Below, piece after piece: positions 1-64,000 of a stretch of DNA of 64,000 nucleotides (position 1 is its first letter; each line of letters begins with the position of its first letter). The notes under the pieces are model-generated. The model worked only from the letters and a program-made list of their open reading frames with translations. It had not been told where the DNA came from and did not search any database. The DNA is from Yersinia proxima (GTDB taxonomy: Bacteria; Pseudomonadota; Gammaproteobacteria; Enterobacterales; Enterobacteriaceae). Made by a program: the position numbers and the translations under genes. Location: positions 806,001-870,000 of the forward strand of contig NZ_CABHYG010000004.1 of NCBI RefSeq assembly GCF_902170785.1, in the 5' to 3' direction.

Positions 1-431
1 AGTATGATGTGTTTAATGGTTATACCTTTGTTCTACACGATCAAAATAATAATCTTACTGTTCTTTCCCTTATGACTGACAAAGATTGCGATGAAGATAT
101 AGATGAGAGATTCGGAAAGGATAAAGGTAATATTCAATTGCTATTGATGAGTGTTCACGAAAGACTAATTTCACTTTATAAAGATCTAAATAATACAAGT
201 ATTTTTTATAAAATGAATAGAAATGAAATTTTTTCAAAGCGTGAGAATGAAATTCTATTCTGGGCTAGCATGGGAAAATCTTATCAAGAGATTGCACTTA
301 TTTTAGGAATAAAAACTACCACAGTAAAACATCATATGGGCAAAGTGGTCCGAAAACTCGGAGCAACCAATGCCAAACATGCGATAAGCCTTGCTGTTGA
401 GTTACAACTGATTAGGTCGGTTCATCCTTAA
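1..431 (+). CDS. LuxR-family acyl-homoserine-lactone regulator, C-terminal part (5' end outside window)
   Basis: The frame is already open at the window edge, so the N-terminus is missing. The first residues (FNGYTFVLHDQNNNL) match the end of the autoinducer-binding domain of EsaR/YenR/YpsR-type LuxR proteins. The last 65 residues form a LuxR helix-turn-helix (SKRENEILFWASMGKSYQEI, then TTTVKHHMGKVVRKL). The protein would bind an acyl-homoserine lactone and control transcription. No synthase gene is visible; in yersiniae it usually lies next to the regulator, so it is expected to the left. The GTG at position 9 is inside the domain and is not the true start. Confidence 0.85.
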   Translation, partial: YDVFNGYTFVLHDQNNNLTVLSLMTDKDCDEDIDERFGKDKGNIQLLLMSVHERLISLYKDLNNTSIFYKMNRNEIFSKRENEILFWASMGKSYQEIALILGIKTTTVKHHMGKVVRKLGATNAKHAISLAVELQLIRSVHP

Positions 432-445
432 GATACAAAGATAAT

Positions 446-525
446 GGCCAAGTATTTTCTTGATCCATTCACCGGGCTCTCACCCAAAAAGGGTGCTATG
501 CTCCCTCACTTGGCCTTTTATTTTA
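446..525 (+). terminator. Intrinsic terminator after the LuxR-type gene
   Basis: An 8-bp inverted repeat (GGCCAAGT at 446-453, ACTTGGCC at 508-515) encloses a smaller CACCC/GGGTG hairpin near 481-495 and is followed by a T-rich run. It separates the regulator gene from yfhH. Confidence 0.6.
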
Positions 526-586
526 TTATTTATGGGTATTATTAACCAACCTGGCAGAATAACTTCCCATATTCAGGAACTGATTT

Positions 587-1429
587 ATGAGTAGTCTTCT
601 TCGCATTCGTCAGCTCTATCCAACGCTGGCACAAAATGATCGTAAGTTAGCTGATTTCTTGCTGACCAATCCTGAGCAGGCACGCCACCTCAGTTCTCAA
701 AAACTGGCACAGCAAACCGGCGTTAGCCAATCTGCGGTAGTAAAGTTCGCACAAAAATTAGGCTATAAAGGCTTCCCGGCTCTTAAACAAGCCTTGAGTG
801 AGATTGTGGCTGCTCCCGAGCAAGCCGTCACTCTTCATAACCAAATTTTAAGTACCGACAGTTTAAAAACAGTGGGCGAAAAGTTATTGGCGGAAAAAGC
901 TGCCGCACTGCGAGCGACGTTGGATATCAATAGCGAGCAGAGACTAACTGAAGCATTAGACATGTTGCGCTCAGCGCGCCGCGTTATTTTGACGGGCTTG
1001 GGTGCCTCTGGTTTAGTGGCGAAAGACCTTGCTTATAAGCTATTAAAGATAGGCGTTATGGCGGTATCCGAAACAGATATGCATGCACAATTAGCAGCGG
1101 TACAGGCTTTGGATTCGCGAGATCTACTATTGGCTATATCCTTCAGCGGTGAGCGCCGTGAGATTAATTTGGCGGCTGAAGAAGCACAACGATGTGGTGC
1201 CAAAGTGTTGGCGTTGACCAGTTTTACCCCGAATAGCTTGCAGCAACGGGCTGATCATTGTTTGTATACTATCTCAGAAGAACCAGCCATACGCAGCGCA
1301 GCCATTTCATCGAGCACTGCACAATACGCGCTGACTGATCTGCTATTTATGGCAATGATCCAGCAAGACCTTGAAAGTGCGCAGGATCATATTAAGCACA
1401 GTGCCGCGCTGGTGAAAAAACTGGTCTAA
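587..1429 (+). CDS. yfhH: RpiR/MurR-family transcriptional regulator YfhH
   Basis: At 280 residues this has the two-domain layout of the RpiR family. An N-terminal HTH (about 1-75, LAQQTGVSQSAVVKFAQKLG) binds DNA, and a SIS sugar-phosphate-binding domain (about 120-260, RRVILTGLGASGLVAKDLAY) senses the effector. The position directly before yfhL and on the opposite strand to acpS-pdxJ matches E. coli yfhH. The target genes and the sugar phosphate are unknown. Confidence 0.88.
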   Translation: MSSLLRIRQLYPTLAQNDRKLADFLLTNPEQARHLSSQKLAQQTGVSQSAVVKFAQKLGYKGFPALKQALSEIVAAPEQAVTLHNQILSTDSLKTVGEKLLAEKAAALRATLDINSEQRLTEALDMLRSARRVILTGLGASGLVAKDLAYKLLKIGVMAVSETDMHAQLAAVQALDSRDLLLAISFSGERREINLAAEEAQRCGAKVLALTSFTPNSLQQRADHCLYTISEEPAIRSAAISSSTAQYALTDLLFMAMIQQDLESAQDHIKHSAALVKKLV

Positions 1430-1490
1430 GGATGCCAGAGGGGTATAATCCCCCGCTGTTAAGAATACCCGACCTAAGGTAAGAGGAACC

Positions 1491-1751
1491 ATGGCCCTGT
1501 TAATCACTCGTAAATGTATTAATTGCGACATGTGCGAGCCGGAATGCCCTAACGAGGCAATTTCTATGGGTGCAGAAATCTATCAAATTGACCCTATGCG
1601 CTGTACAGAATGCGTCGGTCATTACGAAACTCCAACCTGCCAGTTGGTCTGCCCTATTGATAATACGATTTCTATCGATCCCGCTTGGGTGGAAACTAAC
1701 GAACAGCTGTGGGACAAATTTGTCCAATTGCATCACGCTGATCGTCTCTGA
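1491..1751 (+). CDS. yfhL: Ferredoxin-like 4Fe-4S protein YfhL
   Basis: This 86-residue protein has two [4Fe-4S] cysteine clusters: CINCDMCEPECP near the N-terminus and a second set beginning CTEC and ending CQLVCP. It belongs to the Alvin/YfhL-type ferredoxins with a longer second loop and is a cytoplasmic electron carrier. The start is preceded by an AAGAGGAACC ribosome-binding site. It follows yfhH by 61 bases and ends before a hairpin at 1765-1796. Confidence 0.92.
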   Translation: MALLITRKCINCDMCEPECPNEAISMGAEIYQIDPMRCTECVGHYETPTCQLVCPIDNTISIDPAWVETNEQLWDKFVQLHHADRL

Positions 1752-1764
1752 TTTTTATGGCTGA

Positions 1765-1796
1765 ATTATCAGTGCCTCCACTGAAGCACTGATAAT
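1765..1796. terminator. Hairpin between yfhL and the GntP-family gene
   Basis: An 11-bp perfect inverted repeat (ATTATCAGTGC / GCACTGATAAT) with a 10-base loop lies between two convergent genes. It lacks a strong T run, so it is a weak bidirectional terminator or an mRNA-end stabiliser. Confidence 0.5.
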
Positions 1797-1816
1797 ATAA
1801 TCAACTCAAATCCGCA

Positions 1817-3160
1817 CTAAACAAACAGGCTAATCAGCAATACCATTGCCAGCCCCACCACTGAGTTAGTCAATTCAAGCAAGCCCCAGGTCTTCAGCGT
1901 GTCTTTAATAGACAAGTCGAAATACCCTTTAAACAACCAGAATGAAGCATCATTAATATGGGTAAAGGTATTGGAGCCTGCCGCCGTTGCCAGCACCAAT
2001 AGCGCCGGATCGACCGAGGTAATGGTATGTGTCACCGGGTCCATAACTGCTGCACCAATAATACCTGCGGCTGTCATTGCTGATACCACACCTTGCCCGG
2101 TTGACAGGCGAATAAGCACAGTAATCAGCCAGGCCATGATATAAGGTGACACACCACCTGCTGACATCAACATGCCAATAGTATCGCCAATGCCGGTATC
2201 AATGATGACCTGCTTGAGCGCACCACCTGCACCAATGATCAAGATGACCATCGCAATGCCTTTTACCGCCCCCTCAAATGAGTGCATGACCCATTCCATC
2301 TTATGACCACGCCCGGTGCCAAACAGGACAAAGGCAACCAGCATGGCGATAAACATGGCAATAGGCGATGAACCGAGGAAGTTCAGAATGGTGTATGACG
2401 TCGTCCCTTTCACCAGCCAAATATTGGCAATGGTGGTAAAAATCATAATAAAAGCAGGGATTAATGGCACCAGTATCGAGGTGCTGAACGACGGCAAGTT
2501 GTTCTCATCCAGCGGGTTCTCTGCTTTCAGGAAGGTTGGTACTGGTCGCTCCAGATTACCAAGGAATTTGGGCAAAATCAGCCCTGCACAAATAACAGAA
2601 GGGATGGCAACCAAAATACCGTAGATATAAACCATCCCCATATCAGCACCATACGCACTCACCAGCGCAACGGGCCCTGGCTGTGGTGGGAAAAGGGAGT
2701 GCGCAGTGGTCGCAGCAGCCACTGCCGGGATCGCCAACTTAAGGAATGGGATCTTAGCTTCAACCGCGATGGCAATGATCAATGGCGCCAAAATGATAAA
2801 GGCAACTTCATAGAACATCGCCAGACCAAAGATCAGGCCGATGATAATGACAGCAAATTCAACATACTTAAGCCCAAACCGGCGCAATAGCGTCTGGGCT
2901 ATCTGATGGGCAGCACCAGAGTCGACCATGAGCTTGCCGATCACTGCACCAAATACGACGATTATTGCCAGTTCACCGAGTGTCCCGCCAAACCCCGCTT
3001 TAATGGTATGCAGAAGTTTGAGCAAGTCCATCCCGGCGAGAGTGCCCACCAGTAGAGCTGCCAGCAGCAATGCAATCATTGAATTGATCTGATAGCGTAT
3101 ATTCAGCACTAGCATTAAGCCAATACCCAATACCACCCATAGGATATTAATCCATTCCAT
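1817..3160 (-). CDS. GntP-family gluconate/organic acid:H+ symporter
   Basis: A 447-residue, strongly hydrophobic protein with about 12-14 predicted membrane helices. Family features include the opening [17 protein letters not shown], the segment [20 protein letters not shown] and [15 protein letters not shown]. GntP-family members (GntT, GntU, IdnT, DsdX) import gluconate, related sugar acids or D-serine with protons. The exact substrate cannot be read from sequence. It is a single gene; an upstream cluster of TTGG..CCAA sites (3349-3380) is a candidate operator. Confidence 0.85.
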
Positions 3161-3328
3161 CTTTTACTTTCCCCAGTAGTTAAACATCAAATTTTGCTGA
3201 TATCACTGTTGTTATATTGGTCAGGCCAAATTTAGTGATTTTTGTGGCTATAATATCGCCTTAATACTGAGTATTTCTGCATCAATCCGTACTTATGCGT
3301 GCGGATTATTCATCATATCCAGCTATTT

Positions 3329-3380
3329 GGTATTACAAGTACCACCAATTGGCCAACCAAATGAAGCATTGGTTAACCAA
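3329..3380. promoter_or_regulatory. Candidate operator repeats upstream of the GntP-family gene
   Basis: The interval 3161-3589 has no convincing gene. It holds TTGGCCAACCAA (3349-3360) and the perfect palindrome TTGGTTAACCAA (3369-3380), two related 12-mers exactly 20 bp apart, with a looser TGGTA/TACCA pair just before. The TTGGT..ACCAA form resembles operators of GntR/FadR-subfamily regulators such as ExuR/UxuR. Control of the sugar-acid permease is an inference. Confidence 0.4.
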
Positions 3381-3589
3381 CTTGTCGGGCAGATCGCAAA
3401 ATTAAGATTTATTCTGGGGAATTTTCACACGCTGGTGGGATATAAAGCGTGCAGCTTTCAGATAGAAAATGGAGAGGAATATCGGAGTTATGGCCAACAA
3501 ACAAGCAGAGTGGACAACAAAAAGGAGCGGCATTTTCATGCTCGCCCCTTAAGATCCATTAGCCACGCTCTGGCAGCTATAGGAAGTTT

Positions 3590-3970
3590 TTAGCTTTCAA
3601 TAATCACAGTCGCACAGGCATAACGCCGCTCATCAGCCAGAGTCACATGCAAAGATTTGACACCGAGTTCGGCCGCCAACTCTGCCGCTCGTTGATGCAA
3701 ACGTAGCGTTGGTTTACCTAATGCATCGTTGACCACTTCAAACTGGTTAAATGCCAAACCATTACGGATACCTGTACCGAATGCTTTAGCGGCCGCCTCT
3801 TTAACGGCAAAGCGCTTGGCTAAAAAACGGATTGGCTGTTGGTGCTGCTGATAATGTTGCCATTCCGCTGGGCTAAGAATGCGCCGGGCCAGCTTTTCAC
3901 CACTGCGTTCAACTACCGACTCTATCCGTGAAATCTCAACAATATCAGTGCCTAACCCAATAATAGCCAT
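3590..3970 (-). CDS. acpS: Holo-[acyl-carrier-protein] synthase AcpS
   Basis: AcpS moves the 4'-phosphopantetheine arm of coenzyme A onto apo-ACP. At 126 residues it has the family length and both signature segments: [16 protein letters not shown] at the N-terminus and [15 protein letters not shown] in the middle, which carry the metal-binding Asp and Glu. Its ATG overlaps the pdxJ stop by one base (TAATG), so the two are translationally coupled, as in E. coli. Confidence 0.97.
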
Positions 3971-4701
3971 TAACGACGCGCTTCCCGCATCAATACTTTC
4001 ATATCGGTCACCGCAGCAGCAAGGCCCGACATAACAGCCTGACCGATGATTGCATGACCAATATTTAGCTCATGCATTTCCGGCAAGGCAGCTATGGGTT
4101 GGACATTGTGATAAGTCAGGCCGTGACCTGCGTTAACTTTTAACCCTTTACTGGCAGCATAGGTCGCCGCTTTAGCGATCCGTACCAACTCAGCCTGCCG
4201 AGCCAAATCTGAAGTAGCATCAGCATAAGCGCCAGTGTGGATTTCAATGTAAGGAGCCCCAACCGCAACAGCAGCATCAATTTGGCGCATATCCGCATCG
4301 ATAAACAGTGAAACCAGAATACCGGCCTCAGATAGACGACTGACCGCAACAGTCATTTTATCAATTTGACCGGCAACATCCAGCCCGCCTTCGGTAGTCA
4401 CTTCCTGGCGTTTTTCTGGCACTAAACAGCAAAAATGAGGGTTTATCTCACAAGCAATCCCCACCATTTCATCGGTGACAGCCATTTCCAGATTCATGCG
4501 GGTTTGGATTGTTTCACGCAGGATACGCACATCCCGATCAGTAATATGGCGGCGATCTTCACGCAGATGGACAGTGATGCCGTCGGCACCCGCTTGCTCA
4601 GCGATAAAAGCTGCCTGCACAGGATCGGGGTAAATGGTCCCACGAGCATTTCGTAATGTCGCAATGTGATCAATATTAACGCCCAGCAACAAATCAGTCA
4701 T
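3970..4701 (-). CDS. pdxJ: Pyridoxine 5'-phosphate synthase PdxJ
   Basis: PdxJ condenses 3-amino-2-oxopropyl phosphate with deoxyxylulose 5-phosphate in the last ring-forming step of vitamin B6 synthesis. The 243 residues contain [16 protein letters not shown] at the start, the active-site segment [12 protein letters not shown] and the phosphate-binding end [12 protein letters not shown]. It lies between recO and acpS in the conserved rnc-era-recO-pdxJ-acpS order, with a 168-bp gap to recO. Confidence 0.97.
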
Positions 4702-4869
4702 GACAGCCCTCCAGATATGGATGCATCTTTAATAGCTTAATGAGCATGCAAAAATGCTTGCCAATAAACGTGTAAGTGCCTGGCAGTTTACACCGAGTTG
4801 GCGGCCAGCGGATAGGCTACAGCGGGGGAAAATTGATGATGAGCAGTGTAAACAATCGAGCTGTCGATA

Positions 4870-5595
4870 CTAGGGTAAGGGTTCAGATGGCGGTTTAATC
4901 ACAAATTGGCGGAACAGTTCGCGACTTTTGAGTGGCTTCCCCCCCAGATAGGGCTTTAGAGCAATGCGGGTAAAACGTTTGGCCGCACGCAACGTATCTG
5001 CATCGGGAAACTCACGATTAGCCAGAGCCAATAATTGGCGGCCGGTAAAACTGTAGTGGTCAACAACCAAACTGGCAATAAACCCTTTCTCTTCACGATA
5101 GCGGTAGGTCATGGTGTCTGACACCGGTTGACCACTGCCAGCGCAATGGAGGAAATCAACGCCATAGCCAAGGTGAGCCAGTATCGCCAATTCAAACTGG
5201 CGTAAAGCATATTCAGGTGAGCCATCGCTGCCCGCGAGTGATTGTAAGCAATGCAGATAGTCGAAGAATAACGCAGAGTAATTGGTTTGATGTTCGAGTA
5301 CGCGCGAGAGCAGCTCGTTAACATATAGGCCGCTGTACAACATTGAGCCGGTCAATGGGAGAGCCAATGAAACCGGCTCGGCACTACGTAATGTTTTGAC
5401 TTCACCACGCCCGGTCCAACGAACCAGTAAGGGTGTAAAAGGCTGCAAGCAGCCTTTTAGGTTGGAACGGCGACCACGCGCACCTTTTGCCAACACCCGC
5501 ATGCGGCCTTCCCCTTCAGTGAACAAATCCAGCATTAAACTGGTTTCACTGTAAGGTCGCCCATGCAGGACAAATGCGCGTTGCCAACCTTCCAT
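4870..5595 (-). CDS. recO: DNA repair protein RecO
   Basis: RecO is the recombination mediator that works with RecR to load RecA on SSB-coated single strands (RecF pathway). The 241-residue protein has the N-terminal OB-fold region ([20 protein letters not shown], then [13 protein letters not shown]) and a helical C-terminal half. It follows era by only 9 bases on the minus strand, so it is in the same operon. Confidence 0.96.
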
Positions 5596-5604
5596 CGGCG
5601 AGTC

Positions 5605-7196
<1,592 letters not shown>

Positions 7197-7438
7197 TTAC
7201 CAATAGATCAAGAATGCGTCAAAAACTACAGCAGACGGAACAGGTCTGATCGGCCAAGATTACCAAGACAAAACTGTTTCGTTTGCAGTGGCCCCCATAA
7301 AAGAGCCAACTTTTATCGCTCGAAAGGTTATTCTACAACGAGTGGAAATATAATGCTGCGTTTAAATACCCTGCGGGCTTGAAGTGACAGCGGTATTCAG
7401 TGCCACTGTCACCCCGATGACTCAAGGTAGAGCCAGTA

Positions 7439-8437
7439 TTAATGTATTCCACCAATACGGCTTAAACGCACACCCGTTGGCCATTCACCTTCTTGCTTTT
7501 CAAAACTCATCCAAATAGCAGTGGCTTTGCCGACCAGATTACGTTCTGGCACAAAACCCCAGTAACGGCTATCTGCACTATTATCCCGGTTATCACCCAT
7601 CATAAAGTAATGACCTTCTGGAACAACCCATACACCTAACGGCTGATTAGGTTGCTGATAATAAGCACCTAGCTGCTCCTGACGCCCAGGAACGGTCAAA
7701 ATCTGGTGTGCAACCGGGCCGAGGGTTTCGGTACGCTCTCTCAAACGCACACCACCATCAGGTACAGCCTGATTTAGCGGAATTTGGAAGAAACCGGCAG
7801 AAGCCTCACCATTACCGCTATAACGGAATGTTTGCACGAAATCACTAGGCTCAGATGCACTGTAAGTAATCGGCAATGCGCTATCACAAGAAGCGCCGGT
7901 ATTACATGCTGGCTGAACCGTTACTTCTTTACTGATTGGATTATAACTTACACGGTCACCCGGTAAACCCACCACGCGCTTGATATAGTCCAAACGAGGG
8001 TCTAACGGGTATTTAAACACGGCAATATCACCGCGTTTTGGATGCCCGGTAGGAATCAGCGTGGTTTGAGTAATTGGGTCTTTAATACCGTAAGCAAATT
8101 TCTCTACCAGAATGAAATCACCGATCAACAACGTGGGCATCATCGAACCAGAAGGAATCTGGAAGGGTTCGTAAATAAACGAACGCACGATAAATACCAG
8201 AGCTAACACCGGGAAGACTGAAGCACAAGTCTCTATCCAGCCCGGCTGTTTTGCCGCCGGAGCCAGAGTCTTGTTATCAACAGCACTCCCGGTTTGCGCC
8301 TTGATAGCCGCAGTTTGCGCATTAACAGCCGCAATTTTTGCCTGACGGGCCGGCCCCCATTTGAATCGCTCGAAGCACCAGATAATCCCTGTCACCAGCG
8401 TTGCTATTGCTAAAATCAAGGCAAACATGTTAGCCAT
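7439..8437 (-). CDS. lepB: Signal peptidase I
   Basis: LepB removes signal peptides from secreted proteins at the periplasmic face. It has an N-terminal membrane helix (MANMFALILAIATLVTGIIW) and a second near 72-90. The catalytic Ser98 lies in IPSGSMMPT and the general base Lys153 in YIKRVVGLPGD. GDNRDNSADSRYWG is the conserved box E. The ATG at 8437 follows an AAGGAG site; the TTG one codon earlier is not the start. lepA lies 9 bases upstream in the same transcript. Confidence 0.97.
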   Translation of the reverse strand: MANMFALILAIATLVTGIIWCFERFKWGPARQAKIAAVNAQTAAIKAQTGSAVDNKTLAPAAKQPGWIETCASVFPVLALVFIVRSFIYEPFQIPSGSMMPTLLIGDFILVEKFAYGIKDPITQTTLIPTGHPKRGDIAVFKYPLDPRLDYIKRVVGLPGDRVSYNPISKEVTVQPACNTGASCDSALPITYSASEPSDFVQTFRYSGNGEASAGFFQIPLNQAVPDGGVRLRERTETLGPVAHQILTVPGRQEQLGAYYQQPNQPLGVWVVPEGHYFMMGDNRDNSADSRYWGFVPERNLVGKATAIWMSFEKQEGEWPTGVRLSRIGGIH

Positions 8438-8446
8438 CAAAACTCC

Positions 8447-10246
8447 TTATTTACTGTCTTTTCCGACGTGCAGAATAGCCAGGAAAGCCTCTTGCGGTAA
8501 TTCAACGTTACCGACCTGCTTCATACGTTTTTTACCGTCTTTCTGTTTCTGCAGAAGTTTCTTTTTACGGCTAACGTCGCCGCCATAACACTTCGCCAGT
8601 ACGTTTTTACGTAACTGTTTCACAGTCGAACGAGCAATGATGTGGTTACCAATAGCGGCCTGAATCGCAATGTCAAATTGCTGGCGCGGGATCAGTTCTT
8701 TCATTTTCTCAACCAGATCACGGCCACGGTACTGTGCATTATCACGGTGAGTGATAAGCGCTAAGGCATCGACCCGCTCGTTGTTGATTAATACATCAAC
8801 ACGTACCATGTCGGAAGTCTGGAAACGTTTAAAATTGTAATCCAATGATGCATAGCCACGAGATGTCGATTTCAGGCGATCGAAGAAATCAAGAACCACT
8901 TCAGCCATTGGAATTTCATAGGTCAGTGCCACTTGATTACCGTGGTAAACCATGTTGGTCTGCATGCCACGCTTTTCAATACATAAAGTAATGACGTTAC
9001 CCAAATATTCCTGTGGCAACAGCATATGACATTCAGCAATAGGTTCGCGCAGTTCTTCAATATTATTCAGAGCAGGCAGCTTGGAGGGGCTATCAACATA
9101 GACCGTTTCCTGAGCTGTAGTAATCACTTCGTACACCACCGTTGGTGCCGTCGTGATAAGTTCCAAATCGTACTCACGCTCCAAGCGCTCCTGGATGATT
9201 TCCATATGCAGCAAACCAAGGAAGCCACAGCGGAAACCAAAGCCTAATGCAGTTGAACTCTCTGGCTCATAGAACAAAGAGGCGTCATTCAGACTCAACT
9301 TGCCCAATGCATCGCGGAAAGCCTCATAGTCATCGGAACTAATCGGGAACAGGCCAGCATAAACCTGTGGTTTGACTTTCTTAAAACCAGGTAATGATTT
9401 TTCCGCCGGGTTACGAGCCAATGTCAACGTATCACCAACTGGCGCGCCAAGAATGTCTTTTATCGCACAAACCAACCAACCTACTTCGCCGCAATTCAGC
9501 ACGTCACGATCAACACGTTTTGGCGTAAAGATCCCCAAACGGTCAGCGTTATAGGTCTGGCCAGTACTCATGACCTTAACTTTATCGCCTTTTCGCAACG
9601 AACCATTCTTGATACGGATTAATGACACTACGCCCAGATAGTTATCAAACCATGAGTCAATAATCAGCGCCTGCAATGGGCCGTCCGGATCGCCCTGAGG
9701 TGGGGGAATATCGCGTACCAATCGCTCAAGAATATCAGGCACACCTACACCGGTTTTTGCCGAGCAACGGACGGCATCAGTCGCATCAATACCGACGATA
9801 TCTTCAATTTCTTCAGCAACACGTTCAGGGTCTGCGGCAGGTAAGTCGATTTTATTCAGAACTGGAACCACTTCCAGATTCATTTCCATCGCGGTATAGC
9901 AGTTTGCCAGCGTCTGAGCTTCAACGCCCTGCCCTGCATCAACGACCAATAAAGCCCCCTCACAAGCCGCCAACGAGCGGGAAACTTCATAAGAGAAGTC
10001 AACGTGACCAGGGGTATCGATAAAGTTGAGTTGATAGGTTTGACCATCTTTCGCGTGATAATCAAGTGTCACACTTTGTGCCTTGATGGTAATACCACGC
10101 TCACGCTCCAGATCCATGGAATCCAGTACTTGGGCCGCCATTTCACGCTCAGATAAACCACCACAAATCTGGATAATGCGATCCGACAGTGTCGACTTAC
10201 CGTGGTCAATATGGGCAATAATAGAAAAGTTTCTTATGTGCTTCAT
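8447..10246 (-). CDS. lepA: Elongation factor 4 (LepA)
   Basis: EF4 is a translational GTPase linked to ribosome back-translocation and 30S biogenesis. At 599 residues it has the G1 loop [23 protein letters not shown], and the LepA-specific C-terminal domain ending [20 protein letters not shown]. It forms an operon with lepB. In E. coli it follows rseC directly; here an unrelated plus-strand gene intervenes. Confidence 0.98.
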
Positions 10247-10616
10247 TTATATGAATTTTTCTCTAGTCGTTGTCTTTAATTAATTATTGGTGGACACAGC
10301 GATGGACTCAAACCCAAAACTACCCACATAAATATGCACGCATCTTACACTGTAAGTCAGCCTCGTGAAAGGCATCACACTTAGCTTGTTACCTGATTTA
10401 TGCTATTAAAAGGTGCCTGCACCTTTCTGCTGGCTGCTATAGTCAAGATGCATCGTGACTCAATGACTCACTGCATTTTTATTTCTTCAGTATAAATATT
10501 TATTAAATCATTTTAGGAAAATACTCATTTACCCTATGGATACATAATCTAGAGTATTAATTTGACTGTGTAATAACCAAGTGAAATATCCTCTTGGTGG
10601 TTGGAAGGCGAATATT
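10247..10616. other. Intergenic region between lepA and the orphan gene
   Basis: This divergent, AT-rich 370-bp stretch should hold the lepA promoter (minus) and that of the next gene (plus). The one clear structure is the near-continuous palindrome AAAGGTGC-CT-GCACCTTT at 10409-10426, an operator-like site or small hairpin. I found no convincing gene in it. Confidence 0.4.
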
Positions 10617-11453
10617 ATGATTGACGAAGGAAAAATACTTAGCCGCCATGAGTTGAGGAATAAAAGCTCAAAGTTAACAATTAGTATAATAATATTTTTA
10701 TTAGGATTAAGTTTTGTAATAATTAGCTTATCACTGACAACATCTATTTTTTCAACGCCCTCTATCCTTTCAATTTTATGCGTTGCCATTGCCGGTATAT
10801 CACTGAGTTTTCTGCTATATTCACGGCAATATACCAATCTTACATTTACCTACTTTCTTTATGAAAAGGGTGTTCGTGTTTTTAATCACCAGAGTGGAAG
10901 TGTTTATTTCATACCATTTAATAAAATAGAATACATTTATAAATATCACGTAGGAGTAAGTCCTAATGGTAAAATTAATGCTATGGCATTTCGTACATCA
11001 AAAACTCAACCTTGGAATATTATTATTAATAATATCACCAATGCATACCCTCTCATAAATACCATAATCCATCAGCAGGTTATGAATATCGGGTTAATAA
11101 GTTTAAATAGACTATCAAGGGGTAAAACAATCGTTTTTGATATCGTACGAGGGAATGACATTTGGTTAAAGTCACTAATATTTAATTTCATTAAGATCAA
11201 AGAAATGCAAATAGATACCATCCCGATCTCACTTAGTGCACACTCATTAGTGACAACAAAAGGTACTATTAATATTGAGGATATACAGCGTATAGAAACC
11301 TTGCGTGAAGCACATTATGACAAAATACGATTATTTGACGTAAAAGGTAACATACTGTTTTCAATAGACCACTCATCAATTATAAGTGCTGATCTTTTTA
11401 TTGCCCTGCTGGAACATATGATACAGAACCGAATACCAGCCTATTATGGCTAG
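10617..11453 (+). CDS. AT-rich membrane protein of unknown function
   Basis: This 278-residue protein matches no family I can name with certainty. It has a short charged N-terminus, two adjacent hydrophobic helices (SIIIFLLGLSFVIISLSL and SILSILCVAIAGISLSFLL), then about 200 soluble residues rich in strands. The soluble part may hold two similar PH-like repeats, with GVRVFNHQSGSVYFIPFNKI echoed by GNILFSID. The ATG at 10617 is chosen because GGAAGGCG precedes it by seven bases; a GTG at 10581 is an alternative. It interrupts the usual rseC-lepA adjacency and is much richer in A+T than its neighbours, so it was probably acquired. Confidence 0.7.
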   Translation: MIDEGKILSRHELRNKSSKLTISIIIFLLGLSFVIISLSLTTSIFSTPSILSILCVAIAGISLSFLLYSRQYTNLTFTYFLYEKGVRVFNHQSGSVYFIPFNKIEYIYKYHVGVSPNGKINAMAFRTSKTQPWNIIINNITNAYPLINTIIHQQVMNIGLISLNRLSRGKTIVFDIVRGNDIWLKSLIFNFIKIKEMQIDTIPISLSAHSLVTTKGTINIEDIQRIETLREAHYDKIRLFDVKGNILFSIDHSSIISADLFIALLEHMIQNRIPAYYG

Positions 11454-11458
11454 CTAAA

Positions 11459-11920
11459 CTATTCTTGTTGGATACGTATCGCTGTTGGCGGTAAACCAAT
11501 CTGCAAAATAGCTGGTTGATAAGTACTTTGCCCTTCAATTTTACTCGCGATAACTCTGGCCAATAAAAAACCCAACCCCGCACCGGAAATAGCCCCCAGA
11601 GCGGTAAAAGCATCGGTAATAAATAAGGTTTGAAACAAATCACCACCAGCAATTAATCCGACTAATGGGGTCAAATAAACCAAAGCAGCAGAGCGCAATA
11701 AGCTACCTTCACTAATCCCCACTTCAACCTTTTGCCCTGGTTCAAGGGGGAGTGAGATTGCTATTTTTAACTGATGTTCTGATTCAGGCCCCAATTCATT
11801 TAAGAGATGGCTGCCACATCCAGTACGAGCATTACAACTTCCACAACCAGAATGTGGTTCACAACGTAAAAGGGCTACCCCATTTTTCCATGAGATAACT
11901 GTTGCCCATTCCTTCATCAT
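11459..11920 (-). CDS. rseC: SoxR-reducing / sigma-E regulatory membrane protein RseC
   Basis: RseC is an inner-membrane protein of the rpoE operon, also linked to SoxR reduction. The 153 residues have an N-terminal cysteine cluster (CGSCNARTGCG) followed by two membrane helices (around 75-95 and 100-120). It ends the operon and overlaps rseB by four bases. Its 3' end is only five bases from the convergent orphan gene. Confidence 0.93.
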   Translation of the reverse strand: MMKEWATVISWKNGVALLRCEPHSGCGSCNARTGCGSHLLNELGPESEHQLKIAISLPLEPGQKVEVGISEGSLLRSAALVYLTPLVGLIAGGDLFQTLFITDAFTALGAISGAGLGFLLARVIASKIEGQSTYQPAILQIGLPPTAIRIQQE

Positions 11921-12873
11921 TTTGCAGACTCCAAAACGATACTATCAGCAATACGCTTTGCAGTTGAAGGTGGTAACTCACCGACTACAGTAATTTCTAC
12001 ATTATTACGTGCTTCGGTATGAACCGTGCGACGCCCTTGGCGCAATGATTGTTCGGAAGGTGCATCTTTGCCAGCAGGATTTACATTCACTGAAAAGCTA
12101 AACAAACCATCAGAGTAGAGCCGTGATTCAGTTGGTGTGTCCATATTAGGCAATGTGCGACGACTACGAGAAACTTCAGTAACTCCCTCAGGCAACCAAC
12201 GTGGAGCCCAAGAGAAATCCACCTTGTTTTTTGCTGGTAAAGCAAGCAACGGCGGTAAAGGTAATTTTAATACACCTCGCAGAATCTCCTGAATAGGCTC
12301 ACCGACGGCAAAAGAAATCACACGAAATTGCTCAAGTGTTTCACCATCACGATCCAACAGATCTATTCGCATTGGTAGTTTTGTTGTCTCATCCATCCAA
12401 ATAATATAGCTATATCGCGTACTATCACGGGCAACCACGCGAATAACCTGACATGGCCTATCGGCAATGCGGGCGCGGCCTAGTGCTATATAGTTATAAT
12501 ATTTTGATAGTTTTTCAAAATCGGGGAATACAACGGAAGGCAGAGCATCAACAATATGTTCACCACTCAACGTAAAAGAATCAAACCCTGGCTCGAAATA
12601 ACTTATCTCGTCACCACGCTGTATGATCTCAGTACGCGGACCATCCATACGTAGCAATTGCGCTAACGTTTTTTTATCCAAAATGGCATGGCGATAACGA
12701 AGAGAATCAATCCCTTGCTTATTAACGTTTATGTACGATAGCTCATAATTGAGCGATTGGCTGGCAGCGCTCATGTCCTGCAACATTGCTATCGGCGCTG
12801 TTTCCGCCGCAGCAATTGTTGGCATGAACAGGCTGCCCGCCATTAAACAGACGGAAAACCAAAGTTGCTTCAT
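11917..12873 (-). CDS. rseB: Periplasmic sigma-E regulator RseB
   Basis: RseB binds the periplasmic part of RseA and shields it from DegS until lipopolysaccharide or misfolded porins release it. A signal peptide is visible (MKQLWFSVCLMAGSLF to AAA at about residue 23), followed by the MucB/RseB large lipid-binding and small domains, 318 residues in all. It overlaps rseC by four bases and touches rseA by one. Confidence 0.96.
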   Translation of the reverse strand: MKQLWFSVCLMAGSLFMPTIAAAETAPIAMLQDMSAASQSLNYELSYINVNKQGIDSLRYRHAILDKKTLAQLLRMDGPRTEIIQRGDEISYFEPGFDSFTLSGEHIVDALPSVVFPDFEKLSKYYNYIALGRARIADRPCQVIRVVARDSTRYSYIIWMDETTKLPMRIDLLDRDGETLEQFRVISFAVGEPIQEILRGVLKLPLPPLLALPAKNKVDFSWAPRWLPEGVTEVSRSRRTLPNMDTPTESRLYSDGLFSFSVNVNPAGKDAPSEQSLRQGRRTVHTEARNNVEITVVGELPPSTAKRIADSIVLESAK

Positions 12874-13529
12874 TACTGCTGCTGCATTCCTAAGGACTGT
12901 GTTCCAGGGACCTGAATAGCGGCTTGCGTAGATGCTGAAGGTGCCTGCGACACATCAGTTTGCGGCAAACGACGTTGCAATTCAAAATCTTGCAATTGCG
13001 TCATCATATTAACACGACGGCGTTGCTCTTGAACTTGATGCTGTTGAGATGTTCCGAAAGAACCATCAGCAGGTACACCAAAACTGACAGGTGATGCTTT
13101 ACCCATCATCGGTAATGTATTAAACGCAGGTGCTTCTGACTGTAAGCTGCCGGATGCAGGTTGATTATATTGCTGAACCCCCACAATAACCGCAAGAGAA
13201 ACACATGCAGCAACCCCAACCTGGGTAATCTGACTAGCCCATGGGCGAATTTTTTGCCAGAAAGGCATTTTCTGCCAGACATGAGGTTGTGGCTGAGATT
13301 CAGGCACAGCAATAGGAACAAAACGAGCAGGTTCATTTTTGAGCGCCTCTGCGACACGGCTGGCGATATCCAGATGCAAGACTTCACCAACGTCCCCCCG
13401 CAGGGTATCACGGATTAAATGATAGCTCTGCCAGCTTTGCTGTAGCTCTTTATCTTTGGATAAAGACCCCATCAGCTCACTATCAAGAGTTTCTCCGTCC
13501 ATCAGAGCGGAAAGCTTTTCTTTCTGCAT
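12873..13529 (-). CDS. rseA: Anti-sigma-E factor RseA
   Basis: RseA holds sigma-E inactive at the inner membrane and is degraded by DegS, RseP and ClpXP on envelope stress. The cytoplasmic anti-sigma domain is residues 1-90 (MQKEKLSALMDGETLDSELM), one membrane helix is at about 103-119 (QVGVAACVSLAVIVGV), and the rest is periplasmic with a glutamine-rich end. It follows rpoE by 24 bases. Confidence 0.96.
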   Translation of the reverse strand: MQKEKLSALMDGETLDSELMGSLSKDKELQQSWQSYHLIRDTLRGDVGEVLHLDIASRVAEALKNEPARFVPIAVPESQPQPHVWQKMPFWQKIRPWASQITQVGVAACVSLAVIVGVQQYNQPASGSLQSEAPAFNTLPMMGKASPVSFGVPADGSFGTSQQHQVQEQRRRVNMMTQLQDFELQRRLPQTDVSQAPSASTQAAIQVPGTQSLGMQQQ

Positions 13530-13553
13530 GCCAAATACCCTTTATTTGTCCGC

Positions 13554-14129
13554 TTATCGCTGAATCAGCGGCTGAACTTTGTTATCGATAGCCTCTCTGG
13601 CACGGAAGATACGGGAACGAACAGTACCAACCGGACAGTCCATAATTACAGCTATCTCTTCATAGCTTAGACCATCTAACTCCCTGAGTGTAATCGCCAT
13701 ACGGAGATCTTCAGGAAGTGACTCTATGGTTTTAAAAACTATCTGCCTCAATTCCTCTGACAACATTAAGTTCTCAGGGTTCGATATTTCTTTCAATGCA
13801 CCTGCATTTTCGTAATTTTCAGCATCATTTGCATCGACATCACTAGATGGCGGGCGCCGCCCCTGAGCAACTAAATAGTTTTTCGCCGTATTAACAGCAA
13901 TACGGTACAGCCAGGTATAAAAAGCACTATCGCCACGAAACGATTCCAGGGCGCGGTAGGCCTTAATAAAAGATTCTTGAACTACATCAGGGACATCGCC
14001 CTGAGGCACGTATCGGGATACGAGGCTCGCAACCTTATGCTGGTATCGAATTACCAGTAAATTGAACGATTGCTGATCGCCTTTCTGGACCCGTTCAACC
14101 AGCATCTGATCCGTTAACTGCTCGCTCAT
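13554..14129 (-). CDS. rpoE: RNA polymerase sigma-E factor
   Basis: This is the extracytoplasmic-function sigma factor of the envelope-stress response. The 191 residues include region 2 (DVVQESFIKAYRALESFRGD, FYTWLYRIAVNTAKN) and region 4 (LRELDGLSYEEIAVIMDCPV, GTVRSRIFRAREAI). It is first in rpoE-rseA-rseB-rseC and is preceded by a sigma-E-type promoter. Confidence 0.98.
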   Translation of the reverse strand: MSEQLTDQMLVERVQKGDQQSFNLLVIRYQHKVASLVSRYVPQGDVPDVVQESFIKAYRALESFRGDSAFYTWLYRIAVNTAKNYLVAQGRRPPSSDVDANDAENYENAGALKEISNPENLMLSEELRQIVFKTIESLPEDLRMAITLRELDGLSYEEIAVIMDCPVGTVRSRIFRAREAIDNKVQPLIQR

Positions 14130-14213
14130 CCGAGGTGAACTCTCCCGAAATCTATCCCCACGCTAAAAGTAGTACTGCCAGCCATATCTTTATTTTCCTG
14201 AGCAAGCACACGC

Positions 14214-14241
14214 TTGGAGTTTATAAAAGTTGCAAAGTTCC
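14214..14241 (-). promoter_or_regulatory. Sigma-E autoregulatory promoter of rpoE
   Basis: On the minus strand GGAACTT (14235-14241) is followed after exactly 16 bases by TCCAA (14214-14218). This fits the sigma-E consensus GGAACTT-N16-TCnAA and lies about 85-110 bases upstream of the rpoE start, as for the autoregulated rpoE promoter in E. coli. Confidence 0.85.
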
Positions 14242-14353
14242 ATGTTGCCAGATTATTTGTCTGAATATTCTTTAGACATCTTATAGCCATAGCTTTTGCT
14301 CTGGCAGATAGGCTAACATGAATTTCACTCTTCTTCTGCACACATCATACGAT

Positions 14354-15955
14354 ATGCAATCATCATCTGAACACGTTAGCGATGTATTGATCATCGGGAG
14401 TGGCGCTGCCGGTTTATCACTGGCTTTGCGTCTTGCGCCACATTGTAAAGTCACCGTTCTGAGCAAAGGGCCACTTAATGAAGGCGCCACTTTTTATGCC
14501 CAGGGAGGTATTGCCGCCGTTTTTGATGAAACTGACAGCATCAGTTCACATGTCGATGACACCCTGATCGCTGGGGCCGGGCTTTGCGACAAAGAAGCCG
14601 TCGAGTTTATCGCCAGCAACGCCCGCTCTTGTGTGCAATGGTTGATTGATCAAGGTGTTCTTTTTGATACCGAAACCAGTGCCAGCGGCGAAGAACGGTA
14701 TCACCTTACCCGAGAAGGTGGCCATAGCCATCGCCGTATACTACATACCGCGGATGCTACAGGTAAAGAAGTAGAGACCACCCTGGTGGGCAAAGCAAGG
14801 GCTCATCCGAACATTTTAGTTAAAGAACGCTGCAATGCAGTCGATCTTATCACGTCCAATAAAATTGGTCTGCCGGGGACAAAACGCGTCGTTGGCGCTT
14901 ATATCTGGAACCGCGAATTAGAGAAAGTTGAGACTTTTCGTGCCAAATCTGTCGTTTTAGCGACAGGTGGTGCCGCAAAAGTTTATCAATACACTACTAA
15001 CCCGGATATTTCCTCCGGTGATGGCATTGCCATGGCATGGCGTGCTGGTTGTCGGGTTGCCAATCTGGAATTTAACCAGTTCCATCCTACTTGCCTGTTC
15101 CATCCGCAAGCTCGCAACTTTTTACTGACCGAAGCCTTACGTGGCGAAGGTGCCTACCTAAAACGCCCTGATGGCAGCCGTTTCATGCTCGATTTTGATG
15201 CTCGAGGCGAACTCGCACCACGAGATATCGTCGCGCGCGCCATCGACCACGAAATGAAACGCCTTGGCGCGGATTGTATGTACCTCGATATCAGCCATAA
15301 ACCCACAGATTTCGTGATGCAGCACTTCCCGATGATCTACGAAAAACTGCTGTCATTAGGTATCGACCTAACTAAAGAAGCCATTCCAATCGTTCCAGCC
15401 GCACATTATACCTGCGGCGGTGTGATGGTTGATCAACACGGTCGCACGGATCTGGACGGGTTATATGCTATTGGCGAAGTCAGTTATACCGGCTTACATG
15501 GCGCTAACCGCATGGCGTCTAACTCGTTGCTTGAATGCCTGGTCTATGGCTGGTCTGCAGCCGAGGACATTCTTTTGCGTTTACCGACGGCCAAGCTGGC
15601 TCCGCATTTGCCAGACTGGGACGAAAGCCGTGTTGATAATTCTGATGAACGTGTTGTCATCCAGCATAACTGGCACGAATTACGCTTATTTATGTGGGAT
15701 TACGTCGGCATTGTACGTACGACCAAACGCTTAGAGCGGGCCTTACGCCGCATAACAACATTACAGCAGGAAATTGATGAGTATTATGCCAATTTCCGTA
15801 TCTCTAATAACCTGCTGGAATTGCGTAATCTGGTGCAAGTTGCTGAACTAATCGTGCGTTGCGCTATGGATCGCAAAGAGAGTCGCGGGTTGCACTACAC
15901 CCTTGATTATCCAGAGCAACTTGAGAATCCAAAACCGACTATTCTCCATCCATAA
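14354..15955 (+). CDS. nadB: L-aspartate oxidase NadB
   Basis: NadB oxidises L-aspartate to iminoaspartate, the first step of de novo NAD synthesis, and is an FAD enzyme. The dinucleotide-binding motif is [27 protein letters not shown] appears here as [10 protein letters not shown], and the active-site region [18 protein letters not shown] is intact. The ATG at 14354 gives 533 residues starting [12 protein letters not shown] and aligns with E. coli; the upstream ATG at 14318 would add 12 unlikely residues. It is divergent from rpoE. Confidence 0.97.
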
Positions 15956-16049
15956 TGCCATTCAGGGCGCGCATATCTTGTGAACACTATATTTTGTGAA
16001 TACCAAGTATCGCGCCCTACTTCCTCTTTTCCCGCGCTTTAACAACCCG

Positions 16050-16805
16050 CTAGTAGTTTAAGTAAAAATCGCTGATTAGTGCACAGAACTCGGGTGAATA
16101 CACCCCTTCCGATTGACGTAAATCCAGTTGCTGGAACTCAGTATCACCAGCCTGGCGTGATAGCGTTAGCAACATGCGATGTAATGGCTTGCCGGGGCGA
16201 TCTCTGATATCAACCTGGCAACGAATAAACCAATCTTGTTGCACGGCAAGGCGAGCCAGCTCTCCCCCTAAATCGTGGGGTAAAACTACACAAAAGATGC
16301 CGTCCGCTGTGATAAGATTCGCCACACAGTCCAGTAAAGCATCATGAGTTAAGGAGCCGGTGTAACGTGCGGTATCGCGAGCTTCATCACGACAGGCGAC
16401 CGCCGGAGCAAAATAAGGTGGGTTACTGACAATCAGGTCATACTGATGAAGATGGTTTTCAGCGAACTGGTGCACATCTTGCTGATAAATATGAATACGA
16501 TCCGCCCACGGTGATTGTGCTGCATTGCTGCTTGCTTGCGCCGCTGCCTCAGGCTCTAGCTCAACACCATCAATCATGACCTCGGGTGTCGAACGCTGGG
16601 CAATCATCAAAGCAATAAGCCCGCTGCCGCAGCCAATATCCAGCACTTTGCGCGCTTTTTCTACCGGTGCCCAAGCACCAAGCAGGACACCATCTGTACC
16701 CACTTTCATCGCGCAGCGATCATGTGCCACAAAGAATTGTTTAAAAGTGAAACCACCACCGCGTAACATCGGTTTTTTTTTCAATTGCTCGCCCACATTA
16801 GTCAC
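16050..16805 (-). CDS. trmN6: tRNA1(Val) (adenine37-N6)-methyltransferase TrmN6 (YfiC)
   Basis: TrmN6 methylates A37 of tRNA-Val1. The 251 residues show SAM motif I VLDIGCGSGLIALMIAQR and the adenine-N6 catalytic motif NPPY (VSNPPYFAP). The segment FKQFFVAHDRCAMKVGTDG is nearly identical to E. coli YfiC. It is divergent from srmB, as in E. coli. The exact start (MTNVGEQLKKK) is less certain than the rest. Confidence 0.95.
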   Translation of the reverse strand: MTNVGEQLKKKPMLRGGGFTFKQFFVAHDRCAMKVGTDGVLLGAWAPVEKARKVLDIGCGSGLIALMIAQRSTPEVMIDGVELEPEAAAQASSNAAQSPWADRIHIYQQDVHQFAENHLHQYDLIVSNPPYFAPAVACRDEARDTARYTGSLTHDALLDCVANLITADGIFCVVLPHDLGGELARLAVQQDWFIRCQVDIRDRPGKPLHRMLLTLSRQAGDTEFQQLDLRQSEGVYSPEFCALISDFYLNY

Positions 16806-16928
16806 CAGAATCTATAACCGGCGTAGCATAGGACAATATGATTGAAGGGAAAAGACATCATTACCGCTTAAACAGGTGAAGAATTCGGCTAACCCGTCTA
16901 TAATCGGCGCCCCAAGTAGAGGAAGACC

Positions 16929-18254
16929 ATGACTGTAACCAATTTTTCCGAACTCGATCTCGATGAACGCCTGATTGACGCACTGCGCGACAAAGGCTAT
17001 GAGCGCCCAACGGCCATTCAAGCTGCGGCTATTCCGCCAGCTATGGATGGGCGCGATGTATTGGGTTCGGCACCAACAGGTACGGGCAAAACTGCCGCCT
17101 TTTTGCTGCCAGCCTTGCAGCATTTGCTGGATTTCCCACGCAAAAAATCTGGCCCACCACGGATTTTGATCCTGACGCCAACCCGTGAGTTGGCCATGCA
17201 AGTGGCAGATCAAGCCCGCGAACTAGCCAAACATACCCAACTGGATATCGCGACCATCACCGGTGGTGTCGCTTATATGAACCACGCGGAAGTCTTTAGT
17301 GAGAATCAGGATATTGTAGTGGCGACAACCGGCCGCTTGCTGCAATACATCAAAGAAGAAAACTTTGACTGTCGGGCAGTAGAAACCCTGATTCTGGACG
17401 AAGCTGACCGTATGCTTGATATGGGCTTCGCACAAGATATTGAAACTATCTCGGCAGAAACCCGCTGGCGCAAGCAGACCTTACTTTTCTCAGCCACGCT
17501 GGAAGGTGAAGCTATCCGTGAATTTGCGGAGCGCATCCTGACTGAGCCGGTAGAGTTGGAAGCTGACCCATCACGCCGTGAACGTAAAAAAATTCAGCAA
17601 TGGTATTACCGCGCAGACAATATTGAGCACAAAACTGCTTTGCTCGTGCATTTGCTGAAGCAACCAGAAGTACAGAAATCCATTATTTTTGTGCGTACCC
17701 GTGAAAAGGTGCATCAACTGGTCAGTTGGTTACGTGAAGCTGGAATTAATGCCTGGTTCCTTGAGGGCGAAATGGTTCAGGCCAAACGAACCGAAGCCGT
17801 GATTCGTTTAAGCGATGGTCGGGTTAACGTTCTGGTTGCAACGGATGTAGCTTCACGCGGTCTGGATATCGACGATATCAGCCACGTGTTCAACTTTGAT
17901 TTGCCGCTGACAGCAGATGTCTACCTTCACCGCATTGGTCGTACTGGCCGTGCAGGGCGTAAAGGGGTTGCTATCTCCCTGGTTGAAGCACATGACCATT
18001 TATTGTTAGGCAGAATAGGTCGTTATCTCAAAGAGCCATTGAAGCCACGAGTGATTGATGAGCTGCGACCAACCAGTAAAGCGCCGAGCGAGAAAAGCAC
18101 AGGTAAACCGTCTAAAAAGGTTTTAGCGAAGCGTAAAGAGCTAAAAGAAGCCGGTAAAGAGAAAACGAAGGTTAAGGTTCGCCATCGTGATGCTAAGAAT
18201 GTGGGTAAGCGCCGTAAGCCAAAGGACAAGCCCGATACCAAGAGTGCGAGTTAA
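16929..18254 (+). CDS. srmB: ATP-dependent RNA helicase SrmB
   Basis: SrmB is a DEAD-box helicase acting early in 50S ribosome assembly. In order: RPTAIQ, APTGTGKTAAF (Walker A), PTRELAMQ, LDEADRMLDMGF, SAT, ATDVASRGLD and HRIGRTGRAG. A basic lysine/arginine-rich tail follows (about 375-441). The length (441) matches the family. A strong terminator follows at 18269-18300. Confidence 0.97.
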   Translation: MTVTNFSELDLDERLIDALRDKGYERPTAIQAAAIPPAMDGRDVLGSAPTGTGKTAAFLLPALQHLLDFPRKKSGPPRILILTPTRELAMQVADQARELAKHTQLDIATITGGVAYMNHAEVFSENQDIVVATTGRLLQYIKEENFDCRAVETLILDEADRMLDMGFAQDIETISAETRWRKQTLLFSATLEGEAIREFAERILTEPVELEADPSRRERKKIQQWYYRADNIEHKTALLVHLLKQPEVQKSIIFVRTREKVHQLVSWLREAGINAWFLEGEMVQAKRTEAVIRLSDGRVNVLVATDVASRGLDIDDISHVFNFDLPLTADVYLHRIGRTGRAGRKGVAISLVEAHDHLLLGRIGRYLKEPLKPRVIDELRPTSKAPSEKSTGKPSKKVLAKRKELKEAGKEKTKVKVRHRDAKNVGKRRKPKDKPDTKSAS

Positions 18255-18268
18255 TTCTGCACCCTGAC

Positions 18269-18300
18269 AAAAAAGCCGCTTATAAACAGCGGCTTTTTTA
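18269..18300. terminator. Bidirectional intrinsic terminator after srmB
   Basis: AAGCCGCT (18273-18280) pairs with AGCGGCTT (18288-18295) over a seven-base loop. Runs of A before and T after allow termination of srmB and of any minus-strand transcript from yplB. Confidence 0.85.
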
Positions 18301-18394
18301 TTTGTTATCAAACGGATTCAAACTACAGAACCTGATTTTACAGTGAAGTGCTACTTTTGGGCATTTCAGCCTAAAACAAGCCGTTCAAACACTA

Positions 18395-19147
18395 TTATTG
18401 CTGGTAAACCTCTGCAAGTTTTTTACCACGAAGCCAAATATTCAATTGCTGATATTTTTGCTGCATTTCAGCACTTTGGATGTTCAGCGGCGTCATCGCT
18501 AAATATTGTTGGAATGTCGCGCCCTGCTTATTACGGGCTTCAGGGTCAGCACCAGCTTTGAGCAAACGCAAAGCTAAATCCGGTGCATTGCTTTTACCTG
18601 CTAAATGTAACGGTGTATCGCCCATACGATCGGCAATATTCGGATCAACACCTGCGACCAACAACAAGATCACCTGGATTTCGCGCCCCGCCATGATAGC
18701 AGCCGCTAAAGGCGTTGCGAGTGTCACACTATTTCTGGCATCAGGCCGAATATTGTTTTTAAGCAGAATTTGCATGTAATGCGCATCTTGCACAGTGGCA
18801 GCAGTGTGCCAGGCTGTATCACCCTGCATTCCGGGCTGAAAAGGATCTGCATGTTCTTGCAACAATGCCGCCAAACTTTCAGGTTGTTGATTGAGGATAG
18901 CCCACTGCATAAGTGTCACGGCCTGCTCACCTTGCTGTTGCAGCAATGATTTAGTAGCTAACTGATGGATCTGCTGCACATTCCCATGAACAATCGCATC
19001 GGCAATTGGCATAACCAGCGGATCGGTAAACGCGATATTAATCTCTGTCATTGCCTGCCCCTCAAAACTGATTAATGGCATCAAAACACCGTAGATAGCG
19101 TAACGCAAATGGCGTTTCACCCTCATTGTCAGTGTTGATTCAGGCAT
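18395..19147 (-). CDS. yplB: Exported ankyrin-repeat protein, YplB-like partner of the phospholipase
   Basis: About 250 residues. A basic, hydrophobic N-terminus (MRVKRHLRYAIYGVLMPLIS...GQA) looks like a signal peptide. Four or five ankyrin repeats follow, clearest in AAAIMAGREIQVILLLVAG and GDTPLHLAGKSNAPDLALRL. The chosen ATG at 19147 has GGGAG seven bases ahead and overlaps the yplA stop by eight bases; 19174 and 19126 are alternatives. In Yersinia and Serratia the gene after the secreted phospholipase encodes a co-expressed accessory protein that restrains the enzyme in the producer. An effector-immunity role here is an inference from order and export signal. Confidence 0.65.
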   Translation of the reverse strand: MPESTLTMRVKRHLRYAIYGVLMPLISFEGQAMTEINIAFTDPLVMPIADAIVHGNVQQIHQLATKSLLQQQGEQAVTLMQWAILNQQPESLAALLQEHADPFQPGMQGDTAWHTAATVQDAHYMQILLKNNIRPDARNSVTLATPLAAAIMAGREIQVILLLVAGVDPNIADRMGDTPLHLAGKSNAPDLALRLLKAGADPEARNKQGATFQQYLAMTPLNIQSAEMQQKYQQLNIWLRGKKLAEVYQQ

Positions 19148-20114
19148 ACTGCCGCTCCCAAGGTTGTTGTTCATTCATGGAACTGAGCACTTTATCAATA
19201 CCATGCGCCGCAAGGCTACGTTCGAGGTGTTTGTGTGGCAGCCAGTCATTTACCCCCGCCAGTTTATCGCTATTAGCCAATGTGATCTTATGACCAATTG
19301 CATCAGGAATGAGTGAGGTTGACTCCTGAGTATCCGTCAATAAGTCATGTTGCTCACTATAACGCCGTATACCACCGCTCTCCGCCGACTGCCGCGCCTG
19401 AGCAGGATTCATGCCCAAACGATTTAAGGTATAGTCAGAAACACCGGCGGCATTAAATGTTACGGCAAAAGTCCCGCTGGCTAATGCAGCCGTGGCTGCC
19501 AGCCCACCGCCCAATGAATGTCCGGTAATCACTAGTGCATCACCAAATGCCATTTTTGCGGTTTTCCCCAGAGCAACAGCCTGATTATATTGAATATCCT
19601 CATAACCTGTTGCTTGCCGGATATTACTTAACCAATCCTGAATATCATTGGTGCCCGCAAAAGAGAGCACATACTGTTGGTTATCACTGTAAATCCCAGC
19701 CTGAAACCCTGATGCTGTATCAGATAGGCTCGCCGGATCTATCCCCGCCGAAAGCAATGCGGCATCACTCAACCGTGTAAATCCACCAATGCTTCCCGCA
19801 GCAGGAGCGTAAACATCTTTCGCGAGTAATGCTAATGAATAGTCCGCTTGCTGTGATCCTTGTCCACTTGATATAGGTATATTACCGCTGGCAGCTAAAA
19901 CACGTTCACCACGCGATACATCAAGGTTGGCCAGCATGCTGTAATAAAGATCATTACCTGCCTGAGGGGGAATTAGAGAGGTGGGTTCCCTTTGCAGCTT
20001 GTCCGTAGGCCCAGCAGGGATAGAGCCCTCTTTCTTGACCTGCTCCATTGGTTTTATTTGACCCATCAATCCTGCTGATAGAACAGGCCGAGCCAAACTG
20101 ACAGATACACTCAT
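19140..20114 (-). CDS. yplA: Class-3 lipase fold phospholipase A, YplA-like
   Basis: 324 residues without a cleavable signal peptide, like YplA/PhlA, which leave the cell through the flagellar type III apparatus. The nucleophile elbow TGHSLGGGL holds the catalytic Ser200; FAGTNDIQDWLSNIRQATGY is the typical oxyanion/lid region upstream. The SVSVSLARPVLSAGLM start would carry the secretion signal. ACAAGGAG precedes the ATG by eight bases and abuts a 54-base hairpin (20125-20178). No sigma-28 promoter was evident. The enzyme hydrolyses phospholipid acyl chains and is a virulence factor in Y. enterocolitica. Confidence 0.75.
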   Translation of the reverse strand: MSVSVSLARPVLSAGLMGQIKPMEQVKKEGSIPAGPTDKLQREPTSLIPPQAGNDLYYSMLANLDVSRGERVLAASGNIPISSGQGSQQADYSLALLAKDVYAPAAGSIGGFTRLSDAALLSAGIDPASLSDTASGFQAGIYSDNQQYVLSFAGTNDIQDWLSNIRQATGYEDIQYNQAVALGKTAKMAFGDALVITGHSLGGGLAATAALASGTFAVTFNAAGVSDYTLNRLGMNPAQARQSAESGGIRRYSEQHDLLTDTQESTSLIPDAIGHKITLANSDKLAGVNDWLPHKHLERSLAAHGIDKVLSSMNEQQPWERQYA

Positions 20115-20124
20115 GCCAACTCCT

Positions 20125-20178
20125 TGTCGATAGATAATTCCAATATTGAGTCAACCTCAATAACTTTATCTATCGACA
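20125..20178 (-). promoter_or_regulatory. Nested palindrome in the yplA leader
   Basis: Outer arms TGTCGATAGATAA (20125-20137) and TTATCTATCGACA (20166-20178) are a perfect 13-bp inverted repeat. Inside, TATTGAG (20144-20150) and CTCAATA (20156-20162) form a second 7-bp stem with a five-base loop. The lower stem ends inside the AAGGAG ribosome-binding site of yplA. It may fold in the mRNA to limit translation, or act as a DNA operator. Confidence 0.6.
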
Positions 20179-20334
20179 CATCGGATGAGTTCTTAAATGG
20201 AAATGGTAAGATTTATTTATATAAAATGAATATTGTGATCTCAGTCTAACTTATCGATAAACAAATCGCAGGAACAGAAAAGGGAACCACAGAGGTTCCC
20301 TTTAGAATTTGAGACTTAGTTACTATGACAAAAA

Positions 20335-20718
20335 TTACAGGCTTTCAGTGAAAGTACGAGTAATCACATCGCGTTGCTGTTCTGGTGTCAGTGAGTTGAA
20401 ACGTACGGCATAGCCGGATACACGAATCGTCAACTGAGGATATTTTTCTGGATGTTTGACTGCATCTTCCAGTGTTTCGCGGCGCAGAACGTTTACGTTC
20501 AAATGCTGACCACCTTCAACACGCACCGTTGGTTGTACTTCCAACGGAATTTCACGATATTCGATCTGGCCTAACTCACTTGCCGGAACAATTTGATCTT
20601 CTGCGTAGCCAGCTTTCGCGCAAACGCAACGTAGCTCAGATTTTTCATCATCCAACAGCCAGAAAGAGTTCAGCAAGGCTTCATTGTTAGCTTTAGTAAT
20701 TTGAATACCAGTAATCAT
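20335..20718 (-). CDS. grcA: Autonomous glycyl radical cofactor GrcA (YfiD)
   Basis: GrcA restores pyruvate formate-lyase after oxygen damage by replacing its glycyl-radical C-terminus. The 127 residues starting [20 protein letters not shown] end in the glycyl-radical segment [13 protein letters not shown]. The ATG at 20718 has GGAGG eight bases ahead and matches E. coli; the upstream extension to 20787 is not coding. An FNR-type promoter precedes it. Confidence 0.97.
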
Positions 20719-20803
20719 TTGGTGCCTCCGTAATACGGCTATAAATTCCAAGGGGGAGAAACTATCTTGGTTATTTGGTAAAACCATTGTTGTCTTATTG
20801 TTC

Positions 20804-20845
20804 TATATACCAGTCAGACCGTCGTGATTCTTTGACTTAAATCAA
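20804..20845 (-). promoter_or_regulatory. Class II FNR-dependent promoter of grcA
   Basis: TTGACTTAAATCAA (20832-20845) differs at one base from the FNR box TTGAT-N4-ATCAA. On the minus strand an extended -10, TGGTATATA, has its hexamer at 20804-20809, which puts the FNR site near -41.5. A half-matching site (ATCAATTTTATCAA, 20894-20907) is centred 62 bp further upstream. E. coli yfiD also has two FNR sites, and anaerobic induction is expected. Confidence 0.75.
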
Positions 20846-21070
20846 TCTTTCAACCAGCACGACAATCACAGCACAGGCAAATTTATGTTTTATATCAATT
20901 TTATCAATCTGGATTAGAGCAATTTTTTTTGTAAATTTTCAACATTTTTTACATTGAATGGTCAAAAAAACATCATTATGTCACAGACTCAGGTTTAGCG
21001 GTTTCACTCGTAGGTTTGAACCGGTAAGCTAGTGCACATCAATATCTTAGAGAAACCAAGGAGAGTGTTT

Positions 21071-21757
21071 ATGTCCGCCTCCCTTACCTGGCACGATGTG
21101 ATCGGCCAGGAAAAAGAACAACCTTATTTTAAAGATACGCTGGCCTATGTAGCAGCAGAGCGCAATGCTGGCAAAACCATTTATCCGGCACAACACGATG
21201 TCTTTAATGCTTTTCGCCTGACCGAATTGGATCAGGTCAAAGTGGTTATTTTGGGTCAAGACCCTTACCACGGCCCTAATCAAGCTCATGGGTTATCATT
21301 CTCTGTCTTGCCAGGTGTCCCAGCACCGCCCTCTTTGGTCAATATCTACAAAGAGCTGGCTACCGATATTCCCGGCTTCCAACGCCCCAATCATGGTTTC
21401 TTACAAAGCTGGGCCGAGCAAGGTGTATTGCTGCTCAATACCGTACTGACTGTCGAAGCAGGTAACGCGCACTCACATGCCAACCTTGGCTGGGAAACCT
21501 TTACCGATAAAGTCATTGCAGCACTGAATGAACATCGTGATGGTGTGATTTTTATGTTGTGGGGAGCACATGCTCAGAAAAAGGGCCGTATCATTGATAC
21601 CCAGCGCCACTTTATTTTAAAAGCCCCACATCCATCACCGCTCTCCGCACATCGCGGTTTTCTTGGTTGTAAGCACTTTTCGCAAGCAAACCAACTCTTG
21701 CAACAGCATGGTCAGCAACCGATTGACTGGCAACCTAAATTGCCAACGGCTGAATAA
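21071..21757 (+). CDS. ung: Uracil-DNA glycosylase
   Basis: Ung removes uracil from DNA. The 228 residues contain the water-activating motif [18 protein letters not shown] with the catalytic Asp and the DNA-minor-groove loop [11 protein letters not shown]. The ATG at 21071 ([13 protein letters not shown]) follows AAGGAGAG and matches the family start; the 13-residue extension from 21032 is discounted. It is convergent with grpE. Confidence 0.97.
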
Positions 21758-21784
21758 AACGTCATTTACTGAAGAAAACAAACA

Positions 21785-21811
21785 AAAAAGGCACCCGCAA
21801 AGGTGCCTTTC
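21785..21811. terminator. Bidirectional terminator between ung and grpE
   Basis: AAAGGCACC and GGTGCCTTT form a 9-bp stem over a short CGCAA-type loop, with A residues on one side and T on the other, between two convergent genes. Confidence 0.85.
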
Positions 21812-21825
21812 CACATCAGGACACC

Positions 21826-22404
21826 TTAAGATTTCGCTTTAGATACCGCGACCATCGCCGGACGTAACAGACGGCCATTCAGCGTATAGCCTTTTTGCAT
21901 CACCATCATGACGTGATTTGGTTCATGATCTGCAGATTCAAGCATCGTCATTGCCTGATGAACTTCAGGGTTAAACGGCACGTTAGTCTCACTGACAACT
22001 TGAATACCGTATTTACCGACAGCATCAAGCAATGATTTTAGGGTCAGTTCGACGCCTTCTATCATTGCTGTCAATTCAGCATTGGTTTTGTCGGCAGTAT
22101 CCAGCGCGCGCTCCAGATTGTCGATCACCGGCAATAATTCGGATGAGAATTTTTCCAACGCAAATTTATGCGCTTTTTCAACATCCTGTTCAGTGCGACG
22201 ACGGATATTCTCAACTTCAGCCTTCGCGCGTAGCAAGCTCTCGCGCTCACGCTGTACAGCTGCAGCCAACTGCGCTTCAAGCTCGGCAACACGCGGATCT
22301 ACACCTTCACCCGTCTCTTGTGTCGCTTCCACTTGCTGCTCTGCTGTATTTTCCATTTCTTCCGAGACTTGCTCGTTTGGTGTTTTCTGTTCTTTACTAC
22401 TCAT
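21826..22404 (-). CDS. grpE: Nucleotide exchange factor GrpE
   Basis: GrpE drives ADP release from DnaK. The 192 residues have an acidic disordered N-terminus, a long coiled coil (about 40-100, [20 protein letters not shown]) and the C-terminal beta domain ([30 protein letters not shown]). A heat-shock promoter lies at 22449-22474. Confidence 0.97.
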
Positions 22405-22448
22405 GGATATCTCCGCGTTTTAGCATTAATCTCGCTACTTGGCTTATT

Positions 22449-22474
22449 ATGGGGATCAAAACCGGGGATTCAAG
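22449..22474 (-). promoter_or_regulatory. Sigma-32 heat-shock promoter of grpE
   Basis: Minus strand CTTGAA (22469-22474) and CCCCAT (22449-22454) are separated by 14 bases, fitting the sigma-32 consensus CTTGAAA-N11-16-CCCCATnT. It lies 45-70 bases ahead of the grpE start. Confidence 0.8.
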
Positions 22475-22527
22475 GGAACCGGTCATAATGTGGGGTAAAA
22501 GACACCCCATTGAGGAAAATCACGGCA

Positions 22528-23409
22528 ATGAATAATAAAAGATTCAATTGTATTGGTATTGTCGGTCACCCACGGCACCCGGCCGCACTTGCCACCCATG
22601 AAATGCTTTACCACTGGTTAAACGCCAGAGGTTATGACGTTATGGTGGAACAACAGATTGCTAAGGATCTCAATTTAACCAGCGCCGTTACCGGTAGTTT
22701 GGCTGATATCGGCCAAAAAGCGGATTTGGCCGTCGTGGTCGGCGGTGATGGAAATATGCTGGGCGCAGCTCGGGTATTGGCCCGCTATAATATCAAAGTG
22801 ATTGGTGTCAACCGAGGCAATCTGGGCTTTTTGACCGATTTAGACCCCGATAATGCTCAGCAACAACTTTCCGATGTGCTGGAAGGCGAATATCTCAGCG
22901 AACAACGTTTCTTGCTGGAAGCGCAAGTCACACGAACAAATCAGCAAAGCCGCATCAGTACAGCAATCAATGAAGTGGTTTTGCACCCGGGTAAAGTAGC
23001 CCACATGATCGAATTCGAAGTGTATATTGATGATCGCTTCGCCTTCTCCCAGCGCTCTGATGGGTTAATTATCGCCACACCTACCGGTTCTACCGCTTAT
23101 TCACTCTCGGCGGGTGGCCCTATATTAACACCAACACTGGATGCCATCGTTTTGGTTCCCATGTTCCCGCACACTCTGACTGCTCGCCCGCTAGTTATTA
23201 ATAGTAGCAGTACCATCCGCCTTAAGTTTTCCCAAATCACCAGTGACCTGGAAATTAGTTGCGATAGCCAGATAGCACTGCCGATTCAGGAAGGAGAAGA
23301 GGTTTTAATTCGGCGCAGTGATTTCCACCTCAATCTCATTCACCCCAAGGACTACAGTTATTTCAACACGTTAAGTACAAAGCTGGGTTGGTCAAAAAAA
23401 TTATTCTAA
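22528..23409 (+). CDS. nadK: NAD kinase
   Basis: NadK phosphorylates NAD to NADP. The 293 residues start [18 protein letters not shown] and hold the [11 protein letters not shown] motif and the NE/D segment [17 protein letters not shown]. The ATG at 22528 gives the E. coli length; the TTG at 22510 is discounted. It is divergent from grpE and followed by recN, as in E. coli. Confidence 0.97.
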
Positions 23410-23429
23410 AAAGTACATCAAGGACTTTA

Positions 23430-23467
23430 CTGTATATAAAACCAGTCTATACTGTATTCAAATACAG
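23430..23467. promoter_or_regulatory. Tandem LexA (SOS) boxes of recN
   Basis: Two boxes of the CTGT-N8-ACAG type: CTGTATATAAAACCAG (23430-23445) and CTGTATTCAAATACAG (23452-23467), centres 22 bp apart. A weaker third (ATGTGTTTATGTACAG) lies at about 23470-23485. E. coli recN has the same arrangement, so tight SOS control is expected. Confidence 0.9.
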
Positions 23468-23495
23468 ACATGTGTTTATGTACAGGAGATTTACC

Positions 23496-25157
23496 ATGCT
23501 GGCCCAATTAACCATCAGTAACTTTGCTATTGTGCGTGAGCTAGAAATTGATTTTCAACCTGGAATGACAGCAATTACTGGTGAAACGGGGGCGGGTAAA
23601 TCCATCGCCATAGATGCATTGGGGTTATGCCTTGGCAGCCGTTCAGACGGTAGTATGGTGCGTTTGGGGGCAACCCGCGCTGATATTTGCGCTCGTTTCT
23701 CATTAGCAGACACCCCATCAGCCCGACAATGGTTGGAAGACAATCATCTGGATGACAGCAACGAGTGTTTGCTGCGGCGTGCTATTGGCTCTGATGGCCG
23801 CTCAAGAGGGTTTATTAATGGAACAGCCGTGCCATTGTCCCAATTACGGGAACTGGGACAGCATTTAATTCAAATCCACGGCCAGCATGCCCATCAACTA
23901 TTGCTAAGACCTGATCATCAAAAGCAATTGCTAGATGCTTACGCAAACCAATCTGTCCTGCTCATTGAAATGAAAGCAGCCTATCAAATCTGGCACCAAA
24001 GCTGCCGTGCTCTGGCACTGCATCAGCAACAATCACTGGAGCGTAATGCTCGCCACGAGCTATTGCAATATCAATTAAAAGAGTTGAATTCATTTGCCCC
24101 ACAAGCTGGGGAATATGAACAGATTGATGTCGAATATAAACGTCTGGCAAACAGCGGTCAGTTGTTATCACTCAGCCAACAAACCCTACAGTTACTGTCT
24201 GATGATGAGCAGAATAATATTCTCAGCCAACTCTACTCAGCCAAGCAGCAACTTACAGAACTGGCAGGAATGGATGAACAATTTAATAATTTGCTGAATA
24301 TGCTGGAAGAAGCCTCGATCCAAATCAGTGAAGCTAGTGATGAATTACGTCATTATGCCGAACAATTTGATATGGATCCGAATCGTCTGTATGAACTGGA
24401 ACAGCGATTATCTCGTCAATTAAATCTGGCTCGTAAACACCACGTTGCCCCAGAAGAGTTACCACAATTTCATCAACAACTACTGGATGAGCAAGCGCAG
24501 CTCTCACAACAAGAAAATGATCACGAACAGCTCAGCTATGCAGTCAATACTCACTATCAGCATGCATTAGCTATCGCCAGGCGGTTACATGAAGAACGCC
24601 AACATTATGCTAACGAATTGGCCGCACTTATCACTGAAAGTATGCACGAACTGTCCATGCCACATGGCAGATTCACTATTGAAACGCTGTTTGAACCTGA
24701 GCACCTGAGCGCTGAAGGAGCTACCCGAATCGAATTCTGTGTTACCACAAACCCCGGGCAACCACTGCAACCGCTGGCTAAGGTTGCCTCAGGTGGTGAG
24801 CTTTCTCGCATCGCATTGGCTATTCAGGTCATTACAGCGCGTAAAATGGATACTCCTGCGCTTATCTTTGATGAGGTCGATGTAGGTATCAGTGGGCCAA
24901 CAGCCGCCATAGTGGGTCGCCTGTTACGCCAGTTGGGTGAGTCCACTCAAGTTATGTGTGTCACTCACCTGCCGCAGGTTGCAGGCTGTGGTCATCAACA
25001 TTTCTTTGTGAGTAAACAAACTGATGGAACTGAAACCGAAACTCATATGCATCGGCTAGATAAAAAAGCCCGCTTGCAAGAGTTGGCGCGCCTTCTGGGC
25101 GGTAGTGAAGTGACGAAAAACACCTTGGCAAATGCAAAAGAATTGCTCGCGGCATAG
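23496..25157 (+). CDS. recN: DNA repair protein RecN
   Basis: RecN is an SMC-like ATPase for double-strand break repair. The 553 residues have Walker [17 protein letters not shown] at the N-terminus, long coiled coils in the middle, the ABC signature [14 protein letters not shown] and Walker [14 protein letters not shown]. The ATG at 23496 is preceded by CAGGAG and matches E. coli ([20 protein letters not shown]); the 36-residue extension would cover the SOS boxes. Confidence 0.97.
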
Positions 25158-25270
25158 AAAAGATTAACTTTTTTCCTTTCCAGAGGTCATACAGGTGCCC
25201 TGTAAAGGTTTCCAACTGCTGCAAGGTCTATTATCATCGTCATCCTACGCCCTAAAGGAATGTGATTACT

Positions 25271-25612
25271 ATGCGCTGTAAAATGCTGACTGCCGCCGCT
25301 GTGATGCTTGCAATGCTTACTGCGGGTTGTTCAACGCTGGAGAAGGTGGTCTACCGGCCTGATATTAATCAGGGTAACTATTTATCACCTAATGACGCGT
25401 CCAAAATTCATAAAGGTATGACCCAGCAACAAGTGGCATATACCTTAGGCACCCCAATGCTACAAGACCCGTTCGGTACTAAAACCTGGTTCTACGTATT
25501 CCGTCAGCAACCTGGCCACGAGAAAGTTACACAACAAACATTAACGTTGACCTTCGATAGCAGTGGTGTACTGACTGATATCAAAAATGAGCCAACGTTA
25601 GCAGGAAATTAA
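25271..25612 (+). CDS. bamE: Outer membrane assembly lipoprotein BamE
   Basis: BamE (SmpA) is a lipoprotein of the BAM beta-barrel assembly complex. The lipobox LTAGC places the acylated cysteine at residue 20. [14 protein letters not shown] and [13 protein letters not shown] are family signatures. The ATG at 25271 gives 113 residues, the E. coli length; the ATT-ATG extension from 25262 is discounted. Confidence 0.96.
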
Positions 25613-25741
25613 TTTATCCTAAGATTGCTGAGCAGATTGAGGGAGCGAACGCTGGTTAAGGCCTTAGGCACAAAGTCTATTAATGCTTACGCAGCCACCT
25701 GACAGCACACGTTTTTCTTCAACGCAGTCCAAGGCTACCAC

Positions 25742-25776
25742 AAAAAATAAGGCGCAGACTGTGCCTTATTTTTTTG
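25742..25776. terminator. Bidirectional terminator between bamE and rnfH
   Basis: AATAAGGC (25746-25753) and GCCTTATT (25763-25770) form a stem with A and T runs on either side. The T run overlaps the last codons of rnfH. Confidence 0.85.
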
Positions 25777-26050
25777 CTTGCTCAGCGCGCTGCCGCCGCA
25801 GTTCTTTTGGATCTGCAATTAGTGGGCGATATATCTCAACTCGATCCCCATCATTTAGTTTATCGCCAAGTTTCACAGGGCGACTGTAGACACCCACTTT
25901 ATTCTTTGTCAGATCAATATCAGAGCGCAACTCAAGCAGACCCGACGCTTTAATTGCCTCTTCAACTGTGCTTCCAGCCTCAAGAGAAACAGTTCGCAAA
26001 TATTGACGCTCAGGTAAGGCATAAACCACCTCAACGCGAATATCAGACAC
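25766..26050 (-). CDS. rnfH: RnfH (YfjF) family protein
   Basis: A 94-residue ubiquitin-fold protein of the RnfH/UPF0125 family: [20 protein letters not shown] at the start and [20 protein letters not shown] near the end. Its role is not settled. It overlaps ratA by eight bases, the same order as in E. coli. Confidence 0.93.
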
Positions 26051-26477
26051 TGTAAACCTCTTTTGCGCGTTGGGTGAACGCTTGCACCATATTCCCAGCT
26101 AATTCTTTGAATATTTTACCAAAAGCCAACTCAATCAACTTGTTAGTAAATTCAAAATCAAGGTGCAATTCAACCTTACAAGCATCCGCACTTAGTGGGG
26201 TAAAATGCCATCCCCCCATTAATTTACGAAATGGCCCATCAACCAGTTGCATATCAATACTCTGGTTATCAGTGAGTATATTGCGTGTCGTGAAGGTTTT
26301 GCTTATTCCGGCCTTAGCAACATCGACGGCAGCCGTCATTTCATTTTCAGTAGCATCAAGTACCCGACTTCCGGTACAGCCCGGTAAAAATTCTGGATAA
26401 GAGCGAACATCATTAACCAGTTGATACATCTGTTCTACGCTAAATGGTACCAACGCAGAGCGGCTAATTTGTGGCAT
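26043..26477 (-). CDS. ratA: START-like protein RatA (YfjG)
   Basis: A 144-residue START/polyketide-cyclase-like protein. In E. coli RatA was described as a toxin that binds 50S subunits and blocks 70S association; the family also includes the coenzyme Q-binding Coq10. The sequence [20 protein letters not shown] to [11 protein letters not shown] is typical. The ATG at 26477 follows AGGAAA; the longer frame to 26525 is unlikely. It pairs with rnfH in an operon divergent from smpB. Confidence 0.93.
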
Positions 26478-26637
26478 AACATTTCCTGTGAGACATAAAA
26501 CGCGCTGATAATACCATTTATCCACCGCCAGACAAAAAATCTGCTAGTCATTACTCGCAACAAATGAGACAAAATGCACAGGCATCCTGCGGGAAAGGAT
26601 TTCATTCGCCTCCGCATACAGTATAATGATCAATACT

Positions 26638-27120
26638 ATGACAAAGAAAAAAGCATACAAACCCGGTTCCGCAACCATTGCGCAAAACAAACGTGCCCGT
26701 CATGAATACTTCATTGAAGAAGAGTTCGAGGCAGGCCTTTCATTGCAAGGTTGGGAAGTAAAATCTCTGCGTGCTGGCAAAGCCAACATTAGTGATAGCT
26801 ACGTAACCTTTAGAAACGGCGAGGCATTCTTATTTGGTGCCACCATTACACCGTTAAACGTGGCATCGACACATGTTGTCTGCGAGCCAATGCGTACCCG
26901 TAAACTGCTACTAAACAAACGCGAACTGGATTCGTTGATTGGTAAAGTTAATCGCGACGGATTTACTGTAGTTGCCCTTTCCGTATATTGGAAAAATGCT
27001 TGGGTTAAAGTTAAAATCGGTGTCGCCAAAGGTAAAAAAGACCACGATAAGCGCGACGATATTAAAGATCGTGAGTGGAAGTTAGACAAAGCGCGTATCA
27101 TGAAGCACGCAAATCGTTAA
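26638..27120 (+). CDS. smpB: SsrA-binding protein SmpB
   Basis: SmpB binds tmRNA and takes it to stalled ribosomes for trans-translation. The 160 residues include [20 protein letters not shown], the core [12 protein letters not shown] and the C-terminal helix that enters the mRNA channel ([10 protein letters not shown]). The ATG at 26638 ([10 protein letters not shown]) matches E. coli; an ATG four codons upstream is a less likely start. ssrA follows 48 bases downstream. Confidence 0.98.
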
Positions 27121-27168
27121 GTGACTGGCTTAGCAGGACATAGTTCTGTTATACTAGTGAAGTTCTTT

Positions 27169-27549
27169 GGGGCTGATTCTGGATTCGACGGGATTCGCGA
27201 AACCCAAGGTGCATGCCGAGGTGCGGAGGCCTCGTAAAAAACCGCAAAAAAAATAATTGCAAACGACTCGCAATACGAATCTGCTGCTTTAGCAGCTTAA
27301 TCAGCCTAAGAAACTGAAGATTCCCTCTCTCCCTAGCCTCCGCTCTTAGGACGGGGATCAAGAGAGGTCAAACCTAAAAGAGATCGCGTGGACACCTTGC
27401 CTGGGGTGAAAACGTTAAACCTAATCAGGATAGTTTGTTAGTGGCGTGTCCGTCCGCAGCTAACCGGCGAATGTAATGACTGGACTAAGCATGTAGTGCC
27501 GACGGCGTAGTAATTTCGGACGGGGGTTCAAATCCCCCCAGCTCCACCA
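27169..27549 (+). ncRNA. ssrA: Transfer-messenger RNA (tmRNA)
   Basis: The 5' end GGGGCTGATTCTGGATTCGA pairs with the 3' end ...CCCCCAGCTCCACCA to form the tRNA-like acceptor; the T-arm region GGGGGTTCAAATCCCCC is intact. The tag frame begins at GCA (27259) and reads ANDSQYESAALAA before a TAA at 27298-27300. It rescues stalled ribosomes with SmpB. The 3' end is the integration site of the prophage and has been kept intact. Confidence 0.98.
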
Positions 27550-27660
27550 CTTTTGATAGGACAGTGACCGGACAGTATCATATAAACCAGTAACTTATGA
27601 TAAATGACCGGACGAAGCACTGACCTAGTTTAGACCAAAAAGGATACGCAAAAGATACGC
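27525..27660. other. Prophage attachment site at the ssrA 3' end with candidate integrase arm sites
   Basis: Chromosomal gene order stops at the 3' end of ssrA and phage-type sequence begins at once, so the crossover core lies within the last tens of bases of ssrA. Beyond it are TGACCGGAC at 27565-27573 and again at 27605-27613, exactly 40 bp apart, and two GATACGC copies near 27642 and 27653. Such short direct repeats resemble integrase arm-type sites. No integrase is present at this end. The matching att copy should lie past 64,000. Confidence 0.65.
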
Positions 27661-27676
27661 GGCTCCATTAAAAATC

Positions 27677-27709
27677 AAAAGGCCCCTTCAGGAATGTTGG
27701 GGCCTTTTT
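27677..27709. terminator. Intrinsic terminator at the prophage edge
   Basis: GGCCCC (27681-27686) pairs with GGGGCC (27699-27704), with AAAA before and TTTTT after. It separates ssrA and the attachment region from the first prophage gene. Confidence 0.75.
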
Positions 27710-27750
27710 GCATTGAAGATTCTTGTATCTGACTCTTAAAAGGATGATTT

Positions 27751-28995
27751 ATGAGTAAGTTTGATAAGGTCGATCTAGCTTATGATTTTTTGGTTAAAAT
27801 GGAGAATCAGGCTCAATCATTTACTATAGATGAACTTGCTATTGCTACTGGCTGGAAAGTTAAAACATGTAAAACTTACCCCTCAAAAAAGTGGGAAAAA
27901 TACATTGCTCGTGATGGCACTCAATTTACAACTACCGGTATTAAATTTCTAAGTAAAGAAGATTTCAGAAATATAAATAGCCAAAAAAACTTTGATGAAA
28001 AGCCACTTTCAGCTAGAAGTATAAATCTTAAAAAAGCTAGAGAATTTGCATTACTTGCGGTGGCCACATACAACAATCCATTTACTGAATTTAAGACATA
28101 TGGTTTCGTAATCAATATTATTATTGCATATACAGCATTGTTTCATGCAATTTTTGAAAAGCGCGGAACTCCTTATTTCTATCTTGATGAAAATAAAAAA
28201 CCCAAACTTGTTGATGGACAAGAGAAAGCCTGGGAATTAAAAAGCTGCTGTACTGAATACTGGAATGGAACTGAGCCAGCTGAAAAACATAACCTTATAT
28301 TTTTAATTGGCTTAAGAAACATTATAGAACATAGAGGGTTACCAACTATTGATTTACTCACATTTGGTGAGTGCCAAGCTGCACTTAATAATTTTGAAAC
28401 ATTAATTATTAATGAGTTTGGGGATGATAATGCGTTAATGCTTAATTTAGCTTTAGCAATGCAGCTAACACGAGCTTCTCAGCAAGCACAGATTGAGGCG
28501 ATAAAACAGATACAATGCCTTAACTTTGAAGTTGTTAAGCAGTACATTGATGACTATAAAAAGGAACTCACTGATAATATAATTGAAAGCCAACAATTTA
28601 GAGTAAGGGCCTTATTAGTTCCACTAGTTGGTAAAAAAGCAGCACAATCAGATTTAGCAATTGAATTCATTAATGTTAATAATCTGTCTCAAGAAGAACT
28701 AAAAAAATACGACTCTGGAATTGCTTTCATAAAAGGTGTTGAAAATCAATTCAAGTTGAAACCGAAGAAAGTAGTTGAATTAGTACAAAAAAAAATAAAA
28801 GAATTCAACCTTACAACTCATACTAAATTTTGGAAATTTTTCAATGCTCGACCACAAAACATAGATCCTTCTTTTAAAGGGGAATATGCTAGCTATGTTG
28901 AAGGATTTGATTTTTATTTATATTCTGATGCATGGATAAGACTAATAATAAACACATACAAAGACCAGAAAACAATAGATAAAATCATTAAATGA
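27751..28995 (+). CDS. DUF3644-family protein with HEPN-type R-x4-H motif (candidate defence gene)
   Basis: 414 residues, AT-rich, own ribosome-binding site (AAAGGATG). Residues 1-75 look like a winged helix (IDELAIATGWKVKTCKTYPS). Residues 90-200 match DUF3644: ARSINLKKAREFALLAVATY, ALFHAIFEKRGTPYFY and LIFLIGLRNIIEHRG. The last has Arg189-x4-His194, the HEPN ribonuclease motif. The remaining 200 residues are helical. It stands alone between ssrA and the tail module, a common slot for cargo genes, on the opposite strand to the structural genes. The family assignment is fairly sure; the antiphage role and nuclease activity are inferences. Confidence 0.72.
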   Translation: MSKFDKVDLAYDFLVKMENQAQSFTIDELAIATGWKVKTCKTYPSKKWEKYIARDGTQFTTTGIKFLSKEDFRNINSQKNFDEKPLSARSINLKKAREFALLAVATYNNPFTEFKTYGFVINIIIAYTALFHAIFEKRGTPYFYLDENKKPKLVDGQEKAWELKSCCTEYWNGTEPAEKHNLIFLIGLRNIIEHRGLPTIDLLTFGECQAALNNFETLIINEFGDDNALMLNLALAMQLTRASQQAQIEAIKQIQCLNFEVVKQYIDDYKKELTDNIIESQQFRVRALLVPLVGKKAAQSDLAIEFINVNNLSQEELKKYDSGIAFIKGVENQFKLKPKKVVELVQKKIKEFNLTTHTKFWKFFNARPQNIDPSFKGEYASYVEGFDFYLYSDAWIRLIINTYKDQKTIDKIIK

Positions 28996-29001
28996 ATCCA
29001 A

Positions 29002-29046
29002 GATGCATTGACTCAGCGCTCCTATTCAGTACTGAGTCAATGTATC
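29002..29046. terminator. Long hairpin after the DUF3644 gene
   Basis: GATGCATTGACTCAG (29002-29016) and CTGAGTCAATGTATC (29032-29046) pair over 15 bp with one wobble. There is no T run, so termination would be weak; it may protect the mRNA end. Confidence 0.5.
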
Positions 29047-29118
29047 TCTACTCTAAATGTAGATAAAAATATTTTTCCCCATGACTCACTTAAAACGTAT
29101 TGGCGGTTAGATAATTTA

Positions 29119-29138
29119 TACTGTATATTTACACAGTA
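29119..29138. promoter_or_regulatory. LexA (SOS) box upstream of the 86-residue cargo gene
   Basis: The 20-mer TACTGTATATTTACACAGTA has the full CTGT-N8-ACAG core and both TA flanks of the LexA consensus. It sits 26 bases before the ATG at 29164, where it would cover the promoter. Confidence 0.85.
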
Positions 29139-29163
29139 ATTTTATCTATGTGAGGTTCTACTC

Positions 29164-29424
29164 ATGTCAGCTACTAAAGGCTTCGAACAGAATTTTTCTG
29201 TGATCTATAAGTTTGACTCTCTGACCATCAGCCACTCAACACGCAGCAAATCCATGATTTTCAATGCCAAGGTAAAAAGCCCGCCAATCTTATCCAATGC
29301 GGAAGTGATTCAGACAATGGAGATAACCGTCGAGCAGGCGCGGCATATCGTTAGTGAGCTACAAAAGCGGATTGATTATATTGATGCCGGGATCAGTGAT
29401 GCAGGTGTGAACTATTTAAATTAG
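29164..29424 (+). CDS. Small SOS-controlled prophage protein of unknown function
   Basis: 86 residues, start preceded by TGTGAGG. No family recognised. The N-terminal half (SVIYKFDSLTISHSTRSKSM) looks beta-stranded; the C-terminal half has a helix (VEQARHIVSELQKRIDYI). A near-perfect LexA box precedes it and an intrinsic terminator follows, so it is an independent transcript beside the tail fibre, on the opposite strand. Lambdoid and P2-like phages often keep LexA-controlled anti-repressor or DinI-like genes there. This one does not read as DinI, and its role is open. Confidence 0.65.
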   Translation: MSATKGFEQNFSVIYKFDSLTISHSTRSKSMIFNAKVKSPPILSNAEVIQTMEITVEQARHIVSELQKRIDYIDAGISDAGVNYLN

Positions 29425-29470
29425 GATTCAGTCCAGTGGTTGGTTACAAATATATAATACGGATGAATAG

Positions 29471-29495
29471 ACCGGGCCCATTAAGCCCGGTTTTG
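29471..29495 (+). terminator. Terminator between the 86-residue gene and the tail fibre
   Basis: ACCGGGC and GCCCGGT form a 7-bp stem over CCATTAA, followed by TTTT on the plus strand. It ends the cargo transcript facing the converging tail operon. Confidence 0.7.
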
Positions 29496-29498
29496 CAT

Positions 29499-30980
29499 TT
29501 ATGCTTCAGTTAGTGGCGGTTCTATTTCTTCAACTCCCGGCATCTGAACGCGCAGATCAACAAAGCGTCCGGTTGGGATGTCAATCGGCTGGCCATCTTC
29601 ATAATCTTTGATGTTGTTCTGTGCAAATACTGGGGAAGCCGGATGTGTGCGATGATATGTCTTAATGATTAAGTCACCGCCCTCATCGATCTCATAATCA
29701 ACCCATATTAACGGTTGCTTGTTCTTGTCGATCGGGATTTCTATGCCCCCATCTACCCCACCCCAACTGTCATCAGAGTTAAAGCCGAGTACACCAGTGA
29801 TTTTATAGACCCCCTCACTAATGCGTTCTGAAATAGCCCCCTCAGACTCATGATTTGTTTCAGAGCTGCCGTCGCCGTATAACTTCACCACCGGCGAGGC
29901 TTTTTTCAGAAAACCATTGGAATCTACTGTTGTGTTGTTGGTGTGATAGAGCATCGCGATGGGGCTTAACGTTGTGTCGTGCTGAGACCTAACATACACC
30001 TGCGGCCAACCCGAACCTCTATTATATGTCTGTATCGAAATTGTCGCTTTCCTGTTTCCCGCAGATACCGAACCATCATTATTAGCTGTACCGCTCACCC
30101 CCATCGAAAGTGTTTCCCAATGAGCCGGTAATGATCCGCTGATATCCGTAGGCGGGCCGCCCCCCCAATTACTACTAGTAGTAAAGCCAATAGTGCCTAC
30201 TGGGTGTAAGAACGCATTATCAGTAGTTGAAACGGCATTACCCGCTAACCCGCTATTACCCACTGATAGTACACGACCCCGAGTAACGTCTGCGTCGTTT
30301 GTTGTCCTGACCAGATTGCCCGACGTCCAAATATATTCGCCTTGTTTTAAATTAAGGGCGGTCACGCCGCCAGCACTATAATCTCTAAGATAAAATGCCC
30401 CGTTGTTTTCCAAGCGGCCCATACGCCAACCCGGAGTCCCATCTACTTGAGTCCAGTGAATCCAGTTATATGCCGTGGCATCTATCGGTGTTAGCGTAAT
30501 AGCATTAGGAACTTTAGAGACTAATGCCCCTGTTAATGTCCCGCCAGTGAGTGGCAATTTACTATTTATATTGATGTTCATTTGATTAAATGACGGCATG
30601 ATTACTTGTGTGCCGTCTGGTGCAATTATGGTTACATTGCCAGTCCCGGTAGTAATATTATTCCAGTCACTCAATAATTTTTCATATACGGCTAAATTTG
30701 CCGACGTTTGCCGAGCCAGTGCGGAATATGAGTTAGCAACTGTTGTGACTATTGCATATTCTGAATTAGTTATCGTCGTCGTCGCGTTCGTTGCAATCCT
30801 GATTTTAGTGTCACTGTCCACAGCTAAAATTTCATATTGCAGCACCTGACCTGCGCCGGGGATTGATAATGTTTGGCCCGGTGCAATACCAAACACATTA
30901 TTGGCCCATAATGTTCCCGTACCTGTAATAACATTACTTCCAGCCACGGACGAAGCCCGACCTGTTCTATACCAAGCCAT
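29499..30980 (-). CDS. Phage tail fibre protein
   Basis: 493 residues directly after the J-like protein. The N-terminus (MAWYRTGRASSVAGSNVITG) matches the attachment domain seen in many lambdoid fibres. SKLPLTGGTLTGALVSKVPN is a typical fibre repeat. The C-terminal 120 residues (YKITGVLGFNSDDSWGG to the end) form a receptor-binding-type domain shared by many enterobacterial prophages. No separate fibre assembly chaperone follows. It would decide adsorption with J. Confidence 0.85.
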   Translation of the reverse strand: MAWYRTGRASSVAGSNVITGTGTLWANNVFGIAPGQTLSIPGAGQVLQYEILAVDSDTKIRIATNATTTITNSEYAIVTTVANSYSALARQTSANLAVYEKLLSDWNNITTGTGNVTIIAPDGTQVIMPSFNQMNININSKLPLTGGTLTGALVSKVPNAITLTPIDATAYNWIHWTQVDGTPGWRMGRLENNGAFYLRDYSAGGVTALNLKQGEYIWTSGNLVRTTNDADVTRGRVLSVGNSGLAGNAVSTTDNAFLHPVGTIGFTTSSNWGGGPPTDISGSLPAHWETLSMGVSGTANNDGSVSAGNRKATISIQTYNRGSGWPQVYVRSQHDTTLSPIAMLYHTNNTTVDSNGFLKKASPVVKLYGDGSSETNHESEGAISERISEGVYKITGVLGFNSDDSWGGVDGGIEIPIDKNKQPLIWVDYEIDEGGDLIIKTYHRTHPASPVFAQNNIKDYEDGQPIDIPTGRFVDLRVQMPGVEEIEPPLTEA

Positions 30981-31034
30981 AGTTTATTCTCGCTATTATT
31001 TACGCTATAAAGGTTTAGTAATTAAATTTATTAT

Positions 31035-34000
31035 TTACGTAGCTACGTTATTAGGGCCAACACGAACACCGCCGCTCCCTTTTTTACACACTAATACTGT
31101 TGCATTAAATGTGGGAGGGACATTAGAGCTTCCCCCGCCAAAGTTGTTATATCTAATACTCAGTACGTCACGACCACCTATAGAAGTCGCAGGTATATTA
31201 AAAGAAGCACCGCCAACGGTAGATGCAGGAGTTGAAGCGCCTCCGGTTACAAAGTTAAGAACAGCGACACCATTTATAAGAACACCCAAATCATTACCAG
31301 AGTAAATATTACCCCATGTCACATCTCCGTTAATGATTAATGTTCTATCAAAATCCGCAGAATCAAAGGAAAAAACGCTCCATAACACACCACTTGGTAC
31401 TCGTTCCGTTACCGTTCCTGTTACTAATCCTGTCGAGGTTATATATCCTTTTAAATGGGTTCCCTGAACAACATCGCCAATGATTTTTCGGGCATAAACA
31501 GTGCCACCAAAATAACCATCATTACTCTCAATCGTACCGCTGAATTTACCTGCCGTTGCATATACAGTTCCCCGAATAGTGACATTATTAAATTCAGCAT
31601 TGCCGTTTTTAAAATCTAACTTTAGACCAGACAGTCCTTGAGCGTAATTATCTGATTCAAGGGTATCTGTTATTTTTCCTCGCCCAATTGATGCCTTTGC
31701 AATAAATGCATCATTCATAAACACTTGACCATTTACCACTGCAAAAGGCGAAAATACATTACCAGTTGAACCGGAGAGTAATATAAATTGGTCAGCATTA
31801 AACCCGATTGAGGATTTAGCCACCCCATTAATAAACTCCGCACCGATTACCATACCCGCACTGACAAACTGACCTTTATAGTTTAATCCAGCACGTAAAC
31901 TGTAGGTTGCACTTGCGCCATCGGCATCAACAACCGCCGTCATTTTCTGATCAATAGCCGCGGTCTGTTCTTCAAATGTGGCAGTGACTAATAGCTGGTA
32001 TTCAGCAAATGCGCGTACGTCATTGGCCTGCGTTGTCCAGAGTTCAAGAATCTGTGCTCTATTTTTGCCATACAGTTCAAATTGTTGCCTGATACTGGCG
32101 TTATTCGCGTTAGCAGTTTCAAGAATGGCCTCAGCATTCATAAAGTCATCGTTAAGCAGCTGCTGGCCAGCCACTGAGTTCTTTATAAAATCATCGCCAA
32201 TCGCTTCGAGAATAGCGCTCGTGTCGGTGCTCGACATGCCACGAACCCAATCAATCCACGGCGACTGATTGCCGGATTTATCCACGATTCGGGCGCGGAA
32301 CCAGAACACTTGCCCCGCCCTTAATCCCTGCATGGTGTAGTTTCGTTGCGGATGCGGCACATCGCTCAACAGCATGGCGTCGGTGCCATCGGCAGACAGG
32401 CTATATTCAATCTCGGTTTTTAACGCATCTTCTGCGCCCGCTGGGTAGCCCCAATTCAGTGTTATGCCGAATATGATACTGGTTGCTGCAAAACCCACAG
32501 GCATGGGAGGATTACCCTCTTTGCCTTTTAGTGTGGTTTCCTGCGCGTTGGCCCAGATACTGGATATCTCAGAGGAATTAATTGCCCGAACGCGGGCCTG
32601 ATATTGCCCAGCGTATATCCCTTCAACCTGAAATCCTTGAGCAGAAGTACGTGGCGCTGATATCCAGTTACCATTATCGCGTCGCCACTCTGCCTCGTAT
32701 GCGATCGCGCTGGCTGCTGGTTCCCATGTAACACGCAAGGTGGTTATGGCCAGCCCTTGAGAAAGAGCAGAGAAACTATCAATTAACACGTTTTTTGGTG
32801 GCGGCTGAACACCAGGCGGAATTACGCTGATAGGCCGATCTTCAATTCTGGCCCCGGTATCGATACGGGCAAATTTATTGGGGTCATACTCGATAGCAGT
32901 GATGTCATAAGAAACCCCATCGCTCCCCTCTGTAATGCCCGTAACACGAAAAAGCTGTAAAGCTAGATCACTAGCATCAATGGCCCAAACCGATTGAGGA
33001 ACAGGTGTTACGCTAAATGCCGTTGTGACAGTAATAACTTTCCCCGCAACAGTTTGAATCGTTCTCCCCTCGCTCTTTCCGGTAGGAAGATTCACGATGA
33101 GTCGCTCACCCACGGCGGCAGAAGAAACTCTATCGAGTGTAATATTGCGACCGTTAACCTTGCTTATTCGCCCCCCAAGAGGACGACCGGCAACCATTTC
33201 ATCGGCAATTCCCACAATATAGCCGGGTAGCGGGATTCTCCCATCCAGACCAACAGTGAACGATACAGAACGATCAGCATCATTGGTGTGCAGAACCCAC
33301 TTTCCGCGCCGAATCGTCTCAGTTTGTCGAGTGCAACCGATAGCAGTAACATCCGCCTGTTTCACACCAAACCGGCGAACTAGCGCAATTTCAGATACTG
33401 GCTCAATCGCATCTTGATAACCATTCGCCGGATCAGACCACGACACGAACGCATGGCTATAATGTGTTTTTTCACTGGCGCTGCTGTAGGTAAATTTTCC
33501 ATCCTTCACATTAGCGCGGGTGATTGCGTAATCCATATCACGGGGCATATCGGCCAGAACGTTCATCTGATTGTTAGCCCAGAATGTCATGCCGCGGAAT
33601 ATTGCGCCCACATCATTAATGAGCGTCCAGGCCTCTGCTTGAGCCTGAATATAAATATTACAAAGGAACCGAGGCTCAGTGCCATTACCGCCGCGACCGT
33701 CTGGAACGAGCTGATCGCAATATTGCGCAATCTGATATAAATCTAATTTTGTGTAGTAGAGATTGGCAGCTTTAATCCGCTGGCCTAGGCCAAATCGCTC
33801 GCTAATCAAGATATCGTAGTAAATCCATGCCGGGTTATCAGTCCAGCCCCACTTAAACGAACCATCCCAGATACCCGAATAACTACGAGTAGCGGGATCA
33901 TAGTTGGAGGGAATGCGGACAATCCGCATCTTAGGCTCAGATGAAACCACAGGGATATTTTGGAACTGGCTCGCGTCAAACTGAATGAACAATAAAGCGG

Positions 34001-34649
34001 TTTCTGGATAACGCAGCTTTGCGTCAATAACCTCGGTAATGGCTTCAATCACCATCGTATCAGCAATCATATTACTGGTTGAATTGGGTGTAATTCGACG
34101 AATGCGGATCTGCCAGCCCGTAGTGGCATCAGGTAAATCGATGCGGTGGCTACGCTCATATTTTGTTGTTGTTTTACCATCAACCGCCGAGGTTAAAACC
34201 TGCTGATAAGCGCCGCCATCCGTTGCCACATCGACAGCATATTCAATGCGATAACCAACCACATCCCCGTTATCTTGCTGGCGCTGTAGCGCAGACCATG
34301 AAAATCTAAACCGAACTGCTGATAACTGAGTATTAGTCACTGACCGGACAAATGGCGTTTGACTGGTCAGCGCAAGACCGATCGCTGTTTCATTTTCAAT
34401 GTCTGGAATGCCTGGAATATGAGTTTGATCGGGGGTACCAGAACGGAACTCATATTGAACGCCGGGAAAGTTAATTGAGCCATCTGCATTTTTGATGGGA
34501 GTGCCATCAAGGAAAATATTCGTGCCATCCAGCCCACCCTCCCACTCACCCTCGCCGAGCGCAAAAAGTAATTTTGCGTAGGATGTTGATTGCAGTGAAT
34601 CGGGAGACTCTACCGGAGTCCGGGTATTAGACGAGCCGCCTTTAGACAT
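31035..34649 (-). CDS. Tail tip host-specificity protein J
   Basis: 1204 residues from the ATG at 34649 (MSKGGSSNTRTPVESPDSLQ, with GGAGAAACG ahead). J proteins form the central tail tip that binds the receptor and leads DNA entry. The N-terminal half carries the baseplate-hub core, the middle has fibronectin type III-like modules (about 620-800), and the C-terminal third is the variable receptor-contact part. The gene lies after I and K as in lambda. An earlier ATG at 34667 overlaps a terminator hairpin and is less likely. Confidence 0.93.
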   Translation of the reverse strand: MSKGGSSNTRTPVESPDSLQSTSYAKLLFALGEGEWEGGLDGTNIFLDGTPIKNADGSINFPGVQYEFRSGTPDQTHIPGIPDIENETAIGLALTSQTPFVRSVTNTQLSAVRFRFSWSALQRQQDNGDVVGYRIEYAVDVATDGGAYQQVLTSAVDGKTTTKYERSHRIDLPDATTGWQIRIRRITPNSTSNMIADTMVIEAITEVIDAKLRYPETALLFIQFDASQFQNIPVVSSEPKMRIVRIPSNYDPATRSYSGIWDGSFKWGWTDNPAWIYYDILISERFGLGQRIKAANLYYTKLDLYQIAQYCDQLVPDGRGGNGTEPRFLCNIYIQAQAEAWTLINDVGAIFRGMTFWANNQMNVLADMPRDMDYAITRANVKDGKFTYSSASEKTHYSHAFVSWSDPANGYQDAIEPVSEIALVRRFGVKQADVTAIGCTRQTETIRRGKWVLHTNDADRSVSFTVGLDGRIPLPGYIVGIADEMVAGRPLGGRISKVNGRNITLDRVSSAAVGERLIVNLPTGKSEGRTIQTVAGKVITVTTAFSVTPVPQSVWAIDASDLALQLFRVTGITEGSDGVSYDITAIEYDPNKFARIDTGARIEDRPISVIPPGVQPPPKNVLIDSFSALSQGLAITTLRVTWEPAASAIAYEAEWRRDNGNWISAPRTSAQGFQVEGIYAGQYQARVRAINSSEISSIWANAQETTLKGKEGNPPMPVGFAATSIIFGITLNWGYPAGAEDALKTEIEYSLSADGTDAMLLSDVPHPQRNYTMQGLRAGQVFWFRARIVDKSGNQSPWIDWVRGMSSTDTSAILEAIGDDFIKNSVAGQQLLNDDFMNAEAILETANANNASIRQQFELYGKNRAQILELWTTQANDVRAFAEYQLLVTATFEEQTAAIDQKMTAVVDADGASATYSLRAGLNYKGQFVSAGMVIGAEFINGVAKSSIGFNADQFILLSGSTGNVFSPFAVVNGQVFMNDAFIAKASIGRGKITDTLESDNYAQGLSGLKLDFKNGNAEFNNVTIRGTVYATAGKFSGTIESNDGYFGGTVYARKIIGDVVQGTHLKGYITSTGLVTGTVTERVPSGVLWSVFSFDSADFDRTLIINGDVTWGNIYSGNDLGVLINGVAVLNFVTGGASTPASTVGGASFNIPATSIGGRDVLSIRYNNFGGGSSNVPPTFNATVLVCKKGSGGVRVGPNNVAT

Positions 34650-34667
34650 TATCGTTTCTCCATGCAT

Positions 34668-34690
34668 AAAAAAACCCGCCGAAGCGGGTT
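34668..34690 (-). terminator. Intra-operon terminator hairpin ahead of J
   Basis: On the minus strand AACCCGC-TTCG-GCGGGTT followed by seven T: a tight tetraloop intrinsic terminator. The T run flows straight into the J ribosome-binding site. The same 18-base hairpin occurs at 35340-35357 and 41008-41025. Confidence 0.8.
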
Positions 34691-34708
34691 ATGTGAATAA
34701 GCTAATTA

Positions 34709-35323
34709 TCATTGTTGGTCTTCGGCGTGGATGCCTGCGGATATTAACGCCCCGCCAATTCGACGCTTACCGTACCCCAGTGGCACTGGATTACCCTGAG
34801 CAATGGAGTTAACCGGCCCACCAAATGCGTAGGATGGTTTATTATCAGGCGATTCTCGCATTGCCAGCCCACCCTGCTGGGGTGATAACATTTGAACCAT
34901 TCCACCAAGAGCCAAGGATGCCCCCATCATTGCGGTCATGCCAACCATTCCCTTAGCTGCAAACGCAGCTCCAATCCCCCCTGGCCCAGCAAATACAGCA
35001 GCAGCTATCAAAACAGCACCTAATATAGTTTGGAATAGTCCCGCTTTTTTACTGCCGATAATTATTGGTGCTATCTTTATTTCTTCATCACCAATATTAA
35101 ACTCCAGTTCATCTTTAGATATATTACGTTTGCCTTTAAAAACAGCGAATGTAAGCCCTTTGTCTTTAGCGTCATTAAGAAATCGCTCAAACCCCGGTAA
35201 TAATACACAACAGGCTTTAATAGCCTCTTGCGTTGAACTGGCAGCAAAGCGAAAAATTCCGTCTTTATCCTCTGTAAATTGTTTTAACTGACCATATAAG
35301 CGAATTGTTTTTACTTCTGACAT
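34709..35323 (-). CDS. Tail assembly protein I
   Basis: 204 residues of the lambda gpI family: N-terminal ubiquitin-like part (VKTIRLYGQLKQFTEDKDGI), a hydrophobic Gly/Ala-rich central stretch (LGAVLIAAAVFAGPGGIGAA) and a C-terminal segment PVPLGYGKRRIGGALISAGI. It assists assembly of the tail tip with J, K and L. Terminator hairpins lie on both sides. Confidence 0.9.
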   Translation of the reverse strand: MSEVKTIRLYGQLKQFTEDKDGIFRFAASSTQEAIKACCVLLPGFERFLNDAKDKGLTFAVFKGKRNISKDELEFNIGDEEIKIAPIIIGSKKAGLFQTILGAVLIAAAVFAGPGGIGAAFAAKGMVGMTAMMGASLALGGMVQMLSPQQGGLAMRESPDNKPSYAFGGPVNSIAQGNPVPLGYGKRRIGGALISAGIHAEDQQ

Positions 35324-35335
35324 ATTACCCCCAAT

Positions 35336-35360
35336 AAAAAACCCGCCGAAGCGGGTTTTT
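35336..35360. terminator. Intra-operon terminator hairpin ahead of I
   Basis: The same AACCCGC/GCGGGTT hairpin as at 34673-34690, here with A and T runs on both sides, so it could work in both directions. It lies between the lipoprotein gene and gene I. Confidence 0.8.
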
Positions 35361-35374
35361 ATATATCCATAAGA

Positions 35375-35746
35375 TTATAAACAACTTTTTATGTCACTAA
35401 TGACTTCATTAGTTCTGGACTGTGAGCGCCATGCTGTAGGTTTATTAAATATGGCTGAATATAAAGTAACTTTAGTAATTGAGTCACTATTTATGACATC
35501 AACAAACTCGTAATTATCTACTATAGATATAGTCAGCCCATTTGTTAAAGGCTTCACAGACGTAACAACTGGGGCGCCTGCATAAGTTTTCTCTTCAAAA
35601 TTTCTAATAAAGCATGGAGCTAATATATCAGCATGCTTGCTTGATTCGAATGTTGCAGCGGGCTTGCTACTCCTTAATTGCTGTGGGGTCGTCTCACAAC
35701 CTGACAGTAATACTGATATTGCTACCAAAAGGAACAACCTTTTCAT
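35375..35746 (-). CDS. Prophage lipoprotein in the tail operon (possible superinfection exclusion)
   Basis: 123 residues with a signal peptide and lipobox (MKRLFLLVAISVLLSGCETT, acylated Cys17). The start at 35746 has GGAGATAAACGG ahead. The rest (FESSKHADILAPCFIRNFEE onward) matches no family I know; two further cysteines could form a disulfide. It sits between K and I, where lambda has no gene, so it is an added moron. Phage lipoproteins in such places (Cor, Llp) can block receptors; that role is a guess. Confidence 0.7.
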   Translation of the reverse strand: MKRLFLLVAISVLLSGCETTPQQLRSSKPAATFESSKHADILAPCFIRNFEEKTYAGAPVVTSVKPLTNGLTISIVDNYEFVDVINSDSITKVTLYSAIFNKPTAWRSQSRTNEVISDIKSCL

Positions 35747-35782
35747 CCGTTTATCTCCATGCAGAAAACCGAATGATAGCAT

Positions 35783-36490
35783 TTACTCCGGGGTTTGATA
35801 CCGCAACACCTTAATGGTTCGATCAAGCCAGTAACCGCCGTAAGGGACAATTTCGCTTAAACTACCGTATCGATGGTGGATCATCTTGCCATCACCCAGG
35901 TAAATTCCGGCATGATTCGGCTCACTCGCTTTGTACTGCATCAAAATAACATCACCGACTTCTGGCTGCCCGGTGTGGGCATAAAAACCGGCATCAGCAT
36001 AATGCTTTATATACAAATTTTCGCCGCGCTCCCACCAGCCGTCTGACCGCTCAAAATTAGGCAGGGTAATATCACGTTCAAGCCGGTACCAGTCCCGCAC
36101 GAGGGCGTAACAATCCCATATGCCATGTACAAATGGCCTGCCCTTGAGAGGCTTTATTCCCTCACTCGGTATAATCTGGCGAATGTCACCCTCTGGCCAA
36201 CTGGCTATTAGCCAGGGCATTTGTGACACGTCACACTGTGCAATGTCTAACTGTGAGGGTTGGGTTGTGGCATCTGGGTGACTGTGAGCAATGGCAATGA
36301 TCGCCCCCTTGTCCTCTGCTGCCGCATACTCAAGCGGATCAATACGAAATTGCTCACCCGGTTCTAGCGCGGTATTAGTGCAGCGTACGTAAACCTGTTT
36401 GCGGTCGATTTGTACCACCAGCCCACAGCATTCTGCGGGATAAGCGTCTTTAGCATGCGCCAGCAACGCAGTAATAATATGTTTACGCAT
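35783..36490 (-). CDS. Tail tip assembly protein K (JAMM plus NlpC/P60 domains)
   Basis: 235 residues with two peptidase-like domains, as in lambda gpK. The N-terminal JAB/MPN metalloprotease has HSHP...QLD metal ligands (AIAHSHPDATTQPSQLDIAQ). The C-terminal NlpC/P60 part has Cys in WDCYALVRDWY and His in NHAGIYLGDGK. It helps assemble the tip and may open peptidoglycan during entry. It follows L by two bases. Confidence 0.93.
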   Translation of the reverse strand: MRKHIITALLAHAKDAYPAECCGLVVQIDRKQVYVRCTNTALEPGEQFRIDPLEYAAAEDKGAIIAIAHSHPDATTQPSQLDIAQCDVSQMPWLIASWPEGDIRQIIPSEGIKPLKGRPFVHGIWDCYALVRDWYRLERDITLPNFERSDGWWERGENLYIKHYADAGFYAHTGQPEVGDVILMQYKASEPNHAGIYLGDGKMIHHRYGSLSEIVPYGGYWLDRTIKVLRYQTPE

Positions 36491-36492
36491 GA

Positions 36493-37242
36493 CTACCTCT
36501 TTATCAATGCAGAGCCGGGAAAGCCACCGAACGGGAGCGGTTTACCTTTTCCGAAGCGTGTTTCACAGCCCGTTGAAAGAAGCCCAGAGCATTTATCCTT
36601 GCTGGGGTCGTCCGTTGGGTTGCCGTCTTCATCAAAATAAGCGGTACCGGTATACCCGCATGATGCCCCGCGATATTGATTGCGCATGCACCAGGTGCAA
36701 AGGGAATGGATCTGACGTGTGGGTAACATAATGCCCTGCAAGTCTGCCGGACTGGATAACGCAAACTGGATTTGCTCATCATCCTCGTAGGTCTTGCTGT
36801 CGATATACCAGACATCGATCTTCTCTTCGTCCGGGTTAGCTTCAGGGTTTCCCTCGGGAAAGTTCCGTGCATCGAGGTAATGGGCAAACGTGGTGTGCAT
36901 TTTTACTTGCGCCAGAGCCAGATTTTGATAAGCCAGGCATAATACTGTGATGGTTCCATCCAAATTACCCACGGACAGAGTTGGTGTTGACGCGTTACCA
37001 TCACTAGTCACCTCCACTCCCTCTATCGCTGTCGGCCATGGCTTATATTCGCGGCCTTGCCACCAGATAGATTTCATTGGCAATAAATCAGGATCGCCGC
37101 CTGCGGCTTCCAGATCGGTTTCAGTGTAGGGAATGGGATGGTCATGGAAATAAAGCTGCGGGCCGTCAAACTCGGTGCAGTCCACTTCGAACAGCTTTAC
37201 CTTGCTGCCCGGCTCCAGCATCTGTAAGTCAGTATTTAACAC
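36493..37242 (-). CDS. Minor tail protein L (iron-sulphur type)
   Basis: 249 residues of the lambda gpL family. The C-terminal part holds four conserved cysteines (CTWCMRNQYRGASCGYTG, then CSGLLSTGCETRFG), known in lambda to bind a [4Fe-4S] cluster. It joins the tail tip between M and K. Confidence 0.92.
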   Translation of the reverse strand: MLNTDLQMLEPGSKVKLFEVDCTEFDGPQLYFHDHPIPYTETDLEAAGGDPDLLPMKSIWWQGREYKPWPTAIEGVEVTSDGNASTPTLSVGNLDGTITVLCLAYQNLALAQVKMHTTFAHYLDARNFPEGNPEANPDEEKIDVWYIDSKTYEDDEQIQFALSSPADLQGIMLPTRQIHSLCTWCMRNQYRGASCGYTGTAYFDEDGNPTDDPSKDKCSGLLSTGCETRFGKGKPLPFGGFPGSALIKR

Positions 37243-37251
37243 GATGAGTTC

Positions 37252-37602
37252 CTATGGATGGTAAGCAATAATGAATGTTGCAGAGAGTTCAAACATCGGC
37301 TTGCCGGCCGCATTCTTCCCCGAGGCTTTCACTTGCTGTTTCTGGCAACAGTACAGACCTAGCTCGCCCATAGGGTTTCGCCACTGAAACGCCTTATAGC
37401 CTTTATGCTCTCGTAGAAATTGTCTGATCTGCATGATGTAATCGAGTTCACCCACGAACGAAAGCGGCCAGCTTTGGGCTTCTTCATTGAGTCCGTCGCC
37501 AGAACGCTGCGTATAACCATCACCCAACTGCAATTCGCGTGTGCGGATCGTAATGTCCCCAACCGGATTTATGCGCGGGCAATATTCAAATTCCTTTATC
37601 AT
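37252..37602 (-). CDS. Minor tail protein M
   Basis: 116 residues, lambda gpM-like: FEYCPRINPVGDITIRTREL at the start, RELQLGDGYTQRSGDGLNEE, and KAFQWRNPMGELGLYCCQK. It is part of the tail tip complex. It overlaps the tape measure gene by four bases. Confidence 0.9.
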   Translation of the reverse strand: MIKEFEYCPRINPVGDITIRTRELQLGDGYTQRSGDGLNEEAQSWPLSFVGELDYIMQIRQFLREHKGYKAFQWRNPMGELGLYCCQKQQVKASGKNAAGKPMFELSATFIIAYHP

Positions 37603-40600
37603 CTACGCCCCTGAATTCTTTTAGTTAAAGCGCCACCTTGCCCCAAGTCCTTAGCCATCAGCGCCTTGTAACGGCTATCAACAAATGCACCGATCTCCGC
37701 GCCAAACTGTTCCATGCCCTGGCTGCTTTGAGTTGAGGTGTTACCGTTACCATCAATGGTGATATAAACCTGCGGCGCTACTGAACCAGCAGAACTGGTG
37801 GGCATGTTGCTACTGACCGCCCTGACACCCAGCGAACCATCTGCAGAGCGCGTGAGCGGCATAATCGCCTCTGGCCCTGCTTCCCCCATGACTCCTGCGC
37901 CTTTTGCAAAAGCAAAAAAGGTCGGGGAACTGACAACCTGCCCGCTATAGGCGCTTAAACTGGGTGAATCATAAACACCACCTTTGGCATTAAATGACAG
38001 ACCACTATAAGCACCGCCAGAGAATGCGTTGCTGGCCGACCCCGCCGCCGCACTTCCGCCCCCCATAAAACCACTCAATAACCCACCAGAGACACCCGTG
38101 ATGGTCTGCATGATCGTACTGGTGATAAGGGCTTGCGCCGCCATATCAATAAGATTCTTGATAATCGACTGAGACAGTGAGGCAAATAAATTAGACATAG
38201 CCTCTTTCGTTGACTGAGTGCCATTCACTAACCCTGTCAACATATTAGTAAGGCGATCTTGGGAATCTTGAAACAGATCTACAGCCATGCGCTGCAGGTC
38301 GCCCTGCGAGGCGAATAATTGCAGAGATGCCTGGTATTGTTGTTCGCGGGTTTCCGTCTCGGAGGCAAGAATAAGCTGGTTTTTTCGCTGTTCGGTGATA
38401 ACACCTGCCGCTGCATAAGTCTCAATAAGCGCCTGACGCTTTGCCAGTTGGTTACTGAGGTTTTGCACCGGATCAACATTACCGGCCAACTCATCATTAG
38501 CACTGACGGCGTAACGCTGGTTAGCATCGGCCAGCGCCGCCAGATAGTCCGTGTGGATCTGTTGTTTACGGCGAGAAAGCTCCCCGGCGCTTTGAATTTC
38601 ACCCCCGGCAATCTGCCGTTGTAGCTGCTCCTGTGCCTGACGCTGAGATTCTGCAGCGCTGCGGTAAGGGTCTGATGCAATAGCCGCATTGTGATCTTCC
38701 CAACGCTGCTTTGACTCTGCGAGGGTTTTATTCAACCGTTCCAGTTCAGCGCGCTGGCCATCGGTATATTTCGCCCCGGTTTCAATTGATGCGGCAAATA
38801 ATGACGCGGCAGCTTCACCTTGTTTGAGTCGAACTGACTCAACCTGAATTTCCTTATTCAGATTGGCAATGGCTTGCTCATAGGCTTTGGTTGCACTTTC
38901 AGCCGTTTTAGTGGCACTAGCCGCTTTGCTTTTCGCCTGCTCATTCGCCTTATTCTGCTCGGACTGATCGTAGTTCCTGAGTTCACCACTGACGAACTTT
39001 GATACCTCTGCAGGGTCGGTGATTTTAAGGCGTTCAGCTTCCTGTCTGGCAATTTCGGTCGCCTGCGCCCTACCCGATAGCTTTAATATCGCCAGCTTAT
39101 CGTCCTGCACTTTTTGCGCATTTTTCAGTTCTTCGCTAACAGGCAAGATCAGGCTGGTTGAGTTAAAAACGGTCTTGGCCTGGGTAGCAATATTCAAAGA
39201 ATGGGTAAAGTTCGCCATCATTCCAGCTGCGATACCCACTTCTACCTGCTCCAGCTTCAGGATACCCACCCCCGCCTGAAGCGTGCCATTTAACTGAGCG
39301 CTCAGAACATTGGCACCATTTACCGCCCTACTTTTGTTGTCCTGGGCATCGGTCAGTTCTTTGAGTGCTATCGCCTGATTGTTGAGAGAAACATTCAATT
39401 CTTCAGCCGCTTGCTTCCCAATGGTTGAACCTTCCCCCCACAAATAAATTTGGCGGCGATTTCGCTCAACGGCTTCAGTGGTTTTGTCGTAATTCTTTTG
39501 CGCATCAGCAACAACGGAAGAAAGTACCGGTAATGAATTATTCAGCTTGCCAATTTCAGCCGCTAACTGGACATTCCCCATCTCCCGCATTTTATCAATC
39601 AGCCCACCTACGCCACCCGCCAGCTCTGTCGCTGAACGTTTGGCCTGCTCTGATTTTTCGTAGAAATAATAGATTGCACCGGCTGCCAGCATTGCGGCCC
39701 CGACAGGGCCTCCCACCAAGCCCAGCGCCTTACTTGCCAGCCCAGAGGCGATATTTAAGCGCCCCTGCGCCGCCGCAAGAGCATCGGTTGCAGCGACTTC
39801 GGCACGTGATGCCGCCGCAACAGCAGCGGAGTTAACTGCCAGTTGCGCACGAATAACGGCGCGAGCCTTTTCGGTTTGTGCCAGCTGTAGTTGAGCAACT
39901 AACGATTTCTGGACTGCTACCGCTGATTCTCGCTCAGTCCGGATTTGAAGCAGTGATGCCTGAACACCCTCAACTTGCGCCGCAGCCAGGGCAAGTTGTG
40001 AGCGGGTTGCGGTAATCAGATTGCCAGTCGCGCTGCTAACGCTGCTGGCCAACCCGCCGAAGTATCGTGCCAGTCCAAGGCCAACCAGCCCAGTACCGGC
40101 AGCAACCAGCACATCAATATTATTCGCCGCAGTGGAAATCACGCCGGATATCGCTGCCGTCACACCCATTGCAGTGTTGGCATCCCCGATATAGGCTTTC
40201 CAATGGTTTGACAGTTTAGTGATAGCATCACCAACCGTGGTCGGCATGGCTTCAGCCAGTTCTGCGTTACGGTCTTTTGCCGCAATTACCGCCTTGGAAA
40301 AGGTATCCATTGATAACTTTCCAGCCGCACCAAGTTTTTTCACTTCAAGTTCGGTGGTACCCAGATAGCGGGCAATATCACCGATGACGGTCGGCATAAT
40401 CTCCATGACGGCATGCCACTGATCACCCGCCACCTTGCCATTCACCATGGATTTAGACAGGGCATTAATCGCGCTTTCGCCCTTTTCAGCACTGGCGGCG
40501 TTAATGGTTAAGGCGCTGGAAATTGAATCAATAAAATCAATCGTACTGGCGGTGGAGAAACCCAGCTCTTTCATGGAATTGGCACTGCGAATATAAAGTT

Positions 40601-40991
40601 CGGATTGCTCCTCGATACTTTTATATGTGCGGTCACTAATTTCCATTAAGCGTTGCTGAACGCTGTTATATTCTTCCTGTGAGCCGGTCGCCATTTTGAT
40701 TCGGGATGAAATTTGCCCGTATTGGTCAGCTGTGCTGATCAGGCTGCCGACCGCAAAGGCCCCGGCAAACATCCCCACCATGCCGCTGGCCGACTCTTTT
40801 ACGGTGACCAGTTCGCTATTAAGTTCAGCTAATGCACGCTTGCTCTGGCGCGTAGCCGCTTCTGCCTTGCGCGAACCGCCCTCCATGGTTTTATAGTATT
40901 CAGCCCCCATACGTGAGGCGCGGGCCATCTCAGTTTGATAAGAAGACGAGTTGGCCGTGATTTTAACGATGAGTTCACGCAAGGTTGCCAT
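37599..40991 (-). CDS. Tail tape measure protein
   Basis: 1130 residues. The N-terminal tape-measure domain (MATLRELIVKITANSSSYQT, then ISTADQYGQISSRIKMATGS) is followed by a hydrophobic segment near 430-450 (GLVGGPVGAAMLAAGAIYYF), long helices and a lambda-type C-terminal domain. It sets tail length; by the usual 0.15 nm per residue the tail would be about 170 nm. A terminator hairpin stands between it and the G/T genes. Confidence 0.94.
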   Translation of the reverse strand: MATLRELIVKITANSSSYQTEMARASRMGAEYYKTMEGGSRKAEAATRQSKRALAELNSELVTVKESASGMVGMFAGAFAVGSLISTADQYGQISSRIKMATGSQEEYNSVQQRLMEISDRTYKSIEEQSELYIRSANSMKELGFSTASTIDFIDSISSALTINAASAEKGESAINALSKSMVNGKVAGDQWHAVMEIMPTVIGDIARYLGTTELEVKKLGAAGKLSMDTFSKAVIAAKDRNAELAEAMPTTVGDAITKLSNHWKAYIGDANTAMGVTAAISGVISTAANNIDVLVAAGTGLVGLGLARYFGGLASSVSSATGNLITATRSQLALAAAQVEGVQASLLQIRTERESAVAVQKSLVAQLQLAQTEKARAVIRAQLAVNSAAVAAASRAEVAATDALAAAQGRLNIASGLASKALGLVGGPVGAAMLAAGAIYYFYEKSEQAKRSATELAGGVGGLIDKMREMGNVQLAAEIGKLNNSLPVLSSVVADAQKNYDKTTEAVERNRRQIYLWGEGSTIGKQAAEELNVSLNNQAIALKELTDAQDNKSRAVNGANVLSAQLNGTLQAGVGILKLEQVEVGIAAGMMANFTHSLNIATQAKTVFNSTSLILPVSEELKNAQKVQDDKLAILKLSGRAQATEIARQEAERLKITDPAEVSKFVSGELRNYDQSEQNKANEQAKSKAASATKTAESATKAYEQAIANLNKEIQVESVRLKQGEAAASLFAASIETGAKYTDGQRAELERLNKTLAESKQRWEDHNAAIASDPYRSAAESQRQAQEQLQRQIAGGEIQSAGELSRRKQQIHTDYLAALADANQRYAVSANDELAGNVDPVQNLSNQLAKRQALIETYAAAGVITEQRKNQLILASETETREQQYQASLQLFASQGDLQRMAVDLFQDSQDRLTNMLTGLVNGTQSTKEAMSNLFASLSQSIIKNLIDMAAQALITSTIMQTITGVSGGLLSGFMGGGSAAAGSASNAFSGGAYSGLSFNAKGGVYDSPSLSAYSGQVVSSPTFFAFAKGAGVMGEAGPEAIMPLTRSADGSLGVRAVSSNMPTSSAGSVAPQVYITIDGNGNTSTQSSQGMEQFGAEIGAFVDSRYKALMAKDLGQGGALTKRIQGRR

Positions 40992-41002
40992 ATCAATACC
41001 AA

Positions 41003-41025
41003 TAAAAAACCCGCCGAAGCGGGTT
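41003..41025 (-). terminator. Intra-operon terminator hairpin ahead of the tape measure gene
   Basis: Third copy of AACCCGC-TTCG-GCGGGTT, with a T run on the minus strand. It begins at the stop codon of the T frame and ends about a dozen bases before the tape measure start. Confidence 0.8.
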
Positions 41026-41308
41026 ATGTCATGAGGGATTCAAAGAAAGATTCCAAAGCGCCAGTATCTTCTTCTGTCTCTTCCGGTTCTTTCCATTGCA
41101 GTAATAAATCATCCAGGCTGACGTTATTACCCTGTGACCGATATACTGCACTGGCTATTTGTGCTGCATGAATATCCCCACGCCGATCCCCAATAGGACT
41201 GCCAGCATCAAACTCAATCCACATAGCCAGCTCGCGGGCTGTCATTGTAGTTTCAAGCTCATAGAGGGTTCGCCCCAGCCGCAATGCCAGCGTCATTAAA
41301 AAGGACAT
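41024..41308 (-). CDS. Tail assembly chaperone T frame (likely made as a G-T frameshift product)
   Basis: 94 codons from an ATG with no ribosome-binding site, lying in the -1 frame relative to the preceding G-like gene. This is the classic lambda G/T layout. The T frame is open only back to 41329, just after a TGA. A slip must therefore occur at the last three codons of G (GAA-GAA-AAG-TAA), where A-AAG can slip to AAA. The product MTARELAMWIEFDAGSPIGD continues the tail chaperone. Confidence 0.75.
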   Translation of the reverse strand: MSFLMTLALRLGRTLYELETTMTARELAMWIEFDAGSPIGDRRGDIHAAQIASAVYRSQGNNVSLDDLLLQWKEPEETEEDTGALESFFESLMT

Positions 41309-41319
41309 GCCCGGCGTGT

Positions 41320-41709
41320 TTACTTTTCTTCAGCAGCTTTAATATCCTGTTTACTGAGGTCGAGCGCTTCTTTGAGCAAGCGAGCATGCACCGGCCCATA
41401 ACTCGCCGTAACCAGAGGAATATCGTCATTAGAAAATGCCGGTTGACCACTCTCATCAAGCAGCACATCAATAAGCAACGTCACATCAGCGAGGATATTG
41501 TTGGTGATCTTATCTTCAATAGATATTTTCACCGTTTCGTCAGTACCCGCCTCACCTTTTACCGCCACCTCCCGCCAACGTAGCCAGGCACCCGAAGAGG
41601 GTTCACGTAACATCACCGGAGTGCTATCCCATTCAGGAACAATCACGGTTTTATGCCGAAACCCTGCACGGGGTGCTGTGGCCAGAGAGCGTAAATCCTT
41701 TTTAGCCAT
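41320..41709 (-). CDS. Tail assembly chaperone G
   Basis: 129 residues (MAKKDLRSLATAPRAGFRHK) between the major tail protein and the T frame. It resembles the phage tail assembly chaperone family in position and length. G alone is the abundant form; the G-T fusion would bind both tape measure and tail tube protein. Confidence 0.82.
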   Translation of the reverse strand: MAKKDLRSLATAPRAGFRHKTVIVPEWDSTPVMLREPSSGAWLRWREVAVKGEAGTDETVKISIEDKITNNILADVTLLIDVLLDESGQPAFSNDDIPLVTASYGPVHARLLKEALDLSKQDIKAAEEK

Positions 41710-41711
41710 GA

Positions 41712-42419
41712 TTAAGCCGCCTCAGTAACAGTAAAATTACATGTTGCGGTAAAGTCACCATCAGCCGCAGTAAAGGTAATGATTGCCGCGCCATCGTCCA
41801 AACCTTGATACTGACCAGTCACCGGATCGACGCTCACAATGGCGGGCGCAGATGAAATGAAGGTGCCGGTTTTATTGGTAGCGTTAGCCGGTAAAAATGT
41901 CGGAATTAATACACCGATATCGCCAACTTCGATAGCAGCAGTCGATTTGTTCAGCGTGACGCTGGTGACAGGAACATCAGTGGCAGCAATGCGAACCGGC
42001 TTTCCTTTGATACGCAAGGTGAATGACGCAGATACCACACCCGAGGTGCCAGCGCTCCAACTGTTCTGACGCACTTCGGCAAGGTAGGCATAACCATTGC
42101 CGCTGGGGAAGACGACCTTGATAGATCGCATGGTATCGGTTTCGTAGGCTTCATAGAGCGAATATTGCGCCTCCTCGTCCGGACTCCAGTTACGCGAAAT
42201 GGTCATTTCTGACGGCGCAGGTAAACCGTTCGTCATTTCCTGCTCTTCTGAGCACAGTGTGGTGACATCGATATCCGCTTTTTGACCACCGGTAAAGCTG
42301 ATCTCTTTGGTGGCACAAGCCGCTGATAACCATACCGCACTGGTTGGATTGGGTTGCGTAGTCACACCAGCAGAAACATAAATTTTCGTGCCCTGCGTTT
42401 TTTCATAAATACTGGTCAT
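41712..42419 (-). CDS. Major tail (tube) protein with C-terminal Ig-like domain
   Basis: 235 residues from the ATG at 42419 (TGGAGAAAAT ahead). The first 150 residues are a lambda gpV-like tube domain (TKIYVSAGVTTQPNPTSAVW). The last 80 residues form a BIG2-type Ig-like domain (VTSVTLNKSTAAIEVGDIGV, ending DGDFTATCNFTV), displayed on the tail surface in relatives. It is the most abundant tail subunit. Confidence 0.9.
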   Translation of the reverse strand: MTSIYEKTQGTKIYVSAGVTTQPNPTSAVWLSAACATKEISFTGGQKADIDVTTLCSEEQEMTNGLPAPSEMTISRNWSPDEEAQYSLYEAYETDTMRSIKVVFPSGNGYAYLAEVRQNSWSAGTSGVVSASFTLRIKGKPVRIAATDVPVTSVTLNKSTAAIEVGDIGVLIPTFLPANATNKTGTFISSAPAIVSVDPVTGQYQGLDDGAAIITFTAADGDFTATCNFTVTEAA

Positions 42420-42430
42420 ATTTTCTCCAG

Positions 42431-42458
42431 ACATAAAAAAACCGCCCGAAAGCGGCTG
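42431..42458 (-). terminator. Intra-operon terminator hairpin ahead of the major tail gene
   Basis: A different stem from the other three (minus strand AGCCGC / GCGGTT, with a wobble) but the same plan: hairpin, seven T, then ATG-xx-TGGAGAAA leading to the next start. The bases after the T run match those before gene J. Confidence 0.65.
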
Positions 42459-42479
42459 ATTGATTTCTTTCTTTTGGGG

Positions 42480-42830
42480 TTATTCCCATACCTGGACTTC
42501 AAGCAGGGCGCGGAAAAGAGATGTGTCAGGTTCGAAGTTAGTGATCTCATTCATCTGAACCGGTGAAAGCGGCGCGATGAGCGCTCTCACTTCGTGACGA
42601 ATGGCGCGGGCTTCATCAATGGTTCTGGCGTAAGCATCAATCTGAAGCATCGATGCGGTGGCGGCCTGCCCATCAAGCACATCGTCAGTCACATTTGAGG
42701 GAAGAGAGAACACTACCCACGGCGGCGATATTGCCGGGCCACTGCCATCTGGTTTCTGCGGGGCAATGTAGGGATATACCTGCCCACCCACCAAATGTTT
42801 GATTAGGGGGTAAACATCAGCCTCGGTCAT
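42480..42830 (-). CDS. Tail completion/terminator protein (DUF3168-like)
   Basis: 116 residues: MTEADVYPLIKHLVGGQVYP, PPWVVFSLPSNVTDDVLDG and YARTIDEARAIRHEVRALIA fit the DUF3168 tail-terminator family that caps the tail tube, equal in place to lambda gpU. It overlaps the gp10-like gene by four bases. Confidence 0.8.
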   Translation of the reverse strand: MTEADVYPLIKHLVGGQVYPYIAPQKPDGSGPAISPPWVVFSLPSNVTDDVLDGQAATASMLQIDAYARTIDEARAIRHEVRALIAPLSPVQMNEITNFEPDTSLFRALLEVQVWE

Positions 42831-43273
42831 TTTGCTAATACCTCATCAATGGCCTGAATTGCTCGATCAATCGTAACCCGTGCCGCCTCATCGGTTTTGG
42901 CATCAAAAGCCGGACGCATAAACGGAATAGCGGCCATATCAGAGGTGCCCAACTCCACAAAGCGCCAATAAAATGAGTTATTACTGCGGATCGCTTTCTT
43001 GGTGTTGTCACTGTTGGTACCCGATGGGTTAGTTCCCCTGACGCGGATACCGGCGCTGGCCTGTGTCGCATCCCCTTTACCATTGGCGATAATGATGTTG
43101 CGTTTCAGTTTGCCGGTACGCTCTGGTGCACGGTTTCGTGCTTCGGCCTGGATAACAGCAGCACCGGCCCGAACAGCCTGCCGCAAAACCGTGCGACTCT
43201 CGGCCTTACTGAGCAATTCCAGTTCTTTATCCAGATCCAGCATGCCGGAGAAGTCGAGATGGGCATCAATCAC
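42827..43273 (-). CDS. HK97 gp10-like tail component
   Basis: HK97-gp10 family protein: DLDKELELLSKAESRTVLRQ and AEARNRAPERTGKLKRNI are the signature. The GTG at 43273 is preferred over the ATG at 43294. It overlaps the previous stop as GTGA and has GAGGGG eight bases ahead, giving 148 residues. It joins tail and head at the neck. Confidence 0.85.
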   Translation of the reverse strand: MIDAHLDFSGMLDLDKELELLSKAESRTVLRQAVRAGAAVIQAEARNRAPERTGKLKRNIIIANGKGDATQASAGIRVRGTNPSGTNSDNTKKAIRSNNSFYWRFVELGTSDMAAIPFMRPAFDAKTDEAARVTIDRAIQAIDEVLAK

Positions 43274-43611
43274 GTTTTCACCCCTCTTTTGCATAGCAGC
43301 TCAAGTCGTGTGTTATTTTCACCGCCAATCACCGATACGATGTCATAAATTTCACCGGTACCGGTCGGAGGCTCATGTACAATTCGATTAGCGGGCGTCA
43401 CAGGAAAAGCAGGATAACGACGCATCCAGATCCTGACGGTGGTTTCCGCCAGTTCAGCTCCAGAGGAAATAATCTCCCGGCCCGAGATATCAGTAATATC
43501 CGCTCTGACCGACAATAACTTCTCCCAGTCAGTCACCGGTTGTCCGGAAGGAAGCGTTCCAGACACTCGTTGTTGAATAGTGACCCGATATCGAAGTTTA
43601 CCTGCTTTCAT
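43270..43611 (-). CDS. Head-tail joining (head closure) protein
   Basis: 113 residues of the SPP1 gp16/phage head-tail adaptor family: MKAGKLRYRVTIQQRVSGTL and SVRADITDISGREIISSGAE are typical. It seals the portal opening in filled heads. Four-base overlaps on both sides indicate tight coupling. Confidence 0.85.
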   Translation of the reverse strand: MKAGKLRYRVTIQQRVSGTLPSGQPVTDWEKLLSVRADITDISGREIISSGAELAETTVRIWMRRYPAFPVTPANRIVHEPPTGTGEIYDIVSVIGGENNTRLELLCKRGVKT

Positions 43612-43931
43612 ACGCCGTAAATCCTGTAAGGTTGCAGCAGCGAATCGACCGTAAACTCAAGCTGTTTTGACATGACACCAATCACCGTGGCCTCGCGGTT
43701 GGTATACCAGTGACCGATTAGCAGCAAAATGGCGGTATCAATATCCTCGTCGTAAAGCAGACCATCCTCTTCTGAATAACCCTCATCACTGGCTTTTGCA
43801 TATAACTTGCGACGGGTATAGTTTTCGACAAAGCGTTCACCGGCCTTAATTCTGGCTTCTAACCAGGCATCATCCTCCGTGAACTCCGGTTCGATGTTGC
43901 AGTGATGCTTCACCTGATCCAGTTCCAGCAT
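43608..43931 (-). CDS. Head-tail connector protein (HK97 gp6-like)
   Basis: 107 residues: MLELDQVKHHCNIEPEFTED and VENYTRRKLYAKASDE, then a helix AILLLIGHWYTNREA. This is the gp6-like adaptor that forms a ring under the portal. Confidence 0.85.
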   Translation of the reverse strand: MLELDQVKHHCNIEPEFTEDDAWLEARIKAGERFVENYTRRKLYAKASDEGYSEEDGLLYDEDIDTAILLLIGHWYTNREATVIGVMSKQLEFTVDSLLQPYRIYGV

Positions 43932-43940
43932 AGGTTCGCC

Positions 43941-44177
43941 TTATTTAGCTTTAGTTTTCTTGCCACCAGCATTGGTTTCTGGCGTTGGCTCCGTTGGCTC
44001 CGTTGGCTCCGTTGGCTCCGTTGGCTCCGTTGGCTCCGCAGGTTGTAATTCCTCCAGCCGCTTTGCATAGCCTTTTTTCAGGAGTTCCCGTCCATGCTGC
44101 TCACCCGTTTCAAATTCCTGACCGTGATCAAGAACGCTATAGCCGAAATAAATCTGCTTTAGTGCTATCAATTTCAT
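43941..44177 (-). CDS. Small head protein with EPT repeats
   Basis: 78 residues. The first 45 (MKLIALKQIYFGYSVLDHGQ) resemble small phage capsid-module proteins. The C-terminus is a low-complexity run of Glu-Pro-Thr triplets followed by a lysine-rich end. The run is coded by six exact copies of a 9-base unit. Function unknown; head-tail or capsid decoration is possible from its place after the capsid gene. Confidence 0.7.
   Translation of the reverse strand: MKLIALKQIYFGYSVLDHGQEFETGEQHGRELLKKGYAKRLEELQPAEPTEPTEPTEPTEPTEPTPETNAGGKKTKAK
43984..44037. repeat. Six tandem copies of a 9-base repeat
   Basis: GTTGGCTCC is repeated six times without error inside the small head gene. Each unit adds Glu-Pro-Thr, so copy number can change without a frameshift. 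Confidence 0.95.
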
Positions 44178-44227
44178 GATGTTATCTCTGATAAAGCGGC
44201 CCGCAGGCCGCTCAGTGAAAGGGGTAA

Positions 44228-45445
44228 TTAGCCACCGACAGGTGCAGGAACCGTAAACGCACCGGTAACAAACGCTTCAGGACGATACACCGCCAGTGCG
44301 AGACGTTCCTCGCAACGGATGGTGATCATGTTTTTCTCAAAGTCGTCGGAGTTTTCGGTACTGATCACCACATTGGCGTCTTCTCGGTCAAAAATCTGAG
44401 CGCCCGCGTTAAATGCACCGGTCAGGAACTTGCCTTTAAATGCCGCCGCTTCTGTAGCGACAACAGGCAAACCCCACAAGGTCGGCGTAGTCAATGCTGA
44501 CGGATTGCCAAGAATGTAACGGCCCAACGTGTCTTTGGTCAGTTCGATCTTGGCCCAATCAATAAAGTGCAATACATGACCAGAAGCGGAGAAACGCGCA
44601 AGTTGAGACTGCAGCATAGCCAGCCGCAAATCATCAATGCCATTCTGCTGAACAACTTCAAATGACGGATCGAACACTGATGCCTGCGGCATAATCCCTT
44701 CAAGATGAACACCGGTACCATCACCGAACAAGATTTCTTGCTCTTCGGCATATTTCAGGCCAAAGCGCATTTCAGTATCAATCGTTGATTGTAACTGTGA
44801 GAAATCATCAAGGATCTGTTTCGCGGCCTTGAACAAGTGGGCAATAGTGCGAACAGGCGTGATTTTTTCACCGAACTGAATGTCGCTGTAAGGCTTTTGC
44901 GTACCTTCAGCGACGACTCGTGCATTATTGGTAAATCCAGTCTGCTGAACCCAATAAATGGTGCTTGATTGAGTACGACCCGGTGCAAGTAAATCACGGA
45001 TAAACAGGCGCTGTTTAGGCGCAACATCAATACCCGGCAAGCGATGTGGAGCCACAATCTGCCCCGGCACATCGACTGACAAGAGTGCTGCTTTCACCGG
45101 AATACTGATCCGCTGGCTTGCTGCAAGCCCTGAGACAAAACCTTTTAACGCCTCGGCTGATACCACCTGCTGCCCAATCGTCTCAACAGTTTGCACGGCA
45201 TTATTCAATGGCATTTGAGCAACATGCTGCTCCAGCTCGCCCAGGGCCGCTTTAAGGGTTTTCTCTGCAGCGGTCAGTGCGTTAAATTCTAACGCCATTT
45301 TGTCTACAGCTTCTTTGGTCGAGGCAGAGAGCTGACCCGCGTTTTTAGCCTCTGTCAGCGCTTCTTCTGCCTTGGCGTTAAACTTGCCAGTGGCCTCTTC
45401 CAGTGCTGCGGAAACCTTTTTCAGTACATCATTTACATCAGACAT
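44228..45445 (-). CDS. Major capsid protein (HK97 fold)
   Basis: 405 residues. The first 100 are a coiled-coil scaffold-like delta domain (LKKVSAALEEATGKFNAKAE) removed by the protease. The rest is the HK97 capsid core: IVAPHRLPGIDVAPKQRLFI, EEQEILFGDGTGVHLEGIMP and GAFNAGAQIFDREDANVVIS. It follows protease and portal as in HK97. Confidence 0.95.
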   Translation of the reverse strand: MSDVNDVLKKVSAALEEATGKFNAKAEEALTEAKNAGQLSASTKEAVDKMALEFNALTAAEKTLKAALGELEQHVAQMPLNNAVQTVETIGQQVVSAEALKGFVSGLAASQRISIPVKAALLSVDVPGQIVAPHRLPGIDVAPKQRLFIRDLLAPGRTQSSTIYWVQQTGFTNNARVVAEGTQKPYSDIQFGEKITPVRTIAHLFKAAKQILDDFSQLQSTIDTEMRFGLKYAEEQEILFGDGTGVHLEGIMPQASVFDPSFEVVQQNGIDDLRLAMLQSQLARFSASGHVLHFIDWAKIELTKDTLGRYILGNPSALTTPTLWGLPVVATEAAAFKGKFLTGAFNAGAQIFDREDANVVISTENSDDFEKNMITIRCEERLALAVYRPEAFVTGAFTVPAPVGG

Positions 45446-45457
45446 ATATTCTCCAGA

Positions 45458-46315
45458 TTATTGGCACGCCGCTTTCAGTCCACTTAATGCAGACTCGAAG
45501 CTAGCTAAAGTTTCAGTATTGATTTCGGTGGTAGCGCTTGGCGTACCGGATGGAGTAACAGCAGCGCCCGGCATGCTGTCGGTTAAGGCTTTAAGTAATT
45601 TTCGACGCTCGGAACGTGGGGTATTGGCTTTTGCCAGCAGCGCATCGAGTTTGCGAATGGCTGCTGATGGGCTTTGGTCATCATTGGTAATTTCATCAGC
45701 CGATAACAAACTGTCTGCGAAGCCTTTTTCGACAGCATCACTGCCCGCAATATAGGTTTCATTGTCCATCATGGCTGCAATGTCTGCTGCTGGCAGGCCG
45801 GTTCTGGCTGAATAGATATCACCCATCGCCCGATCAAAAGGCTCTATATCGATGGCTGCTTTCGCCAGATCGTGACGGTTGCCCATCATCACAATCCAAC
45901 AGTTGTGGATCATCAAAAACGCGCCGCGCCCGATCTGCACCTCATCACCGGCCATGGCAATAATGGACGCGGCAGAGGCGGCGATTCCCAACACTTTCAC
46001 CGTGACTTTGCCGCTGTACTCACGCAGCAGGTTATAAATAGCCAGCCCCTCGAACATGTCACCACCGGGCGAGTTGATGTTAACCGTCACATCCTCGCCG
46101 CCCATCGAGCGCAATGCGGCAGCAATGCGTTTGGTGCTAACCCCCTCGCCCCAGTAGTCCTGTCCGATTACGTCAAAGATTGAAATGCTATTTTCGCCTG
46201 TGGCAGCGGCTTTTAACCCACCGTTCCAGCGTTCAAACGCGCTTGGCGCAACCTCACAGGAAACACCCGCGCACGGGCGTCCCACCGGCGCTGCCGGAAG
46301 GCTTTTAATTGTCAT
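45458..46315 (-). CDS. Head maturation protease (ClpP-like, S14/S49 type)
   Basis: 285 residues. NINSPGGDMFEGLAIYNLLR, then AASAASIIAMAGDEV with the nucleophile Ser, and FLMIHNCWIVMMGNR with the catalytic His are ClpP-type motifs. It cleaves the capsid delta domain during prohead maturation. The Ala/Thr-rich C-terminus is less conserved. Confidence 0.93.
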   Translation of the reverse strand: MTIKSLPAAPVGRPCAGVSCEVAPSAFERWNGGLKAAATGENSISIFDVIGQDYWGEGVSTKRIAAALRSMGGEDVTVNINSPGGDMFEGLAIYNLLREYSGKVTVKVLGIAASAASIIAMAGDEVQIGRGAFLMIHNCWIVMMGNRHDLAKAAIDIEPFDRAMGDIYSARTGLPAADIAAMMDNETYIAGSDAVEKGFADSLLSADEITNDDQSPSAAIRKLDALLAKANTPRSERRKLLKALTDSMPGAAVTPSGTPSATTEINTETLASFESALSGLKAACQ

Positions 46316-46327
46316 TGGGTTTAACTC

Positions 46328-47632
46328 CTAAGCGGCTTCTTTCAGCGGAGACTGTTCGAGAGGAATATCTGGGAACAAATACCCGTGAAGCTCGGTGATG
46401 GCTTTCGCTTTAACAACAGCGTTATGTGATTTCAGGTCTTCAAGTGCAACAAGGTTAAGCTGCACGGTATAGATATCGCCGCCTGGTATTGGTGGCAGAT
46501 TTTCAAGACGGCGAACATCGTTGCGGTTCATCCAGCCATTTTGCAATGCTGTGGTGTAGTAAGCGGAACGGCCCGCACTGTCAGCACGCAATAGACCTTC
46601 AACAGAGAATTCAGCAAAGTAATCCTCATCACCGGCCAGCAGGCAACGGACAATCTCCTGTTCAATATTAACCAACAGCGGGCGCAAGGTGTTGCTCAAG
46701 AAAAGAAGGTTCATGCCCTCAACACTGGAGGCCCAACTGCTTTGCTTGGTCATATGGCCCACCATAAATGGCGGCACCCTAAACCAGCGGCAAATCTCTT
46801 CGATACTGAATGCCCGACTCTCCAACATCTGGGCATCTTCCGGGTTCATGGTCACGCTTTGGTAGGTTAAATCCGCTTCCAGTACCATGACCTTACCAGC
46901 ATTTTTTGAACCGGTGAATGCTGAGATGCTTTTACGCAATGCTTCTCTCTGTTCGCCTTTCAGGGCGGCTTTGCTGGAAAGAAAGCCCGAATTTTGCATG
47001 CCATTTTCAAATACTTTCGCTGCCGACTCTTCGATCGCCATGGCTGAACCAAATACGTCCCGACCGGTATTCATCGGCATTAATCCACACATACCATCCA
47101 GACCAAATCCCCGGATGTGCATCATGGTTTTGACCGGTATCACCCGCTTCTTACCGTTCTCGGTATAGGTGTACTCAAGCTGCCCGCTGTCCAGGCGTTT
47201 AACCACCATATTCTGCGGCAACAGCGGAATAAGAGAGATAACGCGATTGCCGATCATTTTCTTTTCTATAAACGCATTGCCCCGCAAACAGATACTGGCC
47301 ACCAGCATCAACATAAAGCGCGAAGGCGTCATTTCTGAGTTGGGGCTACGGCATAGCACCGGATAAAGTGGGTGATCGGTTGCCGTGCCTCGGGAGCCGT
47401 CCGGCATCCGCTTATACAATTTCAGCGGAAGAGTCGAAACTGACTCACTGATAAGCCGGACGCACGCCCAGGCTGCGGCTAACTGAATCACTTTATCGGC
47501 GGTGACCACCTTGCCGCTGCTGCTGGTGCCAAACCATTCCTGAAAGAAGGTGCCAGTAGTGAGGCTAATTGGCACACCAAGCCAGTTAAGGAGCGCACTT
47601 TTAACGCGCCCCGGATGTTTATTTTGTGCCAT
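46328..47632 (-). CDS. Portal protein (HK97 family)
   Basis: 434 residues: AAAWACVRLISESVSTLPLK, RLDSGQLEYTYTENGKKRVI, FEEICRWF here as SIEEICRWFRVPPFMVGHM, and NGWMNRNDVRRLENLPPIPG. The dodecameric portal is the DNA channel. It touches the terminase stop by one base. Confidence 0.95.
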   Translation of the reverse strand: MAQNKHPGRVKSALLNWLGVPISLTTGTFFQEWFGTSSSGKVVTADKVIQLAAAWACVRLISESVSTLPLKLYKRMPDGSRGTATDHPLYPVLCRSPNSEMTPSRFMLMLVASICLRGNAFIEKKMIGNRVISLIPLLPQNMVVKRLDSGQLEYTYTENGKKRVIPVKTMMHIRGFGLDGMCGLMPMNTGRDVFGSAMAIEESAAKVFENGMQNSGFLSSKAALKGEQREALRKSISAFTGSKNAGKVMVLEADLTYQSVTMNPEDAQMLESRAFSIEEICRWFRVPPFMVGHMTKQSSWASSVEGMNLLFLSNTLRPLLVNIEQEIVRCLLAGDEDYFAEFSVEGLLRADSAGRSAYYTTALQNGWMNRNDVRRLENLPPIPGGDIYTVQLNLVALEDLKSHNAVVKAKAITELHGYLFPDIPLEQSPLKEAA

Positions 47633-49377
47633 TAGATACCTACTATTATTGGGTTATCAAAGAAACCATCCAGATCGCCATCCTCTTCAATATCAGCATC
47701 TTCAGCAGCGCCAATTGCCATGGCAGAAGCAACCACACCGTCAATACGGCCAGTACTTTTCTTCTTGGCAAAGATGCGGTTATCTTTCTGGTCTGCCTCG
47801 AGTACCGCTGAGGCTGCATTCCAACGCAGGCAAGGGTTACGCTTGATAATTAACTCTTTGTTATTGATTTTCTCTTCAAACAATTCGATGGAACGCGGCA
47901 TCCATAAACCGGATTCCTGCGCTTTGTAATAGCCTTGCCCATGGGGTACCAAAACGACACTGACCGAGTTGCTTTCCAGTTCAGGCTCAAGGTATTTGAT
48001 GCGGTATTGGTCAAAAGCGATGCATTTGATATTAAACATGGCTGTTAGCTCACCGATTCGGTGGGCAACAAAACCATAGTTCACCGCCTTACCCGGTGGT
48101 GCGTGGATAAAACCCGCCTTTAGCCATTTATCGTAAGGCACCCGGTCGGTTTTAGCGCGCTCGAGCAAACTGTCTTTAGGTGTCCAGAACTCAACAAATA
48201 AGCGGTTATGCTTAGGGAAAAACAGCGCCAGCGAAGTTAAGTCACGGGAGCCTGACAAATCGAGTCCGCCATAGCATTCCTCCCCCGCCAGTTCCTGAAT
48301 ATCAAATTCGTCTTCACAGTCCATCCAGGTATCACCGCCGATCCACGGTGTAGCTGATTCTACCCATTCACAAAAGTTGAGACGGCGCACAATGCTTTCT
48401 TTGGCTGGCATGCCTCGGGCAGCGGTAACCTGTTCGCGCAGGTATTTAAGTTCAAAGGTTTGGCCCAGCGAGGGGTTAGCTTTGCCCCAGCAGGATTCGT
48501 CTTTAAATGGGTCGTCACCTTCGTCCAGTGAACAGATAAAACTAAAGAAACTGTCATCTTCCAGATCGCCGCTGGCGACCTTTTTGCCGTATTCGTGGTA
48601 GTCATAACAAACGCTGGTTTTATCGTGGCCGCTGTTAGTGATTAGGAATATCAGAGCCTGACGCCGCCCTTTGGTACCGGCGCGCATCATCTCAACAACC
48701 TGATTGGTTTTATGTTCGTGAACTTCGTCAATTAGCGCACAGTGGGGGCGCGGGCCAGATTGACCATCGTCTGAGCTGATGGGTTTAAAGAATGAGCCGG
48801 TTTGCAGGAATGCCAGATTCCACACGTTTAAACCGGTACCGGATTTAACCACCCGCTGAGAGAGTGCCGGAGACTGATCGACCATTGAGACAGCATCGCG
48901 AAACAGGATCATGGCCTGGTCTTTTTTGGTCGCCGCCGCGTAAACTTCGGCCCGTGGTTCTTTGTCGGCCATCATGCAGTAAAGACCGACACCACCAGCT
49001 AGCGGGGATTTGCCCGAACCTTTGCCCGACTCCACATACACCATGCGAAAGCGTCGGGTGCCGTCACTGGATTTCCAGCCAAAAATGGAGCCGATAACAA
49101 AGCATTGCCACGACAACAAAATAAACGGCTTGCCTTCGTGGTCGCCACCATTGAGTTTTAATACGTTGGCAAAAAAGGCAATAACACGGGAAACCGCTTC
49201 GACATCCCAAACTAATCCGCGCGCGGGGCCAAGTTCCAGATCCCGCAAATGTCTTTCACAGGCATGGCGAATATCGGGGCCTGCCACTATTTTCCCTGAC
49301 GTCACATCGGTTGCATATTGAGTTACTGGATCAACCGAAGAACTGGGCGAGCGGGTCTTCTTTTTCTTCTCCGCCAT
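47632..49377 (-). CDS. Terminase large subunit
   Basis: 581 residues of the HK97/P27-associated type. The ATPase has YVESGKGSGKSPLAGGVGLY (Walker A-like) and CALIDEVHEH (Walker B). The nuclease half has GLDLSGSRDLTSLALFF and CIAFDQYRIKYL acidic residues. It packages DNA into proheads. Its start overlaps the small subunit by 47 bases. Confidence 0.95.
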   Translation of the reverse strand: MAEKKKKTRSPSSSVDPVTQYATDVTSGKIVAGPDIRHACERHLRDLELGPARGLVWDVEAVSRVIAFFANVLKLNGGDHEGKPFILLSWQCFVIGSIFGWKSSDGTRRFRMVYVESGKGSGKSPLAGGVGLYCMMADKEPRAEVYAAATKKDQAMILFRDAVSMVDQSPALSQRVVKSGTGLNVWNLAFLQTGSFFKPISSDDGQSGPRPHCALIDEVHEHKTNQVVEMMRAGTKGRRQALIFLITNSGHDKTSVCYDYHEYGKKVASGDLEDDSFFSFICSLDEGDDPFKDESCWGKANPSLGQTFELKYLREQVTAARGMPAKESIVRRLNFCEWVESATPWIGGDTWMDCEDEFDIQELAGEECYGGLDLSGSRDLTSLALFFPKHNRLFVEFWTPKDSLLERAKTDRVPYDKWLKAGFIHAPPGKAVNYGFVAHRIGELTAMFNIKCIAFDQYRIKYLEPELESNSVSVVLVPHGQGYYKAQESGLWMPRSIELFEEKINNKELIIKRNPCLRWNAASAVLEADQKDNRIFAKKKSTGRIDGVVASAMAIGAAEDADIEEDGDLDGFFDNPIIVGI

Positions 49378-49798
49378 TAACGTTCACCTTTGATCTCGCG
49401 GCTGGGGTCAGGCCGAATTCAATTAAGTAACCTTTGAAGCGGCGATCCGCATCGGCAAGCTGCCCTACGGCGGGATGTCCTTTGATAAGAAAATCACCCA
49501 TCTGGGTTTTGGTCATATAGGTGTTGCCCTCGATATCAATCTGCTGGCGCAACCGGAGGATTTCCGCATACAGATCACAAAGGCGTTCCAGTGCCATGGT
49601 ATCGGCAACGGTCAACACGCCCATCTGATCCAGCAGTAAAGTTAGCCGCCCCCAAGCCGCCTTACCCCAATCAGTTAAATGAGCAGGAGGACTTGGAATT
49701 TCTCGTGCGGGTTGAGGTTCTTTTTTGTTCAGTGGGCGCTTGCCCGGGTTACCGGTGACCACCTTCAAGTGGGTCGGGGTTGGTCGGCGTCCAGCCAT
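49331..49798 (-). CDS. Terminase small subunit (P27 family)
   Basis: 155 residues: GRRPTPTHLKVVTGNPGKRP, then PPAHLTDWGKAAWGRLTLLL are the P27-family signature. It recognises the packaging site and recruits the large subunit. The 139-bp gap upstream (49799-49937), next to the HNH gene, is where a cos site would be expected; I could not identify one. Confidence 0.93.
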   Translation of the reverse strand: MAGRRPTPTHLKVVTGNPGKRPLNKKEPQPAREIPSPPAHLTDWGKAAWGRLTLLLDQMGVLTVADTMALERLCDLYAEILRLRQQIDIEGNTYMTKTQMGDFLIKGHPAVGQLADADRRFKGYLIEFGLTPAARSKVNVNGGEEKEDPLAQFFG

Positions 49799-49937
49799 GG
49801 AAAACCTCCCAAAAAAAAGTTTTCAATTCGCGGTTGTGCGCAGAAATGACGATGATAGGTCTTTGGGGATCAAAGCCCTGAACTTTTACCCCACCCTCCC
49901 ACTTGAGATAAATTCTCATTTGAGGTGATGCGATTCA

Positions 49938-50279
49938 TTATCGTTTATTCCAGTGTGAGTTGGGGTCAATCGGCATGCCATCAGCGGTGCAGCCCGTCAC
50001 AAAACCGCTCTTCTCTTGCCGTTGCTTCGTTGAGCTATGATGTGGGGTGCATAATGATTGCCAGTTCTTTCTATCCCAGAATAGTTTCTGAGCCTTGGCT
50101 ATCTGGACTAAGTTGCCAGACATCAAGGCTTCTTTGAGTCGATGCGGCTCGATGTGGTCAACGACTGTTGCGGCTTCAATCCGTCCCTGTTGCTGGCACA
50201 TCACGCACAGGGGGTTGTCACGCAGGAAAGCCGCCCGAGCCTTAGCCCATCGGCTACCGTATACCCTTGGCTCTTTCAT
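49938..50279 (-). CDS. HNH endonuclease (packaging-associated)
   Basis: 113 residues with a zinc-HNH fold: CVMC pair, VVDHIEPHR (first His), NWQSLCTPHHSSTKQ. HK97-type phages keep such a gene beside terS, where it is needed for cos cleavage with the terminase. Confidence 0.9.
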   Translation of the reverse strand: MKEPRVYGSRWAKARAAFLRDNPLCVMCQQQGRIEAATVVDHIEPHRLKEALMSGNLVQIAKAQKLFWDRKNWQSLCTPHHSSTKQRQEKSGFVTGCTADGMPIDPNSHWNKR

Positions 50280-50306
50280 AGTTCGTCCAAAAGAAAAACC
50301 ACCGGC

Positions 50307-50570
50307 TTATAGGGCCAGTGGTTGAGGTTTATTCGCTAAAATAGCATGTTCGATTATATGACGAGCAGGCGCATCCCCGTAGATTGCTATGTAGTATCGC
50401 TTACCTTGATTCTCAAATACCTCAATTCTAAAGACTAAATACCCACCATAATGCGGCACTATTTTAGAAACCATTTCAGGCTTGGATATAAGTTTAAGAC
50501 TGGTAGCACCTAGCTCCATATCTCGCTTATCACCTTCCCATCCTGCACCAAAAATAATGACATCTACCAT
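50307..50570 (-). CDS. Hypothetical small phage protein
   Basis: About 87 residues from the ATG at 50570 (AAGAG nine bases ahead); a GTG at 50579 is possible. Mixed alpha/beta pattern (SKIVPHYGGYLVFRIEVFEN). No family recognised. It lies between the HNH gene and the lysis cassette. Confidence 0.55.
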   Translation of the reverse strand: MVDVIIFGAGWEGDKRDMELGATSLKLISKPEMVSKIVPHYGGYLVFRIEVFENQGKRYYIAIYGDAPARHIIEHAILANKPQPLAL

Positions 50571-50653
50571 GATTTTCACTCTTAAATGGAAGTTAATACA
50601 TCTTCTATATTCTTTATGTTTAGTGTCAAATCATTTAGGGGTCATTGGTGATT

Positions 50654-50917
50654 CTATAGCTTCATTTTAACATTCTGCCGCCACCCAATAACCTCATCCA
50701 ACCGCCCCTTGCAGATCCGCAGCTCACGTTTCAACGCCAGCGCATACAGCCCACTATCACCCCAAGTAGTGCCGACGAATTCCGGTACCTCGCATTCTGT
50801 TAATGCTGATTCTGGCGGTAGCAATACGGGGCAACTAGCTGGTGGACGTGAAGCCGCTTTATTCGCGCATGATGTTAATGCTAGCGTCAGGCATGCGCTG
50901 AATAGCACACTTATCAT
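50654..50917 (-). CDS. Outer-membrane spanin Rz1-like lipoprotein
   Basis: 87 residues from the ATG at 50917, with lipobox LTSC (acylated Cys17) and a proline-rich segment (RPPASCPVLLPPES). It begins inside Rz in another frame and overlaps it by 59 bases, the usual Rz/Rz1 layout. With Rz it fuses inner and outer membranes in the last step of lysis. Confidence 0.85.
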   Translation of the reverse strand: MISVLFSACLTLALTSCANKAASRPPASCPVLLPPESALTECEVPEFVGTTWGDSGLYALALKRELRICKGRLDEVIGWRQNVKMKL

Positions 50918-51191
50918 CTGACGACGCCGCCAGAAACCGCTTAAGCCGATCTTCACTTTCATTGCGTAGTTTCCTTTCTTTCTCTAGCTGACGGGCAGTG
51001 GCTGCTCGGTTGGCGGTGTCATTCACCTGGTATGCATCAATGATGTTGCCCAGTGCCGTGTTTGTGGTTTGCTCGGCCACCAGCTCCGCTTCCGTTTTTT
51101 TGACCTGATTTGAGAGGCGATAACTGTTAAAGAGCAGAGCCGACACAATAACCACCAGCACAGCAATAACTATCCCAATGACCTTATTCAT
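50859..51191 (-). CDS. Inner-membrane spanin Rz-like
   Basis: 110 residues: one N-terminal membrane helix (VIGIVIAVLVVIVSALLF) and a long periplasmic coiled coil (QVKKTEAELVAEQTTNTALG). It overlaps the endolysin stop by eight bases. Confidence 0.88.
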   Translation of the reverse strand: MNKVIGIVIAVLVVIVSALLFNSYRLSNQVKKTEAELVAEQTTNTALGNIIDAYQVNDTANRAATARQLEKERKLRNESEDRLKRFLAASSDDKCAIQRMPDASINIMRE

Positions 51192-51714
51192 CCAGCCCCC
51201 AACAGGTCAGTTCGCTTTCTTGCGCGCGGCGTTCTATCTGCCCGTAACAGTTATTTGAGCGGATATTGCAATCCTTACCGCCGTCATATACCCAGCGTTT
51301 GATTTCAGCGCATGCGCCTTTGCGGTCGCCAGCGTTGAGTTTTTTATAGAACGTGGAGGTGAAACATTTACTTGGGCCGATGTTATAGGGGCAAAACGAA
51401 GCGATACCGGCAATCTGTGGTTCAGTCAGCGGTACCCGGACATTTTTCTTCACCCAGCTTATAGCCTTATCAGCCTCCAGCTGATTCACCGCAGCACATT
51501 TCTCCGCTGACAGCTTCATCCCTTTCACTACCGGTTTACCATCGACTTGAGTAGCACCACGGCAAATAGTCCAAATCCCCTTTCCATCGGGATAAGCAAC
51601 CAGCCGGTTCCCCTCTTTCTCATCCAAAAGCTGATCAAGAATTATGGTGGCCGGTGCTGCAACCATAATCAGAGCCAGAACTGCCGCGCTTAATTTACTT
51701 TTGGTCGAGGCCAT
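51184..51714 (-). CDS. SAR endolysin (GH24 lysozyme, R21-like)
   Basis: 176 residues. The N-terminal weakly hydrophobic segment (SAAVLALIMVAAPATIILDQ), rich in Ala and Gly-like small residues, is a signal-anchor-release domain. The catalytic triad follows the T4 pattern Glu34-x8-Asp43-x5-Thr49 in EGNRLVAYPDGKGIWT. It degrades peptidoglycan once freed from the membrane. The ATG at 51714 overlaps the holin stop as TGATG. Confidence 0.92.
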   Translation of the reverse strand: MASTKSKLSAAVLALIMVAAPATIILDQLLDEKEGNRLVAYPDGKGIWTICRGATQVDGKPVVKGMKLSAEKCAAVNQLEADKAISWVKKNVRVPLTEPQIAGIASFCPYNIGPSKCFTSTFYKKLNAGDRKGACAEIKRWVYDGGKDCNIRSNNCYGQIERRAQESELTCWGLDE

Positions 51715-51929
51715 CACTCACCATCCGGTTTATAGCCGTGGCGACGATCCCAAATCTTGACGCCAGCATTAAGCATAAATGTCAGGGCCATAAAGAATAA
51801 CGAACCAAGCACACCAATCACCGTCCACTCATCAGGGGTGAAGCCAGCAATCAGCTCTTTAGCCCAAAAAATAAAACTACCACCCGACGCCAGGTAGGAA
51901 GCATTAGAAGCGATATTGCTCATTTTCAT
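51714..51929 (-). CDS. Pinholin, S21-like
   Basis: 71 residues resembling phage 21 S: an externalisable first helix (ASYLASGGSFIFWAKELI), the segment DEWTVIGVLGSLFFMALTFM as second helix, and a charged tail. The start MKM offers two Met codons with a Lys between. GGGGGAG lies three bases before the first and nine before the second, the same dual-start idea as the antiholin/holin pair of phage 21. Pinholins depolarise the membrane and release the SAR endolysin. Confidence 0.88.
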   Translation of the reverse strand: MKMSNIASNASYLASGGSFIFWAKELIAGFTPDEWTVIGVLGSLFFMALTFMLNAGVKIWDRRHGYKPDGE

Positions 51930-52046
51930 GATCTCCCCCTCCCGGTCAGCGGGTTGGGCGCGTAGTTAAGGAATTTAGCCCACCAGTGCAGCCACTCATG
52001 CGGAGTAATGTGTGTGGAGTTGATTGGGTGACTGATGGGCTAAAAC

Positions 52047-52075
52047 GAAAAAGCCCCAGCATTTAGGCTAGGGCT
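52047..52075 (-). terminator. Terminator between the methyltransferase and the lysis genes
   Basis: Minus strand AGCCCTAGC / GCTGGGGCT stem followed by TTTTT. It begins at the methyltransferase stop codon, so the lysis genes need their own promoter or Q-type antitermination. Confidence 0.75.
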
Positions 52076-53120
52076 AAGTAAGTAATGCTTTGATTTCCTC
52101 AACGGTCTGATTAAACCGTTCTTCTTCCAGTTCGACCCCGATCCCCACTCTACCTAGCTTTAAAGCGGCTTTGAGTGTGGCACCCGATCCCAAAAAGAAA
52201 TCAGCCACCACATCACCCGGCCTGCTGCTAGATCTGATTATGTGTTCCATCAAGTCTGCAGGTTTCTCACAAGGATGTTTACCAGGATAAAAAGCAACAG
52301 AAGGAAATGTCCAAACATCGGTATATGGTACATCAGCAGTAACAGCGAACGGTCGCCGCAATGATTCATACTCGAGGCCCAACTCTGAATACTGCCGATT
52401 CAATATCTGATATTCCGCTACCAGATCATGATGGGGTTTACTCAATATCCCCTGTTGATGCTTCCCAGCTGCTATGCGGCTAAACAGAGTTTGCAACACG
52501 GCATATTGCTCGGCATTAGGTAATTGCCATTGGCTTTCACTAAACCAATGACTCGACATTTGCCGACCTGTCGCCTCATTTATAGCCTTTGCCGACACGC
52601 CAAGCGATGCTCTGGCCAACCGGAAATAATCAATCAATGGCTTGAAGACATTCTGTTTCAGTGTCTTGCATTTGTCGGCATAAGTGCTGCCCTTGGGCGT
52701 GAATGGCCCCGCATAATGGTCTGCAAAGATAATCCGCTCAGTTGCAGGGAAGTAAGAGCGCAAATCCTCTTTATGCATGCGCCGCCACGGGCCTGATGGT
52801 TTAGCCCAGATAATATGGTTCAGCACATTAAAACGCCCACGCACCAGAATTTCTGTGTCGGCAGCAAGGCGAGAACCGCAAAACATATAAAGACTGCCGG
52901 AAGGTTTCAATACCCGCCAAAACTCCGCAAGCAACTCATCTAACCAGGCAAGATATGCCGACTCACTTTCCCACTGATTATCCCATTTACATGACTTAAC
53001 CCTGAAATAAGGCGGATCAGTAGCTATCAGGTCAATGCAGTTATCAGGCAGGGTTTTGATATAACAAAGAGAATCAGCGTTAATAATTTTACTACTGTTT
53101 AAATAAACAGTGTTTTTCAT
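52074..53120 (-). CDS. Orphan DNA methyltransferase (beta class, N4/N6)
   Basis: 348 residues. The catalytic motif DPPYF comes first (LIATDPPYFRVK), followed by the SAM-binding region near the C-terminus (VVADFFLGSGATLKAALKLG), the beta-class order. A target-recognition insert of about 120 residues lies between. No restriction enzyme is next to it, so it is likely a protective or regulatory methylase. It sits at the head of the lysis region. Confidence 0.9.
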   Translation of the reverse strand: MKNTVYLNSSKIINADSLCYIKTLPDNCIDLIATDPPYFRVKSCKWDNQWESESAYLAWLDELLAEFWRVLKPSGSLYMFCGSRLAADTEILVRGRFNVLNHIIWAKPSGPWRRMHKEDLRSYFPATERIIFADHYAGPFTPKGSTYADKCKTLKQNVFKPLIDYFRLARASLGVSAKAINEATGRQMSSHWFSESQWQLPNAEQYAVLQTLFSRIAAGKHQQGILSKPHHDLVAEYQILNRQYSELGLEYESLRRPFAVTADVPYTDVWTFPSVAFYPGKHPCEKPADLMEHIIRSSSRPGDVVADFFLGSGATLKAALKLGRVGIGVELEEERFNQTVEEIKALLT

Positions 53121-53265
53121 AGATCATTCTACCGTTTCTTGGTAGGCTCAGATCCGCTTTGTGCACACAAGCGTTGGGCCTTGGTTCGCCTGTGACTTTG
53201 CAAACAGGCGAATGGCAGAAGCAGTGTTACCAGCACTCTTCTGCCGCCCATTCCACAAACAAAAA

Positions 53266-53339
53266 AGCCCTGACTTATGTCGGGGCTTATCATTTTTGGG
53301 GACTGATAAAACACAAAACCCCGCACAAAGGCGAGGTTT
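53266..53339 (-). terminator. Tandem terminators upstream of the methyltransferase
   Basis: Two minus-strand hairpins with T runs: AGCCCCGAC/GTCAGGGCT (53266-53287) and AAACCTCGC/GCGGGGTTT (53316-53339), each with a wobble pair. A further 9-bp hairpin TTCGCCTGT/ACAGGCGAA lies near 53182-53212. The region 53121-53530 has no convincing gene. It separates the 409-residue cargo gene from the late genes and could serve as a tR'-like site for Q; that is an inference. Confidence 0.6.
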
Positions 53340-53530
53340 CTTTGATTGGATAAGCGCTACTGCACAACCAACTCTTATCACAATAGTGGGTAAAATTCGT
53401 AACGAATAGCTGTTTATATGTTTTTTTATTCGTTCATACTTACTCTGACACTCATTGTACTCTGGGTTCAATCAGATCAGACGGTCAGCTTTGTGCCATA
53501 TGCGGACATTGTCCATTACACTAATGTGTC

Positions 53531-54760
53531 CTAATTAGTAGTTTGCCATAGTGGACATGATTTATATTTACTTTCCCGGATCTTTGGCTGCAATTCATTA
53601 ATTGATTCGAATTTCTCGTTGATTTTCAAGTCTATCAATTTGAAAATTATGGAGCGGCTAAATGTTAACGCCTTTTTCAACTCATTTTCTCCAAGATTAT
53701 TAGACCCAGCATGGACTACTTTAGATCTTAATCCATATAGTTCTTTGACGTAATCTTCAATTTCTAAGCATTCATCTACTGATTCCCCACTTATATAAGC
53801 ACATTGTTCAGCCATGCTAGCTACTATAGAGGCAGTAATAACACTATGTTCATTAACTTTGAAAAGTGCTTCAAGCGCAATTACGACTTTCAGTAAGGCA
53901 CTTGATCTGTTTTTATCGCGATAAGCTTCGCCAATCCATTCAACTGCTCTGGAGAGTTTCCTTTCAAGTTGGGTGCCCGGAGATAAAACGACATTAAAAA
54001 AATTCGTCATCAAGCTTTCTTTTTTTTCTGGAAAATAATCAGCCAGATCAGTCAGATCAATTATTTGATCTTGTTCACGTTTATTTCCAGCCCTTCCAAA
54101 AATTGAGCCTTCCGTATAAATAATCGATGGTTCGGTAGGAGAAAACTCATACATAAAAGCACCTATAGAAAACTCTTTACCTTTCTTCGCCGATAAGAAA
54201 GCAAATGACAACTCTAGTGTGTTGAAAAAAGTGTCTGCAATTTCTGAAGCTTTATAGGAATCTAATGATTTCACACATAATTGAACAACAGTTTTTGTAG
54301 GTTGCTGTTTACTAAAGAAAGTATCTGAGAATGGAAGTTTTATATGGCTTGCATGGCGAGGAATCTCATAAAAACAAAATGGCCCTAGATTAACAGGGTG
54401 AGACCCATTTTTTATATTTCCACCAAATACTTGTTTAACAACCCTATGTTCTCTTTGCTTAACTAAACTACTAATGAGGTTTTTGAAATATTTAACACGA
54501 ACATCCACATCATCATCCGGGTGATCACTACAATCAAATAAGGTTTTTTCAATATAATATCTAAAATATATCTTTGAAATAAATTGTCCATCATTGGTTT
54601 TTGATAAATTATCTAATCCTTTTTCAAAAGATTCATTGTCAGTGATTATAATGACGTTACCAATAAATCCATCGTCAGAAAATATTCTTTTTTCGACTGT
54701 GGTTTTATTTAATGTACATGATTTAAAAATTCGACTGGAAATATCTTTGCTATAAGTCAT
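53531..54760 (-). CDS. Apea-like HEPN protein (candidate abortive-infection RNase)
   Basis: 409 residues, AT-rich. The start at 54760 has AGGATTCAGG ahead; a TTG at 54799 is discounted. The C-terminal region (about 260-380) is helical and resembles HEPN/Apea: SALLKVVIALEALFKVNEHS, ASMAEQCAYISGE, then LYGLRSKVVHAGS with Arg345-x4-His350, the HEPN ribonuclease motif. The N-terminal 250 residues (EFSIGAFMYEFSPTEPSIIY among them) would be the sensor. It lies in an island between Q and the late genes with its own flanking non-coding DNA. The HEPN reading is fairly strong; the defence role is inferred from relatives such as ApeA. Confidence 0.72.
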   Translation of the reverse strand: MTYSKDISSRIFKSCTLNKTTVEKRIFSDDGFIGNVIIITDNESFEKGLDNLSKTNDGQFISKIYFRYYIEKTLFDCSDHPDDDVDVRVKYFKNLISSLVKQREHRVVKQVFGGNIKNGSHPVNLGPFCFYEIPRHASHIKLPFSDTFFSKQQPTKTVVQLCVKSLDSYKASEIADTFFNTLELSFAFLSAKKGKEFSIGAFMYEFSPTEPSIIYTEGSIFGRAGNKREQDQIIDLTDLADYFPEKKESLMTNFFNVVLSPGTQLERKLSRAVEWIGEAYRDKNRSSALLKVVIALEALFKVNEHSVITASIVASMAEQCAYISGESVDECLEIEDYVKELYGLRSKVVHAGSNNLGENELKKALTFSRSIIFKLIDLKINEKFESINELQPKIRESKYKSCPLWQTTN

Positions 54761-55140
54761 CCTGAATCCTAATGTGATGGTGTAAACTAATACAGTCAAT
54801 GCTTATCATGATACTATATCTCTATTGAAACAATAAATTGGAATTAGATAAAATTCAATAAGTTAACACTTCATCAGTTATGTCCGCTTTTCGCTCATAG
54901 CAGACCTGACAGCAATTCAGACAGGCCCCTCCGTGCCAGAAGCGGACTATGGACACGCTACGAATGAAGCAGTAATGTACGTAGGCGTTGTAGTTCCTCA
55001 TCCTCGTCTGATGTCGTGTTTGTGGCCCCCCTCAAGCAGAGTGAGGAGTACCCCATGGGGCAGAGAGTGTTATTGGGCTCATCCGACGAAAAAATATTAT
55101 TTCCCCAAGTGTCTTTTACTAATGATTAGCCGCAGGAACT
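54761..55140. other. Non-coding part of the accessory island
   Basis: This 380-bp stretch separates divergent genes. It has an AT-rich half next to the HEPN-type gene, presumably its promoter, and a more GC-rich half with GTCCGCTT ... AAGCGGAC arms (near 54883 and 54943) that look like remains of other sequence. A 119-codon plus frame over the GC-rich half is not convincing. Confidence 0.4.
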
Positions 55141-55521
55141 ATGAATGGAGGCTATGTGGAATACATTGCAAAATCGCCACGACTGCGATTGTCGGTTACG
55201 CTACTGTTAACAGTAGCAATTGGTGTATTATCAAGCATCATGGCAGGTCAAATAATGCCACAAGGTGTACTAACTTGGTCGCTACTACCTAAAGTTTCTT
55301 CTTTTTGGTTGTTAGTGCTATTTTCCGGGGGTTGGATTTTTATCCATGTAAATTTTCTTAATTACGATGAAAATATCATGAGATATGCAGATGACCAGCA
55401 CTGTATTGCCCTCATCCGGAAAGCAAAACTTGAAGGGCTTGTTGTACTCATACAGAAAAATCCAGAGCAGGCCTCTTTGGTTGATGCAAAGACATTTCTA
55501 AAAAATCTGGGGATAAAATGA
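55141..55521 (+). CDS. Small two-helix membrane protein coupled to a RelE-like gene
   Basis: 126 residues. Two membrane helices (SVTLLLTVAIGVLSSIMAG and SSFWLLVLFSGGWIFIHV) are followed by a 55-residue helical cytoplasmic tail (CIALIRKAKLEGLVVLIQKN). An AGGAAC site precedes the ATG; a GTG at 55156 with GGAGG ahead is an alternative. The stop overlaps the next start as ATGA, so the two products are coupled. No family recognised. In place it is where an antitoxin would be. Confidence 0.6.
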   Translation: MNGGYVEYIAKSPRLRLSVTLLLTVAIGVLSSIMAGQIMPQGVLTWSLLPKVSSFWLLVLFSGGWIFIHVNFLNYDENIMRYADDQHCIALIRKAKLEGLVVLIQKNPEQASLVDAKTFLKNLGIK

Positions 55522-55769
55522 GCATACTCCTCTCTAAGACAGCGCAAGAAAAACTACAGAAAAGTGAACTCCGCTCTCAGGTATCGGTACTTCAACTAAT
55601 GTCTAAACTTGAAGCTTTAAACATATCAAAACTAGAAAGTGACCCATCAGTTCGACGGGTGAAAGGTACGACAGAAGAGATTTATGTAATGCGTATAGGT
55701 AGCAATCTACGTGCTTTTCTCACTAAGAGAGGAACAGATATTATTCTGCTTAGCATTGAGAACGGCTAG
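55518..55769 (+). CDS. RelE/ParE-superfamily-like small protein
   Basis: 83 residues. The pattern LLSKTAQEKLQKSELRSQV, then VRRVKGTTEEIYVMRIGS, NLRAFLTKRGTDIILLSI fits the RelE fold: N-terminal helices, then strands with the basic residues Lys and Arg. Length is right for the family. It may be a translation-dependent mRNase toxin or a degenerate relative. It follows the membrane protein with an ATGA overlap. Confidence 0.55.
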   Translation: MSILLSKTAQEKLQKSELRSQVSVLQLMSKLEALNISKLESDPSVRRVKGTTEEIYVMRIGSNLRAFLTKRGTDIILLSIENG

Positions 55770-56302
55770 CCATTCACTCAACTGGACTGACCCACAGAAT
55801 AAAGGATGCACGAGATCGAGCTATACGTACTCATCAACTGAATAAGTCCCGTAAACTGTATCGCAGCGTCAACACGACTACGCGGCACCATTCTAATAAT
55901 CCTGGTGCTGAGTATCGCTGGGAACGCAATCGCAAAAAAGTCGGAGATGAGCTACTGGCAAAGCGCGAGACAATGCATGGCAGACAGAAGCGTGGCCGAG
56001 ACTACGCACCATTGTTTTATTTTCTGATCAAGCAGATTGGCAAACCGTGGGATGAAATATTCAGCGAAGTATGTGGACGTCTTGATACCACCGAGCCTGT
56101 ATTCTGGTTGGTCGCACTATATGAGTATCAGCGAAGGGATTTAGTCTGCATTGGCGAAAGCAGTTTTTATCCGGGTTTGTTTGTTGATGAGAATGGAATT
56201 CTGCAACAGGTAAACCCTTCAATTACGAGAAAGGACGTTAAAGTGACTTGTCGCTGCTGTACACACACTTATATTGGTGAACCTGTACCTTGGATAGATT
56301 GA
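55760..56302 (+). pseudogene. Cargo gene with a damaged 5' end
   Basis: An ATG at 55973 opens 109 codons (RDYAPLFYFLIKQIGKPWDE, CIGESSFYPGLFVDENGIL, a CRCC zinc-like pair near the end). The same frame is open back to 55760 and its translation (KDARDRAIRTHQLNKSRKLY) looks like real coding sequence, but no ATG, GTG or TTG occurs there before 55973. An ATG at 55806 with AAAGG ahead lies in another frame and stops at 55841. The gene has probably lost its start by recombination or a frameshift. Family not recognised. Confidence 0.5.
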
Positions 56303-56423
56303 GTGACAACACCTCCTATCTTGCTACGGGTGCGGCCGTCATCAGCAATGAGAGTGATTGCGAACTTCAGCTCCTCACTCATAACCGACGCCCATATTTA
56401 GCCCCCATTGCCAAAGAACATTG

Positions 56424-56837
56424 TCAGCACAGATCCGATACAGTTTTTGTACTATCAGCCTTATGTGTCCACTCATCCATTTCTAACTTAGCGCCAGCCA
56501 TAATCAAACAGGCATCTACAAAAGTTTCCGCCAGCATGAGTTTTAACCGAATCTTACCCTCTGAGCACTTATGCTTTCGGGCAATCGCTGACTTTGATAT
56601 CCCCTTCTTATAATGCTGCTCAATCAGATCGTACTCTTCGCTGCGCCCTGCCTTTTTCAATCGGCCGATAGCAGCATCGACTAGCAACCCGTCATTATCA
56701 CAGCAAGACAATCGTGCTTTTGAGGTGCTTGGTAAAAGCCCTTTGAAGCCAGCGGCAATAGGGGAATAGCCAACACCACTATCTTCATTAGCAGCCCAGC
56801 CGCCCCAGCGTTCCAGAACTAACTGAATATCTCTCAT
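56424..56837 (-). CDS. Late antiterminator Q
   Basis: 137 residues of the phage antitermination Q family (P22/82 type): MRDIQLVLERWGGWAANEDS, YSPIAAGFKGLLP, and the HTH-like YKKGISKSAIARKHKCSEGK. It modifies RNA polymerase at the late promoter so that it passes terminators into lysis, head and tail genes. It overlaps the DUF968 gene by four bases. The accessory island separates it from those genes. Confidence 0.92.
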   Translation of the reverse strand: MRDIQLVLERWGGWAANEDSGVGYSPIAAGFKGLLPSTSKARLSCCDNDGLLVDAAIGRLKKAGRSEEYDLIEQHYKKGISKSAIARKHKCSEGKIRLKLMLAETFVDACLIMAGAKLEMDEWTHKADSTKTVSDLC

Positions 56838-57859
56838 GCTAAAGCCCCTATACCGATTGACCGATCCATAAAACGAAATAGCAGAACTATCTGGCTACCG
56901 TGCTTCTCTTCCCACGCTCGCTGGTTATCATGCAATTTGTCATGACAGATACGGCACAAAGGGAAGGTGAACAGGTCATGCGCCTTGGTTGCCATGCCGC
57001 CCTGCCCGTGTCCGATGATGTGGTGAGGGTCACAGTCGCTATTACCACAACCGCAGCAAGGCTGTGATTTCACCCATTGCAGATATTTCCGGTTCTCCCA
57101 GCGCCGCAGTTTTGGCCTGAGCATAAAACCTGCTGGTGGCTCGGCATCAACCTTTAGAGCCAAAGCGGGTTTTACTGCTATTTCCGTTGGTGGCTTGGCT
57201 TTCGTCACTTTCCTGGCAACCACCTCTTGTGGTGCAGGTGTCCAGGTAATATCACTCTCTTTTGTGCCGCCAGTTTCGATCACTGCGGGTGGCATACGCA
57301 GAGAAGAACGGGCAATAGCATCCGGCAACAGGTCGTAAACCTCGTTAACCACCGCCCACCAACACAACTCCGGCAGCGTCAGCTGGTGGCCCTCAGAAAA
57401 ACGAAAGTAGCCGCGAACGGTTTCGACCACCCAAGCGACGAGATTATTGGTCGCCAGTTGATTTAGGCGAGGAAGTGTCTGCTCTCTCAGCTTATTGTCG
57501 TGATGCCAGCACAGACGAATTGACCGTTGGTTATAACGCAAGGTGCTGAGATTGCGGTCATGGCTATCATCCGGATCATGCCACTGGCACTCTTTCAGCC
57601 GTTCAACCCATGCCTCAAGCACACGAGGGCCACCAGCAGCATTGATAACCCGCTCATGTTCAAAGAACGGTAACAATCGCGGATCATTGGCTAGCTGTTG
57701 ATTGGCGACCGGCAACGCGCCAGCAGGCAGCAATTTAAACTCATCCGGTTCAGTGGCCACCAGCAAGCGGCCTGACATATACGGCAATAAATCTGCACCT
57801 GGCTTCAATATCACCACGCCCAGCTCACGCTGAATAAACGGGGTTAATAGCGCCCTCAT
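56834..57859 (-). CDS. DUF968-family protein with C-terminal HNH nuclease
   Basis: 341 residues. The N-terminal 200 (MRALLTPFIQRELGVVILKP, LRYNQRSIRLCWHHDNKLRE) are the DUF968 domain. The end has a zinc HNH: CCGCG, DPHHIIGHGQGGMATKAHD, LCRICHDKLH. Such genes sit in the nin-like region before Q and may help recombination or replication. It overlaps the MT-A70 gene by four bases. Confidence 0.9.
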   Translation of the reverse strand: MRALLTPFIQRELGVVILKPGADLLPYMSGRLLVATEPDEFKLLPAGALPVANQQLANDPRLLPFFEHERVINAAGGPRVLEAWVERLKECQWHDPDDSHDRNLSTLRYNQRSIRLCWHHDNKLREQTLPRLNQLATNNLVAWVVETVRGYFRFSEGHQLTLPELCWWAVVNEVYDLLPDAIARSSLRMPPAVIETGGTKESDITWTPAPQEVVARKVTKAKPPTEIAVKPALALKVDAEPPAGFMLRPKLRRWENRKYLQWVKSQPCCGCGNSDCDPHHIIGHGQGGMATKAHDLFTFPLCRICHDKLHDNQRAWEEKHGSQIVLLFRFMDRSIGIGALA

Positions 57860-58431
57860 TCTCCCCTCCGTGCATTCGCAATGGCTGGACAGAGATCGAT
57901 ACTATTGATGCACTCATTGCCCCAACTATCCCAGCCCTCAGCCTGCGTTCTGGCAAACAGCTCTATGCGGGGAACATCCCCTAACAGAGAAACAAGCAGA
58001 TCGCGAAAAACATCAGGTTTGGCACTGTGTTCACCCCGTGGGGCTGTTTGATGCTGACAAATAGCCGCATTCAAGCGTTCAGGCAAACGGCCTTTCACAG
58101 CAAACAGCACATCTTCACTATTAGCGCGGGTCATATGGCCCATGCCGATCGCACTGTTCCCTTTTAATTTATTGGTCTTATGCCAGGTGAAGCCCTTCAT
58201 GGTCATTAACCGGAAACCCCAAGCCTCGACAACCTTTAATGCCTCAACTGGCTGAGTGGGTACCCTCCACATAGCAAGCAGGCAGCTTTCACCAGCCAGT
58301 TCCCATATAGGAAGACGACAAATATCAGTAAGATCCATAGTCTTATATTTAAAATCGACACCCCGCTTTCCGCTATTGGCTTTGTCACGATAAGTCCACG
58401 GCGGATCTGCATAAATGATTTGATAGGTCAT
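57856..58431 (-). CDS. MT-A70-family adenine methyltransferase
   Basis: 191 residues. The DPPW catalytic motif (IIYADPPWTYRDKANSGKRG) and CLLAMWRVPTQP place it in the MT-A70 group; MGHMTRANSEDVLFAVKGR and RIELFARTQAEGWDSWGNE are family segments. It would methylate adenine N6 in phage DNA, perhaps as anti-restriction. It overlaps its neighbours by four bases each. Confidence 0.92.
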   Translation of the reverse strand: MTYQIIYADPPWTYRDKANSGKRGVDFKYKTMDLTDICRLPIWELAGESCLLAMWRVPTQPVEALKVVEAWGFRLMTMKGFTWHKTNKLKGNSAIGMGHMTRANSEDVLFAVKGRLPERLNAAICQHQTAPRGEHSAKPDVFRDLLVSLLGDVPRIELFARTQAEGWDSWGNECINSIDLCPAIANARRGE

Positions 58432-59444
58432 GCTGCGGCCTCCCCGTTCACGCGCTGGCTACATTCTTTCCAGATAGCATTCCAACGCTGAACCGCAAAA
58501 CTGGCGTTCATTGAACGGATGCCGGATTTACTGGCTTCTTTGCTCACCTGCTGCTCAAGCTGGCTAGGGTTTTCTTTCGGTAGCCCACTGCCGATAAAGC
58601 GACGATATGCCGCATCACGCTCAGTCGTATCACCAGTCAGCAACTCACCATTGGCCTTAACCCACTTGCCATCTTTGCGTGTTGGACGCCCTGCCCCATG
58701 CCAACGGTTAGCCCCTTCGAGATAGCCAGGGAATTTGGTTGGTTGGAAAAGTGTTGTCGGGCGCAGGTATTCAGCCATATCCAGATCTGCGGCCCACTTA
58801 GCGTGGAGGTAATCAACCGTGAGTTTCAGCTCTGCAACAGTGAACTGCTCTTTCAGCCGGGCGCGGATGTTCTCCAGCGATGATTTGCTGGTCTGGTACC
58901 GAGAGCCGGTAATCAGGTTCAGGTGTTTTAAAACGTCTTTGGCCTGATCAGTAATTTCAACTTCAGGGTCGGTCGCCATCGGCGGCTGACAGGTAGGTTT
59001 TTTACTTGATGGATCAGGTGTTGAATTTACTGACGGATCGCCCCCAGATTCTGGCGGGTCAAAAGTGCCATTCTTGTCAGATTCCGACCCGTCGAATTTT
59101 GAGCCATCAGATTTTGACCCGTCAGATTTTGAGGTGTCGGATTCTGACGCATGAGCAGCAGCCTTAAGTTTGGCGACATTCAGCTGATAAACATTACTGG
59201 CATTGCGGTTACCGGCGCGGCGGGCTTTCTTGCTTAACCAGCCATCAGTTTCCAGCTCAGCCAGCGCAGTACGGACGGTGCTCTCGCCTGCCCCTATCTG
59301 TCGGGCAATCGTCGTCACTGATGGCCAGCACACCCCCTCATCATTAGAGAAATCAGCAAGACGGGCCATGATTGCCACCTTCGATATTTTCATACCCGCA
59401 GTCGCACAGCCGTCCCATACATAACTGGATAGCTTTACGCTCAT
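58428..59444 (-). CDS. O-like replication initiator
   Basis: 338 residues. The N-terminal winged helix (ISKVAIMARLADFSNDEGVC to STVRTALAELETDGWLSKKA) binds the origin. A low-complexity Ser/Asp linker (100-130) is coded by iterons. The C-terminal phage replication domain has VLKHLNLITGSRYQTSKSS and LRPTTLFQPTKFPGYLEGAN. It opens the prophage origin and recruits host replication proteins; no P or DnaC-like gene is visible next to it. Confidence 0.9.
   Translation of the reverse strand: MSVKLSSYVWDGCATAGMKISKVAIMARLADFSNDEGVCWPSVTTIARQIGAGESTVRTALAELETDGWLSKKARRAGNRNASNVYQLNVAKLKAAAHASESDTSKSDGSKSDGSKFDGSESDKNGTFDPPESGGDPSVNSTPDPSSKKPTCQPPMATDPEVEITDQAKDVLKHLNLITGSRYQTSKSSLENIRARLKEQFTVAELKLTVDYLHAKWAADLDMAEYLRPTTLFQPTKFPGYLEGANRWHGAGRPTRKDGKWVKANGELLTGDTTERDAAYRRFIGSGLPKENPSQLEQQVSKEASKSGIRSMNASFAVQRWNAIWKECSQRVNGEAAA
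59073..59147. repeat. Five 15-base iterons, candidate prophage replication origin
   Basis: Five head-to-tail 15-base units of the form xxxTCAGATTTTGA lie inside the O-like gene, at 59073, 59088, 59103, 59118 and 59133. The best-kept part is TC-GATT-TGA. Lambda also has its iterons within O. The repeats code for the Ser-Lys-x-Asp-Gly-type linker. Confidence 0.8.
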
Positions 59445-59638
59445 ACAACCGCCTTATATTCTTTCCTGAAACGCCGGATGGGTATTGAACAGTCATGCTC
59501 ATAATCATCACGACGAAAAATGACTTGTCCTGTTGCGTTGTCGTAGCCAATAACGTGAACGCGAATACCGCGCTTATCGTTGTAATACCGATCAAGCAAT
59601 TGGATGGGGTTAGTCGAGGTCGTGCCGGGATTCGTCAT
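59441..59638 (-). CDS. DUF4222-family small phage protein
   Basis: 65 residues from the ATG at 59638 (MTNPGTTSTNPIQLLDRYYN), with HVIGYDNATGQVIFRRDDYE matching DUF4222. Function unknown. ATGA overlaps with both neighbours put it in the replication operon. Confidence 0.75.
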   Translation of the reverse strand: MTNPGTTSTNPIQLLDRYYNDKRGIRVHVIGYDNATGQVIFRRDDYEHDCSIPIRRFRKEYKAVV

Positions 59639-59796
59639 ACGCGGCCCCACTTACGGCAGACCGCACCCACAATTCCCTGCGCCCTGCTGTGGTTGCACGG
59701 TTTCCACCGACCCCTTATCATTCGTTCATACCGGAACGGGCTGACACAAACGCAACGCAGTTGCGGAATAGAACGTTTAGCCGCTACAATGTTCAT
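59635..59796 (-). CDS. Short phage ORF in the replication operon
   Basis: 53 codons from the ATG at 59796: MNIVAAKRSIPQLRCVCVSP, with four cysteines in a C-x-C ... C ... C pattern and many basic residues, so perhaps a small zinc-binding protein. A GGAG lies ten bases ahead, and the stop overlaps the DUF4222 start as ATGA. No family is assigned. Confidence 0.5.
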   Translation of the reverse strand: MNIVAAKRSIPQLRCVCVSPFRYERMIRGRWKPCNHSRAQGIVGAVCRKWGRV

Positions 59797-59803
59797 GCGT
59801 TAA

Positions 59804-60331
59804 TTACTCCACACGTTTAGTTAATGCACCCGACGCCTCAGTGCCGCACACTGGGGCGTCACCCCATAACATCACCGATATCGCAATAATCTCTGCAATA
59901 ATTGACTGCGCTTTATACCCCTTAGCTTTCAGCCGCTTAGTTTCATCACGATCTAACACGCCATCAGCGGTAAACTCATTGTGCGCACGACCAAAATCAC
60001 CCAAAGCCACCAGCAGATCGTTAAATTTGATAAGCAGCTCGTCGTTGCCAATGTCATTCACTTCCGGCAGCTTTACGAACACACCACCAGCTCGCTTGCA
60101 CATGGCTTCCGTAATGTCGGAACGGCCAGAGATTGATTCCATCTCTATAGCCATGCCCAACGGCACTACCTGCCCCGCCAACTGGCGAACACGATTACGC
60201 AATGCATTCTCGGTACCGGACAGTGGGCATAACTGTTTAGCCATCGCGTCATACTTGCCCGGTGTCTGAGTTATCAGCTGGTGTATCGCGTCACTAATAT
60301 CCGGCTGAGTTGGAAAGTCTTTGTTATCCAC
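59804..60331 (-). CDS. CII/YmfL-like phage regulatory protein
   Basis: 175 residues of the CP76/YmfL family: DISDAIHQLITQTPGKYDAM, LRNRVRQLAGQVVPLGMAIE, and ISGRSDITEAMCKRAGGVFV. These occupy the cII place after cro and probably control the lysis-lysogeny choice. It is transcribed with cro from pR. Confidence 0.8.
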   Translation of the reverse strand: MDNKDFPTQPDISDAIHQLITQTPGKYDAMAKQLCPLSGTENALRNRVRQLAGQVVPLGMAIEMESISGRSDITEAMCKRAGGVFVKLPEVNDIGNDELLIKFNDLLVALGDFGRAHNEFTADGVLDRDETKRLKAKGYKAQSIIAEIIAISVMLWGDAPVCGTEASGALTKRVE

Positions 60332-60368
60332 AATGTTTCTCTCTCTTTGGTGGTTTAACTGGGGCTTA

Positions 60369-60569
60369 TTAAGCTCTATTGTTTTTATAGAGAGCTGGAT
60401 TGAACTTCAGAGCGCCGTCTGTTCTTAGCGCTGCCTCTGCCGCTCGACCTTTTGGAATTAATCGCCCTGGTCGCTTTCTCCATTGGTAAATGGCCTCAGG
60501 CGACACCCCATAAAATTCAGCAACGAGGTTTGCATCGCCGAAATAGTTCTCTAATTCATCAGTAGTCAT
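60369..60569 (-). CDS. Cro-like repressor
   Basis: 66 residues from the ATG at 60569 (GGAGG five bases ahead). NLVAEFYGVSPEAIYQWRKR is a YdaS/Cro-type HTH. It is divergent from the CI repressor across the operators, the position of cro, and would shut off early transcription during lytic growth. Confidence 0.85.
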   Translation of the reverse strand: MTTDELENYFGDANLVAEFYGVSPEAIYQWRKRPGRLIPKGRAAEAALRTDGALKFNPALYKNNRA

Positions 60570-60580
60570 AGCACCCTCCA

Positions 60581-60653
60581 TCTAAGTTATCTTAGATATT
60601 AAAAGCAAATTTATCTTTGGTCAATTGAAACTAAGATAACTTAGCTTCATGTT
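60581..60653. promoter_or_regulatory. OR region with pR and pRM
   Basis: Two operators: TCTAAGTTATCTTAGA (60581-60596) and CTAAGATAACTTAG (60631-60644). On the minus strand pR has -35 TTGACC (60619-60624), a 17-base spacer and -10 TAATAT (60596-60601), so the first operator covers its start. A weaker plus promoter for cI (TTGAAA at 60625-60630) spans the second operator. Confidence 0.8.
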
Positions 60654-60668
60654 GATTAGGATAAGTTC

Positions 60669-61301
60669 ATGGAATCTGTTGGTCAGCGTATTAAACGGCT
60701 AAGAACAGCATCAAAAACAACACAGAAAGCCTTAGGTGTATATTGTGGTGTTTCTGATGTGTCCGTTGGTTATTGGGAAAAAGACCTCAACGTACCCAAG
60801 GGTGAATCATTAATTAAATTAGCAAAATTCTTCAATACATCTGAAGGGTATATTCTTTATGGTGTTGATTTTGGTGGTGCTGAGCCAGTAATTTCTAGTG
60901 TGCGTCGCATACCTATTCTCTCTTGGGTTCAAGCAGGTGCTTTTACAGAAAGTGCAGCAGCGGAAATTATTGATAATGTTGATGAATGGATGGATACAGG
61001 CTTGAGAGTTTCACCAACCTCTTTTGGCTTGCGTGTGAAGGGCGATTCTATGACCAATCCTTATGGATTGCCCAGTATTCCAGAGGGGGCTGTTGTAATC
61101 GTTGATCCAGAAGTTGAAGCCGTAAGCGGTAAAATAGTCGTTGCTCGGTTAGCTGGTACAGACGAAGCTACCGTAAAAAAACTTCTCATTGATGGCCCTC
61201 ACAAATACTTAGTCCCACTAAACCCACGTTATAACAATATTCCAATCAATGGCAATTGCACCATCATCGGTGTAGTTCGCGGCGTACAGTACGAACTCTA
61301 A
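60669..61301 (+). CDS. CI-type prophage repressor (self-cleaving)
   Basis: 210 residues: an N-terminal HTH (TQKALGVYCGVSDVSVGYWE) and a C-terminal S24 LexA-like domain. The Ala-Gly cleavage site is in WVQAGAFTES, the catalytic Ser in VKGDSMTNPYG and the Lys in VARLAGTDEATVKK. It keeps the prophage silent and should be cleaved on RecA activation. Operators flank it on both sides. Confidence 0.93.
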   Translation: MESVGQRIKRLRTASKTTQKALGVYCGVSDVSVGYWEKDLNVPKGESLIKLAKFFNTSEGYILYGVDFGGAEPVISSVRRIPILSWVQAGAFTESAAAEIIDNVDEWMDTGLRVSPTSFGLRVKGDSMTNPYGLPSIPEGAVVIVDPEVEAVSGKIVVARLAGTDEATVKKLLIDGPHKYLVPLNPRYNNIPINGNCTIIGVVRGVQYEL

Positions 61302-61340
61302 CTAAAATTCGACTCTTTATAGAGTCTTATACCCATAAAG

Positions 61341-61391
61341 CTAAGTTTTATTAGATTTAATATTGACACAAAACCTAAGTTAAATTAGATT
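61341..61391 (+). promoter_or_regulatory. OL region with pL promoter
   Basis: Two operator-like sites, CTAAGTTTTATTAG (61341-61354) and CTAAGTTAAATTAG (61375-61388), related to those at OR. Between and over them is TTGACA (61363-61368), a 17-base spacer and TAGATT (61386-61391). It drives the rightward early operon and should be repressed by CI. Confidence 0.78.
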
Positions 61392-61492
61392 TAATGCATC
61401 AACAGCGGACAGGCAGGACGCCCACGTAGTAGCTGCCAGTGGCATACACCGGATGATTCGCTTAGCAGGGTTAACAGTGTGGAGTAACAGGC

Positions 61493-61726
61493 ATGAAAGG
61501 CTACAGATACCAAGGCGACACAGCAGGAATAACAATCGGCAAAATGCGTGTCTTGATGTGCCTCGAAGGTGAAGAACAAGCAGTGCGGGAAGCTGCAGTT
61601 AAGTTCGACAAAATCTTCTCACCAGCTGGTTACGAACAAAGTGATAAGCCCGGTGAATTGACCATCTTCTATGTGCCGTTCGTGAAGTATGAAGCTGAAT
61701 TTATCAAAATGGCCAGTAAGGGGTAA
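61493..61726 (+). CDS. Small early phage protein
   Basis: 77 residues (MKGYRYQGDTAGITIGKMRV), first gene after pL. Mixed alpha/beta pattern, no family recognised. Its place is that of lambda N or other early regulators, but it is not basic enough to look like N. Confidence 0.65.
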   Translation: MKGYRYQGDTAGITIGKMRVLMCLEGEEQAVREAAVKFDKIFSPAGYEQSDKPGELTIFYVPFVKYEAEFIKMASKG

Positions 61727-61730
61727 ATCA

Positions 61731-61844
61731 ATGTCTCAGTTTCGAAATATCAATATCGAGTGGCTCCAGCGTATGCATGAAGCCGGTTATATCACTCTGT
61801 GTGATGGTGATTTGCAGGAAGTTTTAGACGTTATCTTTGAGTAA
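61731..61844 (+). CDS. Very short early phage ORF
   Basis: 37 codons starting MSQFRNINIEWLQRMHEAGY, with AAGGGG ahead of the ATG and only four bases after the previous stop. Acidic C-terminus. The coupling and ribosome-binding site support translation; function unknown. Confidence 0.5.
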   Translation: MSQFRNINIEWLQRMHEAGYITLCDGDLQEVLDVIFE

Positions 61845-61873
61845 TACCTTGTTCCATTGCTGTGCTGTGTCTT

Positions 61874-62002
61874 TAGCGGCTGCGCCTGCCAACACCAGAT
61901 TAGGCCAGCCGCCCTTTTCACACAGAGAGAAGTGCTCCGGGCGGGTTATCCCTTTAAACCCGTACAGTATAAAGCCCCCGGATCGGAGTGCTTCCCTGTG
62001 TG
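61874..62002 (+). ncRNA. Structured leader with two hairpins in the early operon
   Basis: First hairpin: GCGGCTG-C-GCCT pairs with AGGC-CAGCCGC (61874-61910) and is followed by CCTTTT, so it resembles an attenuator. Second: CACACAGAGAGAAG (61917-61930) pairs with CTTCCCTGTGTGTG (61989-62002), with an inner CTCCG/CGGAG stem, giving an interrupted long stem of about 86 bases. No coding frame in 61857-62048 is convincing. It may be an attenuator, a small RNA or a C4-like antisense RNA. Confidence 0.5.
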
Positions 62003-62048
62003 TGGAGTAAACAACGCAGTGCGAACTGCATTACTGAGGGTCGCCCCG

Positions 62049-62420
62049 ATGAGTGAAGAAAGAAAAACCGTGGTACCGGAGTTTCTTGGAGAGTTGGATG
62101 CCGGTATTTTCGAAAACAAAATATCTGCCGCTTTAAATGCAGCCGCGTTAGGTGTTTTGAATAACGGTGGTAAAGGTAAAGTCACCATTGAATTTGATTT
62201 ATCTCGCATGAGTAATTCAATGGAAGAAAAGCGTGTAATGATCGCCCATAAATTGAAATTCACCACCCCAACACCACGCGGAAAATCCTCCGAAGAAGAT
62301 ACCACCGAAACGCCTATGTATGTTGGCAAAGGCGGCAAGCTGGCAATTATGCAGGAAGATCAGGGCCAGTTATTCACAATAAAGGGCGAGACTGACGGAA
62401 AACTAAAGACCGTTAATTAA
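62049..62420 (+). CDS. yfdP: YfdP-like prophage protein
   Basis: 123 residues from the ATG at 62049 (GAGGG ahead): MSEERKTVVPEFLGELDAGI. It stands before YfdQ and YfdR homologues, the order of the E. coli CPS-53 prophage. Function unknown. The longer frame from 61857 reads through the hairpin leader and is rejected. Confidence 0.72.
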   Translation: MSEERKTVVPEFLGELDAGIFENKISAALNAAALGVLNNGGKGKVTIEFDLSRMSNSMEEKRVMIAHKLKFTTPTPRGKSSEEDTTETPMYVGKGGKLAIMQEDQGQLFTIKGETDGKLKTVN

Positions 62421-62461
62421 TTTATTCGCCATCACCAAATTATATTTATTAAGGACTTTAT

Positions 62462-63289
62462 ATGTCTCAACAATTAGATTCGTCAGCCATCACCGAAATT
62501 CGCGATATGGTTTTAACTTCAATTATTGAAAAACAATTATCTTCCACAGCTTGCGATACCATTGCATTACCTGCTGGTGTTTCCGTTAAAAGTCTTGAGC
62601 AATTTAATCTGGAGCGTTACCGCTTTCGTGGTGCGATGGAAACCAGCAGTATTGATGAATACGTGAAATACTCATCTGGCTATGCGGGTAACGGTGTTCG
62701 CTGTTTTATTGATGCAGATGAAATGCGCGCAGAAACCATCTTTAATATTGGCACTCTGGAAAATCCTGGTCATGCCGATAACACTGCCAGTCTTTCACTC
62801 AAGAAAACCGCGCCATTCCGTGAACTGCTTAATATTGATGGTCGCAAACAGACGCAAAAAGAACTTGCTGAATGGTTAGAAGATTATCGTGAGTTCTTGT
62901 TGGCCTTTGATGCTGATGGTGTAGTGCTGGATATAAAGAAAGCCGTTGGTGCCGTTCGCCGTATTACCATTGAACAAACCAGTTCAGCCGATCATGAAGA
63001 CCAGGACTTCAGCGCGAAACGATCGGTAATGGAAAGTGTGGAAGCCAAAAGTAAAGATGTTATGCCAGCAGCATTTGAATTTAAATGTATTCCTTATGAG
63101 GGATTAGGCGAACGTCGTTTTAAATTGCGCTATAGCATTCTCACTGGTGGCAATGTTCCGGTTTTAGTATTACGCATTGTTCAACTGGAAGCAGAAAAAG
63201 AAAAGATAGCTGTTGAGTTTTTGGAACTGCTTACCAATAAATTTAAAGGCGTCGAAGTTGAAACCTTTATTGGTAAATTCAAAGCGTAA
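62462..63289 (+). CDS. yfdQ: YfdQ (DUF2303) prophage protein
   Basis: 275 residues of the DUF2303 family: LPAGVSVKSLEQFNLERYRF, VRCFIDADEMRAETIFNIGT, LKKTAPFRELLNIDGRKQTQ. Common in lambdoid prophages beside the HD-domain gene. Role unknown; it is often seen in the early recombination region. Confidence 0.88.
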   Translation: MSQQLDSSAITEIRDMVLTSIIEKQLSSTACDTIALPAGVSVKSLEQFNLERYRFRGAMETSSIDEYVKYSSGYAGNGVRCFIDADEMRAETIFNIGTLENPGHADNTASLSLKKTAPFRELLNIDGRKQTQKELAEWLEDYREFLLAFDADGVVLDIKKAVGAVRRITIEQTSSADHEDQDFSAKRSVMESVEAKSKDVMPAAFEFKCIPYEGLGERRFKLRYSILTGGNVPVLVLRIVQLEAEKEKIAVEFLELLTNKFKGVEVETFIGKFKA

Positions 63290-63382
63290 TTAATTAAACC
63301 TCAATTAAAGAGTATCACTTCAAATATCCCAGCGATGGGGTATTTGGCGGGGTATTACCTAAAAACCGTGTGGAGTATATTT

Positions 63383-63913
63383 ATGTCTTATATTACGACT
63401 TATTCAGGGCTGGACTTTGATTATTTAAAACCACTGGCCAGCAGCATTTGTATTGAAGATATCGCTCAGGCGTTATCACATGAATGCCGCTTTGCCGGTC
63501 ACCTGCCTAATTTCTATAGTGTGGCCCAACATTGCTTGTTAATAAGCACGATTGTGCCAGAAGAATTTGCCCTTGAAGCCTTACTGCATGATGCAACTGA
63601 GGCATATTGCAAAGATATCCCCTCACCTCTTAAACGCCTACTACCTGATTACCAGGCTATTGAGCAGCAGGTCGATACCGTCATTCGTGAAACCTTTGGG
63701 TTGCCTGCCGAAATGTCCGAGGTCGTCCACTACTGCGATCTGGTGATGCTGACCACTGAGCGACAAGAGTTAGACATCAATGATGGTAAAGAGTGGTCCA
63801 TGCTGGCAGGTATTCCACCAGCAGAAATGGCAATAGTGCCAATGTCATCACGGGATGTGCGGATCGCTTTCCTGGCTCGCTTCAATGAGCTAACCGGGGC
63901 CACCCAATCATGA
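63383..63913 (+). CDS. yfdR: YfdR-like HD-domain 5'-nucleotidase
   Basis: 176 residues from the ATG at 63383 (GTGGAG ahead). HD-domain metal ligands are visible: HECRFAGHLPNFYSVAQH, then ALLHDATEAYCKDIPSPLKR. E. coli YfdR is a 5'-deoxyribonucleotidase-like protein. It may alter nucleotide pools in early infection. It overlaps the next start as ATGA. Confidence 0.9.
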   Translation: MSYITTYSGLDFDYLKPLASSICIEDIAQALSHECRFAGHLPNFYSVAQHCLLISTIVPEEFALEALLHDATEAYCKDIPSPLKRLLPDYQAIEQQVDTVIRETFGLPAEMSEVVHYCDLVMLTTERQELDINDGKEWSMLAGIPPAEMAIVPMSSRDVRIAFLARFNELTGATQS

Positions 63914-64000
63914 TGTACGGCCTGTTTCTACTCGTCTGCTACACCTTCCAGCCGTGCCAGTACGAGCCGCAAGGCTACGTCTATCCGGATGATAAGAACT
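63910..64000 (+). CDS. DUF1482-like small protein, cut by the window end
   Basis: Thirty codons are visible (MMYGLFLLVCYTFQPCQYEP); the frame runs off the edge. The hydrophobic start followed by spaced cysteines resembles DUF1482 proteins, small exported phage early proteins. Its ATG overlaps the yfdR stop. Confidence 0.6.
   Translation, partial: MMYGLFLLVCYTFQPCQYEPQGYVYPDDKN

What the first reader, a model, noticed from the sequence alone, without database searches (positions are those of the whole stretch)
53531..54760. Candidate HEPN abortive-infection protein in an island between Q and the late genes
The 409-residue protein has a helical C-terminal domain with Arg345-x4-His350 in an Apea-like setting. 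It is AT-rich and surrounded by non-coding DNA and terminators, at a point where lambdoid phages normally go straight from Q to the late promoter. Known relatives such as ApeA are HEPN ribonucleases that stop phage growth; the N-terminal sensor half here is unlike anything I recognise.
Basis: partly seen in the sequence, partly recalled or inferred. Interest (0 to 1): 0.8.

Follow-up and report, generated by a model that had tools for sequence, protein, structure and literature searches.

The report
HEPN gene in prophage cargo bay
A dormant virus in a bacterial chromosome carries, in a swappable cargo slot beside its late-gene switch, a gene for a likely RNA-cutting self-sacrifice protein that has probably jumped between species and may protect the cell from other viruses.

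Summary
The 409-codon gene (54760-53531, minus) carries R345-SKVV-H350; R and H are kept in 9 of 9 aligned proteins. Of 20 listed plasmid relatives, 19 are annotated "HEPN domain-containing protein". It is AT-rich and lies between Q and the lysis genes.

The ApeA link is not supported: no Pfam match, and profile comparison with three ApeA proteins gives E 0.2. It belongs to a thinly spread HEPN family; the N-terminal half is shared with a Priestia plasmid protein. Structure prediction never completed.

A genus-mate has the gene at 99.2% identity in an unrelated island beside Tmn, although chromosomal DNA differs by 8-11%: a recent transfer.

The site is a cargo bay. In three "empty" prophages read closely the Q stop codon lies inside a conserved late-leader block; elsewhere 1-10 kb separates them. 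Of 22 loci with a clear leader, 8 are empty and 14 filled. Six of the 13 other filled bays (nine scanned) match known or candidate defence families, among them ApeA+TIR and PD-Lambda-5; no background rate was measured.

Best reading: a lysogeny-expressed, phage-activated HEPN RNase. Fold and antiphage activity are inferred, not shown.

The parts
53531..54760 (-). HEPN gene, 409 aa
   Evidence: ORF, translation; 98% identical protein in G018; relatives
53606..53998 (-). C-terminal HEPN domain (residues about 255-385); R345 codon 53726-53728, H350 codon 53711-53713
   Evidence: invariant W275 E297 L299 Y342 R345 S346 H350 I372 in 9 of 9 rows; fold not tested
53999..54760 (-). N-terminal (putative sensor) part, residues 1-254
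   Evidence: BLAST aligns residues 43-401 to Priestia, E 3e-29 in a five-sequence search, 1e-20 in all plasmids; Listeria aligns by BLAST only from residue 203
53495..54948 (-). DNA shared with G018 in an otherwise unrelated context; the low-coordinate end abuts an IS30-like transposase element in G018 (named by eye), so that boundary may be IS-made
54875..54955 (.). dispersed repeat (GTCCGC...GTGCCAgaaGCGGAC); a related GTGCCAtatGCGGAC lies at 53493-53507
53307..53510 (-). conserved late leader with predicted late promoter (ATAAAcAGCTATTCGTTACGAATTTTAC) and terminator 53340-53315
   Evidence: isrJ-like but below gathering score (26.4 of 37 bits)
53511..56375 (.). cargo bay between Q and the predicted late promoter
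56424..56837 (-). antiterminator Q
   Evidence: PF06530 E 2e-45
52074..53120 (-). phage DNA methyltransferase, first sizeable gene after the leader
   Evidence: PF01555 E 1.1e-42
55141..55521 (+). second cargo: 126-aa protein, apparently membrane (read by eye)
   Evidence: no family hits
55518..55769 (+). second cargo: 83-aa faintly RelE-like protein
   Evidence: phrog_1213 RelE-like toxin, E 0.16 only; three unrelated Pfam matches, all below cut-off
55786..56379 (+). plasmid-type segment, ~89% to a hypothetical gene on Citrobacter plasmids and in E. coli

Best explanation
The gene is a single-gene, prophage-carried HEPN effector that works by abortive infection. Shown here: the gene, its conserved R-x4-H, its relatives, its recent horizontal movement, and its place in a cargo bay upstream of the predicted late promoter, where several other prophages carry matches to known or candidate defence families. 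Inferred: it is expressed in the lysogen from its own AT-rich upstream region and not as part of the Q-driven late operon; the protein is a latent HEPN dimer; the N-terminal half senses a product of an infecting phage (a structural, tail-type protein is my first guess, by analogy with Tha); the dimer then cuts RNA through R345/H350 and stops the cell before phage progeny are made.
For: R345/H350 invariant in 9 of 9 and in L015, L016. Tblastn in 72,556 plasmid records: 26 with a match, 20 listed, 19 of them annotated 'HEPN domain-containing protein' and 1 'hypothetical protein'. A profile of the close group matches the Klebsiella/Cronobacter/Edaphovirga group at E=1.7e-13 over 112 columns of the HEPN part. 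Sporadic: 4 of 147 relatives, 3 of 398 in the phylum after dropping G462, 3 of 274 in the class; the window's own genome is one hit each time and G131 is in both of the first two. Recent transfer: 10 of 1230 coding bases differ from G018 while window 1-9000, taken as chromosomal core, is 89-92% identical. G018's copy lies beside Tmn (PADLOC E 2.4e-177). The same bay in other prophages: ApeA+TIR, PD-Lambda-5 A/B (E 1.5e-164 / 6.6e-125), PDC-S42, PDC-M53A, and an ATPase (NsnB 1.7e-48, AriA 1.6e-28; a common ATPase type that matched 73 PADLOC models). Published analogue: Tha, a prophage HEPN RNase triggered by minor tail proteins (PMC11087260, passages).
Against: No Pfam or NCBIfam model hits; PADLOC gives only a weak mad3 match (E 0.0067). 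7 of 10 base changes between the two close copies alter the protein, so that pair gives no sign of purifying selection. No deposited phage carries a relative (0 of 50,697 records, tblastn E<=0.01). Some bays hold non-defence genes (LysE+AsnC, Ada+PEP mutase, sugar uptake). No background rate of PADLOC hits elsewhere in these prophages was measured. A promoter for the gene was not found above chance (11 promoter-like sites against 9.8 +/- 3.0 in shuffles, and none listed just upstream of the gene on its strand).
Confidence: 0.6

Rival explanations
1. A genuine ApeA-family protein (PF18739) that has diverged.
For: Same general plan: N-terminal part plus C-terminal region with conserved E and R-x4-H. 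A true ApeA sits in the same bay of another prophage of the genus.
Against: PF18739 not reported for this protein at E<=10 nor for eight relatives at E<=1; hhalign with three ApeA proteins E=0.2, probability 0.3%; BLAST with the G018 ApeA E=9.3. Three sequences make a thin profile, so a distant tie is not excluded.
Confidence: 0.1
2. A HEPN toxin of a toxin-antitoxin module, with the neighbouring 126-aa/83-aa pair (55141-55769) as partner, maintaining the prophage rather than fighting phages.
For: The pair starts 381 bases away, divergently; the 83-aa protein looks faintly RelE-like.
Against: In G018 the shared DNA ends at 54948 and a Tmn gene follows instead of the pair, so the HEPN gene persists there without it next door. 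I did not search the rest of G018 for the pair.
Confidence: 0.15
3. A HEPN protein acting in phage regulation or RNA processing (not defence), kept because it is useful in the lytic programme.
For: The gene is co-directional with Q and the late genes; no terminator-like site listed between its stop and the leader.
Against: It is upstream of the predicted late promoter; of the 22 bays only the window's holds it; and the same gene lives in another context in G018.
Confidence: 0.1
4. A decaying or neutral passenger gene without function.
For: 7 of 10 differences from the G018 copy change an amino acid.
Against: Full-length frame in both copies, motif intact, homologues with the same motif in distant bacteria.
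Confidence: 0.1

Closest known systems
Tha (Staphylococcus aureus prophage HEPN system; PMC11087260, passages read)
   Same: Prophage-borne HEPN effector with C-terminal R-x4-H and a separate N-terminal part.
   Different: No significant sequence relation: BLAST E=13, hhalign E=0.15 with 21 columns aligned at the motif. Tha-1 is 301 aa, lies near the integrase and has an inhibitor gene; none was recognised here.
ApeA (PF18739 + PF18862)
   Same: HEPN protein with an N-terminal domain; a real ApeA occupies the same bay in a G018 prophage.
   Different: No Pfam or profile match.
HEPN proteins on Priestia, Listeria, Klebsiella and Cronobacter plasmids
   Same: True sequence relatives (Priestia 25% over 76%, E 1e-20); R and H kept in the five fetched.
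   Different: No function seen in what I read; the Klebsiella/Cronobacter group shares mainly the C-terminal part and lies near phage tail-fibre genes.
P2 and P4 defence hotspots (PMC9122126, PMC9519451, passages read)
   Same: One prophage locus that holds interchangeable defence genes.
   Different: The 'Q' there is a P2 gene next to the portal position, not the antiterminator. The bay here is between lambdoid antiterminator Q and its predicted late promoter.

Membership tests
HEPN superfamily | Rx4-6H motif | tested here: met
   R345-x4-H350, 9 of 9 rows, G462 dropped; L015 and L016 also; rule from PMC3710099 (passages)
HEPN superfamily | polar residue just after R (mostly N, D or H) | tested here: inconclusive
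   invariant S346: polar, but not one of the usual three
HEPN superfamily | upstream acidic residue, typically Ex3[KR] | tested here: inconclusive
   E297 invariant; full ExxxK in the window protein only, 1 of 9 rows
HEPN superfamily | helical fold, dimer with shared cleft | not tested
   prediction job never completed
HEPN superfamily | match to a curated HEPN model | tested here: not met
   0 Pfam families at E<=10, 0 NCBIfam at E<=1
ApeA (PF18739/PF18862) | PF18739 HEPN_Apea match | tested here: not met
   profile comparison
ApeA (PF18739/PF18862) | ApeA_NTD1 match | tested here: not met
Tha | sequence relation to Tha-1 | tested here: not met
Tha | activation by phage tail protein, RNase | not testable with these tools
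   bench work needed
Prophage defence hotspot | variable content between conserved flanks, with empty sites | tested here: met
   8 empty and 14 filled of the 22 loci with a clear leader, out of 45 examined; E. coli 118UI empty
Prophage defence hotspot | enriched in defence genes | tested here: inconclusive
   6 of 13 other filled bays have PADLOC matches at E<1e-10; 9 of the 13 were scanned, not every gene in them, and no background rate was measured

The most novel reading that the evidence does not exclude
The protein belongs to an uncharacterised HEPN defence family with its own N-terminal sensor, spread over plasmids of Gram-positive and Gram-negative bacteria and a prophage. The junction of the Q stop codon and the late promoter is a general insertion point where lambdoid prophages load and swap lysogeny-expressed defence genes without breaking late gene control.
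Probability: 0.45. Interest if true: 0.65.

Novelty: new member of a known kind. Interest (0 to 1): 0.5.

Why it matters
If true, it adds an unnamed HEPN family to the abortive-infection effectors and points to a precise, easily recognised place (Q stop codon to late leader) where defence genes can be looked for in lambdoid prophages. Two HEPN families (this one and ApeA) and a known system, PD-Lambda-5, in the same bay of relatives make that testable at once. The bay lies just upstream of the predicted late promoter; Shiga-toxin phages carry their cargo downstream of Q under that promoter (PMC6266700, start of abstract only).

Tried and rejected
ApeA membership: rejected. Tha membership: rejected at sequence level. 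isrJ as the identity of the leader: 26.4 bits against a gathering score of 37 in the window, and not reached in 10 other loci; kept only as a hint. tRNA cargo: none in 45000-64000. PDB sequence search: no match at E<=1. Relatives in viral contigs from this protein, Priestia, Klebsiella, Listeria and A3: none; A2 gave three there and one in genome contigs, where this protein itself found none. E. coli: no match to the HEPN DNA in 20,395 records at blastn sensitivity. PD-Lambda-5 context in E. coli: only a 169-base methylase match, not followed. G462 dropped as a false relative, a judgement. Leader hits weaker than E 1e-5 (L086, L089, L111, L113) were left out of the 22; 19 of the 45 stretches had no leader hit and were not studied further. 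Papers: PMC11087260, PMC3710099, PMC9519451, PMC11364771, PMC12724215 and PMC9122126 by passages; PMC6266700 by listing and start of abstract only. I recall a Salmonella Gifsy HEPN protein, HepS, triggered by a tail protein; my search found no paper, so it is recall only. A Q/late-promoter defence hotspot was not seen in the listings of searches or the passages read (this library only).

Full report
Observation. The motif is ELYGLRSKVVHAG with R at 345 and H at 350. The gene is 33% GC and 25% GC3, against 46-53% and 42-52% for six other genes of the prophage; the neighbouring cargo pair is 39-40% GC. It lies between Q (56424-56837, PF06530) and the DNA methyltransferase, holin and lysozyme. 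Terminator-like and promoter-like sites in the region are not clearly above shuffles (4 against 2.9 +/- 1.5; 11 against 9.8 +/- 3.0).

What the protein is. No Pfam family is reported at E 10 and no NCBIfam model at E 1; PADLOC gives only a weak mad3 match. Tblastn finds relatives in 26 of 72,556 plasmid records; 20 rows were listed, 19 named 'HEPN domain-containing protein' and one 'hypothetical protein'. The best, from Priestia megaterium pFDU301D, matches 76% of the query at 25% identity, E 1e-20. There is none in 50,697 phage records. Whole-genome searches hit 4 of 147 relatives, 4 of 398 in the phylum (one, G462, I judged false) and 3 of 274 in the class with a profile; the window's own genome is one hit in each, and G131 is in the first two. 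In the alignment of nine proteins (this one, five of the 26 plasmid records, three genomes), W275, E297, L299, Y342, R345, S346, H350 and I372 are invariant; L015 and L016, not in that alignment, also keep R-x4-H. BLAST aligns the N-terminal half to Priestia from residue 43 on, but Listeria only from residue 203. The Klebsiella/Cronobacter/Edaphovirga group matches over 112 C-terminal columns (E 1.7e-13).

It is not an ApeA by any test I could make (PF18739 absent; profile comparison with three proteins E 0.2). It is not detectably related to Tha-1, although the only 21 columns aligned are those of the catalytic motif. I could not obtain a structure: the machine was full at 13 requests and the accepted job was interrupted. 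So 'HEPN' rests on motif conservation, the conserved upstream acidic residue and the annotation of relatives; the fold is untested.

It has moved recently. In the unnamed genus-mate G018 the gene is 98% identical as protein, with 10 of 1230 bases different, although window 1-9000, which I take as chromosomal core, is only 89-92% identical between the genomes. The shared DNA is only 53495-54948. In G018 it lies between an IS30-like transposase element (named by eye) and Tmn (PADLOC E 2.4e-177), with an ArdC-like gene nearby (by eye). One edge is an approximately 65-80-base dispersed repeat, also found in the bay of G021. The IS element at the other edge may have made that boundary. Seven of the ten base changes alter the protein, so this pair shows no purifying selection.

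The site. The Q search listed 67 matches in 21 of 25 genomes of the genus. I examined the best 44 of those 67, 40 fetched and four already held (the window among them), plus one stretch without Q (L044): 45 in all. A model of the conserved leader (seeded from the window, then rebuilt from its hits) matches 22 of 45 at E<1e-5, four more weakly, and 19 not at all. In 8 of the 22 the distance from the Q stop to the leader match is between -48 and +69 bases; in 14, the window included, it is 1,038 to 10,469. At letter level I compared three of the eight empty sites: in L108, L109 and L112 the Q stop codon is inside the block ATAAAAAGCTATTCGT(A/T)ACGAAT(T/C)TTACC. In the filled L049, L051, L110 and the window the Q tail differs and nearly the same block reappears at the far end of the cargo. 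The leader core matches 2 of 5,426 E. coli genomes, under 'antiterminator Q family protein' in both; the one I opened, strain 118UI, has the empty layout with the same gene order, Q, leader, a short ORF, methyltransferase, holin. I read this block as the late promoter and its terminated leader; that is prediction, with only a sub-threshold isrJ likeness. So the cargo lies upstream of the predicted late promoter. Of the 22 bays only the window's holds a member of this HEPN family (profile search of the held loci).

What else the bay holds. Of the 13 other filled bays I scanned proteins, not always all, of nine with PADLOC. Six match at E<1e-10: ApeA+TIR (L110, scanned as L050), PDC-S42 (L083; L084, scanned as L045), PDC-M53A (L082), PD-Lambda-5 A and B (L101) and an ATPase best matched by NsnB (L107; it matches 73 models, so it is a common ATPase type). 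PDC models are predicted candidates, not proven systems. The other three scanned do not: L085 and L106 hold a nucleoid-protein (NA37) plus membrane-like pair, and L049 holds LysE with an AsnC-type gene read by eye. Of the four not scanned with PADLOC, L051 holds Ada and PEP mutase (Pfam), L095 sugar-uptake genes among others (by eye) and L046 and L103 only ORFs of up to 141 aa. G012, 94-98% identical over window 1-9000, has a prophage with Q 97.8% identical but LysE+AsnC in the bay, so turnover is recent. I did not measure the PADLOC rate elsewhere in these prophages, so enrichment is suggested, not shown.

Mechanism. Most likely a latent HEPN dimer made in the lysogen, triggered through the N-terminal half by a product of an infecting phage, cutting RNA and stopping the cell. 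Presence, motif, mobility and site are shown. Expression, dimer, trigger and RNA cleavage are inferred, by analogy with Tha (PMC11087260, passages) and the HEPN survey (PMC3710099, passages). Rivals are a diverged ApeA, a toxin-antitoxin toxin, a phage regulator or a passenger; the data disfavour the first and do not exclude the others.

Host. Not named by any search. I infer Yersinia, weakly, from three Yersinia enterocolitica phages that match a 90-base stretch at 92.5% (two Escherichia phages match a third of that query, at 72%) and from the genus's size and genome lengths. For that reason the bench test with this very gene is referred.

Verdict. A real and well-placed HEPN candidate; a new member of a known kind, from an unnamed HEPN family, in a cargo bay that deserves a systematic look. 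The ApeA label should be dropped.

Noticed in passing
L110/L050 (G018:C1:2699000-2716700): Another prophage of G018 carries a genuine ApeA (PF18739, PF18862), a TIR protein and transposases (these by eye) in 10.5 kb between Q and the late leader.
   Followed up: partly
L101:500-2775 (G017): PD-Lambda-5 A and B fill the same bay in another prophage.
   Followed up: partly
L085 and L106 (G022, G014): Two prophages have a pair in the bay: NA37 (NdpA-like) protein plus a protein that looks membrane-bound; no PADLOC match at E<1e-10. A candidate undescribed defence pair.
   Followed up: no
window 55141-55769: Overlapping pair of a membrane-like 126-aa protein and an 83-aa faintly RelE-like protein on the plus strand; no DNA match in plasmids.
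   Followed up: partly
L049:3181-3903 (G012): A DUF4145 (HEPN-like) protein, PD-T7-4-like (E 1e-7), lies between holin and leader where the window has its methyltransferase.
   Followed up: no
L006, L007, L009: HEPN relatives of the second group lie near tail-fibre genes on Klebsiella and Cronobacter plasmids that look like phage-plasmids.
   Followed up: no
window 55786-56379: Segment about 89% identical to hypothetical genes on Citrobacter plasmids and E. coli chromosomes, next to Q.
   Followed up: partly
window 54875-54955: Dispersed repeat with palindromic GTCCGC/GCGGAC ends, with matches in ten other genomes of the genus and one in the bay of G021; may mediate cargo exchange.
   Followed up: partly
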